A stretch of 64,000 nucleotides of DNA from positions 19,931-83,930 of IMG/VR virus record IMGVR_UViG_3300029448_000010; one strand, given 5' to 3'. The notes beneath the pieces were generated by a model. The model was not told the origin of the DNA, ran no database searches, and was given only the letters and a program-made list of their open reading frames with translations. Positions 1-64,000 of the stretch are shown here, one piece after another. This DNA is from a virus. The position numbers were made by a program, and so were the translations under genes. Within the stretch, counting starts at the first letter, position 1. Each line of letters starts with the position of its first letter.

Positions 1-384
1 CAATTCCCACCAATACACATGCTGTGCTGAAATACGGTGGTGTCCTTTGGTTATAGCGTTTTCTTCTGACCACGCTACCATGTCGGTTATTGCACCTTCT
101 AGCCACTCATGCAGTAATGCAGTAAAACTATGACTAATAGGCATATCAGTAGCATTTCGTATCAATTGATTAAGACTAACTCTAGAATTGTATTTTCTCT
201 TCTTGGGCTGTTTAGGCTCAATAAATTCTCCTTGCTCATTAAAGTAAGGAACGAGATGTTGTAGCAATTTTTTAGGTCTGCCTTGTTCATGTAATACATT
301 CTTTAGATGAGCATATCCATCCACTACATCAATACAAGTATAAGTCTCAAAATCTATTACAGTTAACTGTCCTTTTTGTATCAT
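1..384 (-). CDS. Histone-fold protein with N-terminal extension (partial, runs off left edge)
   Basis: The frame is open for 128 residues from an ATG that overlaps the previous stop (ATGA) to the window edge, so the C-terminus is missing. Residues about 68-128 match the archaeal histone fold in order: short helix 1 (LNQLIRNA), loop (DMPIS), long central helix (residues 85-113), loop 2 (HHRIS) and helix 3 (AQHVYWWE). The pattern LIRNA...ISHSF...RISAQHV parallels IIKNAG...VSDDA...TIKAEDI of archaeal histones. About 65 residues precede the fold, ending in a basic stretch (PKKRK), which is unusual because archaeal histones are only about 70 residues. Likely role is DNA binding or genome compaction. 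The fold is my inference from pattern; a profile search or structure prediction would settle it. Confidence 0.6.
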   Translation of the reverse strand, partial: MIQKGQLTVIDFETYTCIDVVDGYAHLKNVLHEQGRPKKLLQHLVPYFNEQGEFIEPKQPKKRKYNSRVSLNQLIRNATDMPISHSFTALLHEWLEGAITDMVAWSEENAITKGHHRISAQHVYWWEL

Positions 385-863
385 TCTTCTGCCTCCATTT
401 GCGATTGTTTTAGTATCTTTAGAATAAGGTCTGTATCTGCACCGTTTTCTAATTGTAGTATGGTAAGGTTAATCACTTGCTTCTGCCTTTCAGCAAAATC
501 TCTATCTTCTTTTAGAGAAACTAAAGACTCAAAAGCAGACCTAAAATCAGGAGTAAGAGTAAAACCAGCATCTTTAGCAAGTTTTTTTTCTAGACCAAGT
601 TTGTTTATCATAGCGACCTTTGGTGCGATTTCTGCATCCCAGTCATAATAGCGAGCATACAAGTTACGCAATTTGGCTAAAGAAATCCTTACCCTTTTCT
701 TGTAAAACTCTAGATGTCCTTCTATTTGTTTTTTAGACAAACTACTTATTTTGAAAACATTCCCTTTCGGGTCAGAAACATATCTAGTACTAGGTTTAGC
801 ATAAGTAGTTGAGGTTGGGTGAATTACATATCTATCATTTACTGCACTATATTCATCATTCAT
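381..863 (-). CDS. Unknown 160-residue helical protein
   Basis: I do not recognise this protein. It is charged and mostly helical by composition, with a Lys/Arg-rich middle and an acidic C-terminus (QMEAEE). There is no signal peptide, membrane segment or cysteine pair. Its start overlaps the ligase stop by four bases (ATGA) and its stop overlaps the start of the histone-fold gene, so it lies between two DNA-binding or DNA-acting genes in one translationally coupled operon. Confidence 0.75.
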   Translation of the reverse strand: MNDEYSAVNDRYVIHPTSTTYAKPSTRYVSDPKGNVFKISSLSKKQIEGHLEFYKKRVRISLAKLRNLYARYYDWDAEIAPKVAMINKLGLEKKLAKDAGFTLTPDFRSAFESLVSLKEDRDFAERQKQVINLTILQLENGADTDLILKILKQSQMEAEE

Positions 864-2398
864 ATTATCATCTCTATCATATCATCTAAGGTATTAATAT
901 CCGCAACAAACTTATCATCACGAATACGGACACATCTAGGAAATCTTAATCCATAGTTACCTTCTGCATCTTGTGTTATTAAATCAGCAGTTACTTCTAA
1001 AACCACTCTAGGCAAGAAGTGATAAGTGCCTTTATCGTAATTATCAACTTGCCTTCTTAATTCATTAGTTAATCTAACTAATTGACTATCACTAAAACCC
1101 GTACCGACAGAACCTAAATTAACATAACCGTCATTTTCAGTCCTTAGACCTATTCCAAAAGTACCGAATACATTTGCTCTTTTACCTTCACCATACTTAG
1201 CAGTTAGAATAACTACATCTAAGTTAATGCGTGGAGGTTTGTATTTAGCCCAACCTATACTTCTTTTACCTGCTTCATACGACATAGAAGCATCCTTTAC
1301 GATTATTCCTTCAAAGCCGTCATTAATTGCTCGACTGTAAAAGGCAAGAGTATCAACGCATTCATCCGGCATTCTATGTGCTTGATTAGGCAATCCTTTG
1401 AATTTGTTAAGTCTATCTCTATAAGATAATTCCATAATAGTTTCACCATTAAACTTTAGACAGTCAAAAATTACCCATTCAACGGGAACCTTTTCAATTG
1501 CTTCTGCATGGTCTTTAGAGTGAACCCTTGTACCCATCTTCTTGTGTTCTGCTGGCGTACCATCTTCATTAATAGGATATATTTCACCATCTAGTATAGC
1601 ATTAGGAATATCATATTCTCTAACAATATCCGCTACATCAGAAAACTGAGGAGTAACTACATTACCCTTACGATTAAAGATAATTACATTGTCTCCTTCT
1701 TTATGGATTTGATAACGATTACCGTCATACTTGTAGTCCACTATTTTATCAAGAGGCCATTTATTCATAGGTAGGTCTTTTGCTAACATAGGTGCTACAA
1801 AAGAACCATGCTCAAGATTCATTGGTGGCTCGGTATTAGATTCATAATACCGTGCAACATTGGAAATAGAATTAAAGTTACAATGCTTTTTGACATCAGA
1901 TAACTTCTTGTCATAATGTTTAGCCAATATCTTCTTTACTACTCCACTGTTAATCCCGTTGCGTGGTGTTCTTAACCAATACCTAATAAACCATTTACAT
2001 TCTAAAGCACTCATATTAATTATAGCATGTCTAATAGTATCATATGAATTACTGCTGATTGAGCCGCAATCCATAGAAAGAAGATTTAAAACAACTGGCA
2101 TAGGTGTTGCTTCTAATGTTTCTGCTGATACATCTAAGTAATATATTGCTTCTCCTAAATCATCGTGAGCCTTATATTCATCTTCTATTTCATCGTCATG
2201 AACATTGTATATCTTTGCCAACCATTTCTTAGCCTTTGAAAGACCTATATTGTTACTAGGATATTCTTTTGCTAGGATAGCAAATAAGGCTGGTTTATTA
2301 TGGAAGGTTTGAAGTTCCCTCGTAATCATAGATACCTGTTGTGTTGGTGTTCTTTGGTCTGTGCTTTCTAATAGTCTCGATAGTCTCATCATTGTCAT
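860..2398 (-). CDS. lig: ATP-dependent DNA ligase
   Basis: This protein of 512 residues seals nicks in duplex DNA using ATP. The N-terminal ligase domain is visible at about residues 125-150 (ECKWFIRYWLR). The nucleotidyltransferase core follows, with motif I KYDGNR (adenylated lysine near residue 223), motif III LDGE, motif IV EGIIVKD and motif V WAKYKPP, then an OB-fold region with FGTFGIGL. Architecture is that of archaeal/eukaryal-type ligases, slightly short. The ATG has the upstream sequence GGAGATG. Its first 100 bases overlap the preceding small gene. It is distinct from the ligase-like protein at 50.4 kb, which has lost the motif III glutamate. Confidence 0.95.
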   Translation of the reverse strand: MTMMRLSRLLESTDQRTPTQQVSMITRELQTFHNKPALFAILAKEYPSNNIGLSKAKKWLAKIYNVHDDEIEDEYKAHDDLGEAIYYLDVSAETLEATPMPVVLNLLSMDCGSISSNSYDTIRHAIINMSALECKWFIRYWLRTPRNGINSGVVKKILAKHYDKKLSDVKKHCNFNSISNVARYYESNTEPPMNLEHGSFVAPMLAKDLPMNKWPLDKIVDYKYDGNRYQIHKEGDNVIIFNRKGNVVTPQFSDVADIVREYDIPNAILDGEIYPINEDGTPAEHKKMGTRVHSKDHAEAIEKVPVEWVIFDCLKFNGETIMELSYRDRLNKFKGLPNQAHRMPDECVDTLAFYSRAINDGFEGIIVKDASMSYEAGKRSIGWAKYKPPRINLDVVILTAKYGEGKRANVFGTFGIGLRTENDGYVNLGSVGTGFSDSQLVRLTNELRRQVDNYDKGTYHFLPRVVLEVTADLITQDAEGNYGLRFPRCVRIRDDKFVADINTLDDMIEMII

Positions 2399-2531
2399 TT
2401 ATAATCATCTCCATATTGTTATTACATTTTATTACTAATTCCTTTAGTAAAAGGCCCATTTTACCGCCTTCTAGTTTGATAGAATGCGCCCATAAGTGAT
2501 GGGCTAATCTTTCCCATTCACTCTTCTTCAT
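2298..2531 (-). CDS. Unknown 77-residue protein overlapping the ligase start
   Basis: I do not recognise it. The start chosen is the ATG inside the last codons of the upstream gene (MKKSEWERL); an upstream ATG at 2540 is possible. The first 40 residues look like an ordinary soluble helical protein (HHLWAHSIKLEGGK). The last 34 residues are encoded by DNA that also encodes the ligase N-terminus in another frame, so the tail may be poorly constrained. Confidence 0.5.
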   Translation of the reverse strand: MKKSEWERLAHHLWAHSIKLEGGKMGLLLKELVIKCNNNMEMIINDNDETIETIRKHRPKNTNTTGIYDYEGTSNLP

Positions 2532-2886
2532 CTGAAACAACTCCCTGTTCTATACTATTCATTAACCTTACAAAGTTAATCATCATAGTTTGAACAAGTG
2601 CTGATTCTTCTTCTTTGCCTTGTTCCATTAAGCGATGTAACATATGAATCATAGATGCTTGAGTTACAGCCGGTGCTAGGCGTGCCAAATTATCAGAATG
2701 AAACATTTCCCAATACATCATAAATGACGCTCTCGGTAAAAACATTCCATTCCTAACTACCGCATAGTTATCTTCAAAGTGGGCTAATGCGGCAGGGTTC
2801 TTCTTAATCTTCTTTTTCATGGCTTTCGCCCATTCCACAAATCTTTTATCATTCGTTATATCTAAAAACATTTTATTCATATTCAT
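2518..2886 (-). CDS. Unknown 122-residue helical protein
   Basis: Unknown function. It is methionine-rich and helical (MNMNKMFLD start, LAHFEDNYAVV), without cysteines or membrane segments, and ends in the acidic tail VSDEEE. It starts by ATGA overlap with the upstream gene. The GATGAAGAAGAG at its end probably serves as the ribosome binding sequence of the next gene. Confidence 0.75.
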   Translation of the reverse strand: MNMNKMFLDITNDKRFVEWAKAMKKKIKKNPAALAHFEDNYAVVRNGMFLPRASFMMYWEMFHSDNLARLAPAVTQASMIHMLHRLMEQGKEEESALVQTMMINFVRLMNSIEQGVVSDEEE

Positions 2887-3149
2887 TCTTCTTCATCTCC
2901 TAATAACATTAGTTGCATTAATGCAGTTTGGAATCTTCCCCAACATGCGTCTATATGGTTTGGTTGTACCCTACAACCCCTACCAGAATTAGGCGGTAGT
3001 GGCATTTGCATTTCAATATAAGCAGACCATAAATCAATCAATTCATTTGAACATTTTCTATGTCTCCCCAATGCACCCATACCATATTGTCTATCAGGAT
3101 TAGCCTTTCTAACGCTGGCCTTTGTTTGTACTTCACTTATTCTAGTCAT
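2883..3149 (-). CDS. Unknown 88-residue protein
   Basis: Unknown function. The N-terminus is basic (KASVRKANPDRQYG). The middle carries two cysteines and a histidine (RKCSNE, GRGCRVQPNHIDACWG), which could bind metal but do not form a standard zinc finger. It ends in LLGDEEE, the coupling-type acidic tail seen repeatedly in this operon. Confidence 0.7.
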   Translation of the reverse strand: MTRISEVQTKASVRKANPDRQYGMGALGRHRKCSNELIDLWSAYIEMQMPLPPNSGRGCRVQPNHIDACWGRFQTALMQLMLLGDEEE

Positions 3150-3339
3150 CTAATTCCCTCTTTAATATATTTAATAATGTCTTTGCTTCATCTATATTTA
3201 GACGAATGCCTTTTGTTGGCTTATCATTCTTATGCCAACGAATATCTAAGACTTCGATATTCCAATAAGTACCACGCTTAACTAATACTTCATCATTAGC
3301 GTTCCTTACTATTCTTCCTTTAATTTCAAAATCACTCAC
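3142..3339 (-). CDS. PC4/YdbC-like ssDNA-binding protein
   Basis: This 65-residue protein resembles the PC4 (positive cofactor 4)/YdbC fold, a small dimeric ssDNA-binding domain of transcription coactivators and phage proteins. Seen directly: a beta-rich N-terminus, then LDIRWHKND, KPTKGIRLN and a final helix (IDEAKTLLNILKREL). This parallels the family pattern of DIR..., (K)PTKKGISL and a C-terminal helix. Short length and a replication/transcription neighbourhood fit. The assignment comes from motif order only. Confidence 0.55.
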   Translation of the reverse strand: MSDFEIKGRIVRNANDEVLVKRGTYWNIEVLDIRWHKNDKPTKGIRLNIDEAKTLLNILKRELDD

Positions 3340-3736
3340 TAAACCACCCCTGTTTGAATTTATCTAATTCCTTTCTTGAAGTAAAATATCTAGGAGTATC
3401 TAACTCATCTATTCTATTAACTAACCAACAAGCCCCGCCTAATGACGATATTTGTACTATTTCATATTGGCCTCCATTGATTTCTATTACTTCAATAGTG
3501 TTAACCTCCGGCACTAATCCATATGTCTTAGTAATCTCATTAGCAACATCATGTATATTTTCAACTACATACTTGATGATATGCGCTCTTTGAATAGGTA
3601 TCTTGGGCGCAACTTGAATAGATAACTTACCTGTCATATTACAAACTTTACATTTGTTTCCTTCACATATAGGACACTTTACTTCTGCTGCATGTGGCGC
3701 AGGTAAAGTAACTGTCACTGCCCTTTTCTTAGACAT
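3332..3736 (-). CDS. Zinc-knuckle protein, DnaJ-like CxxC pairs
   Basis: This 134-residue protein has two adjacent CxxC pairs near residues 21-33 (CPICEGNKCKVC, then NMTGK), like one half of the DnaJ zinc-binding region, where CxxCxGxG repeats bind zinc. The rest is an alpha/beta domain without a recognisable signature (IEVIEINGGQYEIVQI). Preceded by a perfect AAGGAGGATTA ribosome binding sequence. It lies next to the GroEL/GroES genes, so a link to protein folding is possible but unproven. Confidence 0.7.
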   Translation of the reverse strand: MSKKRAVTVTLPAPHAAEVKCPICEGNKCKVCNMTGKLSIQVAPKIPIQRAHIIKYVVENIHDVANEITKTYGLVPEVNTIEVIEINGGQYEIVQISSLGGACWLVNRIDELDTPRYFTSRKELDKFKQGWFSE

Positions 3737-3737
3737 A

Positions 3738-3890
3738 TTAATCCTCCTTAAAAAGAAGAATGCCGTGTTCCATACAATATCCTCCTTCTATCATTTTTTT
3801 AACCCAAGTAGGCTGTTCTCCGATTACAGATGCGCTGTTTTTCAGTATTTTTTTCTGACAGCCTTTAAATTGACATTTAAACCATACCAT
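3738..3890 (-). CDS. Small zinc-binding protein, 50 residues
   Basis: Short frame between GroEL and the DnaJ-like zinc gene, starting three bases after the GroEL stop with the sequence GAGGAATAAAT before the ATG. Cys at positions 6 and 11 (KCQFKGCQ) and YCMEH near position 40 could form a C-C-C-H metal site. The gene's 3' end contains the AAGGAGG ribosome binding sequence of the next gene. Function unknown. Confidence 0.7.
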   Translation of the reverse strand: MVWFKCQFKGCQKKILKNSASVIGEQPTWVKKMIEGGYCMEHGILLFKED

Positions 3891-3892
3891 AT

Positions 3893-5428
3893 TTATTCCT
3901 CCAATAACACCGCTACTTCAGTTGATAAGAATAGATTAGCAATAGACATAGCCGCAAGGAAACTATTCTTAGTTACCTTTACGGGGTCAATAATCCCTGA
4001 ATCGTGCATATTCTCAATCTTACCTGTTAAGGCATTCAGCGCATAATCCTTACCCACTGTGTAGTTTACCTCTATATCATGAACATAGTCAGCATACTTC
4101 AATCCGCTATTATCGAAGATAGCGCATATTGGCGCACTTAGAGAATCATATACTAAAGCATGGCCGGTCTGTGCTACATCTAATTCTTGTCTAGCAATAA
4201 TAAATGCTTTACCTCCACCAATAACAATACCTTCATCCAAAGCCGCTTTAGTTGCGTTAAGTGCATCATCAAGCCTTTCCTTCTTTTCTCTCATTTCAAT
4301 AGAAGAAGAAGCACCTATTCTAATAGTAGCGACGCCACCGTTAAGTCTAGCAATTCTTCCCTTTAGTCTCATCTTATCGTATTTATCTTCAGCAGATTCA
4401 TATAATTGTTTAAGACTTAGTACCTTATGTTTTAACTCATCGGCATCTCCTTCTCCACCAATAATAACAGTATTTTCTTTACTTACTACTATTCTATCAG
4501 CAGTACCTAATTCATCCATAGTAGCCATAGCAGGGTCGTCTTTACTTTCTTCGTTGAATAGTTTACCACCACAAATAGCAGTAATATCTGTTAACTCATC
4601 TAATTGAGCATCACCAAAGTTAGGAGCCTTTACTACAACTACTTCAATAGTTTTCTGCAATACATTCATAATTACATTACTTAGTGCAGTGCCTTCCATA
4701 CCCCTACAAATAATAACTAGCGGTCTTTTGTTTCTAGCACACAATTCCAACAAAGGGAGTATGTCTTGGAAATGTCGTATGTTAAGATTAGATGTAAATA
4801 TTACAGGGTTGTCGAAGGTTGTTTTACCATCTTCGCCATTAGTCATCATATGACTCAAGTACCCTTCATCAAACTCTATACCATCTCTAACTATTAGATT
4901 AGTCATGTGGGATTTAGATTCCTCAACTGTAATTACGCCATCTCTCCCTACTTTATTAATAGCCCCTTGAATCAGCAAACCTAACTTAGAATCATTATTC
5001 GCCGCTATTGTGGCTACATTCAGAATATCATCATCAAGAATAGGTTTAGCCTGTTCAGCAAGAGAGGCTAAAATTATCTCTTCTGCTTCTTTGAACTCCT
5101 TTTGCAAGTTACGCATATTGTAAAACTGTTGTTCTTTAATACCTTTAACTAATGCTTGAGCAATAATACAAGCAGTAGTAGTACCATCACCTGAATTATC
5201 CTGTGCTTTACTTGCTAAGTTTTGAACCATCTGAACACCCATTTGAACATAAGGGTCTTTACTTGAAATATACTTAGTAATGGTTACGCCGTCATTAATC
5301 ACAACAGGTGGATTGCCTTGCAAAATTACTGTTTTTGCTTGTGGCCCCAATGTCGGTTTTACTGTATTCGCTACTAAATCAATTCCTTCTTGTAACTTCT
5401 GCTTAACTTCTTTTCCATTAATTATCAT
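3893..5428 (-). CDS. groEL: GroEL-like group I chaperonin (Hsp60)
   Basis: This 511-residue ATP-dependent folding chaperonin should form a ring complex in the cytoplasm. It has group I (GroEL) signatures: VKPTLGP near the N-terminus, the ATPase motif GDGTTTA, GRDGVITVEE in the intermediate domain, and RLDDALNATKAALDEGIVIGGG near the C-terminus. It is shorter than bacterial GroEL (about 548) and lacks the C-terminal Gly-Gly-Met tail. A GroES-like gene lies just upstream, so this is a complete two-component pair. Group I rather than thermosome type is notable in an otherwise archaeal-looking virus and suggests acquisition by transfer or a host that has a group I chaperonin. Likely substrate is a capsid or virion protein. 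Confidence 0.93.
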   Translation of the reverse strand: MIINGKEVKQKLQEGIDLVANTVKPTLGPQAKTVILQGNPPVVINDGVTITKYISSKDPYVQMGVQMVQNLASKAQDNSGDGTTTACIIAQALVKGIKEQQFYNMRNLQKEFKEAEEIILASLAEQAKPILDDDILNVATIAANNDSKLGLLIQGAINKVGRDGVITVEESKSHMTNLIVRDGIEFDEGYLSHMMTNGEDGKTTFDNPVIFTSNLNIRHFQDILPLLELCARNKRPLVIICRGMEGTALSNVIMNVLQKTIEVVVVKAPNFGDAQLDELTDITAICGGKLFNEESKDDPAMATMDELGTADRIVVSKENTVIIGGEGDADELKHKVLSLKQLYESAEDKYDKMRLKGRIARLNGGVATIRIGASSSIEMREKKERLDDALNATKAALDEGIVIGGGKAFIIARQELDVAQTGHALVYDSLSAPICAIFDNSGLKYADYVHDIEVNYTVGKDYALNALTGKIENMHDSGIIDPVKVTKNSFLAAMSIANLFLSTEVAVLLEE

Positions 5429-5598
5429 TCAATCATCTCCACATCATTAATATTGTATTTATTCAAACCATAGTACTCTTCACCGTGATAAGGCACTCCG
5501 GCATATAGGCAATAACACTCTTCACTACAAAAGGCTCTTTGCCCTACTGCTGTCATAACTAGATACTTCACTGTTTCTTCTCCACAATTAGCACACAT
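5425..5598 (-). CDS. Small zinc-ribbon protein between GroES and GroEL, 57 residues
   Basis: It starts by TAATG overlap with the GroES stop and ends by ATGA overlap with the GroEL start. Cysteines form CANC near the start and CSEECYC at residues 24-30, a treble-clef or MYM-like zinc site. The tail is Tyr/Asn-rich. Its position inside the chaperonin pair suggests co-expression; function unknown. Confidence 0.75.
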   Translation of the reverse strand: MCANCGEETVKYLVMTAVGQRAFCSEECYCLYAGVPYHGEEYYGLNKYNINDVEMIE

Positions 5599-5816
5599 TA
5601 TCCAATCACCGCCATTATCTGTTCATAAGGAATAAACATCACATTGTTCTCTGTTGTATATTCTAGTTTATCATTGAAGACTACAATCTTATCTCTAAGA
5701 GTTGTGTCACATTGACAGTCAAACACCCTGCCTCTGTTAGAGGCTTTTGTTAAGATACCGCTATCAGTTTTCTTTTCTTCTATTACTACTACAACCCAAT
5801 TTCCTACTGCTTTCAT
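5598..5816 (-). CDS. groES: GroES-like co-chaperonin
   Basis: This 72-residue protein has the GroES pattern: VGNWVVVVIEEKKTDSGI corresponds to the GDRVLVKxxExxxxxxGGI strand pair, GRVFDC to the GxVVAVG strand, DKIVVFN to GDKVLF, and the C-terminus YEQIMAVIG to the GroES ending DILAVIG. It is shorter than bacterial GroES (about 97), as in phage-encoded co-chaperonins. It would cap the GroEL-like ring encoded two genes downstream. Confidence 0.85.
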   Translation of the reverse strand: MKAVGNWVVVVIEEKKTDSGILTKASNRGRVFDCQCDTTLRDKIVVFNDKLEYTTENNVMFIPYEQIMAVIG

Positions 5817-6004
5817 TCTAAATCACCTTCAAGTGGAGTAATGTTTATTCCCGATTGAAATACAGTTTTATTAGGATTGTTTAGCATCCACTGTATTGTG
5901 TCAAACTCGTCTTTGTGATGTTGACTACTATGTGACATCATTGATAAATAATCAACTATACTATCCAACACCTTTGCTTTTGTTTTTACGCTTGCTTTTT
6001 TCAT
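5813..6004 (-). CDS. Unknown 63-residue protein
   Basis: Unknown. The N-terminus is strongly basic (MKKASVKTKAKV), the middle is rich in Ser/His/Met (SMMSHSSQHHKDE). It overlaps its neighbours by four bases on both sides, immediately before the GroES gene. Confidence 0.65.
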   Translation of the reverse strand: MKKASVKTKAKVLDSIVDYLSMMSHSSQHHKDEFDTIQWMLNNPNKTVFQSGINITPLEGDLE

Positions 6005-6273
6005 TCTTCTTCACCTAAACTAAATTTATTCATTCTTGCTACTTGGCAACAAAGTCTAATCTTTTGAGTTGATTCAAGATTCCAAAACTCATCATCTTTC
6101 CAGCCAAGTTTAACTTCAATATACCTACATAATTCTCTTCTAGTCATATTCTGAAAATCATCATCAATAGGTACTCCTAGTATCTCTCTAGTATCGTGGG
6201 TTAGAAACTTATCTAAGAATACATACACTCTTCCCATTAAACCAATTAATCTTCTAATAATCCATTGTATCAT
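6001..6273 (-). CDS. Unknown 90-residue protein with hydrophobic N-terminus
   Basis: Unknown. Residues 1-22 are hydrophobic with interspersed arginines (IQWIIRRLIGLMGRVYVFL), more like an amphipathic or membrane-associated helix than a full transmembrane segment. The remainder is soluble. Two adjacent cysteines occur (LCCQVA). It ends in the coupling-type acidic tail LGEEE. Confidence 0.65.
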   Translation of the reverse strand: MIQWIIRRLIGLMGRVYVFLDKFLTHDTREILGVPIDDDFQNMTRRELCRYIEVKLGWKDDEFWNLESTQKIRLCCQVARMNKFSLGEEE

Positions 6274-6554
6274 TCTTCTTCACCGCCAATTTTAATCCAT
6301 CCCATATTTAGGTCTGCATCAATAAAAGTATGAACATGAGTTTCATAAAACTCATCTAGAATATCATCCTTATATCCTCTCTTTCCCCAATAGATACCTT
6401 TAGTTTTCTTTTGGTTCTTATCATTAGGATGCCTTCTCTTATGGTTAGCCTGTCTTTCTTTAAGAGTTATTTTACCAGTAGGTGTTCTAACTTCTATTAA
6501 CATACTTTCCCCGTACTTATCCTTAACCTGCTTAAATGTAGTAGTGTAACTCAT
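6270..6554 (-). CDS. Unknown basic 94-residue protein
   Basis: Unknown. A Lys/Arg/His/Asn-rich middle (NHKRRHPNDKNQKKTKG) is flanked by short beta-like segments, which suggests nucleic-acid binding. It ends in GGEEE by ATGA overlap with the next gene. Confidence 0.65.
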   Translation of the reverse strand: MSYTTTFKQVKDKYGESMLIEVRTPTGKITLKERQANHKRRHPNDKNQKKTKGIYWGKRGYKDDILDEFYETHVHTFIDADLNMGWIKIGGEEE

Positions 6555-6676
6555 TCTTCATCACCCATCTTAATTAATTCTTGTTGTATTGGTATGTGTT
6601 CATCTGGTAATAAAGATTGACCAAATAAATATAACAATACTATTCCTATAAATCCTATAATTACTTCGCCTATCAT
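6551..6676 (-). CDS. Small single-pass membrane protein, 41 residues
   Basis: Residues 2-19 are a continuous hydrophobic stretch (IGEVIIGFIGIVLLYLFG) followed by a polar acidic tail, consistent with one membrane span with the tail in the cytoplasm or lumen. Start and stop both overlap neighbours by ATGA. Function unknown. Confidence 0.7.
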   Translation of the reverse strand: MIGEVIIGFIGIVLLYLFGQSLLPDEHIPIQQELIKMGDEE

Positions 6677-7158
6677 TCTTCTTCATCTCCTTTTGAAGAC
6701 CAAACCTGTGTCCTATCATATTCATAGTTACGGTAAATCTTTAATTGATTAGATTCTTCTTGGAACCAAGAACCATAATGACCGTCGCCGCCTAATACAT
6801 GAGCAGTTTTCATTAACGGTTCCCAAACTCTAACAGTCCTAATATCAGTCCCACTAAAATAAGCAGAACCAAATGGGTGTGTATGAATCCATGTCTTAAT
6901 AGGTAATTTCATTCCAACAGGGTCTATTTGAAAATCAACATAGCCCGATGAACCCGATGAAATATGGATAGCATCGTTAGAATCAATAACTACTTGCACT
7001 TCAAGGTTAGGTAGTATTTCAGTTGAAGCATACCATATATGCTCAAATAGGTCTTTTATCTCCATACCTTGCTCATAATACGCATCAATGTATAATTCAG
7101 CCTTCATCCTTGCTATCTTTAAATCAATTCTTTTCATAATAGTTTCAAAATTTTCCAT
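6673..7158 (-). CDS. JAMM/MPN+ (JAB) metallopeptidase, predicted Ubl processor
   Basis: This 161-residue protein carries the JAMM zinc motif HTHP-x6-S-x2-D (H92, H94, S102, D105), within the sequence WIHTHPFGSAYFSGTD. JAMM enzymes cleave isopeptide or C-terminal peptide bonds of ubiquitin-like proteins. Prokaryotic members are commonly linked to ThiF/E1-like enzymes and ThiS/MoaD-like ubiquitin-fold proteins. Both partners occur in this window, at 8487-9044 and 14803-15003. The expected upstream catalytic glutamate is not obvious to me. An alternative is a DNA-repair RadC-like role, but the HTHP spacing fits JAB better. Confidence 0.85.
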   Translation of the reverse strand: MENFETIMKRIDLKIARMKAELYIDAYYEQGMEIKDLFEHIWYASTEILPNLEVQVVIDSNDAIHISSGSSGYVDFQIDPVGMKLPIKTWIHTHPFGSAYFSGTDIRTVRVWEPLMKTAHVLGGDGHYGSWFQEESNQLKIYRNYEYDRTQVWSSKGDEEE

Positions 7159-8275
7159 CTATGTTCACCTTCTTTTGTAGTTTACTTAGTTTAGTAACGG
7201 CTTTATCCAATTTACGATTGAGCCTCTTTTCTCTTTTAGCGATTCTTCGCAGTTTCCAACGCTTTAGAAGCGAAGGTTTCTTCTCCGGCTTCATATTACG
7301 CTTCATTTGATTGCGTATTTCAGTGGCCTTCATAACCAACTCTTCACTAACAGCATATGTTAAATCATAATGCTTCTCATAGTGTTTTGCTATTACCCAA
7401 TACGGCCTTTCATAAGTTTCTCTCGCTTCTTCTATTGAAATCTCAGGGAAAGATACCAGTAAACTTAGTGATTCATCCATAGACCAAGTATCAGATACTT
7501 TAGAGTATTCTTTACTTGGGCTTTCATTAAGCCTTACAGGTTTATTTTCTCTAGTATGAATCTCAACATAATCGTCTTTAGTCGAAGCAGTATTAGTTAC
7601 TCTTTCTTCAGTGACAATTTTATCTAAATCAACTTTGTTGATAATTTCAAAAGCACGATGTTTCAATGACCTTTGCCATCTCTGTTGTATTGCCTTATGT
7701 GTGCGATTAGTGAATAAAGTAGTAGGAGGGTATTTATTCTTATTTACCTTCCATTCAGTAACAATAGCGTCTTCTTCTAAAGTCCATCTAGAACTAGATG
7801 CGTGTTTATTATCCTTAACACCCTTTCCTTTAGTAGCCCTTGGATTAGTACCCAATGCTCTTGGATTAGTACCCTGTGTTCTTAGATTACTACCTACCGG
7901 AGTTAACAAGTCAATCTGTTCACTAGCAACTGCTTTAGTGAAGTTTCCTTCTTTGGCGGATTCTGCTAATTTATCCTCTAATACTTTCTTTTCTTTAGTA
8001 GTACCGTTAGGTAAAGTTAAAGAGGCAATAAACTTGCATTGTCTCCTTGTTGCAGGGTCGTCTTTCCAATGAGTAGGAATACTTACCGACAGTTCTTGAC
8101 GGTCTTGTAACTTTATATCATATTTCTTTTTAAACTTAGCAATAGTGGATGAATAGTTAGAAGCACTTCTATTAGGAAATCCTTCACTATACATTTCAAA
8201 TGCTATTTCAGGCCATGTTTTGCCTTCTTCTCTTTTCTTTATTGCTGTTGCAATTTCAATAGGTTTCCATTTCAT
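7145..8275 (-). CDS. Myb/SANT-like multi-domain DNA-binding protein
   Basis: This 376-residue protein has at least two Trp-anchored helical modules that look like Myb/SANT domains: residues 1-50 (KPIEIATAIKKREEGKTW, EIAFEMY) and about 165-205 (RWTLEEDAIVTEW, RTHKAIQQRWQR), with a third weaker start at TWSMDESLSLL. A linker near residue 130 repeats GTNPRA twice. The C-terminus is very basic and probably coiled (RWKLRRIAKREKRLNRK). Likely a sequence-specific transcription regulator or DNA-binding factor. Its last codons overlap the JAMM start. Confidence 0.65.
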   Translation of the reverse strand: MKWKPIEIATAIKKREEGKTWPEIAFEMYSEGFPNRSASNYSSTIAKFKKKYDIKLQDRQELSVSIPTHWKDDPATRRQCKFIASLTLPNGTTKEKKVLEDKLAESAKEGNFTKAVASEQIDLLTPVGSNLRTQGTNPRALGTNPRATKGKGVKDNKHASSSRWTLEEDAIVTEWKVNKNKYPPTTLFTNRTHKAIQQRWQRSLKHRAFEIINKVDLDKIVTEERVTNTASTKDDYVEIHTRENKPVRLNESPSKEYSKVSDTWSMDESLSLLVSFPEISIEEARETYERPYWVIAKHYEKHYDLTYAVSEELVMKATEIRNQMKRNMKPEKKPSLLKRWKLRRIAKREKRLNRKLDKAVTKLSKLQKKVNIDGKF

Positions 8276-8277
8276 AT

Positions 8278-8490
8278 TTATACCTCCAATTCTTCATTCA
8301 TTTCCATTTTAAATTCCCATGTGTGGAATACTTCGTGACCTCCTAAAAAGCCACCTGCTTCTCTAATAGGGCCAATATATCTAGCCCCGCAAACTTGACA
8401 ATAAGCCATAACGATTCTTTCTTCATAATAAGAACCTTTATCACCGTCTATATCTATTACTCTCCCAATGTCTGATTCTGTATATTTCAT
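8278..8490 (-). CDS. Small C2H2-like zinc protein, 70 residues
   Basis: One CxxC pair (YCQVCGARY) is followed after about 18 residues by H-x4-H (GHEVFHTW), which could form a C2H2 zinc site. Function unknown. It overlaps the end of the E1-like gene, so it is co-translated between the E1-like and Myb-like genes. Confidence 0.65.
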   Translation of the reverse strand: MKYTESDIGRVIDIDGDKGSYYEERIVMAYCQVCGARYIGPIREAGGFLGGHEVFHTWEFKMEMNEELEV

Positions 8491-9044
8491 ACATTCACGA
8501 CCATAAAGGACTTTACTTCTTCTTCATTGAACCATCGTTGAATCCAATGTGCGCCCATTCCAGCAATAGCGGCTTGCATGAAATGAACCGCTTTATTGGT
8601 TCCATCCCATGAATCACCTTGACAACTAAAAGAACCATTTGGCCCTGCTAAAAGGGAATCATACATCTTAGGGTCTGCTTCATAACTCACAAATACCGCA
8701 TTCCTACCTTGCGCTCGTAAGTCGAGCCATTTAAGGGTTGTGTTGTATAAGGTGCGTCTTACGCTTAGGTTATCCACACAGCATACTACCAAATCATAAC
8801 CCTCCATCTGTTTTGCAGTTAAGATAGGGAAAGGAATTACCTTTTTTATGTTGTATCTTTTATTCATAGCCTTTGCTTTATTTTCACCTACTTCTTCTTC
8901 AGTAAAGTTCTGATAAGGTAAATTCTTTTTCTCAACTTTATCAGGGTCGGCTACTGTAATATCATACATTCCTACTTGATTCAATAAAGGTATTAGATAA
9001 CTACCAATACCGCCTGTTCCTATAACTAATATTTTTCTTTTCAT
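8487..9044 (-). CDS. ThiF/E1-like adenylyltransferase
   Basis: The start is set at the ATG overlapping the upstream stop (ATGA) with GGAGATG before it, giving 185 residues; a start at 9071 is possible. The Rossmann ATP site is GTGGIGS near residue 9, followed by ADPDKVEKKNLPYQ, the ThiF/MoeB/E1 ribose and triphosphate signature, then CVDNLSVRRTLYN, the DxxxxRxxLN element. The Cys in SFSCQGD is a candidate catalytic or thiocarboxylate-transfer residue. The zinc-binding CxxC pairs of MoeB/UbaA are absent and it is shorter (MoeB about 250). It should adenylate the C-terminal glycine of a ubiquitin-like protein; the Gly-Gly-ending protein at 14803-15003 is the obvious substrate. Confidence 0.88.
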   Translation of the reverse strand: MKRKILVIGTGGIGSYLIPLLNQVGMYDITVADPDKVEKKNLPYQNFTEEEVGENKAKAMNKRYNIKKVIPFPILTAKQMEGYDLVVCCVDNLSVRRTLYNTTLKWLDLRAQGRNAVFVSYEADPKMYDSLLAGPNGSFSCQGDSWDGTNKAVHFMQAAIAGMGAHWIQRWFNEEEVKSFMVVNV

Positions 9045-9676
9045 TCTAACATCTCCAAATTGGCATTCCATCTTTCATTATACTCTTGTATTTCTGCGTT
9101 GTATTTTGTTTTGAAATGGTCTTTAGGCCACCATTCAGGCATTCTGTTTTGTCTCCATTCAGCAAACTTCCATTTACCTTCAAGATAATAATGTCTGTAA
9201 GACTTGATTACAAAGTCCCAATCGGGAATCCTGTTATCTTTAACTAATCTATACTTATCATCCATAGCAATAGTTACAGGAGTAGCCCACCAAGGGTCAG
9301 CCTGAAAATCAATTGTATATGCTATATCTAGTATTCTAGATTGTGAGCCATGCTTCTTATTGTAGCGATGAGTATATTCATCACAAAGAGCGCATCCGTG
9401 CGAGTATAACCATCGAGTATTGTTAGGGGTTTGTCTAGCCCAAATAGTACTAGGATGATTAAGCATAGCAGGTTTCATTAGGTTTGAACCAATATCTCTA
9501 TGAAATGCTTTTAATTGAGCAAGAGTAGGTTCTTCATTATAATGCTCAATATAGTCAAAATACAAAGCATTAGTATGTAACATCTGACAAGTTTCAGTCG
9601 GCATTTTTACTACATGCTTATTTAGCATTTGTTGTGCCGCTTCTTGTGGATTTCTTGATAGTGCAAATATATTCAT
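9041..9676 (-). CDS. Phage-type HVVKM family protein, function unknown
   Basis: This 211-residue protein begins MNIFALSRNPQEAA and has NKHVVKMPTETCQML, then NHPSTIWARQTPNNTRWLY and DEYTHRY. The same succession occurs in a family common in marine phages, sometimes annotated loosely as a pyrimidine-dimer glycosylase-like protein. I regard the activity as unproven. The Trp-rich C-terminus (MPEWWPKDH) is also typical of that family. It has a good ribosome binding sequence (AAGGAGGAAATTCAA). Confidence 0.7.
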   Translation of the reverse strand: MNIFALSRNPQEAAQQMLNKHVVKMPTETCQMLHTNALYFDYIEHYNEEPTLAQLKAFHRDIGSNLMKPAMLNHPSTIWARQTPNNTRWLYSHGCALCDEYTHRYNKKHGSQSRILDIAYTIDFQADPWWATPVTIAMDDKYRLVKDNRIPDWDFVIKSYRHYYLEGKWKFAEWRQNRMPEWWPKDHFKTKYNAEIQEYNERWNANLEMLE

Positions 9677-9852
9677 TTGAATTTCCTCCTTGCTTCTTCG
9701 TATATCTTATAGGTGTCTGTACGACCCAAAAGAGTTTGTTGTTTACAATACTCTTTTCTTTTAGTGTTTGTACTGACATAGGTATTTAGAAAATCTTTTT
9801 TCCAATATCTATGTTCGCTTGTCGGTATTACTTCTCTCATTCTTATTGTCAT
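9673..9852 (-). CDS. Unknown basic 59-residue protein
   Basis: Short open frame exactly filling the gap between TFB and the HVVKM protein, with a TGA overlapping the next ATG. It is basic with one cysteine (KRKEYCKQQ) and ends in EEARRKFK. The AAGGAGGAAA within its last codons is the ribosome binding sequence of the next gene. Function unknown. Confidence 0.65.
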   Translation of the reverse strand: MTIRMREVIPTSEHRYWKKDFLNTYVSTNTKRKEYCKQQTLLGRTDTYKIYEEARRKFK

Positions 9853-10692
9853 TTAAATTACCATTCCTTTTATTTCGGACATTTTATTATATCCTAACAT
9901 TTGTATTATCTTTTTACTTGTCTTTCCTATTGCTGAAAGTGAGATACCTGTTGATTCGGTTATATCGGATTTTCTAACACCTTCGTATCTGAATATATTA
10001 GACGCTACCCAACAAACACTAGCGTAGTATGCTCTAGGTTTATTAAAACAATGAGTCTCCACTAACGGTTCTAGTTTTTCTAATAGAGTAACTGCGTTAG
10101 AATAGAACATTATATCATCAGTTACTTTACTGCAAACCTGCTTTAACATAAAGGTAGGGTCTGCACCATACAATAGATTTTTGTTTTTGAAGTGATTAAT
10201 CATCTTCTGTACTAACCTATTTACTATTTTAATAGAACAGGAGTATTCCGAACATAACTCTTTCATTGAAGCAGGTGTCCTATTCTCTTTTAGAACATAG
10301 AAAACCGTAGCAGTACATCTTGCTTCTAATTTTATTTTACCGAATAGACCTTTCTGTTGAGAATCTAAATAACATTCTTCCACTCGCTCTTTTAGAGGGT
10401 GGTTTATCTGAATGCTAGATAGAATCATATTACAAGTCTGTAATCCTGAAAGGATATGTCTAGGTGTTGTTGAGTTGTTGCCTCTTCTATTAAACTTGTA
10501 AGAACCCTTACCTGAAATAATAGACCCTAGTTTACCTTTATCGGCTGAATGAGTAACTACTCCGTCATCAACCATTCTTACAGTCTCTTCAAACAATTCA
10601 GTAACTACGACTAAGCCGCAATCACTACATTCTGTCTCTCCCATTCTTTCATTATAATTAAATATTAAACTACCACATTCACTGCATTTCAT
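9853..10692 (-). CDS. tfb: Transcription initiation factor B (TFIIB/TFB-like)
   Basis: This protein of about 279 residues recruits RNA polymerase to TATA-binding-protein-bound promoters. The N-terminal zinc ribbon is CSECG and CSDCGLVV. Two cyclin-like repeats follow; the second contains KPRAYYASVCWVASNIF and DITESTGISLSAIGKTSKKI, matching the helix-turn-helix that reads the BRE. The start chosen begins MKCSECG and lies in the coding end of the upstream gene; ATG 10719 is an alternative. A viral TFB could redirect the host polymerase to viral promoters such as the palindrome-bearing ones at 22.5-26.2 kb. Confidence 0.88.
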   Translation of the reverse strand: MKCSECGSLIFNYNERMGETECSDCGLVVVTELFEETVRMVDDGVVTHSADKGKLGSIISGKGSYKFNRRGNNSTTPRHILSGLQTCNMILSSIQINHPLKERVEECYLDSQQKGLFGKIKLEARCTATVFYVLKENRTPASMKELCSEYSCSIKIVNRLVQKMINHFKNKNLLYGADPTFMLKQVCSKVTDDIMFYSNAVTLLEKLEPLVETHCFNKPRAYYASVCWVASNIFRYEGVRKSDITESTGISLSAIGKTSKKIIQMLGYNKMSEIKGMVI

Positions 10693-11962
10693 CCATCTCA
10701 ACCCTATATTCATTTTCATTACATTGTATGTATCTTTGTATTGTATTTACTATTTTAACCGTCATTGTGTCATTCAATAACGCTAAGGCTCTTGCTACAA
10801 ATTGGTCGCCTAGTGAAGAACCGCCTGTCATATTATCAATACAAATTGGCCCTCTCCAAGTACCTTCTCTAACAGGCATTTCAGGATAAGATTGTAATGT
10901 TAATTCTTCTTCTGTGCAAGTATCTGCATACATTTCTTTATATTCAGCATTTTGCTGGTCTATTTCCGCACAAGAAGCATCCCATTTTTGAATCGCTTCA
11001 TTAAAGGCGTGTTCGGTAATAGAAGGAGAATAAACAAAGGTCGAAACCATTTGAATATCAGACTTGAACTTATTGTTAGTCAGTTTCCAATCCCAACCTT
11101 TACCACGAACATACATAGTAATAGGCTCATTATCTTCATAGATTACCTTTAGTCGATTAGGGTATTTTTCTGCCATATCTTTAACTAACTGCTTGGCCCT
11201 ACTTTCAACAATATCCTGTTGCCTGTTCTGTTTCATAAATTCTATCATTACCTTTCTATTAGCAATTGTAGGAGCGTTACCTACGGTTCTCTCATAGAGT
11301 AATTCTGGAGAAATAAACATCCATTTTTTACTTCGTTTCTTATTATGAAGATAGAAACTACAAAAGTATTCTAATTCTTTAAGAGTCATTGTACCCCAAA
11401 CACCATCACTAACTTCGATGGCAATTTCATCATCACTTATTTGCTGACAATCTAACCTAACCTCGGTCTTGACAAAATCAGAATAGAAGTGAAAGGGTAC
11501 TTTATTTTCTAAACAATACTTTACATCTTCGGGAATACTCAATGCTGAATATAGTGCCTTTAGTAATTTACCTGCATCATGCTCAAATGCGGCTTTCAGT
11601 GCCACTCTTGCTAATGCACATGCAATTGTACTAAGATTCTCTTTTTGACCGTTTACTGTTAAACGATTACCTATTCTCCCAATTGCTATCGGACAAGAAC
11701 CTATGTTAATTACACTGTTAAAATCAGAACTGGGGAAATCAAACACAGACGAAGCACTTCGTCTATAACGGCTATATCTTCGGGTCTTCTTTAAAGCCAG
11801 TTTAAAGAAATCAGTCAATGCTTTGTGTATTGGGTCTTTTGCGCTTCTGTCGTTATTAAGAGTTATATTTCTTCTCAAAGGAATATGGGAAGAAGATATT
11901 TGAGTACTCCAATATCCGCCTGAATCGTCTGGTTTTCTAATTTGTATTGTTACTGTATTCAT
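10679..11962 (-). CDS. Unknown 427-residue protein
   Basis: I do not recognise it. The N-terminus is beta-rich, followed by a Tyr/Arg-rich stretch (KKTRRYSRYRRSASS), then an alpha/beta region, and a charged helical C-terminus (AEIDQQNAEYKEMYAD). A late segment VREGTWRGPICIDNMTGGS is conserved-looking. It directly precedes and overlaps the TFB gene, so a role in transcription is possible, without direct evidence. Confidence 0.7.
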   Translation of the reverse strand: MNTVTIQIRKPDDSGGYWSTQISSSHIPLRRNITLNNDRSAKDPIHKALTDFFKLALKKTRRYSRYRRSASSVFDFPSSDFNSVINIGSCPIAIGRIGNRLTVNGQKENLSTIACALARVALKAAFEHDAGKLLKALYSALSIPEDVKYCLENKVPFHFYSDFVKTEVRLDCQQISDDEIAIEVSDGVWGTMTLKELEYFCSFYLHNKKRSKKWMFISPELLYERTVGNAPTIANRKVMIEFMKQNRQQDIVESRAKQLVKDMAEKYPNRLKVIYEDNEPITMYVRGKGWDWKLTNNKFKSDIQMVSTFVYSPSITEHAFNEAIQKWDASCAEIDQQNAEYKEMYADTCTEEELTLQSYPEMPVREGTWRGPICIDNMTGGSSLGDQFVARALALLNDTMTVKIVNTIQRYIQCNENEYRVEMDEMQ

Positions 11963-11966
11963 ATTC

Positions 11967-12134
11967 TCACATCATATATTTATTGTCATTAATTTTATCG
12001 GCACACTCACGGTGCATTTCTTTTTTCATGTCTTCTGGCAATAATAATTGCCCTCCGCATATCCTACATTTAGTGGCTATTTTCTTTTTGTAAGACCAGC
12101 CACTCGTAACATATTCAGGGTCTTTATCTTTCAT
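11967..12134 (-). CDS. Small zinc-ribbon protein, 55 residues
   Basis: Basic N-terminal half (YKKKIATK) leads to CRICGG near residue 23 and HREC near residue 41, a C-x2-C/H-x2-C metal site. It fills the gap between two genes with ATGA overlap at its start. Function unknown. Confidence 0.7.
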   Translation of the reverse strand: MKDKDPEYVTSGWSYKKKIATKCRICGGQLLLPEDMKKEMHRECADKINDNKYMM

Positions 12135-12472
12135 TCTTCCCACCTATCCATTATGTTACATACATTACAATCTTTTCCTTTACAGTTTTTATCATGATAC
12201 TGTAAAGCATCGTATCGTTGAATAAAGTTTTTCTTAGCATAGTGATTAAAACCAATATCCACTGCTTCGGGAAACTCCCATAGTATTACTTGTATGGTCT
12301 GCCAAAGCCTATATTTTTTATCTGATTCATCTTCTAAACCAGAACATGCGTTAAGGGCTAATTTAATTCTATCCTTGGCAGAATTAGACCATTCGTTATC
12401 ATAAGATACAATGACTCTTGCGAAGTCATCATATTTCAAATCACGAATATGTCTAATTCTGCGAGATTTCAT
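12131..12472 (-). CDS. Unknown 113-residue protein with C-terminal Cys/His cluster
   Basis: The N-terminal 80 residues are helical and charged (MKSRRIRHIRDLKYDDF). The C-terminus has HDKNCKGKDCNVCNIMD, which could bind zinc. Function unknown; it lies just downstream of the ribonucleotide reductase gene. Confidence 0.7.
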   Translation of the reverse strand: MKSRRIRHIRDLKYDDFARVIVSYDNEWSNSAKDRIKLALNACSGLEDESDKKYRLWQTIQVILWEFPEAVDIGFNHYAKKNFIQRYDALQYHDKNCKGKDCNVCNIMDRWEE

Positions 12473-12481
12473 CTAATCACC

Positions 12482-14350
12482 TTAGATTTCACATGCTCCG
12501 CCAGCACAAGCCAATTCGCCTGTTAAGTTAGTATCATCCTGTTCTTCAGTAACCTTAGTTAAATCAATCTTCTTCAGATTAACCATCATTTTATCATAGG
12601 TTTCTTTATCAATAGTTTCAAACGGTGCTTGTTTGTAAGTACCGCCATCATAAGGAAGAACAGAAAGACCATTGTAATAATGTCTATTCATCCATAGCCA
12701 TTCGCCCACATCATCCCATTCATCCTCTTTAACAGATAGAGTAGCGGAGACATTGTGAGTATTCAATCCATCAACATGCCCTGTTCTAACCCATCTAATG
12801 CTGAAATTCTTGACTCTCTCCATCAAATCAAATACTGATTCATGGCGAGTTATTGCATCTTGGGGTGCTTTTTGTGGTATAGAAATAACAGCCTGTTCTT
12901 CAGGATTAAAGTACTCATCCTCAACTAATTCAGGATGATTATTTAATAGATAAGAATAGATTGCTTCATTCTTTCCAACTCTAAGTCTTCTAACATAATA
13001 CTCATCATGCCATGCGTGAATACCGCTACTAGTACCTAATACTAAAGAAGTGGTTCCGGCAGGTTTTACACAAGTAATTCTTGCCGCAGGTTTAATCCCT
13101 ATCAACTTAGCAATTTTCTTATTCTCTTGCTTTGCCGCAAAGGAAGCCATTTCTAAATCTAAACCTTCCACGATATTAGAAGCAATACCTGTCATTGATA
13201 CTCCAAGTAAAGCATCCTTTTCAGTATTCTTACGCCATACTTCTCTTAGATAATGAAAGTCAGTATATCCGGCTTGAAGCGTTCCTAAGAATGCCGCCGC
13301 TTTTACTCTTGCTTCTAAGTCTGCTTGGTCTATTACATCAGAAGCATTTACTTCTGTTAGATTACAAAACTGATATGGTCGCAAGGCTATTTCACAACAA
13401 GGGTTAGTTCCCCAATCCTTGTCATTATTGAAATAGACCGCAGGTTCACCACTGCCACTATGTTGTATTCTTTCCCATAGACCCATAAAGAAGTCTTTAG
13501 TAACTCTATGTCTAAGGATTACTGCTGAATTGTTTGCTCTGCCTCTTTGTGGGTTGTTCTCCCACCAATTACCGGCTTTACAACTAATCATCTTTGAATC
13601 ATCAGCACTGAATAAACTAATCATAGCGGCTCTGCGAATACCACCGGCTAATACTGCATCTGCTAAATAACACATAATATCATGTGCTTCTATTGATTCT
13701 AATTTAGAGCCATTAGTTTTATTTTGAAGCATTCCTTCTATTTTAACTAAACATTCCCTTAATGGCTGAAAACCCGGTGCTTTTCCACCACTAGTCTTTA
13801 ATAGACTTCCTTTTGGTCTAATATCAGAATAATCAAAAATAGGACTACTACTCCTAATGCCGGTATAACACTCCAAAAGGATTCTAATTGAATCGGCCCA
13901 ACCTTCAATAGAGTCACTAATAAGATACCTGCGTTTTCTTTCGGGATTAGGTTGAATGATTTCTGGTAATTGCTCAACATGATGTCGTTGTACCGAATAT
14001 CCAACTCCCGTTCCACCGAGAAGTAAGAACATAGCCTCGCTAAAAGATAAAAGGGAATCAATAGGCATATAAGCACAATTATAAACCCTATTTGGGCTAA
14101 TTTCAATAGGCTTACCCCCAAATTGCATAGACCGCATAGAAGGGAGGACTTTCTTTGTTTTAACGAACTTTTCATATATTTCACCTATTTCTTTAGTTAA
14201 TTCAGGATATGATTTAATGTGCATATCTCGGTTTCTCTTGGTTATTTCTTCCCAAGTCTCTCTTCTTTTCTTTGCCGGTAAATACCTTGCATACTTCATA
14301 TGCACAGTAATATCCGATAATGTATCTATTGCTGTATTCATGTCTAACAC
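12482..14350 (-). CDS. nrdJ: Adenosylcobalamin-dependent (class II) ribonucleotide reductase
   Basis: This 622-residue enzyme converts ribonucleotides to deoxyribonucleotides. Family signatures in order are PSMRSMQFGG, NRVYNCAYMP (first redox cysteine), LLGGTGVGYSVQ, the active-site loop NPCCEIALRPYQFCNL (thiyl-radical Cys and Glu), and a C-terminal redox pair CAGGAC close to the end. No separate small subunit gene is adjacent, as expected for class II, which needs vitamin B12. Length is between monomeric RTPR (about 740) and short viral forms. It supplies dNTPs for genome replication. Note the NPCCEI sequence where NPCGEI is usual. Confidence 0.93.
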   Translation of the reverse strand: MLDMNTAIDTLSDITVHMKYARYLPAKKRRETWEEITKRNRDMHIKSYPELTKEIGEIYEKFVKTKKVLPSMRSMQFGGKPIEISPNRVYNCAYMPIDSLLSFSEAMFLLLGGTGVGYSVQRHHVEQLPEIIQPNPERKRRYLISDSIEGWADSIRILLECYTGIRSSSPIFDYSDIRPKGSLLKTSGGKAPGFQPLRECLVKIEGMLQNKTNGSKLESIEAHDIMCYLADAVLAGGIRRAAMISLFSADDSKMISCKAGNWWENNPQRGRANNSAVILRHRVTKDFFMGLWERIQHSGSGEPAVYFNNDKDWGTNPCCEIALRPYQFCNLTEVNASDVIDQADLEARVKAAAFLGTLQAGYTDFHYLREVWRKNTEKDALLGVSMTGIASNIVEGLDLEMASFAAKQENKKIAKLIGIKPAARITCVKPAGTTSLVLGTSSGIHAWHDEYYVRRLRVGKNEAIYSYLLNNHPELVEDEYFNPEEQAVISIPQKAPQDAITRHESVFDLMERVKNFSIRWVRTGHVDGLNTHNVSATLSVKEDEWDDVGEWLWMNRHYYNGLSVLPYDGGTYKQAPFETIDKETYDKMMVNLKKIDLTKVTEEQDDTNLTGELACAGGACEI

Positions 14351-14715
14351 CTAAATTTGCTGGCTTTTGGTAATTCAAATAGAGTTGAAAAGGATGAAAG
14401 CCATTCACCTTTTTTACTAATTACCCACTCTTTTTCTTCTAAAAACTGCCAATCCTCAAAATTATGGATAGCAGAAGAATTATCCTCAAGTAATGTATTC
14501 ACACTAGAGTATTCTTTTTCATTGAATATGATTTTAGTATCACCCGAAGCAAACATTATGCCGTATTTACCACGGCCTAAGACATAGCCTTCGGGATAGA
14601 AGTCAGGCTTGAATACCGCAACTTCGTTTTGTATTATGGGGTCTGTAAGGTTCCACCCATTTAACTCAAATAGTATTTTTAGTGCATCAGGAGATAAAAA
14701 ATGCCTAAGATTCAT
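14344..14715 (-). CDS. Unknown 123-residue protein
   Basis: Unknown; no motif recognised. It has a beta-rich middle (GYVLGRGKYGIMFASGDT) and an acidic Trp-containing C-terminal half (NFEDWQFLEEKEW). Start taken at MNLRHFL just after a terminator-like hairpin, so it may be the first gene of the ribonucleotide-reductase transcript; a GTG nine bases upstream is possible. Confidence 0.65.
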   Translation of the reverse strand: MNLRHFLSPDALKILFELNGWNLTDPIIQNEVAVFKPDFYPEGYVLGRGKYGIMFASGDTKIIFNEKEYSSVNTLLEDNSSAIHNFEDWQFLEEKEWVISKKGEWLSSFSTLFELPKASKFRC

Positions 14716-14729
14716 TTTAACCACACTGC

Positions 14730-14772
14730 AAAAAGGGGAGAAAACAGGCCGGTTATGACCTATTTTCCCCCC
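14730..14772 (-). terminator. Hairpin plus T5 after the Ubl gene
   Basis: On the minus strand a G-rich arm (GGGGGGAAAATAGG) pairs with CCTGTTTTCTCCCC through a 10-base loop, with two mismatches, and is followed by TTTTT. It lies 30 bases after the stop of the ubiquitin-like gene and just before the next gene, so it probably ends the helicase-to-Ubl transcript. Confidence 0.55.
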
Positions 14773-14802
14773 AACAATGCGAGGCTAAACTTACTTATTA
14801 GT

Positions 14803-15003
14803 TTAACCGCCAACGATAGCAGGTGTCAATTCAACCGAGTCTATTGTAGTCCAGTCAATCTCACTAATTGTTTCCCTTGCGGTCATTTCACCGTTAAGGA
14901 ATACCCAATGTGTAGGGTGTGTGTCAATCTGTTCAATAATCTCATCAGAAGCCAACACTAATTCAGTGTGGCCTGTCTCGTTCAAAATTGTTAACTTAAT
15001 CAT
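14803..15003 (-). CDS. ThiS/MoaD-like ubiquitin-fold protein ending in Gly-Gly
   Basis: This 66-residue protein has the length and order of ThiS: beta hairpin (MIKLTIL, HTELVLA), helix (SDEIIEQID), strand WVFLNGEMTARE, and last strand VELTPAIVGG at the extreme C-terminus. The NGE turn plus a terminal GG parallels VNGEIVPR and VGGG of ThiS. The terminal GG is what E1-like enzymes adenylate. An E1-like ThiF (8487-9044) and a JAMM peptidase (6673-7158) are in the same gene block. It could act as a protein modifier or a sulfur carrier. Confidence is high for the GG end and moderate for the fold. Confidence 0.72.
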   Translation of the reverse strand: MIKLTILNETGHTELVLASDEIIEQIDTHPTHWVFLNGEMTARETISEIDWTTIDSVELTPAIVGG

Positions 15004-15062
15004 TCTATCATCTCCATTCTATTCTCTCTATGTTCTTGTACCATATAAGGCGAGTCATTCAT
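15000..15062 (-). CDS. Possible 20-residue micro-ORF upstream of the Ubl gene
   Basis: An ATG overlapping the previous stop opens 20 codons that end in GAGATGATAGAATGA, overlapping the Ubl start (ATGA). Its main role may be translational coupling to the Ubl gene. It may not make a stable product. Confidence 0.3.
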   Translation of the reverse strand: MNDSPYMVQEHRENRMEMIE

Positions 15063-15174
15063 TGTCACCATCTCCGGCGTTTGCTAGTAAGGCTAGCGGC
15101 CCCGTTATTGTTGATACTACCACTATTGCAGGTACTATCATTATTGCATCTTTTATTAGTTTTAACATTCCCAT
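15055..15174 (-). CDS. Small membrane protein, 39 residues
   Basis: A hydrophobic segment spans about residues 10-33 (AIMIVPAIVVVSTITG, LALLA), followed by a short polar acidic tail (DGDNE). Preceded by AAAAGGTGAATAAAT, a good archaeal ribosome binding sequence. Likely a single-pass inner membrane peptide; function unknown. Confidence 0.6.
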   Translation of the reverse strand: MGMLKLIKDAIMIVPAIVVVSTITGPLALLANAGDGDNE

Positions 15175-15176
15175 AT

Positions 15177-16508
15177 TTATTCACCTTTTATTTTTTCTAT
15201 TTCTTCACTTGCTTGTTTTCTAGTTAAGTTCTTTCTCCATTCTTTGTTATCTTCAGGAGCATAAAATAAGTCCTGTAAATAATTCAGTTGGGCTGGAGTA
15301 GCCATTTTGTTTAATATCTCTTTTAGTTTGTTTATTTGAGTGTCGCTTAGTGGTTTTTTAACAACCATTTGCTGTTTAACACTCTTTAGGAAAGACATCT
15401 CCCAAGCATTACTACCTAGTTTAGAATCAAATACTCTAATACCGTAGTAATTACACATCTGCTCAAATTCCTCTCCTAAACCATATGCACCATCCAAATA
15501 ATCAGTTGCATTTGCTAACTTAATTTCTTTGGCTTTAGCCTCTCTAACCATTCTTTCTGCGATTTTTGCGGCTCTTTCTTTTTCTATTCTTTCTGCTTCA
15601 AGTCTTCTTGCTTCAACATTTTCAGGAAGATTGTAAATCCTTTCTTTTTCCAACCTTTCTTCTTCTCTTATTCTTTGGTCTTCAAGAATACGCCGTCGCC
15701 TTTCTTCATCTCTGACTCTTCTTGCTTCTCTTCGTGCCAATTCTTCTGTTGTCTGCTTTAGAGCATAATTCATTTTATTATTGTATTCGCTTCTATGCTT
15801 TGCATTACACATAGCATCAAAGATAATCATGTCTTGCCACAACTTATCTGTTGGATAACCTCTTGTTTGAGATTGCGCCCTTGAATTATCAGGGTGTTCC
15901 CATCTCCAAACAATAGAAGCCATGCGATAGTAATTGCTAGTAGGTGCGCCTTCTGCTTTCTTTCTTAGTTTAGAAGAGTATTTGTATTCCTGAGAAACAC
16001 CATGCCAATACAAATTAGTACCCTTAGCATTAATCAATATATCAATATCCTTGACTCTCTCATAAATAGCATCAAACTGTTCACCGTTTTGGTGCATCCA
16101 TGCTTTAGCCATCATAGTCTTTGTTCTTTCTTGAATCCACTTATCAATATCTCCTTGAGTAATGTCGGCAATATCAATTCCTGTTCTTTGTGATATTTCT
16201 TTCATAATCAAGTATGTATTAATGTGGTCTGAACCAACACATTCAACTATACCGTTTTCTGTATTAACTATCTCAAAGTGATATACTACACTATGACCAC
16301 AAAGACATTTACCTCGCCCCATTTGCGAGTTTCTAACCCAATCCGGCATATTGTCTTCTCCGCCCCACCAAACATTACCTGTGGCTATCCATTCTTCTTT
16401 AGCCTCTTCGTAATTATCTGCTACGGATAATTCAACCATCTTCTTCATTAAAGCCCTGTCCCATCGACCTGAACCTAATTGTCTTTTTGCTACTATTGTT
16501 TCAGCCAT
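15177..16508 (-). CDS. Zinc-binding protein with long charged coiled coil, 443 residues
   Basis: The N-terminal domain has GRGKCLCGHSVVYHFEI and IVECVGSDHINTYL, a C-x-C-x-H plus Cys arrangement seen in phage-borne zinc-binding domains of unknown role. Residues about 250-340 are an Arg/Glu-rich coiled coil (RRVRDEERRRRILEDQRI and similar). The C-terminus is a small helical domain (LSDTQINKLKEIL). Function unknown. Ends eleven bases after a GGTGAAT sequence that serves the next gene. Confidence 0.75.
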   Translation of the reverse strand: MAETIVAKRQLGSGRWDRALMKKMVELSVADNYEEAKEEWIATGNVWWGGEDNMPDWVRNSQMGRGKCLCGHSVVYHFEIVNTENGIVECVGSDHINTYLIMKEISQRTGIDIADITQGDIDKWIQERTKTMMAKAWMHQNGEQFDAIYERVKDIDILINAKGTNLYWHGVSQEYKYSSKLRKKAEGAPTSNYYRMASIVWRWEHPDNSRAQSQTRGYPTDKLWQDMIIFDAMCNAKHRSEYNNKMNYALKQTTEELARREARRVRDEERRRRILEDQRIREEERLEKERIYNLPENVEARRLEAERIEKERAAKIAERMVREAKAKEIKLANATDYLDGAYGLGEEFEQMCNYYGIRVFDSKLGSNAWEMSFLKSVKQQMVVKKPLSDTQINKLKEILNKMATPAQLNYLQDLFYAPEDNKEWRKNLTRKQASEEIEKIKGE

Positions 16509-16510
16509 TT

Positions 16511-16699
16511 TTATTCACCATTATAATTTAATTTGTACTGTTTTGCTAGTGTGAGTGCATCATTGTAAGTGATATGGGAATTTCTTTCCATGTTCACTTT
16601 AACAATCCATGTTGCTATCTCCGCCACCGAATCTCCATCCGATAACATCATAGATAAATGTTTCATATATCCCATCAGGACATCATCTCTTCGTGCCAA
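16511..16699 (-). CDS. Unknown 62-residue helical protein
   Basis: Helical, Met-rich (GYMKHLSMMLSDGD) with a second helix ending YNDALTLAKQYKL. It resembles small DNA-binding helical bundles but no motif is certain. The first 25 bases overlap the end of the preceding gene. Confidence 0.6.
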   Translation of the reverse strand: MARRDDVLMGYMKHLSMMLSDGDSVAEIATWIVKVNMERNSHITYNDALTLAKQYKLNYNGE

Positions 16700-16935
16700 T
16701 CTTTTTCAAATTGCCTTTGTTCCATAAGATAACTTGTCAAGATTGTGTCAATCTTTTCAGGTAAATTATCTATAATGCCAGCAATTAGTTTTCTATTCAG
16801 ACTTAGCCATATCCTATGATAAGTGTTCAGAACCACCTTTGGTTCATCATTCTCATTCTGTGATATACAGATAGGCGGTAGGTCTTCGCTATTTACTATT
16901 CTAAATTCAACATTTGTTCTTGGTTCTCTATTCAT
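16675..16935 (-). CDS. Unknown 86-residue protein
   Basis: Unknown. An early beta-like part (NVEFRIVNSEDLPPI) is followed by a helical region containing a Trp (HRIWLSLNRKLI) and an acidic Trp/His tail (KDWHEEMMS). It is contiguous with the neighbouring genes on both sides. Confidence 0.6.
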   Translation of the reverse strand: MNREPRTNVEFRIVNSEDLPPICISQNENDEPKVVLNTYHRIWLSLNRKLIAGIIDNLPEKIDTILTSYLMEQRQFEKDWHEEMMS

Positions 16936-17238
16936 TCAAATCCCTCCTGCTAACGCAAAAATGTTAGATACATTCTTGTGTGCAATAAATCCCTCAACAG
17001 TCGCTAAAAAGTCTTGAGAGTCATTAATATATTTACTGTGATTAACCAAGAGACTAGACACTGTTTGTGCTAGTTTCTGATTACTTAAACCTGATAGTAA
17101 TTTAGACAACTCAAATGCTAGATGTTCTCTATAATTATCATCCATCATACATGAGATACATTCCTTCTTAATCATACAATCGTGTTGATGGTCAGGTTCA
17201 ATTACATATCCTTTACCTTTACATTCTAGACATTCCAT
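16936..17238 (-). CDS. Cys/His-rich protein, 100 residues
   Basis: The N-terminus contains CLECKGKGY, then HQHDC and CISCMM, together a plausible two-zinc or DnaJ-like CxxCxGxG-type site. The C-terminal 65 residues are helical without signature. Function unknown. The stop codon of the previous gene shares one base with its start. Confidence 0.7.
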   Translation of the reverse strand: MECLECKGKGYVIEPDHQHDCMIKKECISCMMDDNYREHLAFELSKLLSGLSNQKLAQTVSSLLVNHSKYINDSQDFLATVEGFIAHKNVSNIFALAGGI

Positions 17239-17489
17239 CAGAAATCCGCCTCCGTATTAAATTCATCAAAGGTAGTCTTTTGAGTCCAATACTGATAGGC
17301 TAACATAGCAGTTAGCATCATATTGTAATTGACATGGTTAGGGTTATCCAAATAATTAGCATTGGCTTTACCTAATGCGTTAGTTGACCCTATTCTCTTT
17401 TCATGCCTATATTCTCTATCCACAGGTACATGTACTGTACCGTATTCTTGTTCTAACAAGTCCGTTATTGTTTGTTCTATATCATTCAT
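17238..17489 (-). CDS. Unknown 83-residue protein
   Basis: Unknown. Acidic N-terminus (MNDIEQTITDLLEQEYG), then a neutral middle with repeated Asn/Ala (GKANANYLDNPNHVN), which could be flexible. No cysteine or membrane segment. Preceded by AAAGGAGGAATAATA, a strong ribosome binding sequence. Confidence 0.65.
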   Translation of the reverse strand: MNDIEQTITDLLEQEYGTVHVPVDREYRHEKRIGSTNALGKANANYLDNPNHVNYNMMLTAMLAYQYWTQKTTFDEFNTEADF

Positions 17490-17493
17490 ATTA

Positions 17494-17712
17494 TTATTCC
17501 TCCTTTTTTACTAGTGGTGGAATCCACCTTGAGTTGTAAAGAGCGTTATATTCCTCCAAACATGACCCACATAATCTAAACTCTATTACTTCTTCATTGA
17601 AGGTAGTAGTCATATCATATGTTGCTCTAAGGCCACATCTTGTGCATTTTGGAACCGGAATAACCGGAATCCTTTTTATTTGTTTAAATTTATTTCTAAT
17701 CCAATTAATCAT
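17494..17712 (-). CDS. Zinc-ribbon protein, 72 residues
   Basis: The start at MINWIRNKF is chosen because GGTGATAAT lies just before it; an upstream ATG at 17742 lacks one. After a basic amphipathic N-terminus come CTRCG and LCGSCLEEY, a four-Cys zinc ribbon separated by a beta-like segment. Function unknown, possibly nucleic-acid binding. Confidence 0.7.
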   Translation of the reverse strand: MINWIRNKFKQIKRIPVIPVPKCTRCGLRATYDMTTTFNEEVIEFRLCGSCLEEYNALYNSRWIPPLVKKEE

Positions 17713-17888
17713 ATTATCACCTAAATGGGCGAGGATAAACACGCTTATGTTTTAATGCAGTTGGTATCAATAGACATTGTACCAATGAATAAGTCGCACT
17801 TCAAACACTTTGCCCGCTAAGTAGCGTTTTTTTATTAGCAAACCTCTTTGTCTTGGTAGTGGATAGAACCACCTATGTACTACCTTGA
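17713..17888 (-). other. Noncoding gap with small hairpin
   Basis: No open frame with a start signal is visible on either strand. On the minus strand there is a run of seven A followed by CGCT-ACTT-AGCG, a weak hairpin. The gap separates the 47-residue gene from the zinc-ribbon gene and may carry a promoter or RNA processing site, which I cannot identify. Confidence 0.35.
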
Positions 17889-18032
17889 CTATAATTTCTG
17901 ATAGGCAATAATACCTACCCTTTTACCACTAACATATAGATGAATTACATCACCTTTTATTTCTAAATCGGTGACATCATCAATATACTTAGATGCCCAA
18001 CCGAGCAAATATTCCTTTTTTAAGTCATTCAT
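17889..18032 (-). CDS. Unknown 47-residue protein
   Basis: Helical N-terminus (MNDLKKEYLLGWASKY) followed by a beta-hairpin-like half (LEIKGDVIHLYVSGKRVG). Preceded by GATGTGATATT. Function unknown; shape suggests a small DNA-binding or toxin/antitoxin-size peptide but there is no direct evidence. Confidence 0.6.
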   Translation of the reverse strand: MNDLKKEYLLGWASKYIDDVTDLEIKGDVIHLYVSGKRVGIIAYQKL

Positions 18033-18041
18033 AATATCACA

Positions 18042-18377
18042 TCAAAAAGATTTACCGTGCATAAATTCACGGCTTTCGTTATATTCAATCTTAGCCTCTA
18101 TTGCACCTGCAATATCTAAGTCTTTACCAAAGGCATAATCCATAATACGGATTACTGCATCTGCCAATTCTTCTTCAACAGATGAGTATTCCATAATCTT
18201 ATTAGAAGTGGGGTTATCATCCCTTAGTGCTTCTAATGCTTCACTTATTTCAGCATGAATTAAAGCCATCCGTTCACCGTCATTTGGAACCTCTTTCCAA
18301 AAACCATGATTAACTGCATTCTTGTAAACCTTCTTGGCTATCTTATTCCATTGTTTTTCAAAACTCAAATTTTTCAC
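18042..18377 (-). CDS. MazG-like nucleotide pyrophosphohydrolase
   Basis: This 111-residue all-alpha protein has the MazG/NTP-PPase signature: HAEISEALEALRDD gives the ExxxE metal site, and VEEELADAVIRIMD gives the second E..D element. Such enzymes hydrolyse (d)NTPs or related alarmones to monophosphates plus pyrophosphate. Phage copies often clear non-canonical nucleotides or adjust host nucleotide pools. Length suits the single-domain class. It overlaps the following zinc gene by 20 bases. Confidence 0.82.
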   Translation of the reverse strand: MKNLSFEKQWNKIAKKVYKNAVNHGFWKEVPNDGERMALIHAEISEALEALRDDNPTSNKIMEYSSVEEELADAVIRIMDYAFGKDLDIAGAIEAKIEYNESREFMHGKSF

Positions 18378-18606
18378 CTCTATTAATTGCCGCTTCTTGT
18401 AACTTCGCTATATGCCTTCTTGGTGCATGTTGCTTTGCCATTACCTGTATTAATGATTCACTAACACTAGCAGGTACAGGCACTATCGTTGCACATTTGC
18501 TACATAAAGGCTTATTCGTTTTATCACATATTGTTACTGATGACTTGCTACCTTTACAAAAGGCACAAGCCGGTTTCTTACTCATCATATTCTTCAATCC
18601 TACCAT
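18358..18606 (-). CDS. Zinc-finger protein, 82 residues
   Basis: CAFCKG near residue 14 and LCSKC near residue 34 form a four-Cys zinc site. The C-terminal half is helical and basic (KQHAPRRHIAKLQEAA). The ATG chosen has GGAGGAATAAAT before it. Function unknown; a DNA- or RNA-binding role would fit. Confidence 0.68.
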   Translation of the reverse strand: MVGLKNMMSKKPACAFCKGSKSSVTICDKTNKPLCSKCATIVPVPASVSESLIQVMAKQHAPRRHIAKLQEAAINRGEKFEF

Positions 18607-18608
18607 AT

Positions 18609-18866
18609 TTATTCCTCCATATTATTTACCGGACAATCAACATTTAATGTTTGATGGTCTAAGTTATTGCATTCGCAAATATCTTCAGGATTATCTCCAT
18701 CGACCCATGTTCCTTTTACAAGATAATAACCACAATCATTGAGTAAGTCTGAAGCATCTCTTAATAACTTTGAGAGGAATATGATATATTCTGCACATTC
18801 AGTACATGCTTTTTCTTCCATAATCTCATCAAATAGTCTCACTGTATCTTCTATTCTCATATTCAT
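18609..18866 (-). CDS. Cys-rich 85-residue protein
   Basis: A helical first half contains CTECAEY, and the second half has DCGYYL, DICECNN and VDCPVNN, giving seven cysteines in all. The spacing does not match a family I know; metal binding is likely. Ends NNMEE overlapping the ribosome binding sequence of the next gene. Confidence 0.65.
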   Translation of the reverse strand: MNMRIEDTVRLFDEIMEEKACTECAEYIIFLSKLLRDASDLLNDCGYYLVKGTWVDGDNPEDICECNNLDHQTLNVDCPVNNMEE

Positions 18867-19000
18867 TCCTCACATACACATCTAACTTGAAATGTTCTCC
18901 ACGCATCAGTAAAAGATACATTATCAAGAGCGTTATATTTAGCCGTAGCGTCACAAGTCCTACATGTCATTGTTTCCATTTGTACTAATTTTCCATTCAT
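18863..19000 (-). CDS. Small zinc-binding protein, 45 residues
   Basis: Contains TCRTCD and a terminal RCVCEE, giving a likely four-Cys zinc ribbon. Its TGA overlaps the next ATG and its ATG directly follows the upstream stop. Function unknown. Confidence 0.65.
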   Translation of the reverse strand: MNGKLVQMETMTCRTCDATAKYNALDNVSFTDAWRTFQVRCVCEE

Positions 19001-19195
19001 TCAAATACACCCCATAAACATTCTAGCCCATTCGCTAAACTTACTGTAATAAACTACATCATCTGCATTTACTTCAGACAAGTCGAAAGAAGCATCAGTT
19101 AAGAATACTACGCTTTTAGTACCTTTATCCCATGCTACTTCTTTGGTTATCTCCCATTCATCTAGTGCTTTTATCATTATACTATATTTATTCAT
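19001..19195 (-). CDS. Unknown 64-residue protein
   Basis: Unknown; acidic, beta-like (KSVVFLTDASFDLSEV) with aromatic C-terminus (YYSKFSEWARMF). It lies four bases after the helicase stop, so it is probably co-translated with the helicase. Confidence 0.6.
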   Translation of the reverse strand: MNKYSIMIKALDEWEITKEVAWDKGTKSVVFLTDASFDLSEVNADDVVYYSKFSEWARMFMGCI

Positions 19196-19199
19196 ATTA

Positions 19200-20633
19200 T
19201 CATCTCTTTGGTTTTGGCCCGCAATAGAACAGATTCTTCTTTGCTCTAGTAATTGCTACATAGCAAATGTTTCTCTCTTCTTTAGGATTAGTAGCCTTTG
19301 GGTGAGGCATTCTTTCAGTAGCAAGGATATATACATTGTCTGCTTCAAGACCCTTGGCCTTGTGAACAGTGGATAGCATAATCTCACCTTTGTCATTGTT
19401 ATCGAATACTCTCTTAATTTCAGCAATAATTCCACCAACAGTGTCAGCCTTACTTGAAAGAATAAGCAAACATTCATGCTTGTCTTCAAGGTTATTTGCT
19501 TGGTTAAACTTCTCAGCCTTAACCAATTTATTATACTGGAAAGTATAGTCTTGTTGTAGTAAATCAATAAACTCTTTTGAACCCATACTCTCGTTAGAAG
19601 TAATCTTCTTAACTGCATTAATCAATCCCTTAGTCATGTCACGGCCTAGAATATAGGCAGACTTACCTTGAAGGATTAGGTCATAGAAAGCAGAAACTAG
19701 CGGTGCATTATATCTGCACAATACCATATCTCCCTCTAAAGGAGTAAAGGCCGCATTTACAATTACATTACCATCTTCTGCATCAGAACGGCAACTAAAA
19801 TCTGTTACATATCTGTTTGCTTCAGCAACGACGCTTTTAGGACATCTCCAAGTTAGACTCAAGGAGAAACGCTTTGTTTCTCTATCATCATGACTTAATC
19901 TTTCAGCAAACATATTCATTGAATTTGAATCTGCTCCACGGAAGCCATAAATTGCCTGATTAGGGTCGCCTACAATAATACATCTGCCGCTTCCCACACA
20001 TCTTGAAATTAACTCTCTTTGCATTTCATTGAAGTCTTGCGCTTCATCAACGAATAGAGTATCAAAGGTAGGTAATGGCATGTTTAGCACCAAAGGCAAC
20101 CAAATCATATCATCAAAATCAATCATTGAAGTATTCTCCATACATCTGTTAAGAATGGCTGGAATGTTCGCTAATGCGATTGCTTCTTCACGGTCTGATT
20201 TAAATTCAACATTGTATTCATCAATTAGTCTATGAATTTCTAGAACATCATTACCATCAATCAATGAACCTTTAATTAGACTAATTAGTTTAACTAGTGG
20301 CTGTGCGTAAAAGTCACGACCTAGAATATCATCAATAATATTCTTTACTTTGAAGTTGTTTACTTTGGTTTTGATACCTGCGGCTCTTAATGCTGCAAAT
20401 CCTAAAGCATGGAAAGTTTTTGCTTCAACATCATTAGGAAGTCTTTCTCCTAATTCAGTCGCTATTGACTTATTAAATGCCAAAAACGCTTTCTTATTTC
20501 CATTATCTCTATTCGCTCCTTCAACAATTGTAAAGGTTTTACCAACACCGGCTCCCGCATCAACTATGATGTGTGAGTTACCGTGTGCTATTTCCTCCCA
20601 TATTGCTCTTTGTTCTATTGTTCCATTTATCAT
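19200..20633 (-). CDS. UvrD/Rep-family superfamily 1 DNA helicase
   Basis: This 477-residue enzyme unwinds duplex DNA using ATP. SF1 motifs in order are Walker A DAGAGVGKT, motif Ia KAFLAFNKS, motif II VDEAQDF, motif III VGDPNQAIYGFRGA, motif IV SLTWRCP, motif V TVHKAKGLEADNV and motif VI YVAITRAKK. It is shorter than bacterial UvrD (about 720) because the 1B/2B insertions are reduced, as in phage Dda-like or RecD2-like helicases. The ATG has GGAGGAATAAC before it. It heads the transcript that ends after the Ubl gene. Confidence 0.93.
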   Translation of the reverse strand: MINGTIEQRAIWEEIAHGNSHIIVDAGAGVGKTFTIVEGANRDNGNKKAFLAFNKSIATELGERLPNDVEAKTFHALGFAALRAAGIKTKVNNFKVKNIIDDILGRDFYAQPLVKLISLIKGSLIDGNDVLEIHRLIDEYNVEFKSDREEAIALANIPAILNRCMENTSMIDFDDMIWLPLVLNMPLPTFDTLFVDEAQDFNEMQRELISRCVGSGRCIIVGDPNQAIYGFRGADSNSMNMFAERLSHDDRETKRFSLSLTWRCPKSVVAEANRYVTDFSCRSDAEDGNVIVNAAFTPLEGDMVLCRYNAPLVSAFYDLILQGKSAYILGRDMTKGLINAVKKITSNESMGSKEFIDLLQQDYTFQYNKLVKAEKFNQANNLEDKHECLLILSSKADTVGGIIAEIKRVFDNNDKGEIMLSTVHKAKGLEADNVYILATERMPHPKATNPKEERNICYVAITRAKKNLFYCGPKPKR

Positions 20634-20679
20634 TGTTATTCCTCCATTTTTATTTGTGAGTAGGTGGGAGAAGGAGTGC

Positions 20680-20695
20680 GATGTATAAATACATC
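20680..20695 (-). promoter_or_regulatory. 16-bp palindrome containing a TATA-like core upstream of the helicase
   Basis: The sequence GATGTATAAATACATC reads the same on both strands except its centre and contains TTTATA. It is about 50 bases upstream of the helicase ATG, so it may be the TATA box with an overlapping operator. Confidence 0.4.
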
Positions 20696-20776
20696 ATATC
20701 TTCTTGTTGTAGCCCCTTGCTCTCGACTTCTCCCGTTGAAGCGGTAATACTTGGTATTACTTTTTGCTCCAATACT

Positions 20777-20826
20777 AAGGGGGGCCACACTATATGAAGG
20801 GTGCCGCAGGTCGCCCGACCCCCCTT
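20777..20826 (-). other. GC-rich inverted repeat in the helicase leader
   Basis: AAGGGGGG at 20777-20784 pairs with CCCCCCTT at 20819-20826, with a further inner stem GGTCG/CGACC. It lies in the 324-base gap before the helicase gene, which is richer in G+C than its surroundings. A frame of 73 codons crosses it but starts with GTG without a ribosome binding site, so I read the region as a structured leader or small RNA rather than a gene. Confidence 0.4.
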
Positions 20827-20869
20827 GATTAACAATTAAATGCCAATCTAGGGTCACTTAACAGTCAAT

Positions 20870-20908
20870 AAAAAAAGCCCCCACCGAGAGCGAACTCCCG
20901 ATGAGGGC
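20870..20908 (-). terminator. Strong intrinsic-type terminator, UUCG loop
   Basis: On the minus strand a 14-bp stem (20877-20908, with a few G-U pairs) is closed by a TTCG tetraloop and followed by seven T. It lies 50 bases after the stop of the 20958-21434 gene. UUCG-capped GC-rich stem plus T-run is the textbook bacterial intrinsic terminator; archaeal polymerase mainly needs the T-run. Confidence 0.8.
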
Positions 20909-20957
20909 AATAGCCTGTTAAGGCGAAACCATACCGACTTAATCAAAGCGAATTACT

Positions 20958-21434
20958 TCACTCTGAAGAATCATCTGACAAAAGCGAGTTAACGCTTCCA
21001 TCCCATGTCTTTAGACGATACTGCTTAGAAAGCATGTTTCGTACTTTCTTAGTCTGTGCCGAAGCATAGTCTTCAGCAGAGTCAAATACTCCGCCACCGG
21101 ACTTTGCGTGTTTTAGAGACACTGCCGCTATAATACCATCATGGTTATAGTACGCTAATGCCGCTTCTTCAACAACTCCACAAATGCGGTCAATTGCTAC
21201 TCTAACTGCTGCTGGAACACTACTTCTTTGTCCACGACGGCCCAAAGGTGAACCATCACGGCCCTTCAATAGTGCCTTTAGTGCGTTTGTAGCCGCATCT
21301 CTTTCATTCGGGTTTTCCTGACCAACTTGAAGGTGCAACTCAACAACTTGCTTGAGTGCGCCATCTAACTGTTCATCTGCTTCTAGGTAATCGTTAATCT
21401 CGATAACGAGACTGTCCCATTTTACATCTTCCAT
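20958..21434 (-). CDS. Paralog 1 of the GKSGGG/WDG early protein family
   Basis: This 158-residue protein is related to those at 24780-25307 and 25583-26068. Shared elements are an N-terminal helical part after M-(E/D)-x-(D/E)-K-W, the GRxGxxL/GRRGQRS block, KHAKSGGGVFD, and a C-terminal WDGS. The start at MEDVKW is chosen by alignment to the paralogs and a GGAGGAATTGAG ribosome binding sequence; an upstream ATG at 21488 lies inside the promoter. It has its own TATA box and terminator, so it is a monocistronic, probably highly expressed gene. Function unknown. Confidence 0.75.
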   Translation of the reverse strand: MEDVKWDSLVIEINDYLEADEQLDGALKQVVELHLQVGQENPNERDAATNALKALLKGRDGSPLGRRGQRSSVPAAVRVAIDRICGVVEEAALAYYNHDGIIAAVSLKHAKSGGGVFDSAEDYASAQTKKVRNMLSKQYRLKTWDGSVNSLLSDDSSE

Positions 21435-21484
21435 ATTTCTCAATTCCTCCCCGCTAACTACGGGGCAAACTCTCCACTGGCTAA

Positions 21485-21496
21485 CCATATATAAGG
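21485..21496 (-). promoter_or_regulatory. TATA promoter of paralog 1
   Basis: On the minus strand CCTTATATATGG lies about 50 bases before the chosen ATG, so a transcript starting some 25 bases downstream would have a leader of about 25 bases with the GGAGG sequence. The adjoining ACCATAT resembles half of the ACCATATGGT palindrome of the other promoters. Confidence 0.5.
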
Positions 21497-22157
21497 AGAG
21501 TCAATGACCTATTTCCGATGTAATTCAGACACCTTTACTTATTACACCTACAACATAATGATTATCAATAATAATTAACTAATTACGATATATCGAATTA
21601 TAATTAAAAAAGAAATGGCTCATTTTAATTAGGCAAACATTATTCCACCGGAAAAATAAGAGGAATAATAATAGGTAGTAAAACGACAGGGTTGTGATAC
21701 ATAACTATTCTAATTCTAGGAGGTTTGACATTATTCCATTATTCCACTTTTTTTAGGGGGTCACTATCTCATAGGGTCTATACATAACCCTAGAGAATCT
21801 AAGGGGTTCATATCCCATAAGAAACAAAGGGGATATACTTGTCAGATTGCCTTAGAGTATATGGAATAATGGAATAATGGAATAAAAAAATATCTTTATA
21901 CTTATGTTACATAACCCTCTAGTTTCTTTAATTATATTTCCATTTTGGGGTGGAAACATCGGTGGAAACATCTTTTCCATTGTATATTATATGATATATT
22001 ATATTCATATTGAATACCTATACCATAGTTATACGCTCAATTGAAAGATAGATTAACTAATAGTCCACTATTCCGGTAGTGAAATATTACCTCCAAATAA
22101 TCGCTCGTTAATACTATGTATCTTGGTTGTAGTGGCACTTTGCAGAACGGAAACCCT
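21497..22157. other. Gene-free AT-rich region, candidate replication origin
   Basis: No credible gene is visible on either strand over about 660 bases. It contains TTATTCCATTATTCCAC near 21732 facing the tandem GGAATAATGGAATAATGG near 21862 as long inverted repeats, a direct repeat GGTGGAAACATC near 21950-21972, and a very AT-rich run (TATATTATATGATATATTA) near 21980-22000. Iterons beside an AT-rich unwinding element are typical of origins, but the same features could be regulatory. Confidence 0.35.
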
Positions 22158-22206
22158 AAAAAAATAGGAGGGGAGGCTCCATAGGGGGCGAACCCCCTAT
22201 GAAGCC
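22158..22206 (-). terminator. Intrinsic-type terminator, UUCG loop
   Basis: On the minus strand GGCT plus a nine-base arm CATAGGGGG pairs with CCCCCTATG plus AGCC around a TTCG tetraloop, with one mismatch (22175-22206). Seven T follow after a short C-rich spacer (22164-22158). It lies about 50 bases beyond the stop of the 22256-22516 gene. Confidence 0.75.
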
Positions 22207-22255
22207 AACTTTGGGTGCAATACCCAGTTAACTGAGTGAAAAATCAGATAATTCT

Positions 22256-22516
22256 TCATTCGTCGTTGCGCTTATTGTTCAACCTGCGAATCATGTTGAC
22301 AATTTTGTTCTGGTCGTATTTGGTAAAACTACCTGACATGACTATTCTCAAATCTTCATTGAGATGAAACCTGTCAAGTCTGATGCTGGGATTAACATCC
22401 ATCAATCGCCCGACAAAAGCCAGTATTTTCTTTCTATATCTAAAAGCATCAGAGCAGTATTGAATATCAATACTCCCTGCGCCAGTCATCAAGTCTATGT
22501 TCATTTGTGCGCCCAT
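22256..22516 (-). CDS. Unknown 86-residue protein
   Basis: Unknown. Beta-like N-terminus (IDLMTGAGSIDIQYC), then a basic helical part (FRYRKKILAFVGRLMD) and a basic C-terminus (NMIRRLNNKRNDE). It is a single-gene unit with its own palindrome promoter and terminator. GGTGATAAT precedes the ATG. Confidence 0.7.
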   Translation of the reverse strand: MGAQMNIDLMTGAGSIDIQYCSDAFRYRKKILAFVGRLMDVNPSIRLDRFHLNEDLRIVMSGSFTKYDQNKIVNMIRRLNNKRNDE

Positions 22517-22575
22517 ATTATCACCTTGTAATGATAATGGCTCCTGTATATGATATAGGCTCCCTCAAAGTTACG

Positions 22576-22585
22576 ACCATATGGT
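22576..22585 (-). promoter_or_regulatory. Palindrome ACCATATGGT promoter element (copy A)
   Basis: Perfect 10-bp palindrome, followed on the minus strand after five bases by CTTTG and then GCCTATATCATA, a TATA box. It serves the 22256-22516 gene. It lies directly after the T-run of the preceding terminator, as in the other copies. Confidence 0.65.
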
Positions 22586-22626
22586 TGTAAATCGGCTTTG
22601 GTAATTTGCGTTCTTAAAAAAATAGA

Positions 22627-22671
22627 AAAAAATGATGCAGGGCCGATTTAAGTCACCCTGCATCATTTTTT
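22627..22671 (-). terminator. 16-bp perfect stem terminator
   Basis: AAAATGATGCAGGG pairs perfectly with its complement around a 13-base loop (CCGATTTAAGTCA on the plus strand). The A/T ends give T-runs in both directions. It follows the stop of the 22682-23047 gene by about ten bases. Its loop is nearly identical to that at 23697-23709. Confidence 0.75.
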
Positions 22672-22681
22672 ACATCAAACC

Positions 22682-23047
22682 TCATACATGCCATCGAATA
22701 GCCGTTTTTGGCATTGTCATCAGCAGTGAAAACGCTGCTTTGATATACGATTCTTCATTTTCTTTATCGAAGAAATCACAAGTTATCGACAATATTTCTT
22801 GAAGGTTTTCGGGAACATCACTGAAATTGATTGAGGGTTTCAATCCATTTTCAAGTACCAAGTTTTTGAAATCTGCATACATTTTAATTCCATTATCGGA
22901 CATCAAAGTTATTCCATCTCGTTCTCGGACACATTGACCACATAGAACAGTTATGTTGATTTCTGACAATTCATCTTCATGTTCTGAACCATAAAACCCA
23001 TAACTGACCGTTTCTCCACATTCGCACATACTCTCACACCATGACAT
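22682..23047 (-). CDS. Unknown 121-residue zinc-ribbon protein
   Basis: N-terminal cysteines (MSWCESMCECGE, then VLCGQCVRERDG) form a zinc ribbon, with a helical C-terminal domain. The first residues MSW are coincidental to the virion tag, since the continuation CESMC does not match. Single-gene unit with promoter copy B. Function unknown; early regulation is plausible. Confidence 0.7.
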   Translation of the reverse strand: MSWCESMCECGETVSYGFYGSEHEDELSEINITVLCGQCVRERDGITLMSDNGIKMYADFKNLVLENGLKPSINFSDVPENLQEILSITCDFFDKENEESYIKAAFSLLMTMPKTAIRWHV

Positions 23048-23104
23048 ATTATCACCTATTAATATCTATTATTGAAGATGATATAGGGCCGCTACAAAGT
23101 CACA

Positions 23105-23114
23105 ACCATATGGT
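23105..23114 (-). promoter_or_regulatory. Palindrome ACCATATGGT promoter element (copy B)
   Basis: On the minus strand the palindrome is followed by TGTGACTTTG, then GGCCCTATATCATC, the TATA box of the 22682-23047 gene. The 19-base spacing from palindrome to TATA is close to that of copies A, D and E. Confidence 0.65.
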
Positions 23115-23142
23115 ATTAGACTTTGAGCATCCTTCGGAGAAC

Positions 23143-23573
23143 AAAAAAAATAATGAAGAAAATCCGGTTAATAGGTCAATCAACTACAATACTGCATTGT
23201 TTTTACCCATTTCTCTAGAACTATGGGACTATTTTTTAGCAGAATCACATGTAGTTATGTGATTGACTTTTCACCTTCATTTCTCCATATGGGAATTGAA
23301 AGGTGTTGGACAGGCTATCTTTTAGATTCCTGCATTGTGAGTGAATTATCTTGCATCACTAAGTTTGAAAGTCCGTTATGGATTTCATATATGAGGTCAC
23401 AAACTACACAATCTATTCATTGACAGTCAATCAACGCCCTTTTGAGGAACATAGGCCAAGAGCCACTATTCTAACTCATTTGAGCATCGAATACTGGTTA
23501 GACTCGCCACCACAGCGATTAGTGCATACCTTACGCCCCTTCAAGCGCATTCGGTCACCAACTATCCCAAGAA
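23143..23573 (-). ncRNA. Candidate noncoding RNA, about 430 nt
   Basis: Promoter copy C points into this stretch, which has no open frame longer than about 24 codons with a start on the minus strand. It ends at a run of eight T (23150-23143) just before the next promoter. The 5' third is richer in G+C (about half, by my count of 23461-23580) than the AT-rich surroundings, a sign of a structured RNA. One perfect 8-bp hairpin (AATCACAT/ATGTGATT, 23243-23264) is visible. The ends are estimates. Frames on the plus strand here have no start signal and face the wrong way. A degenerate former gene is the main alternative. Confidence 0.45.
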
Positions 23574-23640
23574 CCCGCTAAAGTACCTTGAGACAATAAT
23601 ATGGCACATTACCGTATATATCGGCTACTACAAAGTTACT

Positions 23641-23650
23641 ACCATATGGT
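23641..23650 (-). promoter_or_regulatory. Palindrome ACCATATGGT promoter element (copy C)
   Basis: On the minus strand it is followed by AGTAACTTTG, GATATATAC and then CATATTATTGTCTC (23603-23590). The last element is shared almost exactly with the promoters of the paralogs at 25.3 and 26.1 kb, so this promoter should be active although no protein gene follows. Confidence 0.65.
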
Positions 23651-23679
23651 AGTGTACTTTGGTGATAGCCTATTTCAAA

Positions 23680-23726
23680 AAAAAAATAATAGAAAGCCGA
23701 TGTAAGTCACTTTCTATTATTTTTTT
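23680..23726 (-). terminator. 17-bp perfect stem terminator
   Basis: A-rich arm ending AATAATAGAAAG pairs perfectly with CTTTCTATTATT around the loop CCGATGTAAGTCA. T-runs flank it on either strand. It would end the transcript of the 24058-24522 and 23885-24061 genes. Confidence 0.7.
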
Positions 23727-23781
23727 ATTTTGGACACCCACTATGGCACTTTAGACGACCATGTTTCATCAGTTAATGTCA

Positions 23782-23799
23782 GACTACTGGCCAGTAGTC
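23782..23799. promoter_or_regulatory. 18-bp perfect palindrome
   Basis: GACTACTGG is followed directly by its reverse complement CCAGTAGTC. It lies between the 58-residue gene and the terminator. It could be a protein-binding operator or an RNA hairpin. No neighbour explains it. Confidence 0.4.
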
Positions 23800-23884
23800 C
23801 AAATACACCGGATGAGTTTTTGTTTCCCCGTCATTTTTCTGTACCAAACTATTCGGTCAGATTGTGCCACAGTGAGTGTGGAAT

Positions 23885-24061
23885 CTATTCATCCCATAAA
23901 GCCGCTCTGAAATGCTTTTCGTTGAATGTGTCGCTATCTTCACTTAGCATAGCACATAATTCATTCACTAGGTCTTCATGGCTTATTAGGCCATCAGACA
24001 TAGTAACATGATTGAGTACTTTTACTAATGCGAGATAATGTCTTTTTGAAAACTTGCTCAT
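23885..24061 (-). CDS. Unknown 58-residue helical protein
   Basis: Starts by ATGA overlap with the previous gene, with GGAGATGAAGA before it. Helical sequence (KRHYLALVKVLNHVT, then SHEDLVNELCAMLSED, then NEKHFRAALW) resembles a small helical bundle. No known motif. It shares a promoter with the 24058-24522 gene. Confidence 0.7.
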   Translation of the reverse strand: MSKFSKRHYLALVKVLNHVTMSDGLISHEDLVNELCAMLSEDSDTFNEKHFRAALWDE

Positions 24062-24522
24062 TCTTCTTCATCTCCTGATAGGTCTAAGTCCCGAATACAC
24101 AATATAGCCGCAGTACGGTTTCTATCGAATGTGTCGTCATTATCGAATAGAGTTTCAGTCATTTTATGTAATTGAAATGACACTACAAGTTTCATATCTT
24201 CATCCTTAATCAAGGGAAGTTGTTTCTGTAACTTCAATAATTTATTGATTCTGCCTCTAATCCATGCACGGTCAATCATTTTGTTACCTGTGCTACTAAC
24301 TTCATCTATTTGCACAACTCCGACATCAGTACCAAACACAACATAATCAACGCATGTAATTGTTAATTTGTTAAGGCTCATAGTCCATTCAATATCCGTG
24401 CTTGTATCTCTTTCACTCCACATACTAACCATTGTGTTAGTATCTGTGAATTGATATACCATTTGTTTCTTGATTGTTCCATCATTATACACTGTATCGC
24501 CATAGGTAGTTATTATCTCCAT
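24058..24522 (-). CDS. Unknown 154-residue protein
   Basis: Beta-rich N-terminal half (MVYQFTDTNTMVSMW, LTITCVDYVVFG) and a helical C-terminal half (WIRGRINKLLKLQKQL), ending in the coupling tail GDEEE. No family recognised. First gene of a two-gene unit behind promoter copy D. Confidence 0.7.
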   Translation of the reverse strand: MEIITTYGDTVYNDGTIKKQMVYQFTDTNTMVSMWSERDTSTDIEWTMSLNKLTITCVDYVVFGTDVGVVQIDEVSSTGNKMIDRAWIRGRINKLLKLQKQLPLIKDEDMKLVVSFQLHKMTETLFDNDDTFDRNRTAAILCIRDLDLSGDEEE

Positions 24523-24568
24523 GTTAATATGGCATATTGGGGGCTATTTAGGCTAGCACAAAGCCGCT

Positions 24569-24578
24569 ACCATATGGT
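24569..24578 (-). promoter_or_regulatory. Palindrome ACCATATGGT promoter element (copy D)
   Basis: On the minus strand it is followed by AGCGGCTTTG, GCCTAAATAG and then GCCATATTAACATGG just before the ATG of the 24058-24522 gene. The leader would be very short if CATATTA is the TATA box, so TAAATAG is the likelier one. Confidence 0.6.
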
Positions 24579-24625
24579 TGTAAAATGTGCTTTGGCGTTT
24601 GGCGTTCTTAAAAAAAAAGGGCTGG

Positions 24626-24677
24626 GAAAGGGGAATAGCGAGTAGGTTTCATTCTTCTCTCGCTATCCCCCTTTCTC
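24626..24677 (-). terminator. Hairpin terminator plus T9
   Basis: An imperfect long stem pairs GGGGAATAGCGAG with CTCGCTATCCCC around a 16-base loop, and on the minus strand is followed by GCCC and nine T. It lies about 100 bases after the stop of paralog 2. Confidence 0.65.
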
Positions 24678-24779
24678 TCATCTTATCGCATTGACTCTGT
24701 TCAGATTATTATAATTTTAACTGGTATTCCGATTGCCCGATGAGTATTAATTGGGGCCACAAAGGGTTTGAAGTGAGTA

Positions 24780-25307
24780 TCAGTGTGATTCCTCCGTTGA
24801 GTCCTCGTCACTTTCTTCATTGTCTGATGTTTCCTTAACTAGCGGAGTTATGTTAGTTAGTCCATCATCAGTCATTGTACCATCCCAACGGTCATCTTTC
24901 AATGCCGCCTTTAGTACTCTTACTGCTTTTGTTGCCATATCTTTTGCGTATGCGTCAATATCAGCGTAAACACCGCCGGTTTTGCCATGAGGAAGCATAA
25001 CTTCCAAAACAAGGTTAGCGTCAGTAATGGTTGCAAAGGCAGTTTGAATGCGGTTCTGAACAGAATCCACAACAGCCTGTATTGCTGGCTCTAGTGTTGA
25101 GCCACGGCCCTTCTTGATAGGTGAGTTTGGCAGTGTTTTGCACAATGCCCTTACTGCCTCCCAAAAACGGTTCCTATCTTCATCAGATGCGGCATCGTCG
25201 CCAGCATCTAAGTTTACTGTAATTACATTAGTCATGGCTCCAGCGTCATTGTGCTGTAACCATGCTCTGATTTCGTTAGACTTCATTATCCATTTATCGT
25301 TTTCCAT
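24780..25307 (-). CDS. Paralog 2 of the GKSGGG/WDG early protein family
   Basis: This 175-residue protein is very close to the one at 25583-26068. Shared segments are AGAMTNVI, DEDRxRFWEAVRALCKTLP, NSPIKKGRGSTL and HGKTGGVY, then WDGTMTDDGL. The start MENDKW is set by GGAGATGAAAAGA and alignment; the frame extends further upstream through the promoter. The acidic tail (SDNEESDEDSTEE) may be disordered. The basic KKGRGST block suggests nucleic-acid contact. Function unknown. Confidence 0.78.
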   Translation of the reverse strand: MENDKWIMKSNEIRAWLQHNDAGAMTNVITVNLDAGDDAASDEDRNRFWEAVRALCKTLPNSPIKKGRGSTLEPAIQAVVDSVQNRIQTAFATITDANLVLEVMLPHGKTGGVYADIDAYAKDMATKAVRVLKAALKDDRWDGTMTDDGLTNITPLVKETSDNEESDEDSTEESH

Positions 25308-25410
25308 TCTTTTCATCTCCTGTATTAAAATAACTCCTAATACCAACCTCAAACCCTTTGAGACAATAATATAGCACCCTGCGGTATATGTAGGGTTGAG
25401 CAAAGATACA

Positions 25411-25420
25411 ACCATATGGT
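25411..25420 (-). promoter_or_regulatory. Palindrome ACCATATGGT promoter element (copy E)
   Basis: On the minus strand it is followed by TGTATCTTTG, TACATATACC and GCTATATTATTGTCTC, the presumed TATA box (near 25365-25375). It drives paralog 2. A second imperfect inverted repeat (TTAAGTCGCAAAG / TAATCACTTAA) precedes it. Confidence 0.65.
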
Positions 25421-25487
25421 GTTAAGTGATTATGTAATAATCATCGCTTTGCGACTTAACAGCCTATTAAAAAAATAAAAGGCTACA

Positions 25488-25543
25488 ACCGGCATAGACT
25501 GAATTAACAGATTAGAACTAGTTTTTAATTAGTCTATGCCGGT
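25488..25543 (-). terminator. Long-stem terminator after paralog 3
   Basis: ACCGGCATAGACT pairs perfectly with AGTCTATGCCGGT, and an inner AATTAA/TTAATT pair extends the stem across a one-base bulge. On the minus strand it is followed by a T-rich run (TTTTATTTTTTTAA). It lies about 40 bases after the stop of paralog 3. Confidence 0.7.
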
Positions 25544-25582
25544 CATAATGTAAGTGGGGCTACGGGGGATATTCCGCATCAA

Positions 25583-26068
25583 TCATTCTTCTTCTTCAAC
25601 CTCCAGATTGAAGGTTTGAGCATTTAGTCCATCACGACTACCATCCCAAATACCATTCTTTAGACGCTTTTTGAGCGAACCTACAATAGTACTCGACATG
25701 TATGCTGAATACTCATCAGCAGTGAATAAACCACCGCCAGACTTACCGTGCTTCAATAATAGCATATTCATGCTACCAGTAGCAAAAAAATCAGAGGCCG
25801 CCTGTGCGACTTCATCTGATATTGAGTCAAGAACCGCTTGAATTTCGGGAGCAAGTGTTGAACCCCTTCCTTTCTTAATTGGGCTATTTGGCAGTGTTTT
25901 ACATAATGCTCTAACTGCTTCCCAAAATCTATCTCGGTCTTCATCTGTTGTTGCGCTATTACCTGCTTCAAGGTTAACTTGAATTACATTTGTCATAGCA
26001 CCTGCGTCATTTTCATTTAGCCATGCACTTATCATGCTGGCTCTTTCTGTCCATTTCTCTATATCCAT
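25583..26068 (-). CDS. Paralog 3 of the GKSGGG/WDG early protein family
   Basis: This 161-residue protein begins MDIEKWTERASMI and shares AGAMTNVIQVNLEAG, FWEAVRALCKTLP, KKGRGSTLAPEIQAV, KHGKSGGGLF and IWDGSRDGL with paralog 2. The two differ mostly in the linker and tail, so duplication is fairly recent; paralog 1 is more distant. The start has TAGGAGTTGATTATTA. It is the first minus-strand gene after the divergent switch and probably among the earliest expressed. Function unknown. Confidence 0.78.
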   Translation of the reverse strand: MDIEKWTERASMISAWLNENDAGAMTNVIQVNLEAGNSATTDEDRDRFWEAVRALCKTLPNSPIKKGRGSTLAPEIQAVLDSISDEVAQAASDFFATGSMNMLLLKHGKSGGGLFTADEYSAYMSSTIVGSLKKRLKNGIWDGSRDGLNAQTFNLEVEEEE

Positions 26069-26180
26069 TAATAATCAACTCCTAATTGTGTTTGATTAAT
26101 GCTTCAATCCCCCGAAGCAATAATATAGCCACTTAGGGTATAATTAGGCTAGTCGTTCATTCTTCACTGGCAAAGCACCT

Positions 26181-26190
26181 ACCATATGGT
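26181..26190 (-). promoter_or_regulatory. Palindrome ACCATATGGT promoter element (copy F)
   Basis: On the minus strand it is followed by AGGTGCTTTG, a longer spacer, TAATTATACC and GGCTATATTATTGCTTC (TATA). It drives paralog 3. The upstream flank repeats TCTATATAGA. Confidence 0.6.
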
Positions 26191-26387
26191 TGTGAGTCGT
26201 AATTCGTCTATATAGATGGCCTTTATGACGATTAAAAACATTCGTTTTGGAGAATAAGGTATTTTTTAATAATGAAAGATAACACTTTAATTGAGTTGAT
26301 GCGATTATTTAGGTGATTTTGGCTTGTATGCGAAGTCACCTATATATTTTTAAAAAATCTATATAGGCCAACATAGCAGTTTATACA

Positions 26388-26397
26388 ACCATATGGC
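26388..26397. promoter_or_regulatory. Degenerate palindrome copy G at the divergent switch
   Basis: ACCATATGGC, one base off the consensus, inside a larger dyad (GTTTATACAA/TTTGTACAAA). On the minus strand GGCCTATATAG follows. No minus-strand gene follows before copy F. It lies in the 480-base gap (26069-26548) between left- and right-reading halves and may help control both. Confidence 0.45.
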
Positions 26398-26421
26398 TTT
26401 GTACAAATTTTTTATTTGCCT

Positions 26422-26474
26422 ATATTAACATTAAAATGCCCATATTTAGGTGTTAATTAGCCAATATTAACATT
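26422..26474 (+). repeat. Direct repeat in the late promoter region
   Basis: ATATTAACATT occurs at 26422-26432 and 26464-26474. Both copies precede the first rightward gene and are AT-rich, so they could be tandem late-promoter or regulator sites. Confidence 0.35.
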
Positions 26475-26548
26475 TAAAGGTTAATTATTTCGCCATTATA
26501 CCGGCATACTTATACCATAAACAGGACTCGCTTAATACGGGATTGATA

Positions 26549-26779
26549 GTGTCAGACGATAATGATGCAATTAAACACCTTAATAATATAGTTAACATTA
26601 TTACACCAATACTTTCGGATATTAAAACTAATACTGAATCAAAGACTAATATACAAGTTACACCGGATAATAAGGTTAAATTAAAAGAAATAGCAAAGAT
26701 GCTTAAAACATTAAAAGCAAAGATTATAGCATTATACCATCCAAAGCCCACTAAACAAACTTCATTAAATATAAAATAA
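26549..26779 (+). CDS. Unknown 76-residue helical protein
   Basis: The probable start is GTG at 26549 (reading MSDDNDAIKHLNN); a TTG six bases earlier is possible. The sequence is helical and charged with a basic C-terminus (MLKTLKAKIIALYHPKPTK). The opposite-strand frame here encodes a hydrophobic mirror that I take as a shadow. It lacks the M-x-W tag of the genes that follow and no strong ribosome binding site is visible. Confidence 0.45.
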   Translation: MSDDNDAIKHLNNIVNIITPILSDIKTNTESKTNIQVTPDNKVKLKEIAKMLKTLKAKIIALYHPKPTKQTSLNIK

Positions 26780-26912
26780 CATTAAATCATTAAGATTTTA
26801 TTCTGGGAATACATTAATTAATAAAAAAATGCTGACGCTAGTGCCACAAAAATTCCGCCACAATTTTTCAAAAACGATTCTATTTTAAACAATTAACAGG
26901 AAAAGGATTAAT
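26780..26912 (+). other. Noncoding gap before the tagged gene cluster
   Basis: AT-rich with no frame. It ends in ATTTTAAACAATTAACAGG, which may hold a TATA box (TTTTAAAC) for the long virion operon. Confidence 0.3.
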
Positions 26913-27203
26913 ATGACATGGAAAAATAGTATTAAAAAAGCCAAAAAGGTTTATGTTGTCGTAAAGTTCGGAGCATATCATAATCCTAAAGACCTTAAAT
27001 TGTCTGTCTTTGATGATAGGAAAAAGGCAGAAGAGGCTTTACAAAAAGTAACTTCATACAACGAAGATGGCAGTATAGATGACGGTAGTGGAAAAAGAAC
27101 GAAAGGCGAGGCATATATTTACCAAACTTACATGAATGAAGATTTCCCAAATACACCTAGATTACTAACGCCACTCAAAGATAGACAACAGAAAAAGAAG
27201 TGA
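26913..27203 (+). CDS. Tagged virion-cluster protein 1 (MTWKNSIKK), 96 residues
   Basis: It begins with the shared tag MTWKNSIKK. The body is a small alpha/beta domain (VYVVVKFGAYHN, LKLSVFDDRKKAEEAL) resembling a one-sheet domain with a Lys-rich tail (KDRQQKKK). No family recognised. First of the tagged series on the plus strand. Confidence 0.7.
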   Translation: MTWKNSIKKAKKVYVVVKFGAYHNPKDLKLSVFDDRKKAEEALQKVTSYNEDGSIDDGSGKRTKGEAYIYQTYMNEDFPNTPRLLTPLKDRQQKKK

Positions 27204-27208
27204 TTAAT

Positions 27209-27376
27209 ATGACACGCTGTAATTATTTAGAAGGCTGGTTCGATAAGGAATCTGCTAAATTAGACAAAGTTGAGAATGATTATGGTACTTGTTTAGTTAC
27301 AGGTCAAAAGAAAAAGGCTACTACTTTAACTAAGGCTCAAGCATGGGCCAAAGTATTCAGGAGGAATAAGGTATGA
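27209..27376 (+). CDS. Unknown basic 55-residue protein
   Basis: Starts after GTGATTAAT and ends by ATGA overlap with the next gene. Two cysteines (TRCNYLEGW, YGTCLVTG) and a basic Trp-containing tail (AQAWAKVFRRNKV). It lacks the tag. Function unknown. Confidence 0.65.
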   Translation: MTRCNYLEGWFDKESAKLDKVENDYGTCLVTGQKKKATTLTKAQAWAKVFRRNKV

Positions 27377-27885
27377 GTTGGCAAGATATAGTGAAAGTAT
27401 CAATTACAGAGGGTCTATTCAATCAGACAAAAGAAAAGATGAGAGACATAAAAGCACAGTTAAGTGGTTTAGAGAATAGTTATACGAAAACGGCTTTAGA
27501 CGAGATAGTTCATATCTATGAACAAGCAAAGAAGGCTCATAGGGAAAATAATAAAAAACTACTTGGATTTCATCTTAGAACAATGACAATAATAGGAAAA
27601 GACATATCAAACTACTTTGATGCACAAGATATAGTAAAAGGTTCAGATAATGAACGAAATATAAGTGCAGATTCTTTTAGAGAATACGGAAAGGCTTCAA
27701 AGGAAAACCCTACATCTGCAAAAGACGATATTTCAACCCGTTCTCCTGAATTACAAAAAGGCGCACGGACATATCCACAAGGTATTGAAAAGGTAGGCAA
27801 GTTATTTTCTAAAGGAAAAATCGACATGAAGAGATATACAGAACTTCGTAAAGAATTACAGGAAATATTCGGAGTGGGGGAATAG
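27373..27885 (+). CDS. Tagged protein 2 (MSWQDIVK), 170 residues
   Basis: After MSWQDIVK comes a helical, probably coiled-coil body (FNQTKEKMRDIKAQLSGLE; YEQAKKAHRENNKK) and a C-terminal basic helix (KRYTELRKELQEIFG). The middle is Ser/Asn-rich and probably flexible. No known family. Confidence 0.72.
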   Translation: MSWQDIVKVSITEGLFNQTKEKMRDIKAQLSGLENSYTKTALDEIVHIYEQAKKAHRENNKKLLGFHLRTMTIIGKDISNYFDAQDIVKGSDNERNISADSFREYGKASKENPTSAKDDISTRSPELQKGARTYPQGIEKVGKLFSKGKIDMKRYTELRKELQEIFGVGE

Positions 27886-27886
27886 T

Positions 27887-28537
27887 ATGAGTTGGAAAAA
27901 TATACTAAAGAGAGAGAAAACACCCCTTGTCCCTGATGAAGCGATGTTTGATATTCCTACTGGGAATTTAAAAAGTCCTCCTGAAAGCAGGTATTTTGAA
28001 AATGCAAAGGTGACTTATATGGAATCTGGCCAATTTGTGTTTGATGAAATAGATAAAAGATATATAATGACTGATAAATACAAAAGAGGTGAAGTAGCGG
28101 CAGATAGAGCAACTATGGGAGAAATGGATGGAAGACAAGTTGTTTCTTTTGCCCCCCGCAGAGTGGCGAAAGATGCCTTTATTAAAGTCTTTGACCCCTA
28201 CATGGACTTTATGCAATCTTGGCATAATCTAGAAACTTTACAAGAAGCAAATAAAGAATGGGAATATCTAACCCATAGAGTTATGCTCACTGTTCACACC
28301 GCATTAAACAATTTATTCCCAACAGTGGAAGACGCATACAAGTCTAGAAAGTTAAATGGTTTCTTACATTGGAAAGGTGAATACTATCAGAATCTAATGA
28401 ATGAGAAACTACCTGATACTATGGAACAAATTAAACCAGCGAAGAAACAACCATCGAAGAAAGAGCCTCCAAAGAAAAGAGACTATATGGCTGAAAGAAG
28501 AGAAAAAATAAAGCGTCTTAGGAGGGATAGGAAATGA
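27887..28537 (+). CDS. Tagged protein 3 (MSWKNILK), 216 residues
   Basis: The tag MSWKNILKRE is followed by a proline-containing linker and a mixed alpha/beta domain (FDEIDKRYIMTDKYKRG). The C-terminus is extremely basic (KPAKKQPSKKEPPKKRD, then KIKRLRRDRK), suggesting DNA or RNA contact inside the head. No known family. Confidence 0.72.
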   Translation: MSWKNILKREKTPLVPDEAMFDIPTGNLKSPPESRYFENAKVTYMESGQFVFDEIDKRYIMTDKYKRGEVAADRATMGEMDGRQVVSFAPRRVAKDAFIKVFDPYMDFMQSWHNLETLQEANKEWEYLTHRVMLTVHTALNNLFPTVEDAYKSRKLNGFLHWKGEYYQNLMNEKLPDTMEQIKPAKKQPSKKEPPKKRDYMAERREKIKRLRRDRK

Positions 28538-28854
28538 GTTGGAAAAATATACTCAAAGACTCAAAAGCCGCTAATGAAGCACTAGAGATGGATTTCTTTA
28601 TGAATAATTTAGAAAAGGCTCTAAAGTATGAAACTCAAGATATTCGTTTTGCTGACTTTGGCACTAAACAAAAGGTGCTAGATATTGCTAAAAAAGATAA
28701 TTATAACCTACGGAATGCGGATGGAGATTATCACTTTATGACTCTTTCCGTTTCTGATTCTGAAGTAACCTTTGATGTTAAAAGAGGATTCATAGGGATG
28801 ATGGTAAGGTTTAGTTTTGAAGGCGATAAAGTCAAATTTAAAATAATTGGGTGA
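28534..28854 (+). CDS. Tagged protein 4 (MSWKNILK), 106 residues
   Basis: Tag MSWKNILKDS, identical in its first eight residues to the previous gene although the bodies are unrelated. The body has a helical part and a terminal beta-rich part (HFMTLSVSDSEVTFDV; MMVRFSFEGDKVKFKI). Start overlaps the previous stop (ATGA). Confidence 0.72.
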   Translation: MSWKNILKDSKAANEALEMDFFMNNLEKALKYETQDIRFADFGTKQKVLDIAKKDNYNLRNADGDYHFMTLSVSDSEVTFDVKRGFIGMMVRFSFEGDKVKFKIIG

Positions 28855-28859
28855 TTAAG

Positions 28860-29108
28860 ATGACATGGGAAGATATAATTAAAGTTGGGAGCCAAACATT
28901 CGACTATCGAGAAAGAGCCGGACAACAAATGGTTGCGGATAGAAAAAAACAAGAGTTGGAAAAACTACGACTTAAAACACAAAAAGAAATTAGCCAAATC
29001 TTGCGAGAAGTGCAGGAAAAACAAAAGTTGCTTGCTCAAAAGAAGAAGATACTAGAGGCAAAAGAAGTAGCAGATTTAGATGCTTTAGGTATCTCTTTAG
29101 GCAATTAG
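28860..29108 (+). CDS. Tagged coiled-coil protein 5 (MTWEDIIK), 82 residues
   Basis: The start is the ATG after GGGTGATTAAG. Tag MTWEDIIK, then a continuous charged coiled coil (KKQELEKLRLKTQKEI, then EVQEKQKLLAQKKKI). An ATG or GTG upstream would place the tag internally, which no other gene shows. Confidence 0.72.
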   Translation: MTWEDIIKVGSQTFDYRERAGQQMVADRKKQELEKLRLKTQKEISQILREVQEKQKLLAQKKKILEAKEVADLDALGISLGN

Positions 29109-29116
29109 GTGATGCT

Positions 29117-29413
29117 ATGTCTTGGAAAGATTCTCTAAAGAAGTATAGAACCAATGTAAGTGGTTCAGGTATGATTCCTTTAGACCATGTACTAAAAGAC
29201 CATAGTGAATTAGGTTTGAAAATTAGAGGCCTTATGGGTGCAGTAGGTAGTCTTAGGAATAATATGCCACGAAGCGTTAGTAAAGTGATGGTTAAGTTAG
29301 ATAAAATAAAAGAAGAAATGTATAGAGTCGAACAACTTATTACTGCTATGAATGAGTCTTATTCTGCTATGGATAAAGAAGATTGGCAAAAGACAATGGA
29401 GGACTTAGAATGA
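29117..29413 (+). CDS. Tagged helical protein 6 (MSWKDSLKK), 98 residues
   Basis: Tag MSWKDSLKKY. The codons differ (ATGTCTTGG instead of ATGAGTTGG), which argues that peptide rather than DNA sequence is conserved. Body is helical (LGLKIRGLMGAVGSLRN; KVMVKLDKIKEEMYRVEQL). Confidence 0.72.
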   Translation: MSWKDSLKKYRTNVSGSGMIPLDHVLKDHSELGLKIRGLMGAVGSLRNNMPRSVSKVMVKLDKIKEEMYRVEQLITAMNESYSAMDKEDWQKTMEDLE

Positions 29414-29781
29414 GTTGGTTTGATATTATTAAAATGATGACTCCTAGAGAGTTTTTACAGGCACTAAATCTAGATGGTGACATTAAAGGAAGTGTGGGTA
29501 AAGCAGGTACTAATATGTCATTACATCACGATGCTGGTTTTGTTAAAGTCAATCAATCTAAAAAAGGCCCGTACATCGTAAATGTTGATGGTGAAAGATT
29601 TACCGATTATAGTCTAAGTAAGATACTGCCTCAAGTTAAAGACCAAGTTAAAAAGTCCCAAACTTCTTATACAGATGTCTTGCTAAGAGAAGCAGGGGCG
29701 GTTAGTACGGCCACCCCTAGTATTATTAATGTAAGATATTCTAAGAAAAAGGAGGATGAGAAGGATGCCGTCACAGAGTAA
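29410..29781 (+). CDS. Tagged protein 7 (MSWFDIIK), 123 residues
   Basis: The start is the ATG overlapping the previous stop. Tag MSWFDIIKMM, then an alpha/beta body with a possible small strand-rich domain (GFVKVNQSKKGPYIVNVDG). C-terminus is Lys-rich. No known family. Confidence 0.7.
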   Translation: MSWFDIIKMMTPREFLQALNLDGDIKGSVGKAGTNMSLHHDAGFVKVNQSKKGPYIVNVDGERFTDYSLSKILPQVKDQVKKSQTSYTDVLLREAGAVSTATPSIINVRYSKKKEDEKDAVTE

Positions 29782-30892
29782 GAAGAAGAATATTCAAAGA
29801 GATGAGTACGGCAATACTATTGATTCTCCTACCTTAGATTTTATTATCGAATTTAAGAAATGGGAAAAGCAACTTAGAGGTATTAGTGCTAAACGGATTC
29901 AATCAGAAGGCCGAGAGAATAAAGACGGCTCTAGAAAAGCCGTTCCTAAAACCTTGTATGGTCAATTAAGACAACATGTTACTGCGGCATTCAGAAGACC
30001 TAATTCTGTAAATGCTGGAGATAAAGGCGCATATAAGTTATTAGATAAAATTACTAAAGCAATTAAGACTAGGACTGTTTTTACTGAAGAAGACCTAGAT
30101 GACCTTAAAGAGTTTCAAGATGACTTGACTGTATTTGAACAGGCAGAAGGAAAGTTAAATCCTAGAAATACTCTATTTACTACTCCTAAAAGTTTCGATG
30201 AAGTGGATGGAGAAGTAGTTCCTAGTGAAGCCACTAAGCCACTATACGGTCATTATGTGGATAAATTTTTTGTGAGAAAATATCCTAAAAAGGGATATAA
30301 AGTAAAAACTAAATGGTCTAATTCTAGTATGAATACTGCTAATCCACCATTGGCTCAAGCCTTATTTGCAGGGCCAAAAAGCCCAAGTGACTTAGGTATT
30401 GAAAAAGGATTAATTCAAATCGTCGATGATGCAATAGAGGAATTAGAAAGTGAAAAGATTAATCTATACACTATTGGAATTAAGAGAGCAGGGGCATTAG
30501 CAAGACTACCTTCTGTTAAGAAGTGGGTTAATTCTGCTATTAGAAATAAAAGATTCTATCCTGAAAACAGTGGTAAGATTAATTTGAGGGCTATTGGTAA
30601 TGCTCTATTGGCCCAGACTTTTCCTATTAAAAGTGAAGCCGAGCAAAAGGTGTTAATGATAGCCGCTACTAATAAGCAGGTAAATTATGCTCAAGATATA
30701 TTAAGATTCAAAGTAGGTCAAATTACACCTGCGGTCATGACTACTTTAATTAGAGAAGTTATTTCAAGAGGTTCGCAAGAACACATTAAAGTTAGAAATG
30801 GATATTATTTACAGTTAAGAGGATTGTCCGACCCTCCTTCTGAAACACATAAAGACATTAAAAAGAGTTGGATAGAAATGCTATGGGCGTGA
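29765..30892 (+). CDS. Unknown 375-residue protein, untagged
   Basis: Starts MPSQSKKKN after AAGGAGGATGAG. Basic and helical throughout, no cysteine pair, no transmembrane segment, C-terminal IKKSWIEMLWA. It lacks the N-terminal tag; the terminal KKSWIEML has a Trp in a similar helical context but is not a convincing match. Function unknown, virion-cluster position. Confidence 0.72.
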   Translation: MPSQSKKKNIQRDEYGNTIDSPTLDFIIEFKKWEKQLRGISAKRIQSEGRENKDGSRKAVPKTLYGQLRQHVTAAFRRPNSVNAGDKGAYKLLDKITKAIKTRTVFTEEDLDDLKEFQDDLTVFEQAEGKLNPRNTLFTTPKSFDEVDGEVVPSEATKPLYGHYVDKFFVRKYPKKGYKVKTKWSNSSMNTANPPLAQALFAGPKSPSDLGIEKGLIQIVDDAIEELESEKINLYTIGIKRAGALARLPSVKKWVNSAIRNKRFYPENSGKINLRAIGNALLAQTFPIKSEAEQKVLMIAATNKQVNYAQDILRFKVGQITPAVMTTLIREVISRGSQEHIKVRNGYYLQLRGLSDPPSETHKDIKKSWIEMLWA

Positions 30893-30896
30893 TTAA

Positions 30897-31241
30897 ATGA
30901 ATTGGGAAAATATATTGAAGAAAGATATTAATTGGTTAGATGCGTTTCATAAATTCGGATTTAATGATGGAGAAAACTATACCGGACAAACAGAAGCAAT
31001 TGCTGGCTTTTTAGGAACGAAAGGATATTTGTCACATGTAACTAAATCAGGAGGTCATAATACTTTCATTAGAGCAATATATAAAACAACAATTGCCGAA
31101 GGATATGATAAAGAAAAGGTATATCCTCTTGATAGTGAAGAGTCCCGTAGTGGGGCAAGGGAAGATTTTGCACCTGAATTATTGAAATTATTAGATGACA
31201 GATATGGCAAATCAACAAAATCCGAAGGCATTACGAGTTGA
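30897..31241 (+). CDS. Tagged protein 8 (MNWENILK), 114 residues
   Basis: Tag MNWENILKKD. Body: WLDAFHKFGFNDGEN, then a Gly-rich region (GFLGTKGYLSHVTKSGGHN) and an acidic helical end. No known family. Starts five bases after the preceding stop with GTGATTAA as ribosome binding sequence. Confidence 0.72.
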   Translation: MNWENILKKDINWLDAFHKFGFNDGENYTGQTEAIAGFLGTKGYLSHVTKSGGHNTFIRAIYKTTIAEGYDKEKVYPLDSEESRSGAREDFAPELLKLLDDRYGKSTKSEGITS

Positions 31242-31246
31242 TTAAA

Positions 31247-31507
31247 ATGAGTTGGGAAAATATTGTAAAACGCAGTAATTCTGATGAACTCGATAAGGTA
31301 TTAGACATGTATTCAGGACTAAAATTTATTGTAAATGATACTTATGCTGATATGATACCTTTTGTTTCTTTATTACAAAATGGTTCTTTAGAAGAGGCAA
31401 ATGATGAATGGAAAAAGATGCAGGGTAACATTAAGGATTTAGAAGGTTCACTGAGAGGCATGCAAGAAGTTAATGATTTTATTACTAAATTGTTAGGTGA
31501 TGCTTAA
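31247..31507 (+). CDS. Tagged protein 9 (MSWENIVK), 86 residues
   Basis: Tag MSWENIVKRS. Body is acidic and helical (DELDKVLDMYSGLKF; ANDEWKKMQGNIKDLEG). Start chosen after GTTGATTAAA. No known family. Confidence 0.7.
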   Translation: MSWENIVKRSNSDELDKVLDMYSGLKFIVNDTYADMIPFVSLLQNGSLEEANDEWKKMQGNIKDLEGSLRGMQEVNDFITKLLGDA

Positions 31508-32163
31508 TGATTACTCGCAAACGATGTGCCGTCTGTCAGCATGATGATAGAGAAGAATTAGAAGCCGCTTTAGAAGGCGCATTTATTTCCTGTGATGATT
31601 TAGATAATAGAGAAGGCTGGAGAAGCGGTACTTCTGCAAAGCATCTTAGAAATCACATGGGGGATTATACTAACAGTAGTAATCCTAAATGTAAATTGTG
31701 TGTTGACCCAATGAGGAAACATTACGAGGAAGCATTATCCGATGGTAATATCACTGCTGAAGGCGTTTCTCTAGCACTTGATGTTACTAAGGAACAGGTA
31801 CAGCGACACATGAAGCACCACTTAGCACCTTTGGTTCAACAATCTGCCGCCAACATTATAGCGAAAAAGGAAGTAAATGAAATCGAACTACTAAGTACTA
31901 ACATACAAAGGTTAGATGATAAGTTAGATGAGTTATTCAGGAATACAGAATTAGAACCTAGAGAGATAGATAGCCTAACTAAACTTGCTAAAGAAGTTAG
32001 AGAGAGTCTAAAGTATCTTATGGAGTTTAAGGGCAAACTTATTCACAAGAGACAAGACACAATTATTGTCGCACAAATGCAAGTTGTTCAAGAAGTCCTT
32101 GCACAAAACAATCCTGAGATATGGCTTGAGATTAAAAAGAAAATGCAGGAGAAATTACAATGA
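31507..32163 (+). CDS. terS: Probable small terminase subunit with tandem zinc/HTH modules
   Basis: This 218-residue protein contains two copies of a module typical of phage TerS-like DNA-binding proteins: CxxC, then helix, then RH...H. Copy 1 is CAVCQHDDREELEAAL ending KHLRNHMGDY; copy 2 is CKLCVDPMRKHYEEAL ending VQRHMKHHLAPL. A long helix follows (LDDKLDELFRN, then a C-terminal coil), as in the oligomerisation domain of TerS. It lies eight genes upstream of TerL. Such proteins recognise genomic DNA ends and activate packaging. It lacks the tag. A general DNA-binding regulator is the alternative. Confidence 0.6.
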   Translation: MITRKRCAVCQHDDREELEAALEGAFISCDDLDNREGWRSGTSAKHLRNHMGDYTNSSNPKCKLCVDPMRKHYEEALSDGNITAEGVSLALDVTKEQVQRHMKHHLAPLVQQSAANIIAKKEVNEIELLSTNIQRLDDKLDELFRNTELEPREIDSLTKLAKEVRESLKYLMEFKGKLIHKRQDTIIVAQMQVVQEVLAQNNPEIWLEIKKKMQEKLQ

Positions 32164-32396
32164 GTTGGTTTGATATATTGAAACAAGAATCGGTAAAAGC
32201 ATTGGTTGAAGATGCTTTAGATTTGCATAGTAGGGGTCGTGATTTTTACAAAGAAACTTATACAAAAGAAGATATTAAGCAAATGATGGACTTTTTCAAA
32301 AAGGAAAATAAAAGAGATAGGCTAGACCAATTTGATACGGACTATAATAGTAAAGCAATAAGACTACTAGAAAAAGCATTGGAGGAATTACAATGA
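32160..32396 (+). CDS. Tagged protein 10 (MSWFDILK), 78 residues
   Basis: Tag MSWFDILKQE, then an acidic helical body (VEDALDLHSRGRDFYKETY). No known family. Its ATG overlaps the preceding stop. Confidence 0.7.
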   Translation: MSWFDILKQESVKALVEDALDLHSRGRDFYKETYTKEDIKQMMDFFKKENKRDRLDQFDTDYNSKAIRLLEKALEELQ

Positions 32397-32779
32397 GTTG
32401 GAAAGATATAATTAAAGCACCATTTGATGCACCTAGAAGAAGTAGGGCATTCAGGGCTAGAAGTAAGGCTGAAGAAGAAATAAGTGCAACAAAACCTAAA
32501 GAGGATTTATCCACTGACATTTCTGCTTTTGCTTCTAAGATTATTGACCCTCAGATGGAAAGATACGGTAGGGCTTTTGTGGATATAACAAAAAATAAAG
32601 ATTGGAAAGAATTTTCTGAATTATTGGATAAATACAAAGGTAAGGATAGACTAGCGAATGAACTCGGTAAATTATACAATACCAAAGTGTTCATTACCCA
32701 TAGGCCGTCTAAAGGCGACCCTAGAGATGAAGACTATGTTATTGATATTGGAGCAAACCACGAAGAAAGAGGTGCTTAA
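32393..32779 (+). CDS. Tagged protein 11 (MSWKDIIK), 128 residues
   Basis: Tag MSWKDIIKAP, a basic patch (PRRSRAFRARSKAEEE), then a globular alpha/beta domain ending in an Asp/Glu-rich strand (DEDYVIDIGANHEERG). Starts by ATGA overlap. No known family. Confidence 0.7.
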   Translation: MSWKDIIKAPFDAPRRSRAFRARSKAEEEISATKPKEDLSTDISAFASKIIDPQMERYGRAFVDITKNKDWKEFSELLDKYKGKDRLANELGKLYNTKVFITHRPSKGDPRDEDYVIDIGANHEERGA

Positions 32780-32781
32780 TA

Positions 32782-33204
32782 ATGAGTTGGAAAGAAACAC
32801 TAAAAGCCCACTGCGGCACAGAGGAAAAATTAGAAGACGATGACCCATTTGAAAAACTAGTCGGTAATCAAGATGAAATAGATGCTGACGGTGATGGTAA
32901 AATAACAGGAAATGATTTTAAGATTCTAGGAAGAAAGTCTAAACTAAAGAAAGCAAGAGACATGAAGCAAGTCCCTCTATCTAATGGCAAGACCTATCCA
33001 CAGAATATTAGAATATTTGAAGCCACTTTGAAAAAAGAAGGTGGTGCGGCTGGTATTAAGAATTTAGTTGATGCAAGTAAACTATCAAAAAAAGAAGTGA
33101 AGGCTGTTCTTGATATAATGAAGAACATAAGGATTCACAAGTATGGAGACATTATTCTAATGGATGGATTACCTAAAGGAAAAGGGAGAGGGTTCACTGC
33201 ATGA
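32782..33204 (+). CDS. Tagged EF-hand-like protein 12 (MSWKETLK), 140 residues
   Basis: Tag MSWKETLKAH. Residues 34-45 (DADGDGKITGND) form a near-canonical EF-hand calcium loop: Asp at loop positions 1, 3 and 5, Lys at 7, Ile at 8 and Asp at 12. Only one loop is visible, as in dockerin or bacterial calcium-binding proteins. A helical C-terminal domain follows (LSKKEVKAVLDIMKNI). Possible structural calcium site in a head protein. Confidence 0.7.
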   Translation: MSWKETLKAHCGTEEKLEDDDPFEKLVGNQDEIDADGDGKITGNDFKILGRKSKLKKARDMKQVPLSNGKTYPQNIRIFEATLKKEGGAAGIKNLVDASKLSKKEVKAVLDIMKNIRIHKYGDIILMDGLPKGKGRGFTA

Positions 33205-33464
33205 GTTGGGAAAATATAATTAAAAGAGGCCGAAGTTATGGTCGTAAAAAAAGAGCCGCCGAACATAACGCACCTACTCTTAAACAAATAGAAGAATTAG
33301 AGAAAGACCTTGAAAAGCATAAGGTTGAATTATCAACTTTAGGAACAAGTCAGCAAATTGAAAGATATGGTTTTGAAACACAGATGAACAAGGTTCGCAA
33401 AAAAGAAAAAGTCATTCGTTCATTAGAAAGCAAAATAAAAGAATTAAAGGATAAACTGAAGTGA
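33201..33464 (+). CDS. Tagged coiled-coil protein 13 (MSWENIIK), 87 residues
   Basis: Tag MSWENIIKRG, a basic segment (RSYGRKKRAAEH), then a clear heptad-like coiled coil (QIEELEKDLEKHKVELS; RKKEKVIRSLESKIKELK). No other domain. Confidence 0.72.
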   Translation: MSWENIIKRGRSYGRKKRAAEHNAPTLKQIEELEKDLEKHKVELSTLGTSQQIERYGFETQMNKVRKKEKVIRSLESKIKELKDKLK

Positions 33465-33468
33465 TAAC

Positions 33469-33870
33469 ATGGATTGGCATATTATTCTAAAGAAACTTGT
33501 GTGTCCTACGGCAACACAAGACCTGAAACTCAACACTAAAAATAGAGATAGGGCAATAAAAGAAAAACATATTCAATATGGCCCTCTCAATCTAAACGAT
33601 GAAAAGTATTGGGAAGAATATGCTAAGAAGTGGAATACTACTGCTGATGTGGCTAAGGAATCTAATTGTAGTAATTGTGTTGCATTTGACATATCTCCAA
33701 GAATGGATGACTGTATGCCACTAAATACAGACGAAGATGGCCGACTAGGTTATTGTTGGATGCACGATTTCAAATGCCATTCTGTGAGAACTTGTTATAC
33801 TTGGGCTAAAGGAGGCCCAATTGATGACGATAAGGCTTCTAAAGAAAATCAAATGAGAGGCCGCAGGTGA
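33469..33870 (+). CDS. Tagged Cys-rich protein 14 (MDWHIILK), 133 residues
   Basis: Tag MDWHIILKKL. The C-terminal half has seven cysteines: CSNCVAF, DDCMPL, GYCWMHDFKCHS and RTCYTWAKGG. The order resembles small iron-sulfur (HiPIP-like) or zinc proteins found in marine phages. Basic tail (NQMRGRR). Metal type cannot be told from the sequence. Confidence 0.7.
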   Translation: MDWHIILKKLVCPTATQDLKLNTKNRDRAIKEKHIQYGPLNLNDEKYWEEYAKKWNTTADVAKESNCSNCVAFDISPRMDDCMPLNTDEDGRLGYCWMHDFKCHSVRTCYTWAKGGPIDDDKASKENQMRGRR

Positions 33871-33874
33871 TTGA

Positions 33875-35983
33875 ATGAAAAAATTTCCGGATAGTCTAAT
33901 TGAATTATTTGCTATGTTGGCTGACGATAAGCGAGCCAAAGTATTGTTTAACATTAAATCTAGCAAGGTTGGTAAAAAAAGCATTACTAACCCTGTATTC
34001 GATGGTATGGTAAATCACTTCAGGGCAAATGAAATTAGTCAAGATTCAGTTAGACAATATCTTAGGGATAATGATATTCTTGCAACTCTAATACCTAATT
34101 CTTTAGGTAAAGCCGAAAGACTACAATTACGAAGTAATATGGCTAACAATTTAGAAACTCTTATTCAGAATTTAGGTAAAAGACAATCCCGTGACCAAAC
34201 TCAACGCTTACTTGATGCTATCTTAGCAGATGATAATAAATCTAAAGCAGGTATTGTGGCTTTGAATGTGTTTATTAAGGATGCTAGCCCAAGAAAGATA
34301 AGGGAGATAAAAGATGATTACTTAACTCCCGAAATAAGACTAAACTTAATAGGAATTGTTGAAAAATACGCCTCCAAAAAGAAAAATTTTACTCCAAGTG
34401 ACTTCGATAAAGACACAATGATTAACTTAAATAACAATTTGATAACAATTCGCTCCACAGCAACAGAAATTGACGCAAAAGAACTCAATGACGAAGCCAA
34501 AAAGAACGGTTGGACTAGAGAATCGTCAGGTAATAGCGTTATTTTAAGAAAAATATTCAAAATGGGCGTTAAAACCACAGAAGAGTCACTAAGAAAGTTA
34601 ATTCAAGATGATTTACCTTCAGTTGAATCTGCTAATGATGGACAAAACACTCAAATTACTCAAAAACCATCAGATTTACGCAGATTATTGTATGGAAAAG
34701 AAGCAACTTTCAAAACAATAGGTGGTTTTTCTCAAATTGCGGCTAAAATGCAAGTTATACTAGAAGACTTCGGTACTGTTGATAAAGAAATCATAGAAAG
34801 TTGGTTTAAATTAGTGACAGAAGGTGTAGGTACGGGATTAAGTTCAGATGCGGAGTTTATGAAGGCAATTACTAACTTTAAAGTCAATGGTTCTTCTATG
34901 TATGGTAAGTTTTTAAGCGGAAAAACGCAATCAAAGAACCATAAGGCATCTTTTTATGTTAGAGAGTTATTGGAACAGCCTCTTAGTCAAAACTTATTCG
35001 ATGAAGTTATGAAAAACATCAAAGGTAGTCTTAGAGTGTCTAGGCAGAATTGGATAGCATGGAAAAAGGCTTCTTTAGATACTAAAAAAGAAAAAGATGC
35101 TTTTGAGATTGATGCTAGAAAGCCATTAACTGATGAATCTAGACAGGCTTTTGAAGAAACTTATCTTACAGCGACTAGAAATTCAATACAAGCGATTATG
35201 CTAGAATATCTCAAAGATGAGGAAGGATTAGAAATAAGCGATAGTGACTATGTTATATTAAATGAAAATCAGAAAAAGGAATCTCAAATAGCGTTAATAG
35301 AAGATTCAGAAATTATGGAAAAGATTTCTGCACTCCGTACTGACATATTAGACGATAAAGATGCTTTAATATTTTACAAGGATTGGTTGAAAGAAAACGA
35401 CTATGCTGAAGATTTAACCTTATTTAGAGAAAGAAGGATGGTATCTCAATTACCTACGAAAGAAACTGAGGAAATAGATTTTACTTATTTAGATACCGAG
35501 TCCGAATTGACTAGGGTTATATATTCTGTAATACATAATGCGCCAACCAAAGTCACAGAAGATAAAGACGGCGAGAAAGTCGAGAGGCCGATAGATGGTA
35601 TTTTCAGAAAATATTTAGGCAACAGGTCAAAGTTAGCAAAGTATGTAAAATCTAATAAGAAGGACATAAAAGAAGGTCTAGTAGTATTCTATCATATCTG
35701 TAATACTATGGGGTCTTCTTTGGTGACAGAAGCACAAGCCATAGACAAGCATACATCAAAAGGCTTATCTGCGGAAAACGAGTCGCTGCTAGCAGCAGTA
35801 AAGAAATTTGCCGCTAAAATGGAAAGAAGTCTTAAATTATTCAAAAATAGGTTTAAAGAAGAATTAGGCACAAGACTGAAAGATATAGCAGATAGCCCAA
35901 AAAAGTACCCTGCTGTTTATGATAAACAACCTTACATAACTAAACTAATTAAGTATTCACTGCTAAAGAGGCGACCACAATGA
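33875..35983 (+). CDS. Large charged helical protein, 702 residues
   Basis: Unknown. Lys/Asp/Glu/Asn-rich and helical throughout, with no cysteine motif, membrane segment or tag. Starts MKKFPDSLIELFAMLADDKRAK; the C-terminus is KYSLLKRRPQ. Placed beside the next large protein and among tagged genes, which suggests a virion internal or scaffold-associated protein. Confidence 0.75.
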   Translation: MKKFPDSLIELFAMLADDKRAKVLFNIKSSKVGKKSITNPVFDGMVNHFRANEISQDSVRQYLRDNDILATLIPNSLGKAERLQLRSNMANNLETLIQNLGKRQSRDQTQRLLDAILADDNKSKAGIVALNVFIKDASPRKIREIKDDYLTPEIRLNLIGIVEKYASKKKNFTPSDFDKDTMINLNNNLITIRSTATEIDAKELNDEAKKNGWTRESSGNSVILRKIFKMGVKTTEESLRKLIQDDLPSVESANDGQNTQITQKPSDLRRLLYGKEATFKTIGGFSQIAAKMQVILEDFGTVDKEIIESWFKLVTEGVGTGLSSDAEFMKAITNFKVNGSSMYGKFLSGKTQSKNHKASFYVRELLEQPLSQNLFDEVMKNIKGSLRVSRQNWIAWKKASLDTKKEKDAFEIDARKPLTDESRQAFEETYLTATRNSIQAIMLEYLKDEEGLEISDSDYVILNENQKKESQIALIEDSEIMEKISALRTDILDDKDALIFYKDWLKENDYAEDLTLFRERRMVSQLPTKETEEIDFTYLDTESELTRVIYSVIHNAPTKVTEDKDGEKVERPIDGIFRKYLGNRSKLAKYVKSNKKDIKEGLVVFYHICNTMGSSLVTEAQAIDKHTSKGLSAENESLLAAVKKFAAKMERSLKLFKNRFKEELGTRLKDIADSPKKYPAVYDKQPYITKLIKYSLLKRRPQ

Positions 35984-38637
35984 CTAAACAATTAAATAAG
36001 TATTTGCCTAGTCAGGCTAAAGAGATTCTAAATGCTTCTGAAAAGGAATTTAGAAGAGTTGTTGGTGGAAGTAGCCAAAGTGATAAAAAGAAAGCAATTA
36101 CTTCAATAGAAGATTCTATTAGAGAGAACATAATGAAGTATAGAAAGGTTCTTAGAACTAATATAGGAACTAAAACTAGACAGGCTACTAGTAAGGAAGT
36201 TAGAGAAGTTATTTTACAAATCATACAAGAAGTAAATGAGCATTTAATGACTTTAAAAACTGAGAAAAAAATGCCTTCTAGTAAAGATATAGCAGTACAA
36301 GAACATATAATAGATTCTATTAGAGATATATTAGAAGATACTAAGCATGTAAGATATAGCGGTGCTAAGTTAAAGGTTGAGGATATTATGTCTAATTCCT
36401 TTTCATCTGACCAAATAACTACTACTAAAAAGATTAATGTTTCTGAAATAGAATCAGACATTAAAATCCTTTTTAATACAAAAGAATACCCTATTCCTAA
36501 TCATATTAAAAAGAATTTAAGGGCTTTTACTGAAAGGCTTGAAGAATTGTCTAAAGCAAAGACTACTAGATTCAAAATACATAGACATGAATCCCATTTG
36601 AAAAAGATTTTTGGTAGCGATACTCAAAGGGCTAAAGATGCTAAAGATAGAAAGGCCACATATAAGTTTTGGAAAGGTATTGCTGGTCATGAAGATGATT
36701 TAGAAACTGAATTAGATAAGTTAGTTGTATTATTAAAAAAAGGTAATCCAAGTGATGCTAAAGCCGATAAAGATGTAGCGGCATTTCTAAAGTTTATGTC
36801 TGATGAACCTGATTTGAAGTATGTTTATCCATTCCCTAAAAAGACATTAGGCTTTGCTGATTTACATGCAAGGTCGTATCAATTCCTACTTAATTTCCTT
36901 AAACTGTTTAATTATGATGTTAACTTTAGAGGAAGTAAAAGTAGTTATGCGGGTAAAGGAGATTCCGACGCACCTAGCGATGATGACGATACTTCGGATT
37001 CAGAAGTAACAGGCGGTACAGGTCGAGAAGAAGTAGTATCAGACGAACCTCAAGACTGGGATGATAGCAAGGAATTAGATGTTCAAACAGAACAGAATAT
37101 AGCCGCAGAAGCCCAAAGAGCAGATAGAGCGAATCAATTGACCGTAGGTGAAGATGTAGTAAGAGATGTATTCAGTAATCCTGAAGTTTCAGAATTGATA
37201 AAAGATATGGAGAAAGAAGATTACGACCCATTAGGTATATTAGTAGTAAAAGATGACTTAAAGAGTTTAATGCCTTTATATGGAGAAATAGACGAAATTA
37301 AAGACTATTTAGAAGAAAAGAGAGCCTTGCTAGATATAGATGAAGACGATGAAGAGGCTATTTTTAAGACATTTATGGATGATTTAGAGAGAATACACTC
37401 TTTAGCAGACAGTCTAAAAGAGTTCCATTTACCTATATTTGCGGCGGAAAACCCTGTAATTAGAGAAGAATATCCAGAATTGAAGGCTAAAGCAGGGTCA
37501 ACAGGTGCAGACATTGATAGATTTTTAGAATTGTTTGCTAATTTAATCCAAGATGAAAAAGCGACTATGGCTAATGTAACTGCTCTTGATTTAAGGGGCG
37601 CAAGCACCGGAGGGAAAAAGGAAGAAAAAGCCCCACCAAGATATTTCAAATATGTTAAGGGAGTTGCCTCAAGAAAAGGTTCTCCTAGACAGTCCTTTAA
37701 AGCAGCAAGTTCAGCAAACTCTAAGATTAATGCGGCTATTAATAGAGTAGTTAAAGAAATGGCACATGTATTTATTACTCCACAAATGTCTCATTTAGAT
37801 GCGGGAATATCTCTCCCCTTTAAGAATAACTTTGCTCTAAGATTAATTTCCTCAACTAAAAAATTAGATGAAAAGTTTAAGATTTATCAAGCCATAAATC
37901 AAAAGTTTATGAGTACAGGAGAAGCATTCATAGATGAAGAAGCCGTGGTTAAATTAAGGTCATTTACTAATATGCTGGCTAAAGGTGATGCAGTTCAGAA
38001 TTTTGAGAACATTAAATCGGCAGGTGCTAAGTTTGCAGAGGCATTGTATGACATCGCTGAATATACTGAAGATAAAACAAAGACTAAATTAAATAACAAC
38101 ATAAAGGAAAGCATACAAAAAGATGTGGCGGCAATACTAGGTTCTATTAGAAGCATTTCTAATGTTAGAAGAGATGAATATTTCATGAATAATACATGGG
38201 GTAACAAGATAGGAATACTAGACGAGTATAAGAAAAGTAAGAAGGATGGAATAGAAGATATTTCAGTCCTTAGAGTAATTCTAGATTTGTTGGAAACCAA
38301 GCACGGTGAAACTGCAATACCCGACAAGAACGAAAGACAGAAGTTGCTAGATGATTTGAGAGAGATTAAGAAAAGTGAAGTTAGTGAAAAAATACTAAGT
38401 GTTCACGATTCTATTCGGCTACTAAAACAGAAGCCGGTATTTTATGGTAAAAAGAAAATCAATAACTTTGACCATATAGGTGACATGATAACTAAGATGG
38501 AAAGGGAATACAATTTAGATATTAGCGCAAGTGAGATAACAGGTGTTGTTAATGAATTGGATTCTTTTGATAGTATTAGTAAATCTTACGGTATTAGTAC
38601 AGAACATGTTTATGTGATTAAAGCCAACTTTAGGTGA
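35980..38637 (+). CDS. Large charged helical protein, 885 residues
   Basis: Unknown. Helical and charged, with an acidic low-complexity stretch in the middle (SDDDDTSDSEVTGGTGREE) separating two halves. The N-terminal half is rich in Lys/Ile/Ser. Starts by ATGA overlap with the 702-residue gene. No enzyme motif found by eye. Possibly an internal head or tail-fibre precursor. Confidence 0.75.
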   Translation: MTKQLNKYLPSQAKEILNASEKEFRRVVGGSSQSDKKKAITSIEDSIRENIMKYRKVLRTNIGTKTRQATSKEVREVILQIIQEVNEHLMTLKTEKKMPSSKDIAVQEHIIDSIRDILEDTKHVRYSGAKLKVEDIMSNSFSSDQITTTKKINVSEIESDIKILFNTKEYPIPNHIKKNLRAFTERLEELSKAKTTRFKIHRHESHLKKIFGSDTQRAKDAKDRKATYKFWKGIAGHEDDLETELDKLVVLLKKGNPSDAKADKDVAAFLKFMSDEPDLKYVYPFPKKTLGFADLHARSYQFLLNFLKLFNYDVNFRGSKSSYAGKGDSDAPSDDDDTSDSEVTGGTGREEVVSDEPQDWDDSKELDVQTEQNIAAEAQRADRANQLTVGEDVVRDVFSNPEVSELIKDMEKEDYDPLGILVVKDDLKSLMPLYGEIDEIKDYLEEKRALLDIDEDDEEAIFKTFMDDLERIHSLADSLKEFHLPIFAAENPVIREEYPELKAKAGSTGADIDRFLELFANLIQDEKATMANVTALDLRGASTGGKKEEKAPPRYFKYVKGVASRKGSPRQSFKAASSANSKINAAINRVVKEMAHVFITPQMSHLDAGISLPFKNNFALRLISSTKKLDEKFKIYQAINQKFMSTGEAFIDEEAVVKLRSFTNMLAKGDAVQNFENIKSAGAKFAEALYDIAEYTEDKTKTKLNNNIKESIQKDVAAILGSIRSISNVRRDEYFMNNTWGNKIGILDEYKKSKKDGIEDISVLRVILDLLETKHGETAIPDKNERQKLLDDLREIKKSEVSEKILSVHDSIRLLKQKPVFYGKKKINNFDHIGDMITKMEREYNLDISASEITGVVNELDSFDSISKSYGISTEHVYVIKANFR

Positions 38638-38641
38638 TAGC

Positions 38642-39121
38642 ATGGGTTGGTTTGAGATATTAAAAAGAACAGAAATTGTTCCCGAAGAATCTCTTGAGCA
38701 TTTAGAAGAGTTTGTTTTAGCAGAAGAGAAAGGCTATCCTTCTGTATTGCACCCTCTAAAAATAGTCGCTGAGTTTGATGATGATACAAACGATTTGAAG
38801 GCTTATACTTCTTTTAGAGATTTTGGTAAATTCTTTTTTGTAGGTAATAGTTATTCTTTTGTTAGGGGCGGCGGTTTTTACAAGAAAGTTCTAAACTTTA
38901 GAGACAAGTTTTTAGGTTCTTCTAAACCTAAGATTGCTTTACTTAATGTTAAAGAGTCCACTCAAATAGACAGAATGACTTCTTTAGTTGAAGGTAGGGG
39001 AGGCATTAAGATAGAAGAATATTCACAAGTGGATGATGTTATGGATGAATCTATGTATAACGAATTTAAGAAATTACCTATGTTTAGATACCCGCCATTA
39101 AAAGAAGGTGAAGAAGAATGA
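38642..39121 (+). CDS. Tagged protein 15 (MGWFEILK), 159 residues
   Basis: Tag MGWFEILKRT. The body looks globular and beta-containing (LKAYTSFRDFGKFFFVGNSYSFVRG, given here in part as GKFFFVGNSYSF), and it ends in KEGEEE, the coupling-type tail that overlaps the next ATG. No known family. Confidence 0.7.
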   Translation: MGWFEILKRTEIVPEESLEHLEEFVLAEEKGYPSVLHPLKIVAEFDDDTNDLKAYTSFRDFGKFFFVGNSYSFVRGGGFYKKVLNFRDKFLGSSKPKIALLNVKESTQIDRMTSLVEGRGGIKIEEYSQVDDVMDESMYNEFKKLPMFRYPPLKEGEEE

Positions 39122-39534
39122 ATTGGTTTGATGTATTAAAATTAAAAGACGATGATGGAAACTTGTTAATTGTTGAAGATGTTGACGAGTTTGTAAGATA
39201 CCTTAGAGAATCTTTAAGGGCAGTGGCCGCACCTTTCTATGGTACTATTACACAACCAAAGAGCGAAGGAAATCCTAGAAAATCGAACATAGTTGTAAAG
39301 GAAACATGGGTCGATGATAATACCTTAAAGGTAGTAGCCAGCGTAAGAAATCCTAATACGACACAAAGAGAATACTTTGAAATTATTCTCCGAGAAAATG
39401 AAGAAGGAGACTTTTACTTTGATAAGGTTGAAGGGGCGGGAGTGTTCCTATTCCGTAACACTAATGTCAGTAATTCGGGTAAATTAATACAAGAAATACA
39501 GCAAGCGGTTAAGAGATATTTACAAAGTAGTTGA
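39118..39534 (+). CDS. Tagged protein 16 (MNWFDVLK), 138 residues
   Basis: Tag MNWFDVLKLK. Body: acidic helix (VEDVDEFVRYLRESL) and a beta-rich domain (NIVVKETWVDDNTLKVVAS; REYFEIILREN). No known family. It directly precedes the large terminase gene. Confidence 0.7.
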   Translation: MNWFDVLKLKDDDGNLLIVEDVDEFVRYLRESLRAVAAPFYGTITQPKSEGNPRKSNIVVKETWVDDNTLKVVASVRNPNTTQREYFEIILRENEEGDFYFDKVEGAGVFLFRNTNVSNSGKLIQEIQQAVKRYLQSS

Positions 39535-39538
39535 TTGC

Positions 39539-40969
39539 ATGGAAATAGAGCCTTTTAATTTTGAACATAATATGGATATGGAGTTATCTAAAAACTCCTT
39601 TCCGTATTTTTTCCAGAATGTATTAGGTTTTGATTTTCCATCTTATATTCAAGAATGGCATGAGTTAATGAATGAAACTCAAAGGACTGTTATCATTTGT
39701 AGTCGTGACCACGGTAAGTCTGTATTTATGCACAGTTGGGTTGTATGGAAATTAATCTTTGAAGAACCCCCATACCAAATGCTATACATATCTTCTAACC
39801 AAAAGCAGACTCTTGTTCACATGAGAGACATTGATAAAATGTTTACTCATCCTATGCTTAAAAAATTCAAACCTGCTAGGGGTTGGGCTATTGGTAACAT
39901 TACATTAACTAATGGTAATCAAATCTTAGAGCGTTCCGTAGGTTCACAGATTCGTGGATTGCACCCTCAAGAAATAGTAATTGATGACCCTTTGAAAGAG
40001 TTTAGTATGACAGGTATTCAAAAGGTTACAGATTGGTTTTATGGTGACATGATACCTACACTGCATCACACTGCATCATTGAGAGTTATTGGTACTCCAT
40101 TTAGTTACACAGATATTTACCAACAGTTAGCAGAAAATGATGCTTATACGGTCAGAACATATCCATGTCTCAATTCTTTGAATGAACCCTTATGGCCGGA
40201 TAGATGGAATTACGATGCGTTGATGGCTCGTAAAGCAGAAGTAGGTTCATTGATGTTTACAAGAGAATACATGTGTGTACCTATTTCAACGGGTACTTCT
40301 TTATTCAATCCCGATTATTTAGAGAGGGCCAAAGATAAGGATTATGTTTTGAAACCACAAAGGCGTGAAGGCTTCAAGTATTATGTAGGAGTTGACCCTG
40401 CTATCTCAACCGATGGAGATTACAATGTAATTACTGTATTAGAAGTTGATGAACATGACAATAAAACAGTAGTGTTTGTTGACCGTTCTAAGAATGTTGA
40501 GTTTAGAGAGAACATAGAAAAGGTTCGTCTAATAGGAAAGATGTTTCATCCCGAAGTAGTATTGTTTGAGACAAATACATTCGCTAAATCATTTACACAA
40601 GAATTAAGGAATGTATCTGATTTGAATGTTCATGACTTTAACACTACTAGAAAAAGAAAGGAAGAGATTATTCTAAGTTTGCAGATGAATTTTGAGAATG
40701 AAAAGATTAGATTACCTTATGGTAATGAAGAGAGTCGAAGAGTATCAATGATTCTTTTAGAAGAATTGTCAATGTTTGCTATTACAGACAAAGGAAAGTT
40801 TGAGGGAATTGGAGCGCATGACGATATGGTTATGAGTTTAGCCCTCGCTAATGCAGCCACCCATACTATGAGTGAAACATTCATACTGTTAGATGACTTG
40901 GGCTTATTTGAGCCGGTTAAGACTAACCGCTATCAACGCACTGGTGGCTTTATAGGAATGAATTTTTGA
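39539..40969 (+). CDS. terL: Large terminase subunit (TerL)
   Basis: This 476-residue motor packages DNA into the prohead. The ATPase has Walker A (CSRDHGKS) preceded by RTVII, Walker B VIDDP, and coupling motif IGTPF. The RNase H-like nuclease has GVDPAISTDGDYN (catalytic Asp), LFETN and GAHDDMVMSLALA (third Asp). Length and order are standard. No intein interrupts it. TerS-like, portal and protease genes lie on either side, as usual for Caudoviricetes. Confidence 0.95.
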   Translation: MEIEPFNFEHNMDMELSKNSFPYFFQNVLGFDFPSYIQEWHELMNETQRTVIICSRDHGKSVFMHSWVVWKLIFEEPPYQMLYISSNQKQTLVHMRDIDKMFTHPMLKKFKPARGWAIGNITLTNGNQILERSVGSQIRGLHPQEIVIDDPLKEFSMTGIQKVTDWFYGDMIPTLHHTASLRVIGTPFSYTDIYQQLAENDAYTVRTYPCLNSLNEPLWPDRWNYDALMARKAEVGSLMFTREYMCVPISTGTSLFNPDYLERAKDKDYVLKPQRREGFKYYVGVDPAISTDGDYNVITVLEVDEHDNKTVVFVDRSKNVEFRENIEKVRLIGKMFHPEVVLFETNTFAKSFTQELRNVSDLNVHDFNTTRKRKEEIILSLQMNFENEKIRLPYGNEESRRVSMILLEELSMFAITDKGKFEGIGAHDDMVMSLALANAATHTMSETFILLDDLGLFEPVKTNRYQRTGGFIGMNF

Positions 40970-40978
40970 GGTGGTTAT

Positions 40979-42334
40979 GTGACAACGGCAGAAGAATACG
41001 ACGAAGCCTCTGAAAGAATGAAGCGTTTAGCGGAGTTAGAGAGAGAAAAGCAAGAAGAATTATCAGAAGTTCAAAATGATTTAAGCACTAAATTAACAGG
41101 AGTTTCTGATTATGTCATGTCTGATTATGAAGCAGTAAATACTTTATCCAAGAATCTAAATATTAATGCTACTGATGCTAGGAAACAACTATCCACATTT
41201 CCTTCTGAATATATTGTTGATGGTCAAAATATCCCAGACCTAGTAAGAAAAATGCGTAAAGCAAGAAGGAAACTAAAAGGAGATTCTAGAATAAGAATGT
41301 CTGAAACTATTGATACAGTTATTGATGGATATGCAGACCACATAAACAAATGTATTGATTCTATTTATTGGATTACTCCGTATAAGATTCCTCTATTGAA
41401 AATGAGATTCAACGAAAAAGATTTATCTAAATTAAATAAGATTTCAGAAGTTAAACAAAGAAGAAACATAGTTGATTCTCTTTGTAAATTATGGGAAATA
41501 GATTTAAACAAAACAGATATGGCTTTTGGTTCTAACTATGCTAAATTGGAAAAAGAATCTAGATTAGCAAAAAAGCAATTTAGAGAAGAGTTAAAGAAAA
41601 TTAGCGACCAATCTTTAATTAAATCTAAAAAGGAAAAGTCTTTAAATTTTATTTTAAAATCAATATGCGAAAATCCGGGAATTGGTATTGGAACTATTCA
41701 TGACCAAATGCCAAACAATTTACATAAAGCCAATTCAAGTAATACTATTTCTAAAATGATTAAGAAATTAGAAGTAGGTAGTATAAATGGTGCTTATTAT
41801 AAATTACCTAATGAATTAAAAAAGAATGTTTGGGCTTATACTGCCGCATTTATTGATTCCGACGGCTATATTACTATGGATAGAAACCATAATCCAAGAG
41901 TAGGGTTGGTTGCCACTGGAGAAAGAGGTAAGGTGTTTATGAATGAAATGCACAAATCTATTGGGTTTGGTAAGTTGCATTTAGACCAAAAATCCCCTCA
42001 AGATACACGGCCTGTTAATCGCTTAAACTTTTATTCACAAGGAGATGTAGTCAATCTATTAACTAAATGCTTACCACATTTCAGACTAAAGAAGGGTAAT
42101 GCTGAATTATTATTAGAATTAATTCGCATGAAAAAGTCACACAAGAAGGCTGATTGGTATAAGTCTAGGTGTGATGAGATATTCAAGTTAATGAAATGGG
42201 AGAACCATAAAGACCATGTTGGTTTTGATTTTGCTAAAGAAGGAATATATGTTGATGATATTTCTAAGTTACAAGGTAACTGTAAGATGTCTGCTATGGA
42301 TGAGTTAGAAGGTATTGGAGGTATGATAGTATGA
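40979..42334 (+). CDS. LAGLIDADG-type endonuclease-like protein, 451 residues
   Basis: It starts with GTG after GAGGTGGTT, ten bases after TerL. The N-terminal 200 residues are coiled/helical and unassigned; residues 215-285 look like a winged helix (NFILKSICENPGIGIGTIHD). Then AYTAAFIDSDGYITMD matches the LAGLIDADG core, with GLVATGERGKVFMNEMH and KSHKKADWYKSRC typical of homing endonucleases. One LAGLIDADG copy implies a homodimer. It could be a free-standing homing endonuclease or a domesticated packaging nuclease. Its last residues overlap the next tagged gene. Confidence 0.72.
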   Translation: MTTAEEYDEASERMKRLAELEREKQEELSEVQNDLSTKLTGVSDYVMSDYEAVNTLSKNLNINATDARKQLSTFPSEYIVDGQNIPDLVRKMRKARRKLKGDSRIRMSETIDTVIDGYADHINKCIDSIYWITPYKIPLLKMRFNEKDLSKLNKISEVKQRRNIVDSLCKLWEIDLNKTDMAFGSNYAKLEKESRLAKKQFREELKKISDQSLIKSKKEKSLNFILKSICENPGIGIGTIHDQMPNNLHKANSSNTISKMIKKLEVGSINGAYYKLPNELKKNVWAYTAAFIDSDGYITMDRNHNPRVGLVATGERGKVFMNEMHKSIGFGKLHLDQKSPQDTRPVNRLNFYSQGDVVNLLTKCLPHFRLKKGNAELLLELIRMKKSHKKADWYKSRCDEIFKLMKWENHKDHVGFDFAKEGIYVDDISKLQGNCKMSAMDELEGIGGMIV

Positions 42335-42528
42335 GTTGGGAAGAAGTATTGAAAAAGAAATCCACTGTCAATTCAGCAGGTAATTACACTAAACCTAAAC
42401 TTCGTAAAAAAATCTTTAACCGAATTAAAGCAGGTAATAAGGGCGGTGCATCCGGTCAATGGTCTGCTAGAAAAGCACAGATGGTTGCCGCCGCCTACAA
42501 AAAAGCAGGTGGTGGTTATCGTGATTAA
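42331..42528 (+). CDS. Tagged phage-family protein 17 (MSWEEVLKK), 65 residues
   Basis: Tag MSWEEVLKKK, followed by a body (YTKPKLRKKIFNRIKAGNKG, then GQWSARKAQMVAAAYKKAGGGY) that matches small basic proteins common in marine phages. There, to my knowledge, such bodies often stand alone. The combination of a known phage body with the tag suggests that the tag is a modular addition. Confidence 0.75.
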   Translation: MSWEEVLKKKSTVNSAGNYTKPKLRKKIFNRIKAGNKGGASGQWSARKAQMVAAAYKKAGGGYRD

Positions 42529-42793
42529 TTGGCGTGATGTTCTCAAAGCCAAAGCAGAAACTCAACAGGCTTTAACCACTTGGACTGACGAAGAATGGGG
42601 AAGTCAAAAACAACACAAAGCGAAAGCAAAGGGTAAAACCCCCCCTTCTAAAGCAAAAGGAAGATATATGCCTAAAAGTAAATTTCAAGGAACAGGACAA
42701 GGAAGATTAGACTATCAAGACAAAAAGAAAGAAGAAGGAACTGAACAAGGAAAACAACATGTTCCAACAGGAAAGAAGTTCAAGCAGGTGTGA
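42521..42793 (+). CDS. Tagged protein 18 (MINWRDVLK), 90 residues
   Basis: The start is set at the GTG (42521) overlapping the previous stop because the resulting protein begins M-INWRDVLKAK, a tag with one extra residue. An ATG at 42446 lies inside the upstream gene. Body is Lys/Gln-rich and basic (KQHKAKAKGKTPPSKAKG), likely nucleic-acid binding. Confidence 0.65.
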   Translation: MINWRDVLKAKAETQQALTTWTDEEWGSQKQHKAKAKGKTPPSKAKGRYMPKSKFQGTGQGRLDYQDKKKEEGTEQGKQHVPTGKKFKQV

Positions 42794-42795
42794 TT

Positions 42796-43146
42796 ATGTG
42801 GGAAGATATTCTGAAAAAGAAACCTAAAAGTGCTAGGTCAAGAGCCTTAGAGAGAGCCAAAAAGAAAGGGCTTAAAGGATTAAATAGACCACAGCGATTA
42901 AAAGACAGTTCAGGAAAATCACATCATGTAATGGCCTTTGAAGGTAAAAAAGCCAAGTACATTAAATTCGGTCAAGCAGGTGTAAAAACAAATCAAACTG
43001 CCGGACAACGAAAAGCATTCAAATCTAGACACGCAAAGAACATAAAGCGTGGTAAAATGTCTGCCGCTTATTGGGCTGATAAGGTAAAGTGGAGTCCAAA
43101 GAAAACCAAAGAAAAGAAGAATAAGAAATGGCGGAAGGGTAGTTGA
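42796..43146 (+). CDS. Tagged phage-family protein 19 (MWEDILKK), 116 residues
   Basis: Tag MWEDILKKK, with one residue fewer before Trp. A very basic body (ARSRALERAKKKGLKG) is followed by FGQAGVKTN, RKAFKSRHAKNIKRGKMSA and YWADKVKWSP. I recall that ending (RHAKN...AYWADKVKW) from marine phage proteins of unknown function. Probable DNA-binding virion protein. Confidence 0.73.
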   Translation: MWEDILKKKPKSARSRALERAKKKGLKGLNRPQRLKDSSGKSHHVMAFEGKKAKYIKFGQAGVKTNQTAGQRKAFKSRHAKNIKRGKMSAAYWADKVKWSPKKTKEKKNKKWRKGS

Positions 43147-43614
43147 ATGTGGAAAGACATATTAAAGGCTGATTTTGTGGTAAAAACCAATTGGCCTGAA
43201 GCGGATTTTTGGCTACAAAAAAGAGGTTCTGAACAGAATGTCGGAAAGCCTATGAGAAAGTTTAGCAAGGTTCAAGGTCAATATAACATAGGAATTAAAG
43301 TACCGAAAGGAATGAATAAAGAATATGTATATGCACAATTAGCGGCACTATTTAGAAAAGGATATTGGCAAACACATTCTTACGGTACTATTAATTTACA
43401 GCATATTAGAGTCGATGATGTAAAGAAGATACTACAATCTTTTGAAAATAAAGAAGACTACACAGATGCTACATCAGATAAGATAGAAAAAATATATGAT
43501 AAGTGGCTAAATGATTCTAAGTTGATAAGTCAATTACTTATGTCAAGTAACTCTCTAATTAGAGAAGGTCGGGAAATTAAAAGGTTCTTAGGGAAAATGG
43601 AGGACATGAGATGA
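43147..43614 (+). CDS. Tagged protein 20 (MWKDILK), 155 residues
   Basis: Tag MWKDILKAD. Body has alpha/beta sequence (KFSKVQGQYNIGIKVPKG) and helical C-terminus (ENKEDYTDATSDKIEKIY). No known family. Starts immediately after the previous stop. Confidence 0.7.
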   Translation: MWKDILKADFVVKTNWPEADFWLQKRGSEQNVGKPMRKFSKVQGQYNIGIKVPKGMNKEYVYAQLAALFRKGYWQTHSYGTINLQHIRVDDVKKILQSFENKEDYTDATSDKIEKIYDKWLNDSKLISQLLMSSNSLIREGREIKRFLGKMEDMR

Positions 43615-43754
43615 AGTATTGCGGTCAATGTTATACTGCTGATATTGGGACTTATCCCTTCGGTTTTTGTCACGAATGTTGGGTCAAGGCTGGTAGTCCT
43701 AAGACCATGAAGATGAAAGCATTGATAAGAGAGGCAAATCCTCCAAATATTTAG
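43611..43754 (+). CDS. Small zinc-ribbon protein, 47 residues
   Basis: Starts by ATGA overlap (GAGATGA) with the previous gene. YCGQCYTA and FCHECWV form a compact four-Cys zinc knuckle, followed by a basic helix (KTMKMKALIREA). Untagged. It precedes the portal gene, itself zinc-ribbon containing. Confidence 0.72.
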   Translation: MKYCGQCYTADIGTYPFGFCHECWVKAGSPKTMKMKALIREANPPNI

Positions 43755-43764
43755 GGGTGTAATT

Positions 43765-45405
43765 ATGGCTGAAAAGAAGAGGCGATTCTCGTTTACTAAT
43801 TTGTTTAGGCGTTCAACTCCTAAACCTGCGGATAGGCAGATATTCAACATGGGTATTCAGGAAAGACAGAATAACTACATGATGACGGCTCCTATTATTT
43901 ATTCTATGGTTCAACAATCAGTTATTGTTAGGACTTGTATTACTCAATTAAAACAAGAGGTTTATAGAAGAGGTTATGTTTGGGAAAAAGCATTTGATTC
44001 TATTTGTAAACAATGCGGTAAAAAACACCAAAGACCTGTATCTGAATGTTCTAGATGCAAAAGCACTGATTTGAAAAAGCCAGATGTAAAGCAATTAGAG
44101 TATGCAGAAAAGTTTTTAGAAGGATATGTTAATCCTTCTGAACAATTATTTATTGATGTTCTGAAAGAATTAGAAGATGATTTGAATACAATGGATGATG
44201 CCTACATTGTCTTAGTTAAAGAATATTTCCTAGACGGTAATGGTAAAATAAGAATGCACCGCATAAAAGAAATCTTTAGAGGCGACCCTGTTACCATGTT
44301 TATTTATGCAGACGAAGAAGGTGTAAAGGGTACAAAAGGATTCACATGTATTAACCATAGAACAGTATTAGATACTGAACCGCACCACACTTGCGAAGAA
44401 TGTAATGGTAAACTATATCCTGTTCATTATGTTAATAGGGCGAATGGAGAAGACCAATACTTCTTAGAAGGCGAGGTACTACACTTTAGTAAATATAGCC
44501 CTAGTAGGCTGTACGGTTTCTCTCCTGTAATTACATTATACAATCATATCATGACTCTAATTGCTATGGAGAATTATGTTAATTCAGCCTATACTAAGAG
44601 CAGAATGCCTAGAGGATTATTGGCAGTACAGACTCGTAACATGGATTCAATGAGAGCCTTTTGGCGTGGTGTAAAAGAGAAGATGGAATCAGACCCTCAC
44701 TTTATTCCTGTTATGGGTGTTGAATCAGATGGTGGCGGTAAAGGTGCTGTTGAATGGATTAAGTTTATGGATAGTCTAAAAGAAATGGATTACATGTCCG
44801 TAAAGGATGATTTAAGAGATAGGATTTCGGCATTCTATGGAGTAAGTAAAGTATTCATGGCAGACAATACCACTAGTGGTGGGTTGAATAATGAAGGTAT
44901 GCAGATTCTTGTTACTAATCGTGCAGTGCAAATGGCACAGAATGTGTATAATAATTATGTATTCCCGTATTTAATCAAGCAATTTGGTATTACTGATTGG
45001 GTTCTAAAACTACCTCCATCAGAAGAAGAAGATGAAATTTCAGAACTTCGTAAAAGAGAATTAGAAGTTAGTATTGCGGCAGCAATTAAAAATCTAGGAT
45101 TTGAAGTTGAGATGGATGAAGACGGTCAATTTACTTATGAAAAACCTAAACCTATGGAGTCACAAGAAGGAGAAGAAGGGCAAAAAGGAAGTAAAGACCC
45201 CTTAGCAGGTTCTAATTTAGACCAAAGAGATTTAGACGAAAGTATGCGAGTAATGGCAGAAGGCGGAAGTAAGCCACAAGAAAATCCAGCGACAACTAGA
45301 AATAAGCCTAGTGTTGAGACAGGGCCAGATAAGCGTCTAACCGGATTACCTGAAGATGCCGGAAATCAGAATGTTGATTCAAGAACAGAAAGAAGAGTTG
45401 GTTGA
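43765..45405 (+). CDS. Portal protein with inserted zinc ribbons
   Basis: This 546-residue protein is the head portal by position between terminase and protease and by sequence: NYVNSAYTKSRMPRGLLAVQ, ISAFYGVSKVFMAD and GMQILVTNRAVQMAQNVYN are typical of the portal clip/stem of HK97/SPP1-like families. Unusual are two Cys-rich insertions: CKQCGKKH with CSRCKS at residues 72-97, and the HTCEECNGK region near residue 210, each likely zinc-binding. The C-terminus is acidic and low-complexity. It would form the DNA entry dodecamer. Confidence 0.85.
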   Translation: MAEKKRRFSFTNLFRRSTPKPADRQIFNMGIQERQNNYMMTAPIIYSMVQQSVIVRTCITQLKQEVYRRGYVWEKAFDSICKQCGKKHQRPVSECSRCKSTDLKKPDVKQLEYAEKFLEGYVNPSEQLFIDVLKELEDDLNTMDDAYIVLVKEYFLDGNGKIRMHRIKEIFRGDPVTMFIYADEEGVKGTKGFTCINHRTVLDTEPHHTCEECNGKLYPVHYVNRANGEDQYFLEGEVLHFSKYSPSRLYGFSPVITLYNHIMTLIAMENYVNSAYTKSRMPRGLLAVQTRNMDSMRAFWRGVKEKMESDPHFIPVMGVESDGGGKGAVEWIKFMDSLKEMDYMSVKDDLRDRISAFYGVSKVFMADNTTSGGLNNEGMQILVTNRAVQMAQNVYNNYVFPYLIKQFGITDWVLKLPPSEEEDEISELRKRELEVSIAAAIKNLGFEVEMDEDGQFTYEKPKPMESQEGEEGQKGSKDPLAGSNLDQRDLDESMRVMAEGGSKPQENPATTRNKPSVETGPDKRLTGLPEDAGNQNVDSRTERRVG

Positions 45406-45406
45406 T

Positions 45407-45835
45407 ATGGATTGGAAATCTATTATTAAAAAAGCAAGGACTATGGCGGATTTAAGCGATAGCGATAAATCAACCCTTGAAAAAGAAAAAGAAAGGTATA
45501 ATAGAACCATAGAAGATGACCCAACAGAATATGATTCATTTGAAGAAATCGTAAACTTTTATTTATCTGAAGGAAAATCAATTCCTCAAATCGTGGAAAG
45601 TTTAGATGACGAATATAATGAATGGTTCACTTCTTCTGATGGGGAAAAATGGGCTAAATCTAAGGGTGGAATGACTCATAGAGAATATTATGATGTAGTG
45701 GATGACATGCTTGGAGAGGATAGCGACCATTTTACCGAGGATTATGACCTTAGCGAAGAAGCACTGGAAAGGCGGTCTGAAAGAAGTGCAGATGCTTATT
45801 TCTCAGGCGGCGGATATAATATGGGTGATGACTAA
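45407..45835 (+). CDS. Tagged protein 21 (MDWKSIIKK), 142 residues
   Basis: The start is the ATG at 45407, giving MDWKSIIKKA; it follows GTTGGTTGAT. The body is acidic and helical (PQIVESLDDEYNEWF; DHFTEDYDLSEEALERR). No family recognised. The frame extends upstream into the portal tail, which I discount. Confidence 0.65.
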   Translation: MDWKSIIKKARTMADLSDSDKSTLEKEKERYNRTIEDDPTEYDSFEEIVNFYLSEGKSIPQIVESLDDEYNEWFTSSDGEKWAKSKGGMTHREYYDVVDDMLGEDSDHFTEDYDLSEEALERRSERSADAYFSGGGYNMGDD

Positions 45836-46062
45836 TGAAAGAAGATAGTAAGCAAAAAGAAATGAGACTAAAGAAAGAATTAGCAAAGATTAGGAGTCAA
45901 AATGCGGCAGATAGTCGTAAAGCAACTCCTAGCAGGGATTTCTCCGTTGGAGGATTACCGCCGGACACATCGCATAAATCAATTAATGCGTCTAATGATG
46001 TTCCCGATGTTGTTCTTTTACCTAAGAATAGAAGAGGCAAAGGCGAAAATATTCCTTTTTGA
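45835..46062 (+). CDS. Unknown 75-residue charged protein
   Basis: Basic, low-complexity sequence (KEDSKQKEMRLKKELAK; KNRRGKGENIPF). No tag or motif. Probably flexible. It overlaps the previous gene by one base. Confidence 0.55.
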   Translation: MKEDSKQKEMRLKKELAKIRSQNAADSRKATPSRDFSVGGLPPDTSHKSINASNDVPDVVLLPKNRRGKGENIPF

Positions 46063-46071
46063 TGTGATTAT

Positions 46072-49000
46072 ATGTTATGGGAAGCAGTGCTAGTAGGGCG
46101 TGAAAACGACCCTTCTTTTTTATTGAAGGCATTGGTTAATGACATAGAAAAGAGATACAAAGGAAATAATCCGTATCTAGATAATGAAGGTAAGGCCATT
46201 GATGAAGTAAAGGCTAAGGAATGGGAGAAAACACCAACTGTTCAAAGTCTAAATTCGATAGAGATTTTAGATAAAATACCTACGATTGGTAATAACTCTT
46301 TAAGGGATGCTTTCATATCAGCAGGAATGTATGCTATTAGTGAGAAAAATCTATTTAATAGAAGCAATACATTTAAGGTATTTTATGAAGCACAAAGAAA
46401 AAAAATACAAGATTATTATAAAAAACTTATTAGTAATCAAAAGAAACAAAAGTATTCTTTATCTGAATTAAATAAAGAATGGATAAAAGATAATAGATAT
46501 TGGAATCCTAAAGATAAATCAATAGATGAGTCTAAAAAGAAAATATTTCATGATTTAGGAATATCAACCGAAGGAACTTTCACAGGATATGACAGACCAA
46601 TAGAAGGCTTTGAAGATAAATTTTTTGGGAGTAAGGAAAGCCTAGAACCCGAACTAAAGAAACTTAAAGAGCGATTAGAAAAAGAAGAGAAAAAAACTGA
46701 AAAGGATTTCGATAATATAAACTTTAATTGGCAAACTAAAGAGGATGCCATTAAACAGAATAAAAAGTCTATTGAGTATCTAAAAGAAGAAATAGAATTA
46801 ACAGAAGGAAGAATCGCAGAAGGTAAAAGAAATCAATTAAGTAATAAACAATTATTTTCTATGTATGGAGGAAAGGCTAAGTTCCAAAAGAAAATAAATG
46901 ATAGTTATGTTTCTGCTATTAAACTATTAGAACAAGAAGATTTAAGATTGTTTGATGAGAACTATAAGAAAATGCAAACTAAAATAGATAAGGATATATC
47001 TAATGCAATTAAAAACACAAAGCCATCTCCCGATATGAAAGATACTATTACCTTTGAAGAAGTATATAGTAATATAGAAGGTCAAAGTGAATTAACTGCA
47101 CTAAAAGACCTTCTTGATAATAAAGAAATGAAACAGTATTTAAACCTTCTATCAGATAAATACACTCTTCCTAAGAAATGGGATGATATGTCCGATAAGG
47201 AACAAAATACTTGGGAGTTAGATAATAAAAGAAAGTTTCAAACTAATTACCAAAGACTATTAAAAACCTTATATGCTCTTAAAAATAAATATTCTGCTGA
47301 TGCTCCTACTTCAAATAAGATTGCAAAAGTTGAAGCGGTCATAAAAACTCTTAATGATAGATTTAACATGAAGTCATGGAAACCGGCCAGAAAAGAAGCA
47401 GAAGAAATGAAAAGAGAAAGCGGCACATCTTTGAGAAGAGATTCTAAAGAGTCTGACTTTGGCCCTAATAAATTAAAAAAACCAAGACCTAAAAAATGGA
47501 AATCAATGTCATTTAAAGAACAGCAAGAATGGTATTCAAAAAACACAAGTAAAAATCCTAGAAGAAAAGCCGCAGAAGAATCTGAAATGCAGAATATATA
47601 TGAAGTGGTATTTGGCGACAAAGAACCTTTAGATAAAATAGGTAAGAATAAAAAAATAAAAGCACTATTACCTAGTAAAGAAGTTGATGTTACGAAACCC
47701 ACTAGGGAAATGTGGGGTAATCTATTAACTAAACTAGAAGCGTTTGGTAAATCTAAAAACCCCGAAAGTCAATTTAACAAGTTAATCTTGTCTAATGAAT
47801 TATATCTTATTGATGTAATTAACTTAGTACAGACTAAAAGAAATAATGTATATCCTAAATACATGAAATTAACGAGTAAAAAGTTTGTATTTCAGAAACC
47901 TCCCAAAAAGAAAAAAGATGTTTCCATAGGGGGAACTAAGACTAGTCAATTATCCCCAACAGTAGGACTTTTTGATAAACTTGAGGGTCAAATGACTTCT
48001 GCACAAAGAAAAAAGTATCATAGTTTTATAGAAACAATCTTAGATAAAATCCCAAAAAAATATATTAGTGTAGTTAAAAATAAAAAGGGAGAAGACGAAG
48101 AAAGAATAGATTATGAAAAATTAACCGCCCCTAAAGGTGAAGGGGGAATGGGTTCTGCGGGTCAGAAAATATCAGATGAATTAGAAACAGAAATGAGTCT
48201 TGCTGGTAAAGGACATAAATATTTACAAGGCTTGGAAAAGAAAATTAAATCCAAAAAATATAAAGGTCTTGAAGATGGAGAAACTGAAGAATTTGAACCC
48301 ACGGGAAATAAAGACCCAAGAACAGAAAGTCAACGAGCGTGGGATAAAAAGTACTTCCGTAAAGCCGAGGTTGGTAGCAATAAAGCGGCTATGAAAGCAA
48401 GAGAAAAAAAATATGCAGAAATGTATAAGAAAGCAACTATGGCTAACTTTACTAAGTTAAAAGAAGATATAGATAAAGTTAAGCCCGATGAGTTAGATAA
48501 GTATTTCAATAAAACAAAAAGTGTTATGGATGCTGATTTATTCCATTGGATTGATAAAACTAACAAAGGAATAAGCATGAGGATTATTCCTTATGGAGAA
48601 GGAGATAAAGATTACTCCACCATTAGAAAAGATGTTCTTGATATAATGAAAATATTAGATAAAGATATGGAATACGAAGGTTCTGAAATGAAAGTATTAG
48701 ATGTTCTTAATATTCTCGGAAGAAAGGTGTATAAAAAGAAAGCAGGTTCTATTGTTTCAGCCAAGAAAAAAGAGGTTTCTGCTAAATTAAAAACCATAGG
48801 TGAAGAAGCAGTTAGAGCAGTTATGGATAAAGATAGTAAAGATTTCAAGATACCTAGATTGCTTAAATTAAAATTAAAGCAAAACAATCTTAAACTTAAA
48901 AAAGAGTTTTATAATATATTTACTGTTACACCGACCCCTGATAAAACGACAAAGGTTGAGGCTATGAGAATAGTTGAAGGTACTGAAGAATTATTAAATC

Positions 49001-49374
49001 AATTAACCCCAACAGAAGAAAAACTGTTAGTTATTTGGGAAAAGGTTTCTGATTCTTTAAAAGCCACTCCTGAGCAAAAAGAGGCAAGAGAAAGACAAAG
49101 AGTAGTCATGGATAAAGAAGAATTACGGGCTATTAATGAGTTATTAGAAGCGTATGAAGATGCAATATATGATATTGACGAAAAACTTGACCCTCTTGCT
49201 AATGAATTAATTGAAGTTCAAAAAGCAGTTGAAGAGTTAGGATTTGGCGAAAGAGAAGTTGAACACACAAAGCGGCTGATGAAGAAACAGGCGGATTATT
49301 TGAAAACAGTTACGAAAAAATATAACGAAATAAGGCGTTATGCTGTGGAATTAAAAAATAAAATAGGTGAATAA
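46072..49374 (+). CDS. Giant charged helical protein, 1100 residues, tag-like start
   Basis: Unknown. It begins MLWEAVLVGREN, a divergent form of the tag. The remaining roughly 1,090 residues are overwhelmingly Lys/Glu/Asp/Asn-rich and helical, with several coiled-coil stretches (for example KLKERLEKEEKKTEKDFD and EYLKEEIELTEGRIAEG, quoted in part). A short Gly-rich spot (GEGGMGSAGQ) lies near residue 690. There is no enzymatic motif by eye. A good candidate for an internal head, ejection or core protein. Confidence 0.75.
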   Translation: MLWEAVLVGRENDPSFLLKALVNDIEKRYKGNNPYLDNEGKAIDEVKAKEWEKTPTVQSLNSIEILDKIPTIGNNSLRDAFISAGMYAISEKNLFNRSNTFKVFYEAQRKKIQDYYKKLISNQKKQKYSLSELNKEWIKDNRYWNPKDKSIDESKKKIFHDLGISTEGTFTGYDRPIEGFEDKFFGSKESLEPELKKLKERLEKEEKKTEKDFDNINFNWQTKEDAIKQNKKSIEYLKEEIELTEGRIAEGKRNQLSNKQLFSMYGGKAKFQKKINDSYVSAIKLLEQEDLRLFDENYKKMQTKIDKDISNAIKNTKPSPDMKDTITFEEVYSNIEGQSELTALKDLLDNKEMKQYLNLLSDKYTLPKKWDDMSDKEQNTWELDNKRKFQTNYQRLLKTLYALKNKYSADAPTSNKIAKVEAVIKTLNDRFNMKSWKPARKEAEEMKRESGTSLRRDSKESDFGPNKLKKPRPKKWKSMSFKEQQEWYSKNTSKNPRRKAAEESEMQNIYEVVFGDKEPLDKIGKNKKIKALLPSKEVDVTKPTREMWGNLLTKLEAFGKSKNPESQFNKLILSNELYLIDVINLVQTKRNNVYPKYMKLTSKKFVFQKPPKKKKDVSIGGTKTSQLSPTVGLFDKLEGQMTSAQRKKYHSFIETILDKIPKKYISVVKNKKGEDEERIDYEKLTAPKGEGGMGSAGQKISDELETEMSLAGKGHKYLQGLEKKIKSKKYKGLEDGETEEFEPTGNKDPRTESQRAWDKKYFRKAEVGSNKAAMKAREKKYAEMYKKATMANFTKLKEDIDKVKPDELDKYFNKTKSVMDADLFHWIDKTNKGISMRIIPYGEGDKDYSTIRKDVLDIMKILDKDMEYEGSEMKVLDVLNILGRKVYKKKAGSIVSAKKKEVSAKLKTIGEEAVRAVMDKDSKDFKIPRLLKLKLKQNNLKLKKEFYNIFTVTPTPDKTTKVEAMRIVEGTEELLNQLTPTEEKLLVIWEKVSDSLKATPEQKEARERQRVVMDKEELRAINELLEAYEDAIYDIDEKLDPLANELIEVQKAVEELGFGEREVEHTKRLMKKQADYLKTVTKKYNEIRRYAVELKNKIGE

Positions 49375-49375
49375 C

Positions 49376-49741
49376 ATGACATGGGATTACTACGACAACA
49401 AAGAAGAATTTATTCTTAAAGCAAAAAAATCACCTGAAAAAACTATTCTTAATAGTTTAGATAAGAAGCAGACTAAGAAGTTGAAGAAGACACTGCAAGC
49501 GGCAGAACCTACTGAATTTTTTGGTCAAGACTTTACTAAGATGGGTGACTTAATTGATGTGCTTAAAGATTTAGACCTTACAAAGTCAGATAAAAAACTA
49601 AATAAGCGCATGAAGAGTATGGATGAGCGCAACCTTGACATAGTGGCAACCGCTACCAAACTCCGTAAGGACTACGAAACCTTGTACCGGCAATTACGGG
49701 AAATGGTTTATCCAAAGAAAAAAGGTGAAAAAGATGAGTGA
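49376..49741 (+). CDS. Unknown 121-residue protein with divergent tag (MTWDYYDNK)
   Basis: Starts MTWDYYDNKEEFILKAKKS; only Met-x-Trp and a later ILK are shared with the tag, so membership is doubtful. The body is basic and helical (LDKKQTKKLKKTLQAA; YRQLREMVYPKKKG). Overlaps the neighbours by a few bases. Confidence 0.65.
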   Translation: MTWDYYDNKEEFILKAKKSPEKTILNSLDKKQTKKLKKTLQAAEPTEFFGQDFTKMGDLIDVLKDLDLTKSDKKLNKRMKSMDERNLDIVATATKLRKDYETLYRQLREMVYPKKKGEKDE

Positions 49742-49970
49742 AAGTGAAGATGTATTGGCTATTCTAAAAGCCTTAACCGAAAAAATTGAACAGTTAGAAA
49801 AAACAGTCTATCATCAAGATAACCTTTTGATGAAGTCAGGTTTTGTAGTAGCAACAAGTCCAAGTCCAAAAATGAATAATTCAGTAGCCGCAACTTCGGG
49901 TATTGGAGATGTTTCTAATATGGAATGGTCTGATATTCATAAGATGGTCGAAAAGATAGGTGGTCAATAA
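49734..49970 (+). CDS. Small protein with C-terminal copy of the tag (MEWSDIHK), 78 residues
   Basis: Starts MSESEDVLAILKAL after AAAAGGTGAAAAAG. A coiled coil (LTEKIEQLEKTVYH) is followed by a linker and ends NMEWSDIHKMVEKIGG. That last segment is nearly identical to the end of the protease-scaffold protein (SMDWSDIHKMVNNR) and resembles the N-terminal tags (MSWKDIIK). It could be a second scaffold or portal-linked protein binding the same partner. Confidence 0.72.
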   Translation: MSESEDVLAILKALTEKIEQLEKTVYHQDNLLMKSGFVVATSPSPKMNNSVAATSGIGDVSNMEWSDIHKMVEKIGGQ

Positions 49971-50362
49971 TGCCAGAAAGAGTAACTAAAGAAGAAAGAA
50001 TAGTGAGCCTTGCTATTGAAAAGGCTAGGAAAGCAAAGGAATTACTTCAACAAGAAAGCACTCATGAAAGATTGCCTCTTGAAGATGAATTGGTAGTTGA
50101 GAAAATTACACGGCCAAAGGCTAAAAATGTAAAGTTAATGAATCAAACAGACCAAAAAGAAGGATATGGTCTTGCTGGTGAGTCTATTGAACATACGATT
50201 AAAAAGAATATAAGGATTAAGCGACAAAGAGAAGGTAAAGAAATACTAGAATTATTAGATTCCTTGATTGGTAAAGAAATGACTACTTCTCATAAAGGTA
50301 AAATTGTATCATTAATGACTAGAATGCTATCCTCTGCTCAAGAAGATAATCTGCCTCAGTGA
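49970..50362 (+). CDS. Unknown basic 130-residue protein
   Basis: Unknown. Charged and helical (SLAIEKARKAKELLQQE; HTIKKNIRIKRQREG). No tag. It lies between the C-terminally tagged protein and the ligase-like protein. Ends in a conserved-looking QEDNLPQ. Confidence 0.65.
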   Translation: MPERVTKEERIVSLAIEKARKAKELLQQESTHERLPLEDELVVEKITRPKAKNVKLMNQTDQKEGYGLAGESIEHTIKKNIRIKRQREGKEILELLDSLIGKEMTTSHKGKIVSLMTRMLSSAQEDNLPQ

Positions 50363-50367
50363 TTTCT

Positions 50368-52896
50368 ATGCCAGCATCCGGCCTTCTATTTGAGAAGGGT
50401 AAAGCCTCTAATGAAATATTAAGATTATTTGAAAGAGTTAGAGTGGCGTATCTTTCTGCACGAACAGACCCCAAAGAATATGGGTCAAAGTGGCATAGTG
50501 CAGTGGAATACATTAGAGATGAATACGATGATTCAGAAGAGTTTGGAGAAGAATTAAAGAATTTCATCAATGATAAAGATTTAGAGCATGAAGATGCTAA
50601 GGATGCAACGACGACTACTGCTGAAAAGATATACGAATCTGTAAAAAATCTAAGGTACTCTTCTGACCAAGTTAGTGACCCCTTCTCTAAAAACTTCAAA
50701 GGTAATGTCCTTGAAGAATTACTTGATAATCCTGAATCAATGGTTAAATTCGTGCATTATGCTATGCGTTCAGACAATAAAGCACTTAAACCATCCATTT
50801 ACAGCGTTAAAGACATGGAACCTGACACAATTACAGAGGGTCTTATGGGACTTGACCTAGAAGTTGACGATATACCCCTCTATATTATAGAGCATTACGG
50901 TGACGGAAAAGACTCAAAGAAGGTCGGAAAGAAAGTTAAGGCTGCTATGTCTATGTTAGAACTATTATTCTTTTCTAAGCATGATGAAGAAGATTGGGAT
51001 GAATTAAAAGACATTGATATGGAAACTGATACTCCTAAGAAAATGATAACAAAGTCTGATACTGAAAAGGGAAAGACAGATTTTATTACTCCTAATAAGC
51101 CAATGTATAGAATCTTTGAGATAGATGATATGAAAGAACTAAAAGGGTTTAGTGGTGAGTATATTGTTCAAGAAAAGTATGACGGTATGAGAATACAAGT
51201 ACATAAGATAGATAATAAGATAAAAATATATTCATACGATGAAAAGGATATTACTAGTAAATGTAAAGAACAAGTCAAGGAATTAGAAAAGAAACACTTC
51301 GGAGATTGCATTCTAGATGGGACACTAGTGTTATTTGATGGTGATAATTCTTTATCTAGAGCAGAAGTTATTTCACAGGTATTTAGTGACAAAAATCCTG
51401 ACTTTAAACTAAAGGCTCATATGTTTGATATTATTAGACATAATGAAAAAACTATTGCTGATGAACCTTTGAATGATAGATTAAATATTATGTTTAATAA
51501 TTATTCAGTTCATTCAAGCGAATACCTTAACTTTCCTTCTAAAAAAGACACTCGTTTAGCAGACTCAATAGAAGATGTTGAGAAGTATGCTAAAGAAATA
51601 ATGGACATGCCAACAGCAGAGGGAGTAGTAATTAAAGATGCTACTTCAACTTATTACATAGGCACACGCAAAAATCCTAAATGGGTTAAGTGGAAGAGTT
51701 ATGTTGATTTAGATTTAATAGTATTAGATAAGAAAAAGAAAGGGAATACTTATTCCTATGCTTTAGGTGCTGGCCCAACAGAAGGCGAAGGCAAAGAATA
51801 CGAAACAATAGAAGGTAATACCTACATGAATGTAGGTAATGCAATTAATACTAAGATTGAAGTTGATGTTGGTTCTATTCTCAGAGTTAAAATAGACGAG
51901 GTAAAGAAGACAGGTGATAAATACTTAATTTATTCTGCTAAAGCAATAGAAGTACCTGAAGTGGAAATGCCTGACAAGTTAGTTACTTTGGAATTGTTAT
52001 CTAAAGACAATAAAAAAGAATTAAATTACGATGTTAAAGCATTAGAGAAAGGAATAGTAATTACTGATTATATTCACGGCGAAGCCTCTATTATTATTAA
52101 AAGTGACATGGATGGTTTTACTATCTATGGGTTTGATGAACATAATTTAATGGCTAAAAATGCTATGTTAGATTTAGATGTTTGGAAAACTCAAGCAGAA
52201 GAAATAATGAAAACGAAGCAATCCAAATTGACAGTAGCGGCATTTAATCATATGAAAGAAAAAGGCCCAAAAACTCCTAAAGAATTGCATAATTATTTAG
52301 TAAAGTCTCACTCTTCCCTTTATGAAGACATTTTAGATAGTAAATTGACAAGAGTAAAAGATTGGATGGAACAGAGGGATGGTATATCTTATGACGAAAA
52401 GACAAAGAAATTGTTTTCTGACCCTGATAAAATAATGCAAGAGACAAATATACTCAAGCAGTATAAAACACCTAAAGAATATCAAAATGGAAACTTTAAA
52501 TTATATCTAAGAGAAGATGAAAATTTAAACTTAGTAATTAAATTAAAAGATGAAACTTTGAATTGGCTGATAGATTTAGAAAAAGACGATGATATATTCA
52601 AATTGTTTGGTAAAGCCAATAAATACCCTGCACAAGTAGCACAGAACATATCTAAGAAGAAAATTATTGATTCTGGGAAAATAGGTCTTGGGGTACAGAA
52701 GAATGGCTATCACGAATACTTCCTAAAAGGAAATAAGTTTGAAACTAAATTGCATCTTAGAGTGCTAGAAGCAGAAGGTAAAACAATGTGGTTAGCATGG
52801 ACTGGCTACAAACAGAAGCCAGCAGACAAAGAAGGTGATGCTGGCTTATGGAATATTTACGAGGATAGGTATAGAAAAATACCACTTCCTGAATAA
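50368..52896 (+). CDS. ATP-dependent DNA ligase-like large protein, 842 residues
   Basis: Unrelated charged N-terminal 240 residues precede a nucleotidyltransferase core. Motif I is EKYDGMRIQVHK (lysine about residue 270), motif III is LDGTLVLFDGD, motif IIIa HMFDIIRHNEK, motif IV EGVVIKD and motif V WVKWKSYVDLDLIVL, followed by an OB-like region. In motif III the Glu of LDGE is replaced by Thr, which may abolish or alter sealing. The C-terminal 200 residues end in a distinct domain (LHLRVLEAEGKTMWLAWTG). Position between portal and protease implies a virion or prohead protein. A complete ligase already exists at 860-2398. Confidence 0.82.
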   Translation: MPASGLLFEKGKASNEILRLFERVRVAYLSARTDPKEYGSKWHSAVEYIRDEYDDSEEFGEELKNFINDKDLEHEDAKDATTTTAEKIYESVKNLRYSSDQVSDPFSKNFKGNVLEELLDNPESMVKFVHYAMRSDNKALKPSIYSVKDMEPDTITEGLMGLDLEVDDIPLYIIEHYGDGKDSKKVGKKVKAAMSMLELLFFSKHDEEDWDELKDIDMETDTPKKMITKSDTEKGKTDFITPNKPMYRIFEIDDMKELKGFSGEYIVQEKYDGMRIQVHKIDNKIKIYSYDEKDITSKCKEQVKELEKKHFGDCILDGTLVLFDGDNSLSRAEVISQVFSDKNPDFKLKAHMFDIIRHNEKTIADEPLNDRLNIMFNNYSVHSSEYLNFPSKKDTRLADSIEDVEKYAKEIMDMPTAEGVVIKDATSTYYIGTRKNPKWVKWKSYVDLDLIVLDKKKKGNTYSYALGAGPTEGEGKEYETIEGNTYMNVGNAINTKIEVDVGSILRVKIDEVKKTGDKYLIYSAKAIEVPEVEMPDKLVTLELLSKDNKKELNYDVKALEKGIVITDYIHGEASIIIKSDMDGFTIYGFDEHNLMAKNAMLDLDVWKTQAEEIMKTKQSKLTVAAFNHMKEKGPKTPKELHNYLVKSHSSLYEDILDSKLTRVKDWMEQRDGISYDEKTKKLFSDPDKIMQETNILKQYKTPKEYQNGNFKLYLREDENLNLVIKLKDETLNWLIDLEKDDDIFKLFGKANKYPAQVAQNISKKKIIDSGKIGLGVQKNGYHEYFLKGNKFETKLHLRVLEAEGKTMWLAWTGYKQKPADKEGDAGLWNIYEDRYRKIPLPE

Positions 52897-52945
52897 TGAG
52901 CCGATTCTTTAATATAGTCATTAAAATTACAAGGGGTTGAAGACT

Positions 52946-54169
52946 ATGAGCATTAGTGTCATGGCATCTAGGAATAATGATTTCAGGATTCTTAAAAGTG
53001 ATGAATTAATGATTGGTGGTTATGCAAGCATCGAAGTTGTGGATAAACAAAACGATTTAATTACACTAGAAGCATTAAATACCGCAGTTAAAAAGTTTAT
53101 GGATGATAAGAAATTCAGAAATGTAATGACAAATCATTCTAATGTTCAAGTTGGTGAAGTAATAGACTCTTATCGAGATAAAAGTGGAAAACTATGGAAA
53201 TCAGAAGTTGATGATGTAGGATTTTTTGTAGTAATAAAGTTAAGAGATGATATAGAAAAAGCCAAAGAAGTTGGAAGAGGTATTCGTAAAGGAACATTAA
53301 GGTCTTTTAGTATCGGTGGACAAGCATTACAAAAGGTAAAGAAAAGTCACGGTGAATTAGGCGAATACAACGAAATTAGTAAATTAGAACTCCATGAGGT
53401 AACAATCTGTGAAAAAGGAATTAACCCCGAAGCAAAGTTTGATATTTTAAAAAGAGATAAAGGAGATGAAAAAATGAGTGATAAACTTGAGAAAGCATTG
53501 AATGAGTTGGATATACTTCTAAAAGAAGTTGAAGAACTTAAGGGCGACGAAGAGGAAATGGCTGAATACGCTGAATCCGAATCTGATGAAAACATGGAAA
53601 TGGCAGATGAAGAAGAAATGGCAGATGAAGAAGAAATGGCAGATGAAGAAGAGATGATGGGTGGAACACACCCTGCTTACAAGGATGGTGCAGAAAAAGC
53701 ATATCTTCGTACTCTTGATGGCGCAGGTAATCAAATTGGAGAACCAGCAGACCGTATTGTAATTAACAATGGTAAGCCTACTGCAACCGATATGCCGGTA
53801 GTTAAGGCATTTAACAACGGAGAGTTTGATACTCTAAACCTTTCTAATTCTAACATTGAAAAGGCATACGAAGCATTCCGTCAAGAACAACTTGAAGCAC
53901 TTGCATACGACAACCTACGAAAGTCTTTTGAAACTCGTTTTGAGTCTGAAAAGGCAAACCGTGAGAATGTTCTAGCAAAGTCTCAATATGACGCACAGGC
54001 TGAAATTGCTTCCATGAAGCAAGAGTTTAGCGACCTACGCAAGTCTCTTACTGCTGAAAAAGAAACTATTCTAAAGGCACAAGAAGAGTCAGTAATTAAA
54101 ATGCCAAGCATTGAAGAGATTTCATCAATGGATTGGTCAGATATTCACAAGATGGTGAACAACAGATAA
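52946..54169 (+). CDS. HK97-type prohead protease fused to scaffold, tag at C-terminus
   Basis: This 407-residue fusion has an N-terminal serine protease: TNHSNVQVGEV (catalytic His64), GTLRSFSIGG (Ser122) and LHEVTICEKGINPEAKF (Glu151 region), as in HK97 gp4/herpes assemblin-like proteases. Residues 175-240 are acidic with three tandem 18-base repeats (MADEEE). The C-terminal 150 residues are a helical scaffold with coiled coil (RFESEKANRENVLAKS). It ends SMDWSDIHKMVNNR, matching the tag found at the start of at least 21 other proteins. The start at ATG 52946 follows AAGGGGTTGAAG. The scaffold would be degraded on maturation, freeing the interior. Confidence 0.9.
   Translation: MSISVMASRNNDFRILKSDELMIGGYASIEVVDKQNDLITLEALNTAVKKFMDDKKFRNVMTNHSNVQVGEVIDSYRDKSGKLWKSEVDDVGFFVVIKLRDDIEKAKEVGRGIRKGTLRSFSIGGQALQKVKKSHGELGEYNEISKLELHEVTICEKGINPEAKFDILKRDKGDEKMSDKLEKALNELDILLKEVEELKGDEEEMAEYAESESDENMEMADEEEMADEEEMADEEEMMGGTHPAYKDGAEKAYLRTLDGAGNQIGEPADRIVINNGKPTATDMPVVKAFNNGEFDTLNLSNSNIEKAYEAFRQEQLEALAYDNLRKSFETRFESEKANRENVLAKSQYDAQAEIASMKQEFSDLRKSLTAEKETILKAQEESVIKMPSIEEISSMDWSDIHKMVNNR
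53600..53653 (+). repeat. Three tandem 18-bp repeats in the scaffold gene
   Basis: ATGGCAGATGAAGAAGAA occurs three times in succession (the last with GAG), encoding MADEEE repeats in the linker between protease and scaffold. Slippage could change copy number. Confidence 0.85.
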
Positions 54170-54179
54170 GGTGATTAAG

Positions 54180-55514
54180 ATGACAGGATATATTAACACA
54201 ATAGCAGATTTAGAAGCACAAACATATGGAATGAATCTTCCAGCCGGTAATGCCTTGCTAAAGCAAGCAGGTATGGTTGGTGGAATACACACAGGACATG
54301 ACGGTTCTCCGTCATTTAGCGGTTCAGCCGTTTCTGATGTATCAGCCCTATACAATGTAGTTTACGGACAAAAGGTTTGGTCTATGCTAAACCGTGAAGT
54401 TAACGCATTGTCTATGATTTCAAAGCGACCTTACACTTCAAGTGGATGGAGAGTACTAAAGAGCAGACCTGCGGGTGGTTCTGGTAATCTCTTTACAGTT
54501 GATAAAGCAGATACTTCCCTTACATTGGGAGAATTGGGTTCAGACACACCAAGAGCAGACGCAATTGGTGGTGTACCAGAAAATGCAGGTCTTTCAACCG
54601 CACAAGATGGATTGGGGCCAATTGCACCAACTTATGCTCAATTGAACATGAGTCCTAAAGTAGTTGCTCATCAATTTGATTTCAGCGAGTTGGCTATGGA
54701 AATGGCACAAATTGACGATGGTATCGGAGATATTAGAGCGCAAATGCGTGAAGATATGGGTAAGCACCATGCAGAAGTACAAAACAAGATGCTTGTTATG
54801 CCACTACAATTTTACGGTGAAGCAACTCTATTGCCTAACATTGGTAACAATTATACTTCTTTGCTAAAGGTAGTTACTTCAAAGGCTGAATTAGACCTAT
54901 TGGATGCACAATCTTCTCTAATGACAGATGGTGCTACTGCAACAAATGTAAGTCACATTTACGGTACAAACCGTGATAGTGCTTCATTCCTTGATTCAGA
55001 AGTTGACCAAGGTACTTCCTATGCGGCAACAGATGTTAGGTCACTAACTCTAACTTTGCTAAATAACATGGTTCGTAACTTGAGACTTGCTGGTGGTTCA
55101 CCAAAGGTTATTCTAACCGGATATGATACCATTCAAGCAATTGCAGACCTATTGCAAAGCCAAGAAAGATTCATGGATAGAAAGGAAATTGTACCAACAG
55201 TTAACGGTGTTCGTGGAACAAAGGGTCAAGAAGTCGGATTTAGAGTAGCAACATACTACGACATTCCACTAATTCCTGTAAAGGACATGACACAAACTGG
55301 ACTTGCTTCAACTAAACTATCTGACCTATTATTCCTTGATACAGACCATCTATGGTTATCTGTTATGAAGCCAACTCAATACTTTGAGGATGGTATCGCT
55401 AATGGAAACCCATTCGGTGTAGGAACACTAGGAAACCGTGCATTGTACCGTACTATCGGTGAAGTCGGTTGTTCGTTCTTCAAGGGTCAAGGTAAAATAA
55501 CTAACATACAGTGA
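54180..55514 (+). CDS. Major capsid protein, HK97 fold
   Basis: This 444-residue protein directly follows the protease-scaffold gene. Codon choice and strong ribosome binding sequence (AAGGTGATTAAG) suit an abundant protein. The N-terminal helical region, extended loop (SGWRVLKSRPAGGSG), spine helix (EMAQIDDGIGDIRAQMRED) and P-domain strands (PKVILTGYDTIQAIADLL; VATYYDIPLIPVKDM) are typical of archaeal-virus HK97 capsids. Final TIGEVGCSFFKGQGKI is the C-terminal A-domain strand. Whether the protease trims its N-terminus cannot be told from the sequence. Confidence 0.9.
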   Translation: MTGYINTIADLEAQTYGMNLPAGNALLKQAGMVGGIHTGHDGSPSFSGSAVSDVSALYNVVYGQKVWSMLNREVNALSMISKRPYTSSGWRVLKSRPAGGSGNLFTVDKADTSLTLGELGSDTPRADAIGGVPENAGLSTAQDGLGPIAPTYAQLNMSPKVVAHQFDFSELAMEMAQIDDGIGDIRAQMREDMGKHHAEVQNKMLVMPLQFYGEATLLPNIGNNYTSLLKVVTSKAELDLLDAQSSLMTDGATATNVSHIYGTNRDSASFLDSEVDQGTSYAATDVRSLTLTLLNNMVRNLRLAGGSPKVILTGYDTIQAIADLLQSQERFMDRKEIVPTVNGVRGTKGQEVGFRVATYYDIPLIPVKDMTQTGLASTKLSDLLFLDTDHLWLSVMKPTQYFEDGIANGNPFGVGTLGNRALYRTIGEVGCSFFKGQGKITNIQ

Positions 55515-55534
55515 GATAAAGGAGAGGATGAAAA

Positions 55535-55798
55535 ATGGCATTTGCAACAGTAATACACTTAGAAATGAATTTAGAAGGAAATAGAAGAATAGTTTGTGGA
55601 CAAACTACTTCCGATAGCACAGATGGAAATATTGAAACAGGGCTTTCAAGCGTTGATTCTCTATTATTTACCCATAAGGGTTCTGCTGAAGAAGCGACGG
55701 CAGCAGTAATTAATGCTGATTTGCCACTTGCAAGCGGTGATGTAGCAATACATTGTGTTAGCGGTGATGTAGTCTATTTCATGGCAATCGGACAGTGA
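55535..55798 (+). CDS. Small head protein, 87 residues, probable decoration protein
   Basis: Beta-rich sequence (ATVIHLEMNLEGNRRIVCG; VAIHCVSGDVVYFMAIGQ) directly after the capsid gene with an AAAGGAGAGGATGAAAA start. Size and position fit a decoration or cement protein on the capsid surface. No family assigned. Confidence 0.6.
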   Translation: MAFATVIHLEMNLEGNRRIVCGQTTSDSTDGNIETGLSSVDSLLFTHKGSAEEATAAVINADLPLASGDVAIHCVSGDVVYFMAIGQ

Positions 55799-55808
55799 GG
55801 TGTTTTAA

Positions 55809-56168
55809 TTGGCACTAGTTTATACAGTAACTCTTTTGGGCGACCATAAGGGCAATACTCGCCCTAAAGTTAGTGGTGATGAATATGTGGTTGATGCACT
55901 ATTAGATGTGACTTCGCATGTGGAGGCAGGGGCAGAAATCCCTGCTTCTGCATTCGGTCTATCAACAGTGCATTGTGTATCAATTACCGGACATGAGGGT
56001 GCTAACGATGTTTACCCGCAGATTCTAACTTCAACAGGTGGTGTTTATGAATCAGATACTTCGTTTAAAATTATATTTACTAATTTAGACGGAACCAACG
56101 CTACTGCGGCGGCTGATGATGCAGACCCTACTTGTGCAACAAGACTTAGAATTTGGGGCAACCTTTGA
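55809..56168 (+). CDS. Small beta-rich head protein, 119 residues (TTG start)
   Basis: Start taken as TTG with GAGGTGTTTTAA upstream, reading MALVYTVTLLGDHKG. The opening resembles the preceding 87-residue protein (strand, GN(T/R)R, IVCG/KVSGDEY), so the two may be distant paralogs. The rest is beta-rich with a Thr/Ala/Asp-rich end. Likely decoration or head-stabilising protein. Confidence 0.6.
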   Translation: MALVYTVTLLGDHKGNTRPKVSGDEYVVDALLDVTSHVEAGAEIPASAFGLSTVHCVSITGHEGANDVYPQILTSTGGVYESDTSFKIIFTNLDGTNATAAADDADPTCATRLRIWGNL

Positions 56169-56177
56169 GGTGATTAG

Positions 56178-56528
56178 GTGGTTAAAGTTAAGTTAACTCC
56201 TAATTCAACAATTGGGCTACTAAACATAACACCTGACTTACAAATCACAAGAGAAAAAGAAGCAGAAGTTAGCGTTGTCTTTGCAATTAATTGCATTGGC
56301 GACCCTAACTATCTGTTTACTTTCTCTGAAGATGACCGTTTAGAATTGGAAAACGCTAATAGGCAACTATTAGACAGTGCTTCAATAGGCTTAGGTATAG
56401 AAAATCTATCGGCTAAAATGCTGACTGATACTCTTTTACCACCTAAAGTAGTACCTAAAAAGCGTTCACTACCAAAGACGACTAAGAAGGAATCCTCTAA
56501 GGCTTCCTCCAAGTCCTCTCTTGCGTGA
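56178..56528 (+). CDS. Head-cluster protein, 116 residues, basic tail (GTG start)
   Basis: Reads MVKVKLTPNSTIGLL from GTG preceded by GAGGTGATTAG. Beta-rich first half, then a helical part and a Lys/Ser tail (KKRSLPKTTKKESSKASSK). The tail could contact DNA or nearby capsid. No family assigned. Confidence 0.6.
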   Translation: MVKVKLTPNSTIGLLNITPDLQITREKEAEVSVVFAINCIGDPNYLFTFSEDDRLELENANRQLLDSASIGLGIENLSAKMLTDTLLPPKVVPKKRSLPKTTKKESSKASSKSSLA

Positions 56529-56585
56529 TTTTAACCGGCAGTGTTAATAGAGAGGCGTAGCCTCCCTAAAACAGAAGGTGATGAT

Positions 56586-56885
56586 ATGACATTTGGTTGT
56601 AGGTCTAGCGGCGTATTAGGCGCAAGTAAATTAATTGTAACAGGTAAAACAAAGTTAGTTAGCATACATGCGGCTCTTTTTATTACCGGCGGAACAGCCG
56701 CAACGATTAATGTATATGACGGTTTGGATAATTCTGGCACTAAAATAGCCATGATTAAACATTCGACTAATGGATATTATAATTATGAATATGATATGCA
56801 CGGAGTTTTGTGCAATACAGGTCTATTCTTAGAAGTAATTGAAGCGGGTTCTTCCACTGTTGATGTTTCAGTGGAATTTGCTTGA
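56586..56885 (+). CDS. Small beta-rich protein, 99 residues
   Basis: Start at MTFGCRSSGVLG after AGGTGATGAT. Gly/Ala/Ser-rich beta-type sequence (KLVSIHAALFITGGTAA; VLCNTGLFLEVIEAGSS) similar in style to phage decoration domains or receptor-like beta sandwiches. Position in the head cluster. No family assigned. Confidence 0.6.
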   Translation: MTFGCRSSGVLGASKLIVTGKTKLVSIHAALFITGGTAATINVYDGLDNSGTKIAMIKHSTNGYYNYEYDMHGVLCNTGLFLEVIEAGSSTVDVSVEFA

Positions 56886-56895
56886 GGTGTTTAAT

Positions 56896-57288
56896 ATGGC
56901 AGTAATGAATCAAGATACTAGGTTAATTATGACGATTCTATTCGTTGGTACTGTTAGTGGAGCAAATGTTTATTTCTATGCTTCTTACGGTTCTAATTTC
57001 CCATACACTCAATTATCTCATGCTGTATTGTTTGGGCTAATCACAGTGGGCGGAATTATGGTTCTTAAAGCAGTGTTTGATTTAGCACTAAATGATAAGA
57101 TTGAAATTCGACTATTAGATAGACGAATAGCGGCTTATTGGGAACGAAAAAAGCGTGATGAGCAACAAAGACAAAGGCTCCAAGATACTATGAAACAGTA
57201 TCAAACTACATTTAATACTACACCATTAACCCCTGCGTATGAATCTGAAAATACGGTATCAAACCAATTTTTAGCAGAATTACAATGA
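56896..57288 (+). CDS. Membrane protein, 130 residues, two predicted spans
   Basis: Hydrophobic segments at about residues 9-28 (LIMTILFVGTVSGANVYFYA) and 41-62 (HAVLFGLITVGGIMVLKAV), then a basic cytoplasmic coil (RIAAYWERKKRDEQQRQRL). Start after GAGGTGTTTAAT. Adjacent to another membrane protein and a GTPase. Confidence 0.65.
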   Translation: MAVMNQDTRLIMTILFVGTVSGANVYFYASYGSNFPYTQLSHAVLFGLITVGGIMVLKAVFDLALNDKIEIRLLDRRIAAYWERKKRDEQQRQRLQDTMKQYQTTFNTTPLTPAYESENTVSNQFLAELQ

Positions 57289-57297
57289 GGTGATTAA

Positions 57298-57513
57298 GTG
57301 GTATTTGGCGACATAATGGGTTTTAGTGAATCCGACTATGTGTATAATCAAAGCAGGGCGCATTCTGCTGACATGTTTTTTATCAAGGCTAGATTTTGGT
57401 TTTGGGGAATAACTGCTACGGTTGCTGGTTTTTTAGCAGGTAATATAATGGGTGTCTTTGACATCAATATTATGGGTTGGATAGTAAATACAGTAAAGGA
57501 TTTATTTCATTGA
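57298..57513 (+). CDS. Membrane protein, 71 residues, one span (GTG start)
   Basis: Reads MVFGDIMGFSESDYV from GTG after GAGGTGATTAA. A span at about residues 30-55 (FWFWGITATVAGFLAGNIMG) and an amphipathic end (WIVNTVKDLF). It precedes the GTPase gene by 13 bases. Confidence 0.6.
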   Translation: MVFGDIMGFSESDYVYNQSRAHSADMFFIKARFWFWGITATVAGFLAGNIMGVFDINIMGWIVNTVKDLFH

Positions 57514-57526
57514 TGTGGTGTTATGA

Positions 57527-58189
57527 ATGTCAATGATAGCAGGGTTCGCAGTAGTTGTAACGGAGGCTTGTATTGCTTTTTGGAAAAGAGTACATGCAAT
57601 TAATTTTGGTGTTTATGGGGCTACAATGGTTGGAAAAACAACATTAAGTTATCAAATGAGAACAAGGGGAGAAGTACAAACTATTCAAGAAAGAACAGTA
57701 GGCCTACATAGACCTACTAGAAAGGTTATTAAATTAGAAGGAGATGTGCATACCATTAGAAGTTCTGATATAGGGGGAGAAGCGATATATTGGAAAGAAT
57801 GGGCTAAAGATATGCAAGTTAGAAAACCTAAATATGTTATTTTTATGATAGACCATAGACATTTAGATAGTCCAGCCAATTTAGACCACCAAGTAGCATG
57901 GAAATTTTTAGTTGATATTATATTAAGTGATAGATGGCCGAGTGGTAAAAAGAAAAAAGATAAAGATTATCCTATGGCAATTGGTATTTGGGCTAATAAA
58001 TATGATATTTGGGGAGATAAATACAAGTCTAACCGTGAAATAGATAAGCATGAGATATTTGACCCATTTACTTATGGTATGAGAAAACTAAATGATAAAG
58101 GAATACCTACTTACAAATATATAGTTTCAGCAAAATCAGACCCCGAAATGGTGTATAGAGGAATCACTACAATGATAAAAGATTATTGA
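57527..58189 (+). CDS. Ras/Arf-like small GTPase with N-terminal hydrophobic segment
   Basis: This 220-residue protein has the GTPase G motifs in order: P-loop GATMVGKTT (residues 31-39), DIGG as G3 (81-84, DxxG), ANKYD as G4 (156-160, NKxD) and SAKS as G5 near the end. Residues 3-20 are hydrophobic (MIAGFAVVVTEACIAFW), a likely membrane or amphipathic anchor. A G2 threonine cannot be fixed by eye. Virus-encoded small GTPases in a structural-gene cluster are unusual. It may control membrane or tail interactions, or act in the host cell. Confidence 0.8.
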   Translation: MSMIAGFAVVVTEACIAFWKRVHAINFGVYGATMVGKTTLSYQMRTRGEVQTIQERTVGLHRPTRKVIKLEGDVHTIRSSDIGGEAIYWKEWAKDMQVRKPKYVIFMIDHRHLDSPANLDHQVAWKFLVDIILSDRWPSGKKKKDKDYPMAIGIWANKYDIWGDKYKSNREIDKHEIFDPFTYGMRKLNDKGIPTYKYIVSAKSDPEMVYRGITTMIKDY

Positions 58190-58198
58190 GGAATTAAA

Positions 58199-58870
58199 AT
58201 GTATCAACAACCGAACTTAATAGGAACTAATGTTCCAATAACACCAAATCAAAGCAACCCAAGTCAAATGCAATCATTTTCTTTGAATAAATTTTTACCT
58301 AAATTACAACAATTTAGAGCCGCAGGGAATATATCAGAATATAGTTATGATAGTATTAAACCTAAAAAGAAACTAAAAGAAATTAAAAAGATTTTATATC
58401 CTGAAAAGAAAAGTTTTCTAAAAATTAAATATGGATTTAAGTTTAATTTTAAAGACATATGTGTTGTTTGTGGGACTCATCATGTTTGGGAATCAGGAGA
58501 CTTTTTGAGGCCACCTATACCTTTAGATAAAGTAACTAAAGGTAGGCCACTAAGAGGAACCTATTGTCAAAAACATGCAGGTATTCATAAGCAAATGGAA
58601 ATGCTTCAACAGCAGATTTTAGCAGAAGAACATGGGTTAGATTTTAAGGCATTTATCCCAAAGGCAAGAATGCCGAAGATGCTATCAAGGTCAGGGCCGT
58701 TAACTACCTTAACAAAAGAAGAGGTAATGACGCTTACGGCGGGGGGATGGTTTATTAAGCCACCCACCATCACAGACAATGAGACTACTATGGCTGAAAT
58801 AGTCAGATTAGTAGCGGAAATAGGTTTAACTACCGAAAGATTGAATTTTTTAATAGGTAAGGAGGAATGA
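58199..58870 (+). CDS. Zinc-binding protein, 223 residues
   Basis: Gln/Asn/Pro-rich N-terminus, then a basic part (KPKKKLKEIKKILYPEKK), then a zinc site: CVVCGTHH, later YCQKHAGIH, arranged C-x2-C...C-x2-H. C-terminal part includes GGWFIKPP and a helix (TMAEIVRLVAEIGLTTERL). Directly follows the GTPase, suggesting linked function. No family assigned. Confidence 0.65.
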   Translation: MYQQPNLIGTNVPITPNQSNPSQMQSFSLNKFLPKLQQFRAAGNISEYSYDSIKPKKKLKEIKKILYPEKKSFLKIKYGFKFNFKDICVVCGTHHVWESGDFLRPPIPLDKVTKGRPLRGTYCQKHAGIHKQMEMLQQQILAEEHGLDFKAFIPKARMPKMLSRSGPLTTLTKEEVMTLTAGGWFIKPPTITDNETTMAEIVRLVAEIGLTTERLNFLIGKEE

Positions 58871-58872
58871 AT

Positions 58873-59532
58873 ATGGGATTTTTAGGAACAAGTAATGGAA
58901 CAGTAATGAATGCGGTTAATGCACAAAGCGACCAGCAGTTTAAGAATGTAAGTAACTTACTTTCTTTGCAAGAGAACCATGTCGAGGAATTTTTTCAGTA
59001 TCATGGAAAAGAGTTTTTATCGGCTATGGAAAAACTAATAGAAGATGTTGTGGAAAGAGCAGTTAGTCAGATGCTAACTAAGTTAGTATTCGTACAAGAC
59101 TCCACTAGCGGGACTATGAAATTGCAATCAGGTTCTTTATCTGAATTTGAGAAAATTACTCAAGAAAACATTGAGTTAGATTTAACAAGACTATTAGATT
59201 CAGCAATTAATTCAGAAGTAATTAATCAAAGAAAAATGGCTAAACAACAATACTTAGAATCTCAAGGATTTTCTTCTCCGCAGGGAGGTCAACAAGTTGG
59301 AGTAGGTTTGGCAGTAGCGGGATTAACCGGACAAACGCAACAGTTCCAACAAATGCAAAACGCTACCAATAACGGCAGTGGTTATCCTATTCCACCAAAC
59401 GGTACAGACGGATATGGTAGGCCATATTGGTTAGATGCTCAAGGTAATATGACACTTGAGCCACCATCTTCGGGATTAGGTCTAGGAGGCGCAATTCAAA
59501 AAGGTGCGGCTTGGGCTAAATGGTTAATGTGA
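58873..59532 (+). CDS. Unknown 219-residue protein
   Basis: Helical first half with a coiled coil (ENHVEEFFQYHGKEFLS; AMEKLIEDVVERAVSQM) and a Gly/Gln-rich flexible end (GQQVGVGLAVAGLTGQ; GDGYGRPYWLD-like segment). The tail resembles a surface- or membrane-exposed region. Starts at MGFLGTSNG. Function unknown. Confidence 0.6.
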   Translation: MGFLGTSNGTVMNAVNAQSDQQFKNVSNLLSLQENHVEEFFQYHGKEFLSAMEKLIEDVVERAVSQMLTKLVFVQDSTSGTMKLQSGSLSEFEKITQENIELDLTRLLDSAINSEVINQRKMAKQQYLESQGFSSPQGGQQVGVGLAVAGLTGQTQQFQQMQNATNNGSGYPIPPNGTDGYGRPYWLDAQGNMTLEPPSSGLGLGGAIQKGAAWAKWLM

Positions 59533-59542
59533 TGGTGATTAA

Positions 59543-61408
59543 GTGGAAATAATTTACAGTGGTGCTGGCGGTTCAGCCGTCGAATGGACTACTGATTATG
59601 CTAGTAATCAAATGCAGTATTATATTTTTAGTAAATACATAGATTCTAGAAAGAAGGATTTGAATGATATTAATAGATATATCGAAGCCATTCCTAAACT
59701 AAATGAAGAATTTGATGCTGATAAATTTAGACAAATAACTACAAAAGCATTTAATGATATTAAATCAAAAAAGATTAGTCAGTTATCTGTATTAAATGAT
59801 TTTAGTAATAAATTTTATTTTAAAGAGTTAGTCGAAAATTATACCATTGAAGAACTATCTAGAGATAAGACACTAGATAAAATAACAAGAGAAACTGCTA
59901 GGGTTGACTTTTCTGATGAAATAGAAGATGGATGGACTAACGATTTTAATAGTTACTTTAACACTTTATGGGAAACTAAAAAGACTGAAAAAGACCAAAA
60001 AAGTAAAGAACAAGTAATGCCTGTAAAGGAAACAAAAACCAAGACAGGTCGAAAAACTAGAAGAGTTATTATTCTAGATGAACAGGAGTTAAAACCTGAA
60101 TTGCCAAATAAAGGCGCACCTAAGAATAAACTTGAAAAACTAAGTGACTTAGGTTTTGATTGGATTTATGGTCAAACGATGAGTCAGGATATTAATTTAA
60201 AAGACACTAAGGTAGGTCATGAAGATGTTATGCGATTCGGTAAAGAAGGAAGACCAGCACAGATTATTGATGCTGATTTAATGCAATCATTCGATAAGTT
60301 CTATAATAGGGCTAAAAGAGAAAAAGGAACAGGGGCTACTGCTCCTAAAAAAGTATTTGATTTACCTTTTGTTTTTACAAGGACTCTCTATTTCATAGAA
60401 GAAATCAAAGAAGATTTAGATAATTGGTTAAAGACTTGGGAAAGTTCTAAAGGCATGAAATTGTCTGATAAGGAAAAGGAAAAGAAAAAGAAAATAGATA
60501 GGTACTACAAGTTAACTAAACCCATACGAGAAGAAATGAAAAAAGAAATGGAAGTATATGACGAAGTTGACAAAGAGTTTGATGCCATAGAAAATAAAAT
60601 AAAAAAGGGCATTCTTCTTAGTGAAGAGGAATTGACTAGAATAGATAAAATTAAAATTACAGAAAAACCCATAGTGAGATTAGATTTAGAAGAAGATGAA
60701 GAAGATGAAGAAGATGAAGAAGATGAAGAAGAATCTGATGAAGTCCAAGCAACTGAAAGATATGTTGAAACCGACGAAAAGATAGTATTTAGTGAAGAAT
60801 ACGAAGCCAATAAAGAAAATTTAAAGGATGAAAAGGTTATAAAACATTTACTTGAAACCTTTTCTTATGCTACATCAGCCTATGATGATATAATCGAAGA
60901 TAAGTGGAAAGGTTGGTTAGAGCAATACCAAAAATTAGGCAAACAATTATTTAAAGAGTTTGAAGCCAAATTAGGTATAAAAAGAGAAAAAACCACTTTA
61001 AGTTCCGCCGATGAAAAAAAGGCATGGTCTAATCCTAAAAGTTTTATAAAAACAAATAAAGGCATAATTAGAGCCTTAAATGATTTAAAAACATTATACA
61101 CAATAAAGTTAGTAGTAACAGAAACGATTACTAAAGATAAAGAAGGAAAGGAAAAGCCACCCAAATATACAGTCAATACCTTTATGTTAACTGCAAAACA
61201 AGAGTTAGTTCCTCCTATTGTTCCAAAAGGAAAGGGTGGAGGAAGTGAAGCCTCTCCTTTTAAGCAAAGACCGTCAATTCCTCATATTAGGGGAGAAGGT
61301 TCTCCTTTATCTGGGTTTGATAAAGAACCTTATGAAGTTAGCAGAGATATTAATTTATTCGCTAAAAGAATAAATAAAAAATTAAAGCAATTAAATATGG
61401 TGATTTGA
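59543..61408 (+). CDS. Acidic-repeat protein, 621 residues (GTG start)
   Basis: Starts at GTG after GATGGTGATTAA. Large and Lys/Glu-rich, with an acidic repeat (EDEEDEEDEEDEEES) near residue 390 encoded by a 6-base GAAGAT repeat. It resembles the giant charged proteins of the terminase cluster. There is a Pro/Gly-rich C-terminal stretch (PPIVPKGKGGGSEASP). No tag or enzyme motif. Function unknown; a virion protein by position. Confidence 0.72.
   Translation: MEIIYSGAGGSAVEWTTDYASNQMQYYIFSKYIDSRKKDLNDINRYIEAIPKLNEEFDADKFRQITTKAFNDIKSKKISQLSVLNDFSNKFYFKELVENYTIEELSRDKTLDKITRETARVDFSDEIEDGWTNDFNSYFNTLWETKKTEKDQKSKEQVMPVKETKTKTGRKTRRVIILDEQELKPELPNKGAPKNKLEKLSDLGFDWIYGQTMSQDINLKDTKVGHEDVMRFGKEGRPAQIIDADLMQSFDKFYNRAKREKGTGATAPKKVFDLPFVFTRTLYFIEEIKEDLDNWLKTWESSKGMKLSDKEKEKKKKIDRYYKLTKPIREEMKKEMEVYDEVDKEFDAIENKIKKGILLSEEELTRIDKIKITEKPIVRLDLEEDEEDEEDEEDEEESDEVQATERYVETDEKIVFSEEYEANKENLKDEKVIKHLLETFSYATSAYDDIIEDKWKGWLEQYQKLGKQLFKEFEAKLGIKREKTTLSSADEKKAWSNPKSFIKTNKGIIRALNDLKTLYTIKLVVTETITKDKEGKEKPPKYTVNTFMLTAKQELVPPIVPKGKGGGSEASPFKQRPSIPHIRGEGSPLSGFDKEPYEVSRDINLFAKRINKKLKQLNMVI
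60689..60737 (+). repeat. GAAGAT/GAAGAA microsatellite inside the 621-residue gene
   Basis: The tandem (GAAGATGAA)n-like repeat encodes alternating Glu-Glu-Asp. It may vary in copy number by replication slippage. Confidence 0.85.
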
Positions 61409-61409
61409 A

Positions 61410-62528
61410 ATGCCGATAGCATCCTCCCCAAGTGACTATACCGCAATTGATGTTGATTACTCAACAGGAAAAGGTTTCTATACAGACAAAGATGCAGTAT
61501 CGGACTTACTACAAGTACCTGCATTTTCATCATCGACTTATCCTAGTCAAGCACAAGTAGGTTCAATAATAAAAACTATTGAAGGTCTAGTTGACGAAAA
61601 GGTAAAGCGTTCATTTAGACCTATCATATGGAAAAATGAATATCATAATTTTGAATTTATTCGCCATCCTATGCAATCTTATTATGGAGGATATGTAGGT
61701 TTTATTCAATTAGACACTCTAAAAGTTAAAAAGATTATTTCACTAAAGGTATGGCAAGGAAATCAATATCAAGAATTGGCTTCCGCTTCGGCATCTATTA
61801 GTTTGAATACAACAGGCTATAATAGCCTAAGAAGTATAACTTTACAATTACCTAATAGTGGTGAATCATGGGTGCTTTATCATCATGCAGAAGGGAGTTT
61901 AGCCTCACACAATACATTCCATAATGGGTTCGGTTCTAAGACAACAGCAAAAGAAATCTGTCATTTAATCAATGAAGAATACCCTGCTAACACTGCACAA
62001 TTTACAGGTGCTACAAGAGATAAAGTATTGTCTTCTTCTCCTAATAGCCTAAACATAAGTGATTTCTTTTATGCAAGCATAGACCCCGATGATGGTAATA
62101 AAATAAACATTTCTAGCCTTTTATCGGGTGAGGATGGCTCGTATTGTACTATCACAACAGCAGATAAAGCGGGTCAGACATCAAATACTACTACAACTCC
62201 GTTCACTGATATGCAAGATATGAAGAGACTTGGTTCCTTTTGGTCTATTGGTGATGAAGGTCGAATCTTTTTCCTTAGAGATTATCCTTATCATACTCAA
62301 AATTCAATCATAGTTACTTATATTGCAGGTGATGGGAGAGTACCTTCATTAATTCACAAAGCAACAACTATGTTAGTAGCGGCTGAATTGTTACGACATG
62401 ATGACCAAACCATTCTTATTGCTGAAACAGGCGGTAATATATCAACTAAAGAAAAATATGATATATTAGTTAAAGAAGCCAATGCTTTAATTAAAGGTAA
62501 AGGGGATATGGTATTCCTTATTGATTAG
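61410..62528 (+). CDS. Head-tail connector (adaptor) protein, 372 residues
   Basis: Position after the head cluster and before neck/tail genes, and the sequence style of phage adaptor proteins: N-terminal helix pair (QAQVGSIIKTIEGLVDEKV), a beta-rich middle, and C-terminal helical part (KATTMLVAAELLRHDD; YDILVKEANALIKGKG). The middle (about residues 125-265) is larger than in classical gp6/gp15-type adaptors, suggesting an inserted domain. Start MPIASSPSDYTA. Confidence 0.65.
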   Translation: MPIASSPSDYTAIDVDYSTGKGFYTDKDAVSDLLQVPAFSSSTYPSQAQVGSIIKTIEGLVDEKVKRSFRPIIWKNEYHNFEFIRHPMQSYYGGYVGFIQLDTLKVKKIISLKVWQGNQYQELASASASISLNTTGYNSLRSITLQLPNSGESWVLYHHAEGSLASHNTFHNGFGSKTTAKEICHLINEEYPANTAQFTGATRDKVLSSSPNSLNISDFFYASIDPDDGNKINISSLLSGEDGSYCTITTADKAGQTSNTTTTPFTDMQDMKRLGSFWSIGDEGRIFFLRDYPYHTQNSIIVTYIAGDGRVPSLIHKATTMLVAAELLRHDDQTILIAETGGNISTKEKYDILVKEANALIKGKGDMVFLID

Positions 62529-62536
62529 GTGTTAGT

Positions 62537-62794
62537 ATGAATATTGATGCTTCGATAAGAGGATTTAGAAAATATCTTGATATTGAAAAAGAAAGACAAA
62601 AAGGAATGAAAGAATTATCTGAATTGTTAGGAATGGACTTTACTTTTAGTGATGAAGAAATGATTAGGAATGCAGAAAGTAATTTTTCTAAAGCGATTGC
62701 AAAGGAAATACAGAAGGAAATAAAATCCGCTATCAATAATATGAATAAAATAGGTTCAATCGGTACTGCTAAAAAAATAAACCCACCATACTAA
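62537..62794 (+). CDS. Small helical neck-region protein, 85 residues
   Basis: Helical and charged (IDASIRGFRKYLDIEKERQKG; NFSKAIAKEIQKEIKSA). It follows the adaptor by eight bases with GTGTTAGT before its ATG. Compatible with a small neck or head-completion protein, but unassigned. Confidence 0.55.
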   Translation: MNIDASIRGFRKYLDIEKERQKGMKELSELLGMDFTFSDEEMIRNAESNFSKAIAKEIQKEIKSAINNMNKIGSIGTAKKINPPY

Positions 62795-62806
62795 GGAGAA
62801 ATAATT

Positions 62807-63316
62807 ATGGATGAAGTATCTTTGCTAATAGATTTAGTAAGTAGTAAGTGGTCTTCTTCTGTTAGTACTTTACAAAGTGCAGGGACTATTTCAGCAGACC
62901 ACGCAGGTACTCCTAATTTTGTTGATGTAAGAACATTACAAAAAAATAAAGGGGTAAGGTATGATTTGACCGCTAAAGATGTAATTATCTTTTTTGAAGA
63001 TGGTCAGAATCTAGAATATCCTACGGTTCACTTTGATGTGAGAAATGAAACCTATACATTCACAATGCACATACGCACGATTCACGATGAAAGAGCCGGA
63101 ACGGATGCTGATTTTGGAAAAGATAGGCTAAGGGCTTTATACTTGATTGCTCGTCATGCACTTGAACGGGGGCGTACTGGCTACACTGCAAGTGACGGCT
63201 CTAAGTTTAATCAAATATTTGTTGGTTCTAGAAATGAAAGTAATGACCGTTCAAAAAGATTATTTGGATATAAAATGAGCATAGAAGCAAAAAGATTCGC
63301 ATTAACACTCCCTTAG
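62807..63316 (+). CDS. Probable tail-completion/neck protein, 169 residues
   Basis: Starts MDEVSLLIDLV after AAGGAGAAATAATT. Sequence VHFDVRNETYTFTMHIRTIHDE gives a beta sheet, with helices around it (KDRLRALYLIARHALERG). Position between adaptor and tail tube fits the tail-completion (terminator) protein that joins tail to head. Confidence 0.6.
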   Translation: MDEVSLLIDLVSSKWSSSVSTLQSAGTISADHAGTPNFVDVRTLQKNKGVRYDLTAKDVIIFFEDGQNLEYPTVHFDVRNETYTFTMHIRTIHDERAGTDADFGKDRLRALYLIARHALERGRTGYTASDGSKFNQIFVGSRNESNDRSKRLFGYKMSIEAKRFALTLP

Positions 63317-63345
63317 TAAGTTTGTAAAGGAAAGGAGAGATTAAC

Positions 63346-64000
63346 ATGACAGATAGTGGTATATTTTTAGGTAGCGGCGCATCAATGACTTTTGTTCCAG
63401 AGGTGGACTTTTATTTCCAACCTGAGACAACTAGCACAACTCAAATTCAATTTTTACAATCAACATTGGCTCAGTTTCAATTAGTTGATAATATGTATGT
63501 TGGTTGTACTATTGATTGGTACGATAACGGGGTTTATACTTCTTCTCACACTGTTACTTCTAACGACAATGATACCTTTACTATTACACCTGCTACGGGT
63601 ACGGCGGTGGTTATTGCAGAAGATTCATTCGTATTAAGAGGATATGGCGCACCATGCCCTGCTCCTGATTCAGACGATGATGGAACAGGTAAAACAAGGC
63701 TTCATGCTGACAATTGGCTTGGATTAGTTGAAACTGCGGCATTCCCTAATATTGAAGTTGAAATGAAACAATTAAATCTTTCTCTCGGTGGTACAAGAAA
63801 CTTTACTCATCAATACAAAGGTATTGAAACTGCTTCTGGCGGTAACTTGGCTTTGATGTGTAATCAAGTAACTTGGCTTTATTATGCTTTAGGTAAATGT
63901 GCTGAAATAACTCCGGCATCGACAAGTACTTCTAACCACCCAACAAATTACCATACAGGAACTAACGCCCATAAATTATACATTGATGACGGGGCCACCG
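63346..64000 (+). CDS. Probable major tail tube protein (partial, cut by right edge)
   Basis: Open from ATG (AAAGGAGAGATTAAC upstream) to the window end, 218 codons. Beta-rich, Thr/Asn/Gly-rich sequence with IEVEMKQLNLSLGGTRNFTHQYKG, quoted in part as LSLGGTRNFTHQYKG, and LALMCNQVTWLYYALGK, which resemble tube proteins of siphoviruses and archaeal tailed viruses. No sheath gene is visible in this window, so siphovirus-like rather than contractile cannot be proven. Confidence 0.65.
   Translation, partial: MTDSGIFLGSGASMTFVPEVDFYFQPETTSTTQIQFLQSTLAQFQLVDNMYVGCTIDWYDNGVYTSSHTVTSNDNDTFTITPATGTAVVIAEDSFVLRGYGAPCPAPDSDDDGTGKTRLHADNWLGLVETAAFPNIEVEMKQLNLSLGGTRNFTHQYKGIETASGGNLALMCNQVTWLYYALGKCAEITPASTSTSNHPTNYHTGTNAHKLYIDDGAT

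Follow-up and report, generated by a model that had tools for sequence, protein, structure and literature searches.

Encapsulin cargo-loading peptides are short terminal peptides that are found on varied cargo and dock inside an HK97-fold shell. The internal proteins of T4 reach the head by means of a 10-residue N-terminal sequence, the capsid targeting sequence or CTS (PMC3012670, PMC9026906), and these proteins have been reviewed as highly diverse and conserved only in the CTS (PMC3012670). In P1, an N-terminal peptide of DarB is enough to direct a reporter into the head (PMC9024508). In both P22 and herpesviruses the C-terminus of the scaffold touches the coat (PMC12005531, PMC12474303), and the tail of herpesvirus UL26/UL26.5 binds the major capsid protein (PMC12474303). 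The magroviruses (order Magrovirales) are viruses of marine Poseidoniales (PMC10768690) and reportedly rank with the most abundant viruses in surface ocean water (PMC10160649). No function is known for most of their late proteins.

The window analyzed here is a stretch of 64,000 nucleotides, bases 19931-83930 of an 83.9-kb virus record. It codes for an HK97-type capsid protein, a portal, an S78 prohead protease, GroEL and two ATP-dependent DNA ligases, as well as GroES and a TFB-like protein, both of which were recognized by eye in the list of open reading frames (ORFs). Among annotated viruses, the haloviruses HVTV-1 and HCTV-1 are closest, with 24.8-27% identity over the capsid protein. The features that characterize Magrovirales were found here, namely homologous capsid protein, portal and protease, a relation to Druskaviridae, GroEL/GroES, TFB, and a large genome with two opposed gene clusters. 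An assignment to the magroviruses thus fits the virus, as judged from gene content and capsid relatives rather than from a marker tree. We compared 13 magrovirus genomes, that of the window included. A separate scan of a genome collection returned three contigs only, all from a metagenome-assembled genome labeled Maricaulis, which are probably misbinned virus contigs. The head genes and terminal motifs considered below are as follows.

49734..49970, plus strand, 78-aa protein with a short coiled-coil-like region, a linker and a tail; orthologue in 12/13 genomes
49920..49967, plus strand, tail of the 78-aa protein, MEWSDIHKMVEKIGGQ; co-varies with the scaffold tail
52937..54169, plus strand, prohead protease-scaffold fusion, 410 aa; Pfam PF04586 (E=3.9e-9), phrog head maturation protease (1.9e-16)
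54128..54166, plus strand, C-terminal tail of the scaffold, MDWSDIHKMVNNR; conserved in relatives and the top-ranked C-terminus by the N-tag matrix
54180..55514, plus strand, major capsid protein, HK97-like, SU10/halovirus type; PF17236, phrog_24667 major head protein (1.6e-25), 27% identity to HVTV-1

The protease-scaffold consists of an S78 protease, an acidic linker, a long coiled-coil helix, a short variable linker and the C-terminal tail; in an alignment of 22 relatives, the variable linker separates the tail from the conserved coiled-coil region. In the AlphaFold (AF2) model the protease part is unfolded (mean pLDDT 43, shallow alignment), and only the helical C-terminal part was used; it contains a long helix (residues 304-385) and the tail as a separate helix (residues 400-408), the latter predicted with low to moderate confidence. 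The protein ends in SMDWSDIHKMVNNR. A preliminary description of this DNA had reported a W-x-(D/S)-I-x-K motif at this end, which we confirmed as MDWSDIHKMVNNR (54128-54166).

The tail is kept, with clade variants, in every relative whose gene is readable to its end. About 80 tail-bearing relatives came from a protease search in which MDWSDIHK was itself one of the six seeds; about 40 relatives retrieved by the capsid protein alone, a query in which the tail is absent, also carry it. The clade variants are MSWSDIHKAVGG, MDWSDVHRLIGG, MSWADLNRLAGN, MDWSELNRFVGN and MSWDEIGRFV, and the most distant relative has MSWAEINSFVSQ.

A similar tail ends the 78-aa protein. The same description had rightly seen the motif at this C-terminus (MEWSDIHKMVEKIGGQ) but gave the end without its final Q; the real end is GGQ, and the full end reads NMEWSDIHKMVEKIGGQ. 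Every orthologue found (12/13 genomes) has the tail motif, the orthologue search being one that also reports scaffold tails. The two tails have the core M-x-W-x-[DE]-[IL]-x-[KR] in common and vary together: DIHKMV is paired with DIHKMV, AEIN with KEIN, MSWSDIHKxxxG with MSWxDI[ED][KR]FVxG, and ADLNRLA with MSF[DE][DE]MAKII. The distances of the two tails gave a partial r of 0.57 after correction for protease-scaffold body distance, and 0/500 permutations were as high; shared clades and ancestry are only partly removed by this correction, and the value is not a clean probability.

The same motif is also present at N-termini. About 20 late ORFs of the window, all on the plus strand between 26.9 and 45.4 kb, start with M-x-W-x-x-I-[LIV]-K, and the two tags named in the preliminary description, MSWKDIIK (32393) and MDWKSIIK (45407), are both real ORF starts. 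The tags and their degenerate or displaced copies are listed by position.

26913..26936, plus strand, N-tag MTWKNSIK, weak variant
27373..27396, plus strand, N-tag MSWQDIVK
27887..27910, plus strand, N-tag MSWKNILK
28534..28557, plus strand, N-tag MSWKNILK
28860..28883, plus strand, N-tag MTWEDIIK
29117..29140, plus strand, N-tag MSWKDSLK, weak variant
29410..29433, plus strand, N-tag MSWFDIIK
29756..30892, plus strand, 378-aa late protein whose C-terminal KKSWIEMLWA is a degenerate tag copy
30897..30920, plus strand, N-tag MNWENILK
31247..31270, plus strand, N-tag MSWENIVK
32160..32183, plus strand, N-tag MSWFDILK
32393..32416, plus strand, N-tag MSWKDIIK
32782..32805, plus strand, N-tag MSWKETLK; orthologous family of 13 members in 12 genomes, 12 of them tagged
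33201..33224, plus strand, N-tag MSWENIIK
33469..33492, plus strand, N-tag MDWHIILK; family in 10 genomes
38642..38665, plus strand, N-tag MGWFEILK
39118..39141, plus strand, N-tag MNWFDVLK
42331..42354, plus strand, N-tag MSWEEVLK of a 65-aa ORF
42524..42547, plus strand, tag INWRDVLK within the ORF at 42446; top non-N-terminal matrix match in the window (score 16.3)
42796..42816, plus strand, N-tag MWEDILK
43147..43167, plus strand, N-tag MWKDILK
45407..45430, plus strand, N-tag MDWKSIIK
46072..49374, plus strand, 1100-aa protein with degenerate N-tag MLWEAVLV (G001 orthologue: MSWKAVLA)
49367..49741, plus strand, 124-aa protein with variant N-tag MTWDYYDNKEEFILK (orthologues: MTWDWYGDILK, MWEHVLK)

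INWRDVLK probably lies near the true start of its ORF, the start at 42446 having been called too far upstream.

Tags were detected in 13/13 genomes, with 12-20 ORFs each by pattern count. A loose pattern gave 214 tagged ORFs in 152 families (118 of them singletons within this set), a count that includes some false positives, ligases and small early proteins among them. When 129 family representatives were aligned, only MxWxxILK was common to them, with an invariant W and K in more than 90%; residue 2 is S, T, N or D in 140/162 MxW tags, as for a helix cap, and every counted tag has K or R at position +5 after the W. For proteins of at least 60 aa, strict tags are on the scaffold strand in 183/183 cases, compared with 618/1305 untagged genes (618 vs 687); such a placement would be expected of genes expressed late together with the head genes. 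The tagged bodies have a median length of 119 aa and a mean charge of +1.8 per 100 residues (-1.2 for the rest), and larger ones also occur (994 aa in G008, 685 aa in G017). Pfam and PHROGs scans of the 129 tagged bodies mostly gave no match; one tagged protein is a GNAT acetyltransferase and another matches PAP2 phosphatase. In addition, a family of late proteins of about 375 aa, present in 13/13 genomes, has a C-terminal tag copy in most of them (e.g., KKSWQDILRW, IVKSWVDIVRV and VAKSWLELLKDF). A tag that is portable, strand-restricted and attached to very diverse bodies is what would be expected of a cargo-loading signal. The C-terminal WLEIKKKMQ of a small-terminase-like protein (31507-32163) is conserved but resembles the motif only weakly and was not counted.

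To compare tags with tails, we used a six-position matrix trained solely on the N-terminal tags of the 12 other genomes. When the C-terminal 20 residues were scored for 117 proteins of the window, the scaffold and the 78-aa protein ranked first and second with 12.3 each, the next score being 7.0. None of 100,000 random internal segments reached 12.3; they were resampled from about 20,000 positions, which sets the resolution at about 1 in 20,000. Over all 23,750 non-N-terminal positions of the genome, the two tails were second and third after the tag of the 42446 ORF, and one site on the replication strand tied with them at the rounded score. Across the 13 genomes, there are 28 occurrences of [MK]xWx[DE][IVL]x[KR] within 20 residues of a C-terminus (0.1 expected from shuffles), many of these occurrences being orthologues from three main families and not independent. 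Tag and tail, with the common core M-x-W-x-[DE]-I-x-K, are thus evidently related motifs, as their resemblance goes far beyond chance.

On the other hand, position +4 after the W is L, I or V in tags, H, N or G in scaffold tails and E or A in the 78-aa protein, indicating that tags and tails are not interchangeable copies. In the divergent clade the tails have changed to MSWADLNRLAGN and MSF(D/E)(D/E)MAK, and the N-tags there still read MxWxxI/L-L-K. We searched for changes in the N-tags that follow those of the scaffold tails and found almost none; a single, weak shift in the same direction, from I to L at +3, occurs in the ADLNRLA clade (7/33 vs 6/121; p=0.007, uncorrected). The earlier proposal that the tag mimics the scaffold tail therefore holds only in part: the motifs are related and both conserved, but they differ at position +4, and the tags barely track the clade changes of the tail. 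Tag and tail may bind one pocket slightly differently or use neighboring sites, or the tags may bind the scaffold.

Both motifs are confined to the magroviruses in our comparison. No tags above background were found in HVTV-1, HCTV-1 or two methanogen viruses with related capsid proteins (a single chance match over about 99 kb of HVTV-1 and none in stretches of the other outgroup viruses). Among the scaffold C-termini of related archaeal viruses, the tail is present in magroviruses and absent from the sister haloviruses, the protease tail motif being missing in HVTV-1, HCTV-1 and vir335. The presence of both tag and tail in all magroviruses examined, and the absence of both in sister viruses, is as expected if the two are linked. 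The preliminary description had held that conservation of the scaffold C-terminus in viruses lacking the tags would count against it; no such case occurred, both being found throughout the magroviruses examined.

The explanation that best covers these observations as a whole, and towards which we lean slightly, is that the tag is a portable head-docking peptide whose site would be the same as, or close to, that of the scaffold tail. M-x-W-x-x-I-[LIV]-K, probably folded as a short N-capped helix, would bring viral proteins made late into the head as it assembles, and the docking site of this peptide would also recognize, or closely resemble the site for, the tails of the protease-scaffold and the 78-aa protein. 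Docking would occur in the procapsid, most likely on the inner face of the capsid protein, as for scaffold tails in herpesviruses and P22. The tagged cargo might then be encapsidated, the fused protease would clear the scaffold, and the cargo could be delivered into the next host. No virion proteome of these uncultured viruses is known to us. The tag likely targets proteins to the head, and a docking site common to tag and tail has somewhat better than even probability. The capsid protein is the most probable receptor; the scaffold, portal or protease could take this role instead. An AF2 prediction of the scaffold end and the capsid protein as one chain, made from a relative's adjacent in-frame genes with the stops between them read as glycine, had a mean pLDDT of 38, too low to speak for or against binding. 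More tentatively, and with less than even confidence, a single peptide code for head assembly might operate, in which the scaffold's capsid-docking tail is reused as a label at either terminus of at least 12 rapidly exchanged proteins per genome, and virions would carry changing effectors, loaded at the scaffold site, into marine archaea.

Other explanations have to be weighed against head docking. It is very improbable that the common start is a nucleic-acid signal (e.g., for starting translation) or was left behind by gene duplication. Ser2 is mostly encoded by AGT in tags (78% vs 28% in bodies), which speaks for such a signal, but part of this preference is seen at second codons in general (44% AGT where untagged genes have Ser2). 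The use of Ile codons matches that in the bodies (p=0.51), all six Leu codons occur, and codon choice varies for I, L, V, D, N and E, implying that selection acts on the peptide. The bodies are unrelated, and the motif is found at C-termini too, so that an N-terminal translation signal or a degron fails as an explanation. The nucleic-acid or duplication origin is largely refuted by the C-terminal copies and the codon diversity. The motif may instead be a site, [ILVM]-x-[KR], that the fused S78 protease recognizes or cleaves, comparable to L/I-x-E in T4, with tags and tails trimmed during maturation. Every tag and almost every tail fits [ILVM]-x-[KR], and the N-arm of the capsid protein also has N-x-[ILV]-L-K, within an invariant N-x-[ILV]-L-K-x-A-G (GGNDILKQAG in one clade). 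The HK97 capsid protein is cleaved after a lysine. Such a site would leave the invariant W and the helix-cap residue unexplained, no common sequence follows the tag lysine, and [IL]-L-K in the capsid protein is by itself weak evidence; we regard this as quite improbable, and a cleavage role would be compatible with a targeting role.

Two further possibilities keep the peptide as a binding element and change its partner. The tag might bind a partner that has no part in head loading, for instance the virus GroEL/GroES, a host protein, or a hub of the tail or portal, its likeness to the scaffold then reflecting binding to the same third party. GroEL is encoded in 13/13 tag-bearing genomes, so that no tagged genome lacking GroEL speaks against a chaperonin label, and most tagged bodies are without known function, which would suit this proposal, but the confinement of tags to the late strand and the position of the tail at the very tip of the scaffold, the usual place of capsid contact in P22 and herpesviruses, make it improbable to much the same degree as a protease site. 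The tag might also bind the scaffold core itself (the coiled coil or the tail), much as T4 internal proteins co-assemble with the gp22 core, without competing with the tail for the capsid protein. Affinity for the core is described for the T4 CTS propeptides, and gp22 co-purifies with the internal proteins (PMC9026906). Differing partners would also suit the unlike residues at position +4 and the failure of tag and tail to change together. The likeness of the tail to the tag (core W-x-[DE]-I-x-K) is, however, left unexplained by core binding alone, as is the second small protein with the same tail, and we consider this possibility unlikely.

Should the tag prove to be an address for the head, a simple pattern search would pick out virion-carried and probably injected proteins across the whole group. 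It would also offer a ready test of scaffold docking and cargo loading at one site, and HK97-type shells would gain a loading peptide that is short and modular. No description of the tag was found in the magrovirus literature compared, to which Philosof 2017 and Zhou 2023 did not belong, and the priority of its discovery is not certain.

The haloviruses HVTV-1 and HCTV-1 (Druskaviridae) resemble the magroviruses in having a homologous capsid protein and protease and the same head gene order, but they have neither tag nor tail, and their protease ends in GPAAQQLYD(L), the HVTV-1 form being GPAAQQLYDL. Encapsulins differ from magroviruses in being cellular compartments with mostly C-terminal peptides and neither scaffold nor protease. 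The Dar proteins of P1 have no common motif, unlike the magrovirus tags, and their signal is single and longer (10-30 residues). The arrangement of herpesvirus UL26/UL26.5 is similar: in both groups an N-terminal prohead protease is joined to a helical scaffold, a conserved C-terminal tail follows a flexible linker, and a second, protease-free protein has the same tail. However, UL26.5 arises from an internal start, whereas the second magrovirus protein is a separate 78-aa gene with a putative scaffold role, and tail-capsid binding is established in herpesviruses and a proposal in magroviruses. To our knowledge, there is no report of herpesviruses reusing the tail sequence on many cargo proteins. 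As for the T4 CTS (IPI, IPII, IPIII, Alt), a short N-terminal peptide is common to otherwise unrelated, fast-changing, basic late proteins. No sequence relation to W-x-x-I-L-K was seen, and the T4 processing motif L/I-x-E, the site of the prohead protease, was not found in the tags, in which position +5 is K or R. We found no description of a T4 CTS resembling the scaffold's own tail; magroviruses, in contrast to T4, tag at least 12 proteins per genome and have C-terminal copies too. The magrovirus tag thus appears functionally like the T4 CTS without being a member of that family, and the magrovirus pattern combines the terminal motif of the scaffold with a related, probable cargo label.

The N-arm of the capsid protein (54180-55514) carries an invariant N-x-[ILV]-L-K-x-A-G at approximately residues 22-32, flanked by variable stretches, which is a candidate maturation cleavage site. 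In one clade this motif reads GGNDILKQAG, which is near to the DILK of the N-terminal tag found on late proteins.

Among the other late genes of the window, a conserved 218-aa protein with a Cys/His N-terminus (31507-32163) is possibly the small terminase. Its C-terminus, PEIWLEIKKKMQEKLQ, is strongly conserved and bears a faint resemblance to the tag. By eye, the ORF that immediately follows the large terminase gene (40979-42334) resembles a homing endonuclease of the LAGLIDADG type.

Two ATP-dependent DNA ligases are encoded by magroviruses, and the ligase family has 26 members across the 13 genomes compared. The two copies in the window are located as follows:

50359-52896, ATP-dependent DNA ligase, longer copy (845 aa), within the head cluster and immediately upstream of the protease-scaffold gene
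860-2398, - strand, ATP-dependent DNA ligase, second copy, in the replication cluster

Two different magrovirus scaffold genes, at 71827 and 163272 (~91 kb apart), were observed in genome G009 (contig 3300021958_000021, 184733 bases), so that this contig is either an assembly chimera or a fusion of two genomes. Magrovirus head genes were also found within a MAG labelled Maricaulis sp. (NZMJ01 contigs, L263-L265); these are probably misbinned virus contigs.

In the haloviruses HVTV-1 and HCTV-1 (L142 and L143), several large head-cluster proteins have in common a repeated segment, RVYVDSPxEAPEGVQVQQG. This segment differs from the magrovirus tag; it could serve the haloviruses as their counterpart of a docking or loading module.

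What the first reader, a model, noticed from the sequence alone, without database searches (positions are those of the whole stretch)
57527..58189. Ras/Arf-like GTPase with membrane anchor in the virion cluster
Seen directly: GATMVGKTT, DIGG, NKYD and SAK in order, an N-terminal hydrophobic segment, and two small membrane-protein genes just upstream with a zinc protein downstream. Established: viral small GTPases are rare. Inference: the membrane-GTPase group forms an unusual module, perhaps for virion-membrane contact at entry or assembly.
Basis: partly seen in the sequence, partly recalled or inferred. Interest (0 to 1): 0.7.

Follow-up and report, generated by a model that had tools for sequence, protein, structure and literature searches.

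The report
Archaeal tailed virus small GTPase module
Marine archaeal tailed viruses carry, among their capsid genes, a Ras/Arf-type molecular switch with a probable membrane-binding tail, inherited with four partner genes and as conserved as the capsid protein, which points to an unrecognised membrane step in building or releasing these viruses.

Summary
Window 57527-58189 encodes a 220-aa small GTPase. All G motifs are invariant in 150 of 150 distinct homologues (149 from fetched loci plus the window). Profile and fold searches point to Ras-superfamily GTPases, though every sequence score is weak. No kinase family competes.

The virus resembles the marine archaeal "magroviruses". The GTPase belongs to a block of five genes, not four: a two-helix membrane protein, a one-helix membrane protein, the GTPase, a zinc protein and a 221-aa protein. 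In loci fetched by capsid protein rather than by the GTPase, 30 of 42 distinct loci spanning the region have all five and 12 have none; no partial sets occur. The GTPase is as conserved as the major capsid protein (median pairwise identity 65% vs 64%), with median dN/dS 0.16.

Best reading: a membrane-tethered GTP switch acting with its partners in virion assembly or release at the host membrane. The GTPase identity is well supported, the membrane anchor likely, the function inferred. I found no mention of it in the literature searched, which lacks three key magrovirus papers. In passing, 18 late ORFs share an N-terminal MxWxxIIK-like tag.

The parts
57527..58189 (+). Small GTPase, 220 aa; N-terminal hydrophobic helix (residues about 2-22) then G domain (about 24-220)
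   Evidence: ORF; motifs invariant in 150 of 150 distinct homologues; Pfam GTPase families; model and fold comparison
56896..57288 (+). TM1: small membrane protein, two hydrophobic segments and a charged C-terminal tail; the listed ORF opens earlier at a TTG (56839), the conserved start is the ATG at 56896
   Evidence: Hydropathy and consensus of 118 homologues; present in every GTPase-bearing spanning locus
57298..57513 (+). TM2: 71-aa membrane protein, one hydrophobic segment, conserved RAHSAD motif
   Evidence: Hydropathy and consensus of 118 homologues; linkage
58199..58870 (+). Zn: protein with conserved CxxC...CxxH, probable zinc site
   Evidence: Consensus of 118 homologues; linkage
58867..59532 (+). 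g221: fifth linked gene, 221 aa, conserved N-terminal part and C-terminal AWAKWL end, function unknown
   Evidence: Consensus of 118 homologues; linkage
54171..55514 (+). Major capsid protein (context)
   Evidence: SU10_MCP E 3e-6, phrog_24667 major head protein E 1.6e-25
52937..54169 (+). Prohead protease (context)
   Evidence: Peptidase_S78 E 3.9e-9, phrog_23555 E 1.9e-16
56541..56885 (+). g114: fast-evolving decoration-like gene that borders the block upstream
   Evidence: Synteny; median identity 36%, dN/dS 0.58; 'decoration-like' is inference from size and position

Best explanation
A GTP-driven switch of the Ras superfamily, closest in motif and modelled fold to the Arf/G-alpha branch, held at the host membrane by its N-terminal helix. 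Shown here: the GTPase motifs, the five-gene all-or-none linkage, the late-gene position, and purifying selection at least as strong as on the capsid protein. Inferred: the five proteins form one membrane complex (TM1 and TM2 as membrane partners, the GTPase as nucleotide-controlled recruiter, the zinc protein and g221 as effectors or bridges to the capsid) that couples head assembly or particle release to the host membrane. GTP binding would change the exposure of the N-terminal helix and recruit the partners; hydrolysis would reset the complex.
For: Invariant G motifs in 150 of 150. GTPase families dominate Pfam matches; fold matches are Ras-superfamily GTPases. Block of five all present in 30 and all absent in 12 of 42 distinct capsid-led loci, none partial; same order and strand in 118 of 118. 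Median identity 65%, highest of 14 head-tail genes compared and level with the capsid protein's 64%; dN/dS 0.16, lowest of 8 genes compared. Two membrane proteins and a hydrophobic N-terminal helix. TM2-GTPase gap of 1-15 nt in 64 of the 78 first-set loci measured.
Against: Sequence scores are weak and the models modest (mean pLDDT 62 and 66). Membrane insertion is uncertain: E13 invariant and only 87 of 149 reach the hydropathy threshold. No homologue of TM1, TM2, Zn or g221 of known function was found, so complex formation and the step are guesses. Close relatives (druskaviruses and one marine clade) build the same kind of head without the block, so it is not needed for head assembly as such.
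Confidence: 0.45

Rival explanations
1. Lysis or egress module proper: TM1/TM2 act as holin-like membrane proteins and the GTPase times or shapes membrane opening at the end of infection.
For: Small membrane proteins in a late cluster; block absent in relatives that include haloarchaeal viruses, whose hosts have another envelope (envelope difference recalled).
Against: Lies inside the head gene cluster and is as conserved as the capsid protein, unusual for lysis genes (recalled).
Confidence: 0.2
2. Virion component acting at entry: the five proteins are carried in the particle and the GTPase helps genome delivery across the host membrane.
For: Location among virion genes; genes with an N-terminal tag that may be a packaging signal insert on both sides of the GTPase.
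Against: None of the five block proteins carries that tag (consensus sequences and alignment); small GTPases in virions of tailed viruses are not known to me (recalled).
Confidence: 0.15
3. Host-directed effector: the GTPase mimics a host Ras/Arf-like regulator (for example of polarity, motility or membrane traffic) and reprograms the infected cell.
For: Cellular small GTPases do such work (recalled); the Ras-superfamily fold is shown.
Against: Strict linkage to four other genes within the head cluster; no cellular close relative found in one narrow scan of genome contigs.
Confidence: 0.12
4. A P-loop ATPase or kinase of another family that only resembles a GTPase.
For: Weak AAA-type Pfam matches: ATPase_2 18, AAA_14 8, AAA_24 5 of 55 members.
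Against: NKxD and SAK invariant in 150 of 150; GTPase-family matches more frequent and stronger; the fold rows shown are Ras-superfamily GTPases or complexes and fusions that contain one.
Confidence: 0.03

Closest known systems
Arf/Arl/Sar1 family small GTPases
   Same: DxGG(E/Q) G3 motif, Trp eleven residues after the G3 Asp (motif comparison recalled), a membrane-active N-terminal helix before the G domain (recalled for Arf/Sar1), fold matches to Arl3, Arl1, Arl2 and Arf6 at Z about 10.5.
   Different: Distance T57-D81 is 24 residues, longer than Arf's about 19 (recalled); no Gly2 for myristoylation; Pfam Arf reaches only 12 of 55 members, best E 2e-4.
Signal recognition particle receptor beta (SRPRB)
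   Same: N-terminal membrane segment followed by a small GTPase domain (recalled); Pfam SRPRB matches 44 of 55 members, best E 8e-5.
   Different: Viral, no SRP receptor alpha partner in the block; scores of the members whose table was shown lie under the cut-off.
G-protein alpha subunits
   Same: DxGG(E/Q) motif; highest VIA Z 11.1.
   Different: No inserted helical domain (220 aa in all); Pfam G-alpha in 13 of 55 members only.
Rab/Ras-like GTPases of giant eukaryotic viruses
   Same: Virus-encoded Ras-superfamily GTPases; BFVD rows include Pithovirus, Bodo saltans virus and Tupanvirus proteins.
   Different: No BFVD match below E 0.001; those are viruses of eukaryotes, and the proteins are not in a head gene block (recalled).
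Druskaviridae (HVTV-1, HCTV-1)
   Same: Related prohead protease (31-32%) and capsid protein (25-27%) in the same order.
   Different: No GTPase in the whole records and none of the other four block genes.

Membership tests
Ras superfamily / small GTPase | G1 P-loop GxxxxGK(S/T) | tested here: met
   GATMVGKT; G31, G36, K37, T38 invariant in 150 of 150
Ras superfamily / small GTPase | G2 threonine in switch I | tested here: met
   T57 invariant in 150 of 150; its role as the switch I Thr is by position, as residues 34-72 are poorly modelled
Ras superfamily / small GTPase | G3 DxxG | tested here: met
   D81, G83, G84 invariant; residue 85 E 136, Q 14
Ras superfamily / small GTPase | G4 NKxD and G5 SAK | tested here: met
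   Invariant in 150 of 150
Ras superfamily / small GTPase | Profile score above a curated cut-off | tested here: not met
   Window: MMR_HSR1 14.0 bits against 21.9, TIGR00231 13.6 against 42.5. Diverse members reach E 5e-5 to 1e-4
Ras superfamily / small GTPase | Fold of six strands and five helices around the nucleotide | tested here: met
Models of modest confidence
Ras superfamily / small GTPase | GTP binding and hydrolysis | not testable with these tools
   Needs purified protein
Arf family | Short interswitch and N-terminal myristoylated amphipathic helix | tested here: inconclusive
   T57-D81 spacing is 24 (Arf about 19, recalled); residue 2 is Ser in 147 of 150, so no myristoylation site; a hydrophobic N-terminal helix is present
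Nucleoside/other P-loop kinase | Match to kinase families in place of GTPase families | tested here: not met
   No nucleoside kinase family among the 19 families listed for 55 members
Known phage protein family (PHROGs) | Match to a PHROG | tested here: not met
   Only E 0.14 or worse for the window GTPase; none for two diverse members at E 0.5
Anti-phage defence system component | Match to PADLOC-DB models | tested here: not met
   None for three GTPases, TM1, TM2 and Zn; one weak match, E 0.017, for g221
Magrovirales (virus carrying the gene) | Tailed-virus head module, family B polymerase and chaperonin, two gene clusters in opposite direction | tested here: met
   against the descriptions in PMC10768690 and PMC12999244; reference genomes not available, so no family is assigned

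The most novel reading that the evidence does not exclude
A five-protein, GTPase-switched membrane machine is a core part of the head module of a major group of marine archaeal viruses: a Ras/Arf-type switch used by a tailed virus to run a membrane step of capsid assembly or particle release, without a described counterpart in phages.
Probability: 0.35. Interest if true: 0.82.

Novelty: new variant of a known kind. Interest (0 to 1): 0.62.

Why it matters
Viruses of Poseidoniales are known only from metagenomes, and how archaeal tailed viruses assemble at, or leave through, the membrane is largely unknown (recalled). A small GTPase as conserved as the capsid protein, with four obligate partner genes, gives defined candidates for that step. 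It also adds a tailed-virus case to the short list of virus-encoded Ras-superfamily switches, and a lineage that may matter for the history of Arf/G-alpha-like GTPases in archaea.

Tried and rejected
Single-sequence search of PDB: no match at E 1. PHROGs: no convincing family for the GTPase. INPHARED phages: no match. Genome contigs: one match, a contig with the whole head block in a Maricaulis MAG, so a virus contig and not a cellular gene; the patterns used were narrow, so cellular relatives are not excluded.

AmoC as a marker of thaumarchaeal hosts rang nowhere, not even in the controls, so it says nothing. Chaperonin: 3 of 12 records. PolB: 6 of 11 records, none of the four block-less marine records, all possible fragments; the host of that clade is unknown.

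The capsid-protein tree (68 of 131 rows, quick method) puts block carriers on one side of one branch, but with support of only 69 and long-branch warnings: one gain or one loss is possible, neither is shown.

Nucleoside kinase: rejected, because NKxD, SAK and DxGG are invariant and GTPase profiles dominate. Defence component: no PADLOC match for the GTPase. Zn protein against PDB: one chance-like match, E 0.072.

Literature: 'magrovirus' with 'GTPase' 0 papers; 'GTPase, Poseidoniales, virus' 1, an Asgard review seen only in the listing; searches gave nothing relevant in their listings. In five papers of which I saw passages, 'GTPase' occurs 0 times; three ICTV profiles were read whole. Philosof 2017, Prabhu 2025 and Zhou 2023 are not held, so a mention there is possible.

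Sampling limits: searches kept 80 of 205, 379 and 386 relatives. GTPase-led loci contain the GTPase by construction, so presence/absence is quoted from the capsid-led set.

Full report
What it is. Window 57527-58189 (+) encodes 220 residues starting at a conserved Met-Ser (M1 in 131 and S2 in 147 of 150). The sequence carries GATMVGKT, T57, DIGGE, NKYD and SAK. I collected homologues from viral contigs in three scans: 205 relatives (80 kept), 386 (80 kept) and 379 capsid-protein relatives (80 kept). From these, 199 loci gave 149 distinct full GTPases; with the window there are 150, which share 55-93% identity with the window. Every G-motif residue listed above is invariant. The residue after the G3 glycines is E in 136 and Q in 14; by recall this is the Ras Gln61 position. 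W89 and W92 are invariant; a Trp eleven residues after the G3 Asp is, by recall, shared by Arf and G-alpha.

Family placement. Sequence profiles are weak but point one way. The window alone scores MMR_HSR1 E 0.058 and NCBIfam small_GTP E 0.043, with relatives down to 6e-5. Over 55 diverse members the Pfam counts are MMR_HSR1 53, SRPRB 44, Roc 43, Ras 38, ATPase_2 18, G-alpha 13, Arf 12, GTP_EFTU 9, AAA_14 8, AAA_24 5 and nine families in one or two members each. A profile of those 55 against PDB sequences gives Ras proteins at best E 0.053, with a GTP-binding protein (8oun) and Arl proteins among the rows shown. AlphaFold models are of modest quality: mean pLDDT 62 with 23 sequences and 66 with 55, residues 34-72 of the second below 50. 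The VIA second look gives Z 10.4-11.1 to G-alpha and Arl/Arf chains. I file it as a divergent Ras-superfamily small GTPase with Arf/G-alpha-like features, not as an Arf: its 24-residue T57-D81 spacing does not fit the roughly 19 of Arf (recalled).

Membrane anchor. Residues 2-22 form a helix in both models, with a 19-residue hydropathy of 1.81 in the window. Over 149 sequences the median is 1.62, 87 of 149 reach 1.6, and 114 of 149 are favourable on the octanol scale. E13 is invariant in 150 of 150. A membrane-inserting amphipathic helix is at least as likely as a transmembrane span.

Context. The record is an 83,930-bp virus contig, of which the window is 19931-83930. The window has a minus-strand cluster up to about 26 kb and a plus-strand cluster after it. 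It has a prohead protease and an SU10-like capsid protein, and the record has a chaperonin and two PolB fragments. This matches published descriptions of magroviruses of marine Poseidoniales archaea. The capsid protein is 25-27% identical to druskavirus capsid proteins. Reference magrovirus records were not in the collections, so no family is assigned.

The module. With iterated profiles for each neighbour I examined 157 loci that span from the capsid gene to the next conserved head-tail gene (372 aa in the window), 130 after removing repeats of the same capsid DNA. In 118 the genes TM1, TM2, GTPase, Zn and g221 are all present, in order, on one strand; in 12 all five are absent; there is no partial case. 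Since many loci were fetched through the GTPase, the fair figure is the capsid-led set: 42 distinct spanning loci out of 80 fetched, 30 with all five and 12 with none. The 12 are eight from the druskavirus part of the capsid tree and four from one marine clade, L104, L131, L132 and L134. Whole-record searches of eight block-less records found no GTPase. In L131, L132 and L134 an open frame of 1000-1027 codons follows the decoration-like gene directly.

Selection. Among the 118, median pairwise identity is GTPase 65%, capsid 64%, protease 58%, g221 58%, TM1 52%, Zn 52%, the 372-aa gene 51% and TM2 44%; six further genes range from 25% to 49%. Median dN/dS over pairs with dS 0.3-1.5 is GTPase 0.16, Zn 0.21, capsid 0.22, g221 0.23, TM1 0.25, the 372-aa gene 0.32, TM2 0.33 and the border gene g114 0.58. 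The pairs are not independent, so these figures are descriptive.

How it probably works. A GTP-dependent switch anchored in the host membrane, with two small membrane partners, a zinc protein and g221, acting in the late phase on head assembly or release. Linkage, order and conservation are shown; the complex, its location and the step are inferred. Release/lysis proper, action at entry, and host-directed signalling remain open rivals. The block is not needed for building this type of head as such, because druskaviruses and one marine clade lack it.

Insertions beside the GTPase. Of distinct junctions, 16 of 153 (TM2-GTPase) and 30 of 151 (GTPase-Zn) have a gap of 150 nt or more, against 1 of 152 (g114-TM1), 0 of 149 (TM1-TM2) and 2 of 150 (Zn-g221). 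In 13 of the 16 and 23 of the 30 the insert holds an ORF that begins with an MxWxxI(L/I)K-like tag. The same tag starts 18 late-strand ORFs of the window, against 0 of 311 internal start codons used as control. A shared N-terminal tag on many small late proteins resembles, by recall, the capsid targeting sequence of phage T4. A search for 'capsid targeting sequence' with 'archaeal virus' found 0 papers. None of the five block proteins shows the tag in its consensus.

Novelty. PHROGs, INPHARED and BFVD show no close relative. No held paper combines magrovirus with GTPase, but three relevant papers are not held. I rate it a new variant of a known kind: a known fold in an apparently undescribed viral module.

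Noticed in passing
ORF starts on the + strand at 27373, 27887, 28534, 28860, 29410, 30897, 31247, 32160, 32393, 33201, 33469, 38642, 39118, 42331, 42521, 42790, 43147, 45407: 18 late-strand ORFs of 65-216 aa begin with M(0-2 residues)WxxI/V-I/L-K, e.g. MSWKNILK; 0 of 311 internal start codons match. Tagged ORFs also sit in 36 of the 46 insertions beside the GTPase gene in relatives. It may be a capsid-targeting or prohead-protease tag on packaged proteins (inference).
   Followed up: partly
52937-54169 (+), C-terminus: The prohead protease ends with SSMDWSDIHKMVNNR, which resembles the N-terminal tag of the 18 ORFs (seen by eye).
   Followed up: no
50359-52896 (+): 845-aa protein directly upstream of the prohead protease reads like an ATP-dependent DNA ligase (EKYDGMR motif by eye), besides the ligase-like ORF at 860-2398 (-). 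PMC7318539 (passage) mentions a ligase and a prohead protease gene on one stretch of a group A magrovirus.
   Followed up: no
59543-61408 (+): Large protein with a long Glu/Asp run follows the block. The slot always holds an ORF (547-810 codons in the 12 rows shown), yet only 4 of the 85 loci then held, the window's own included, gave a tblastn match.
   Followed up: partly
40979-42334 (+): ORF after the terminase contains AFIDSDGYI, which looks like a LAGLIDADG-type homing endonuclease motif (by eye).
   Followed up: no
L131, L132, L134 downstream of the capsid gene: Marine relatives without the five-gene block have a 1000-1027-codon open frame right after the decoration-like gene.
   Followed up: partly
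L082 (NZMJ01000024.1): A contig filed in a Maricaulis MAG carries the whole magrovirus-like head block; probably a misbinned virus contig.
   Followed up: no
G000:C1:10877-11323 and 12321-12842 (outside the window): The record's family B polymerase matches lie in two separate open frames, as described for a split PolB in Aoguangviridae.
   Followed up: no
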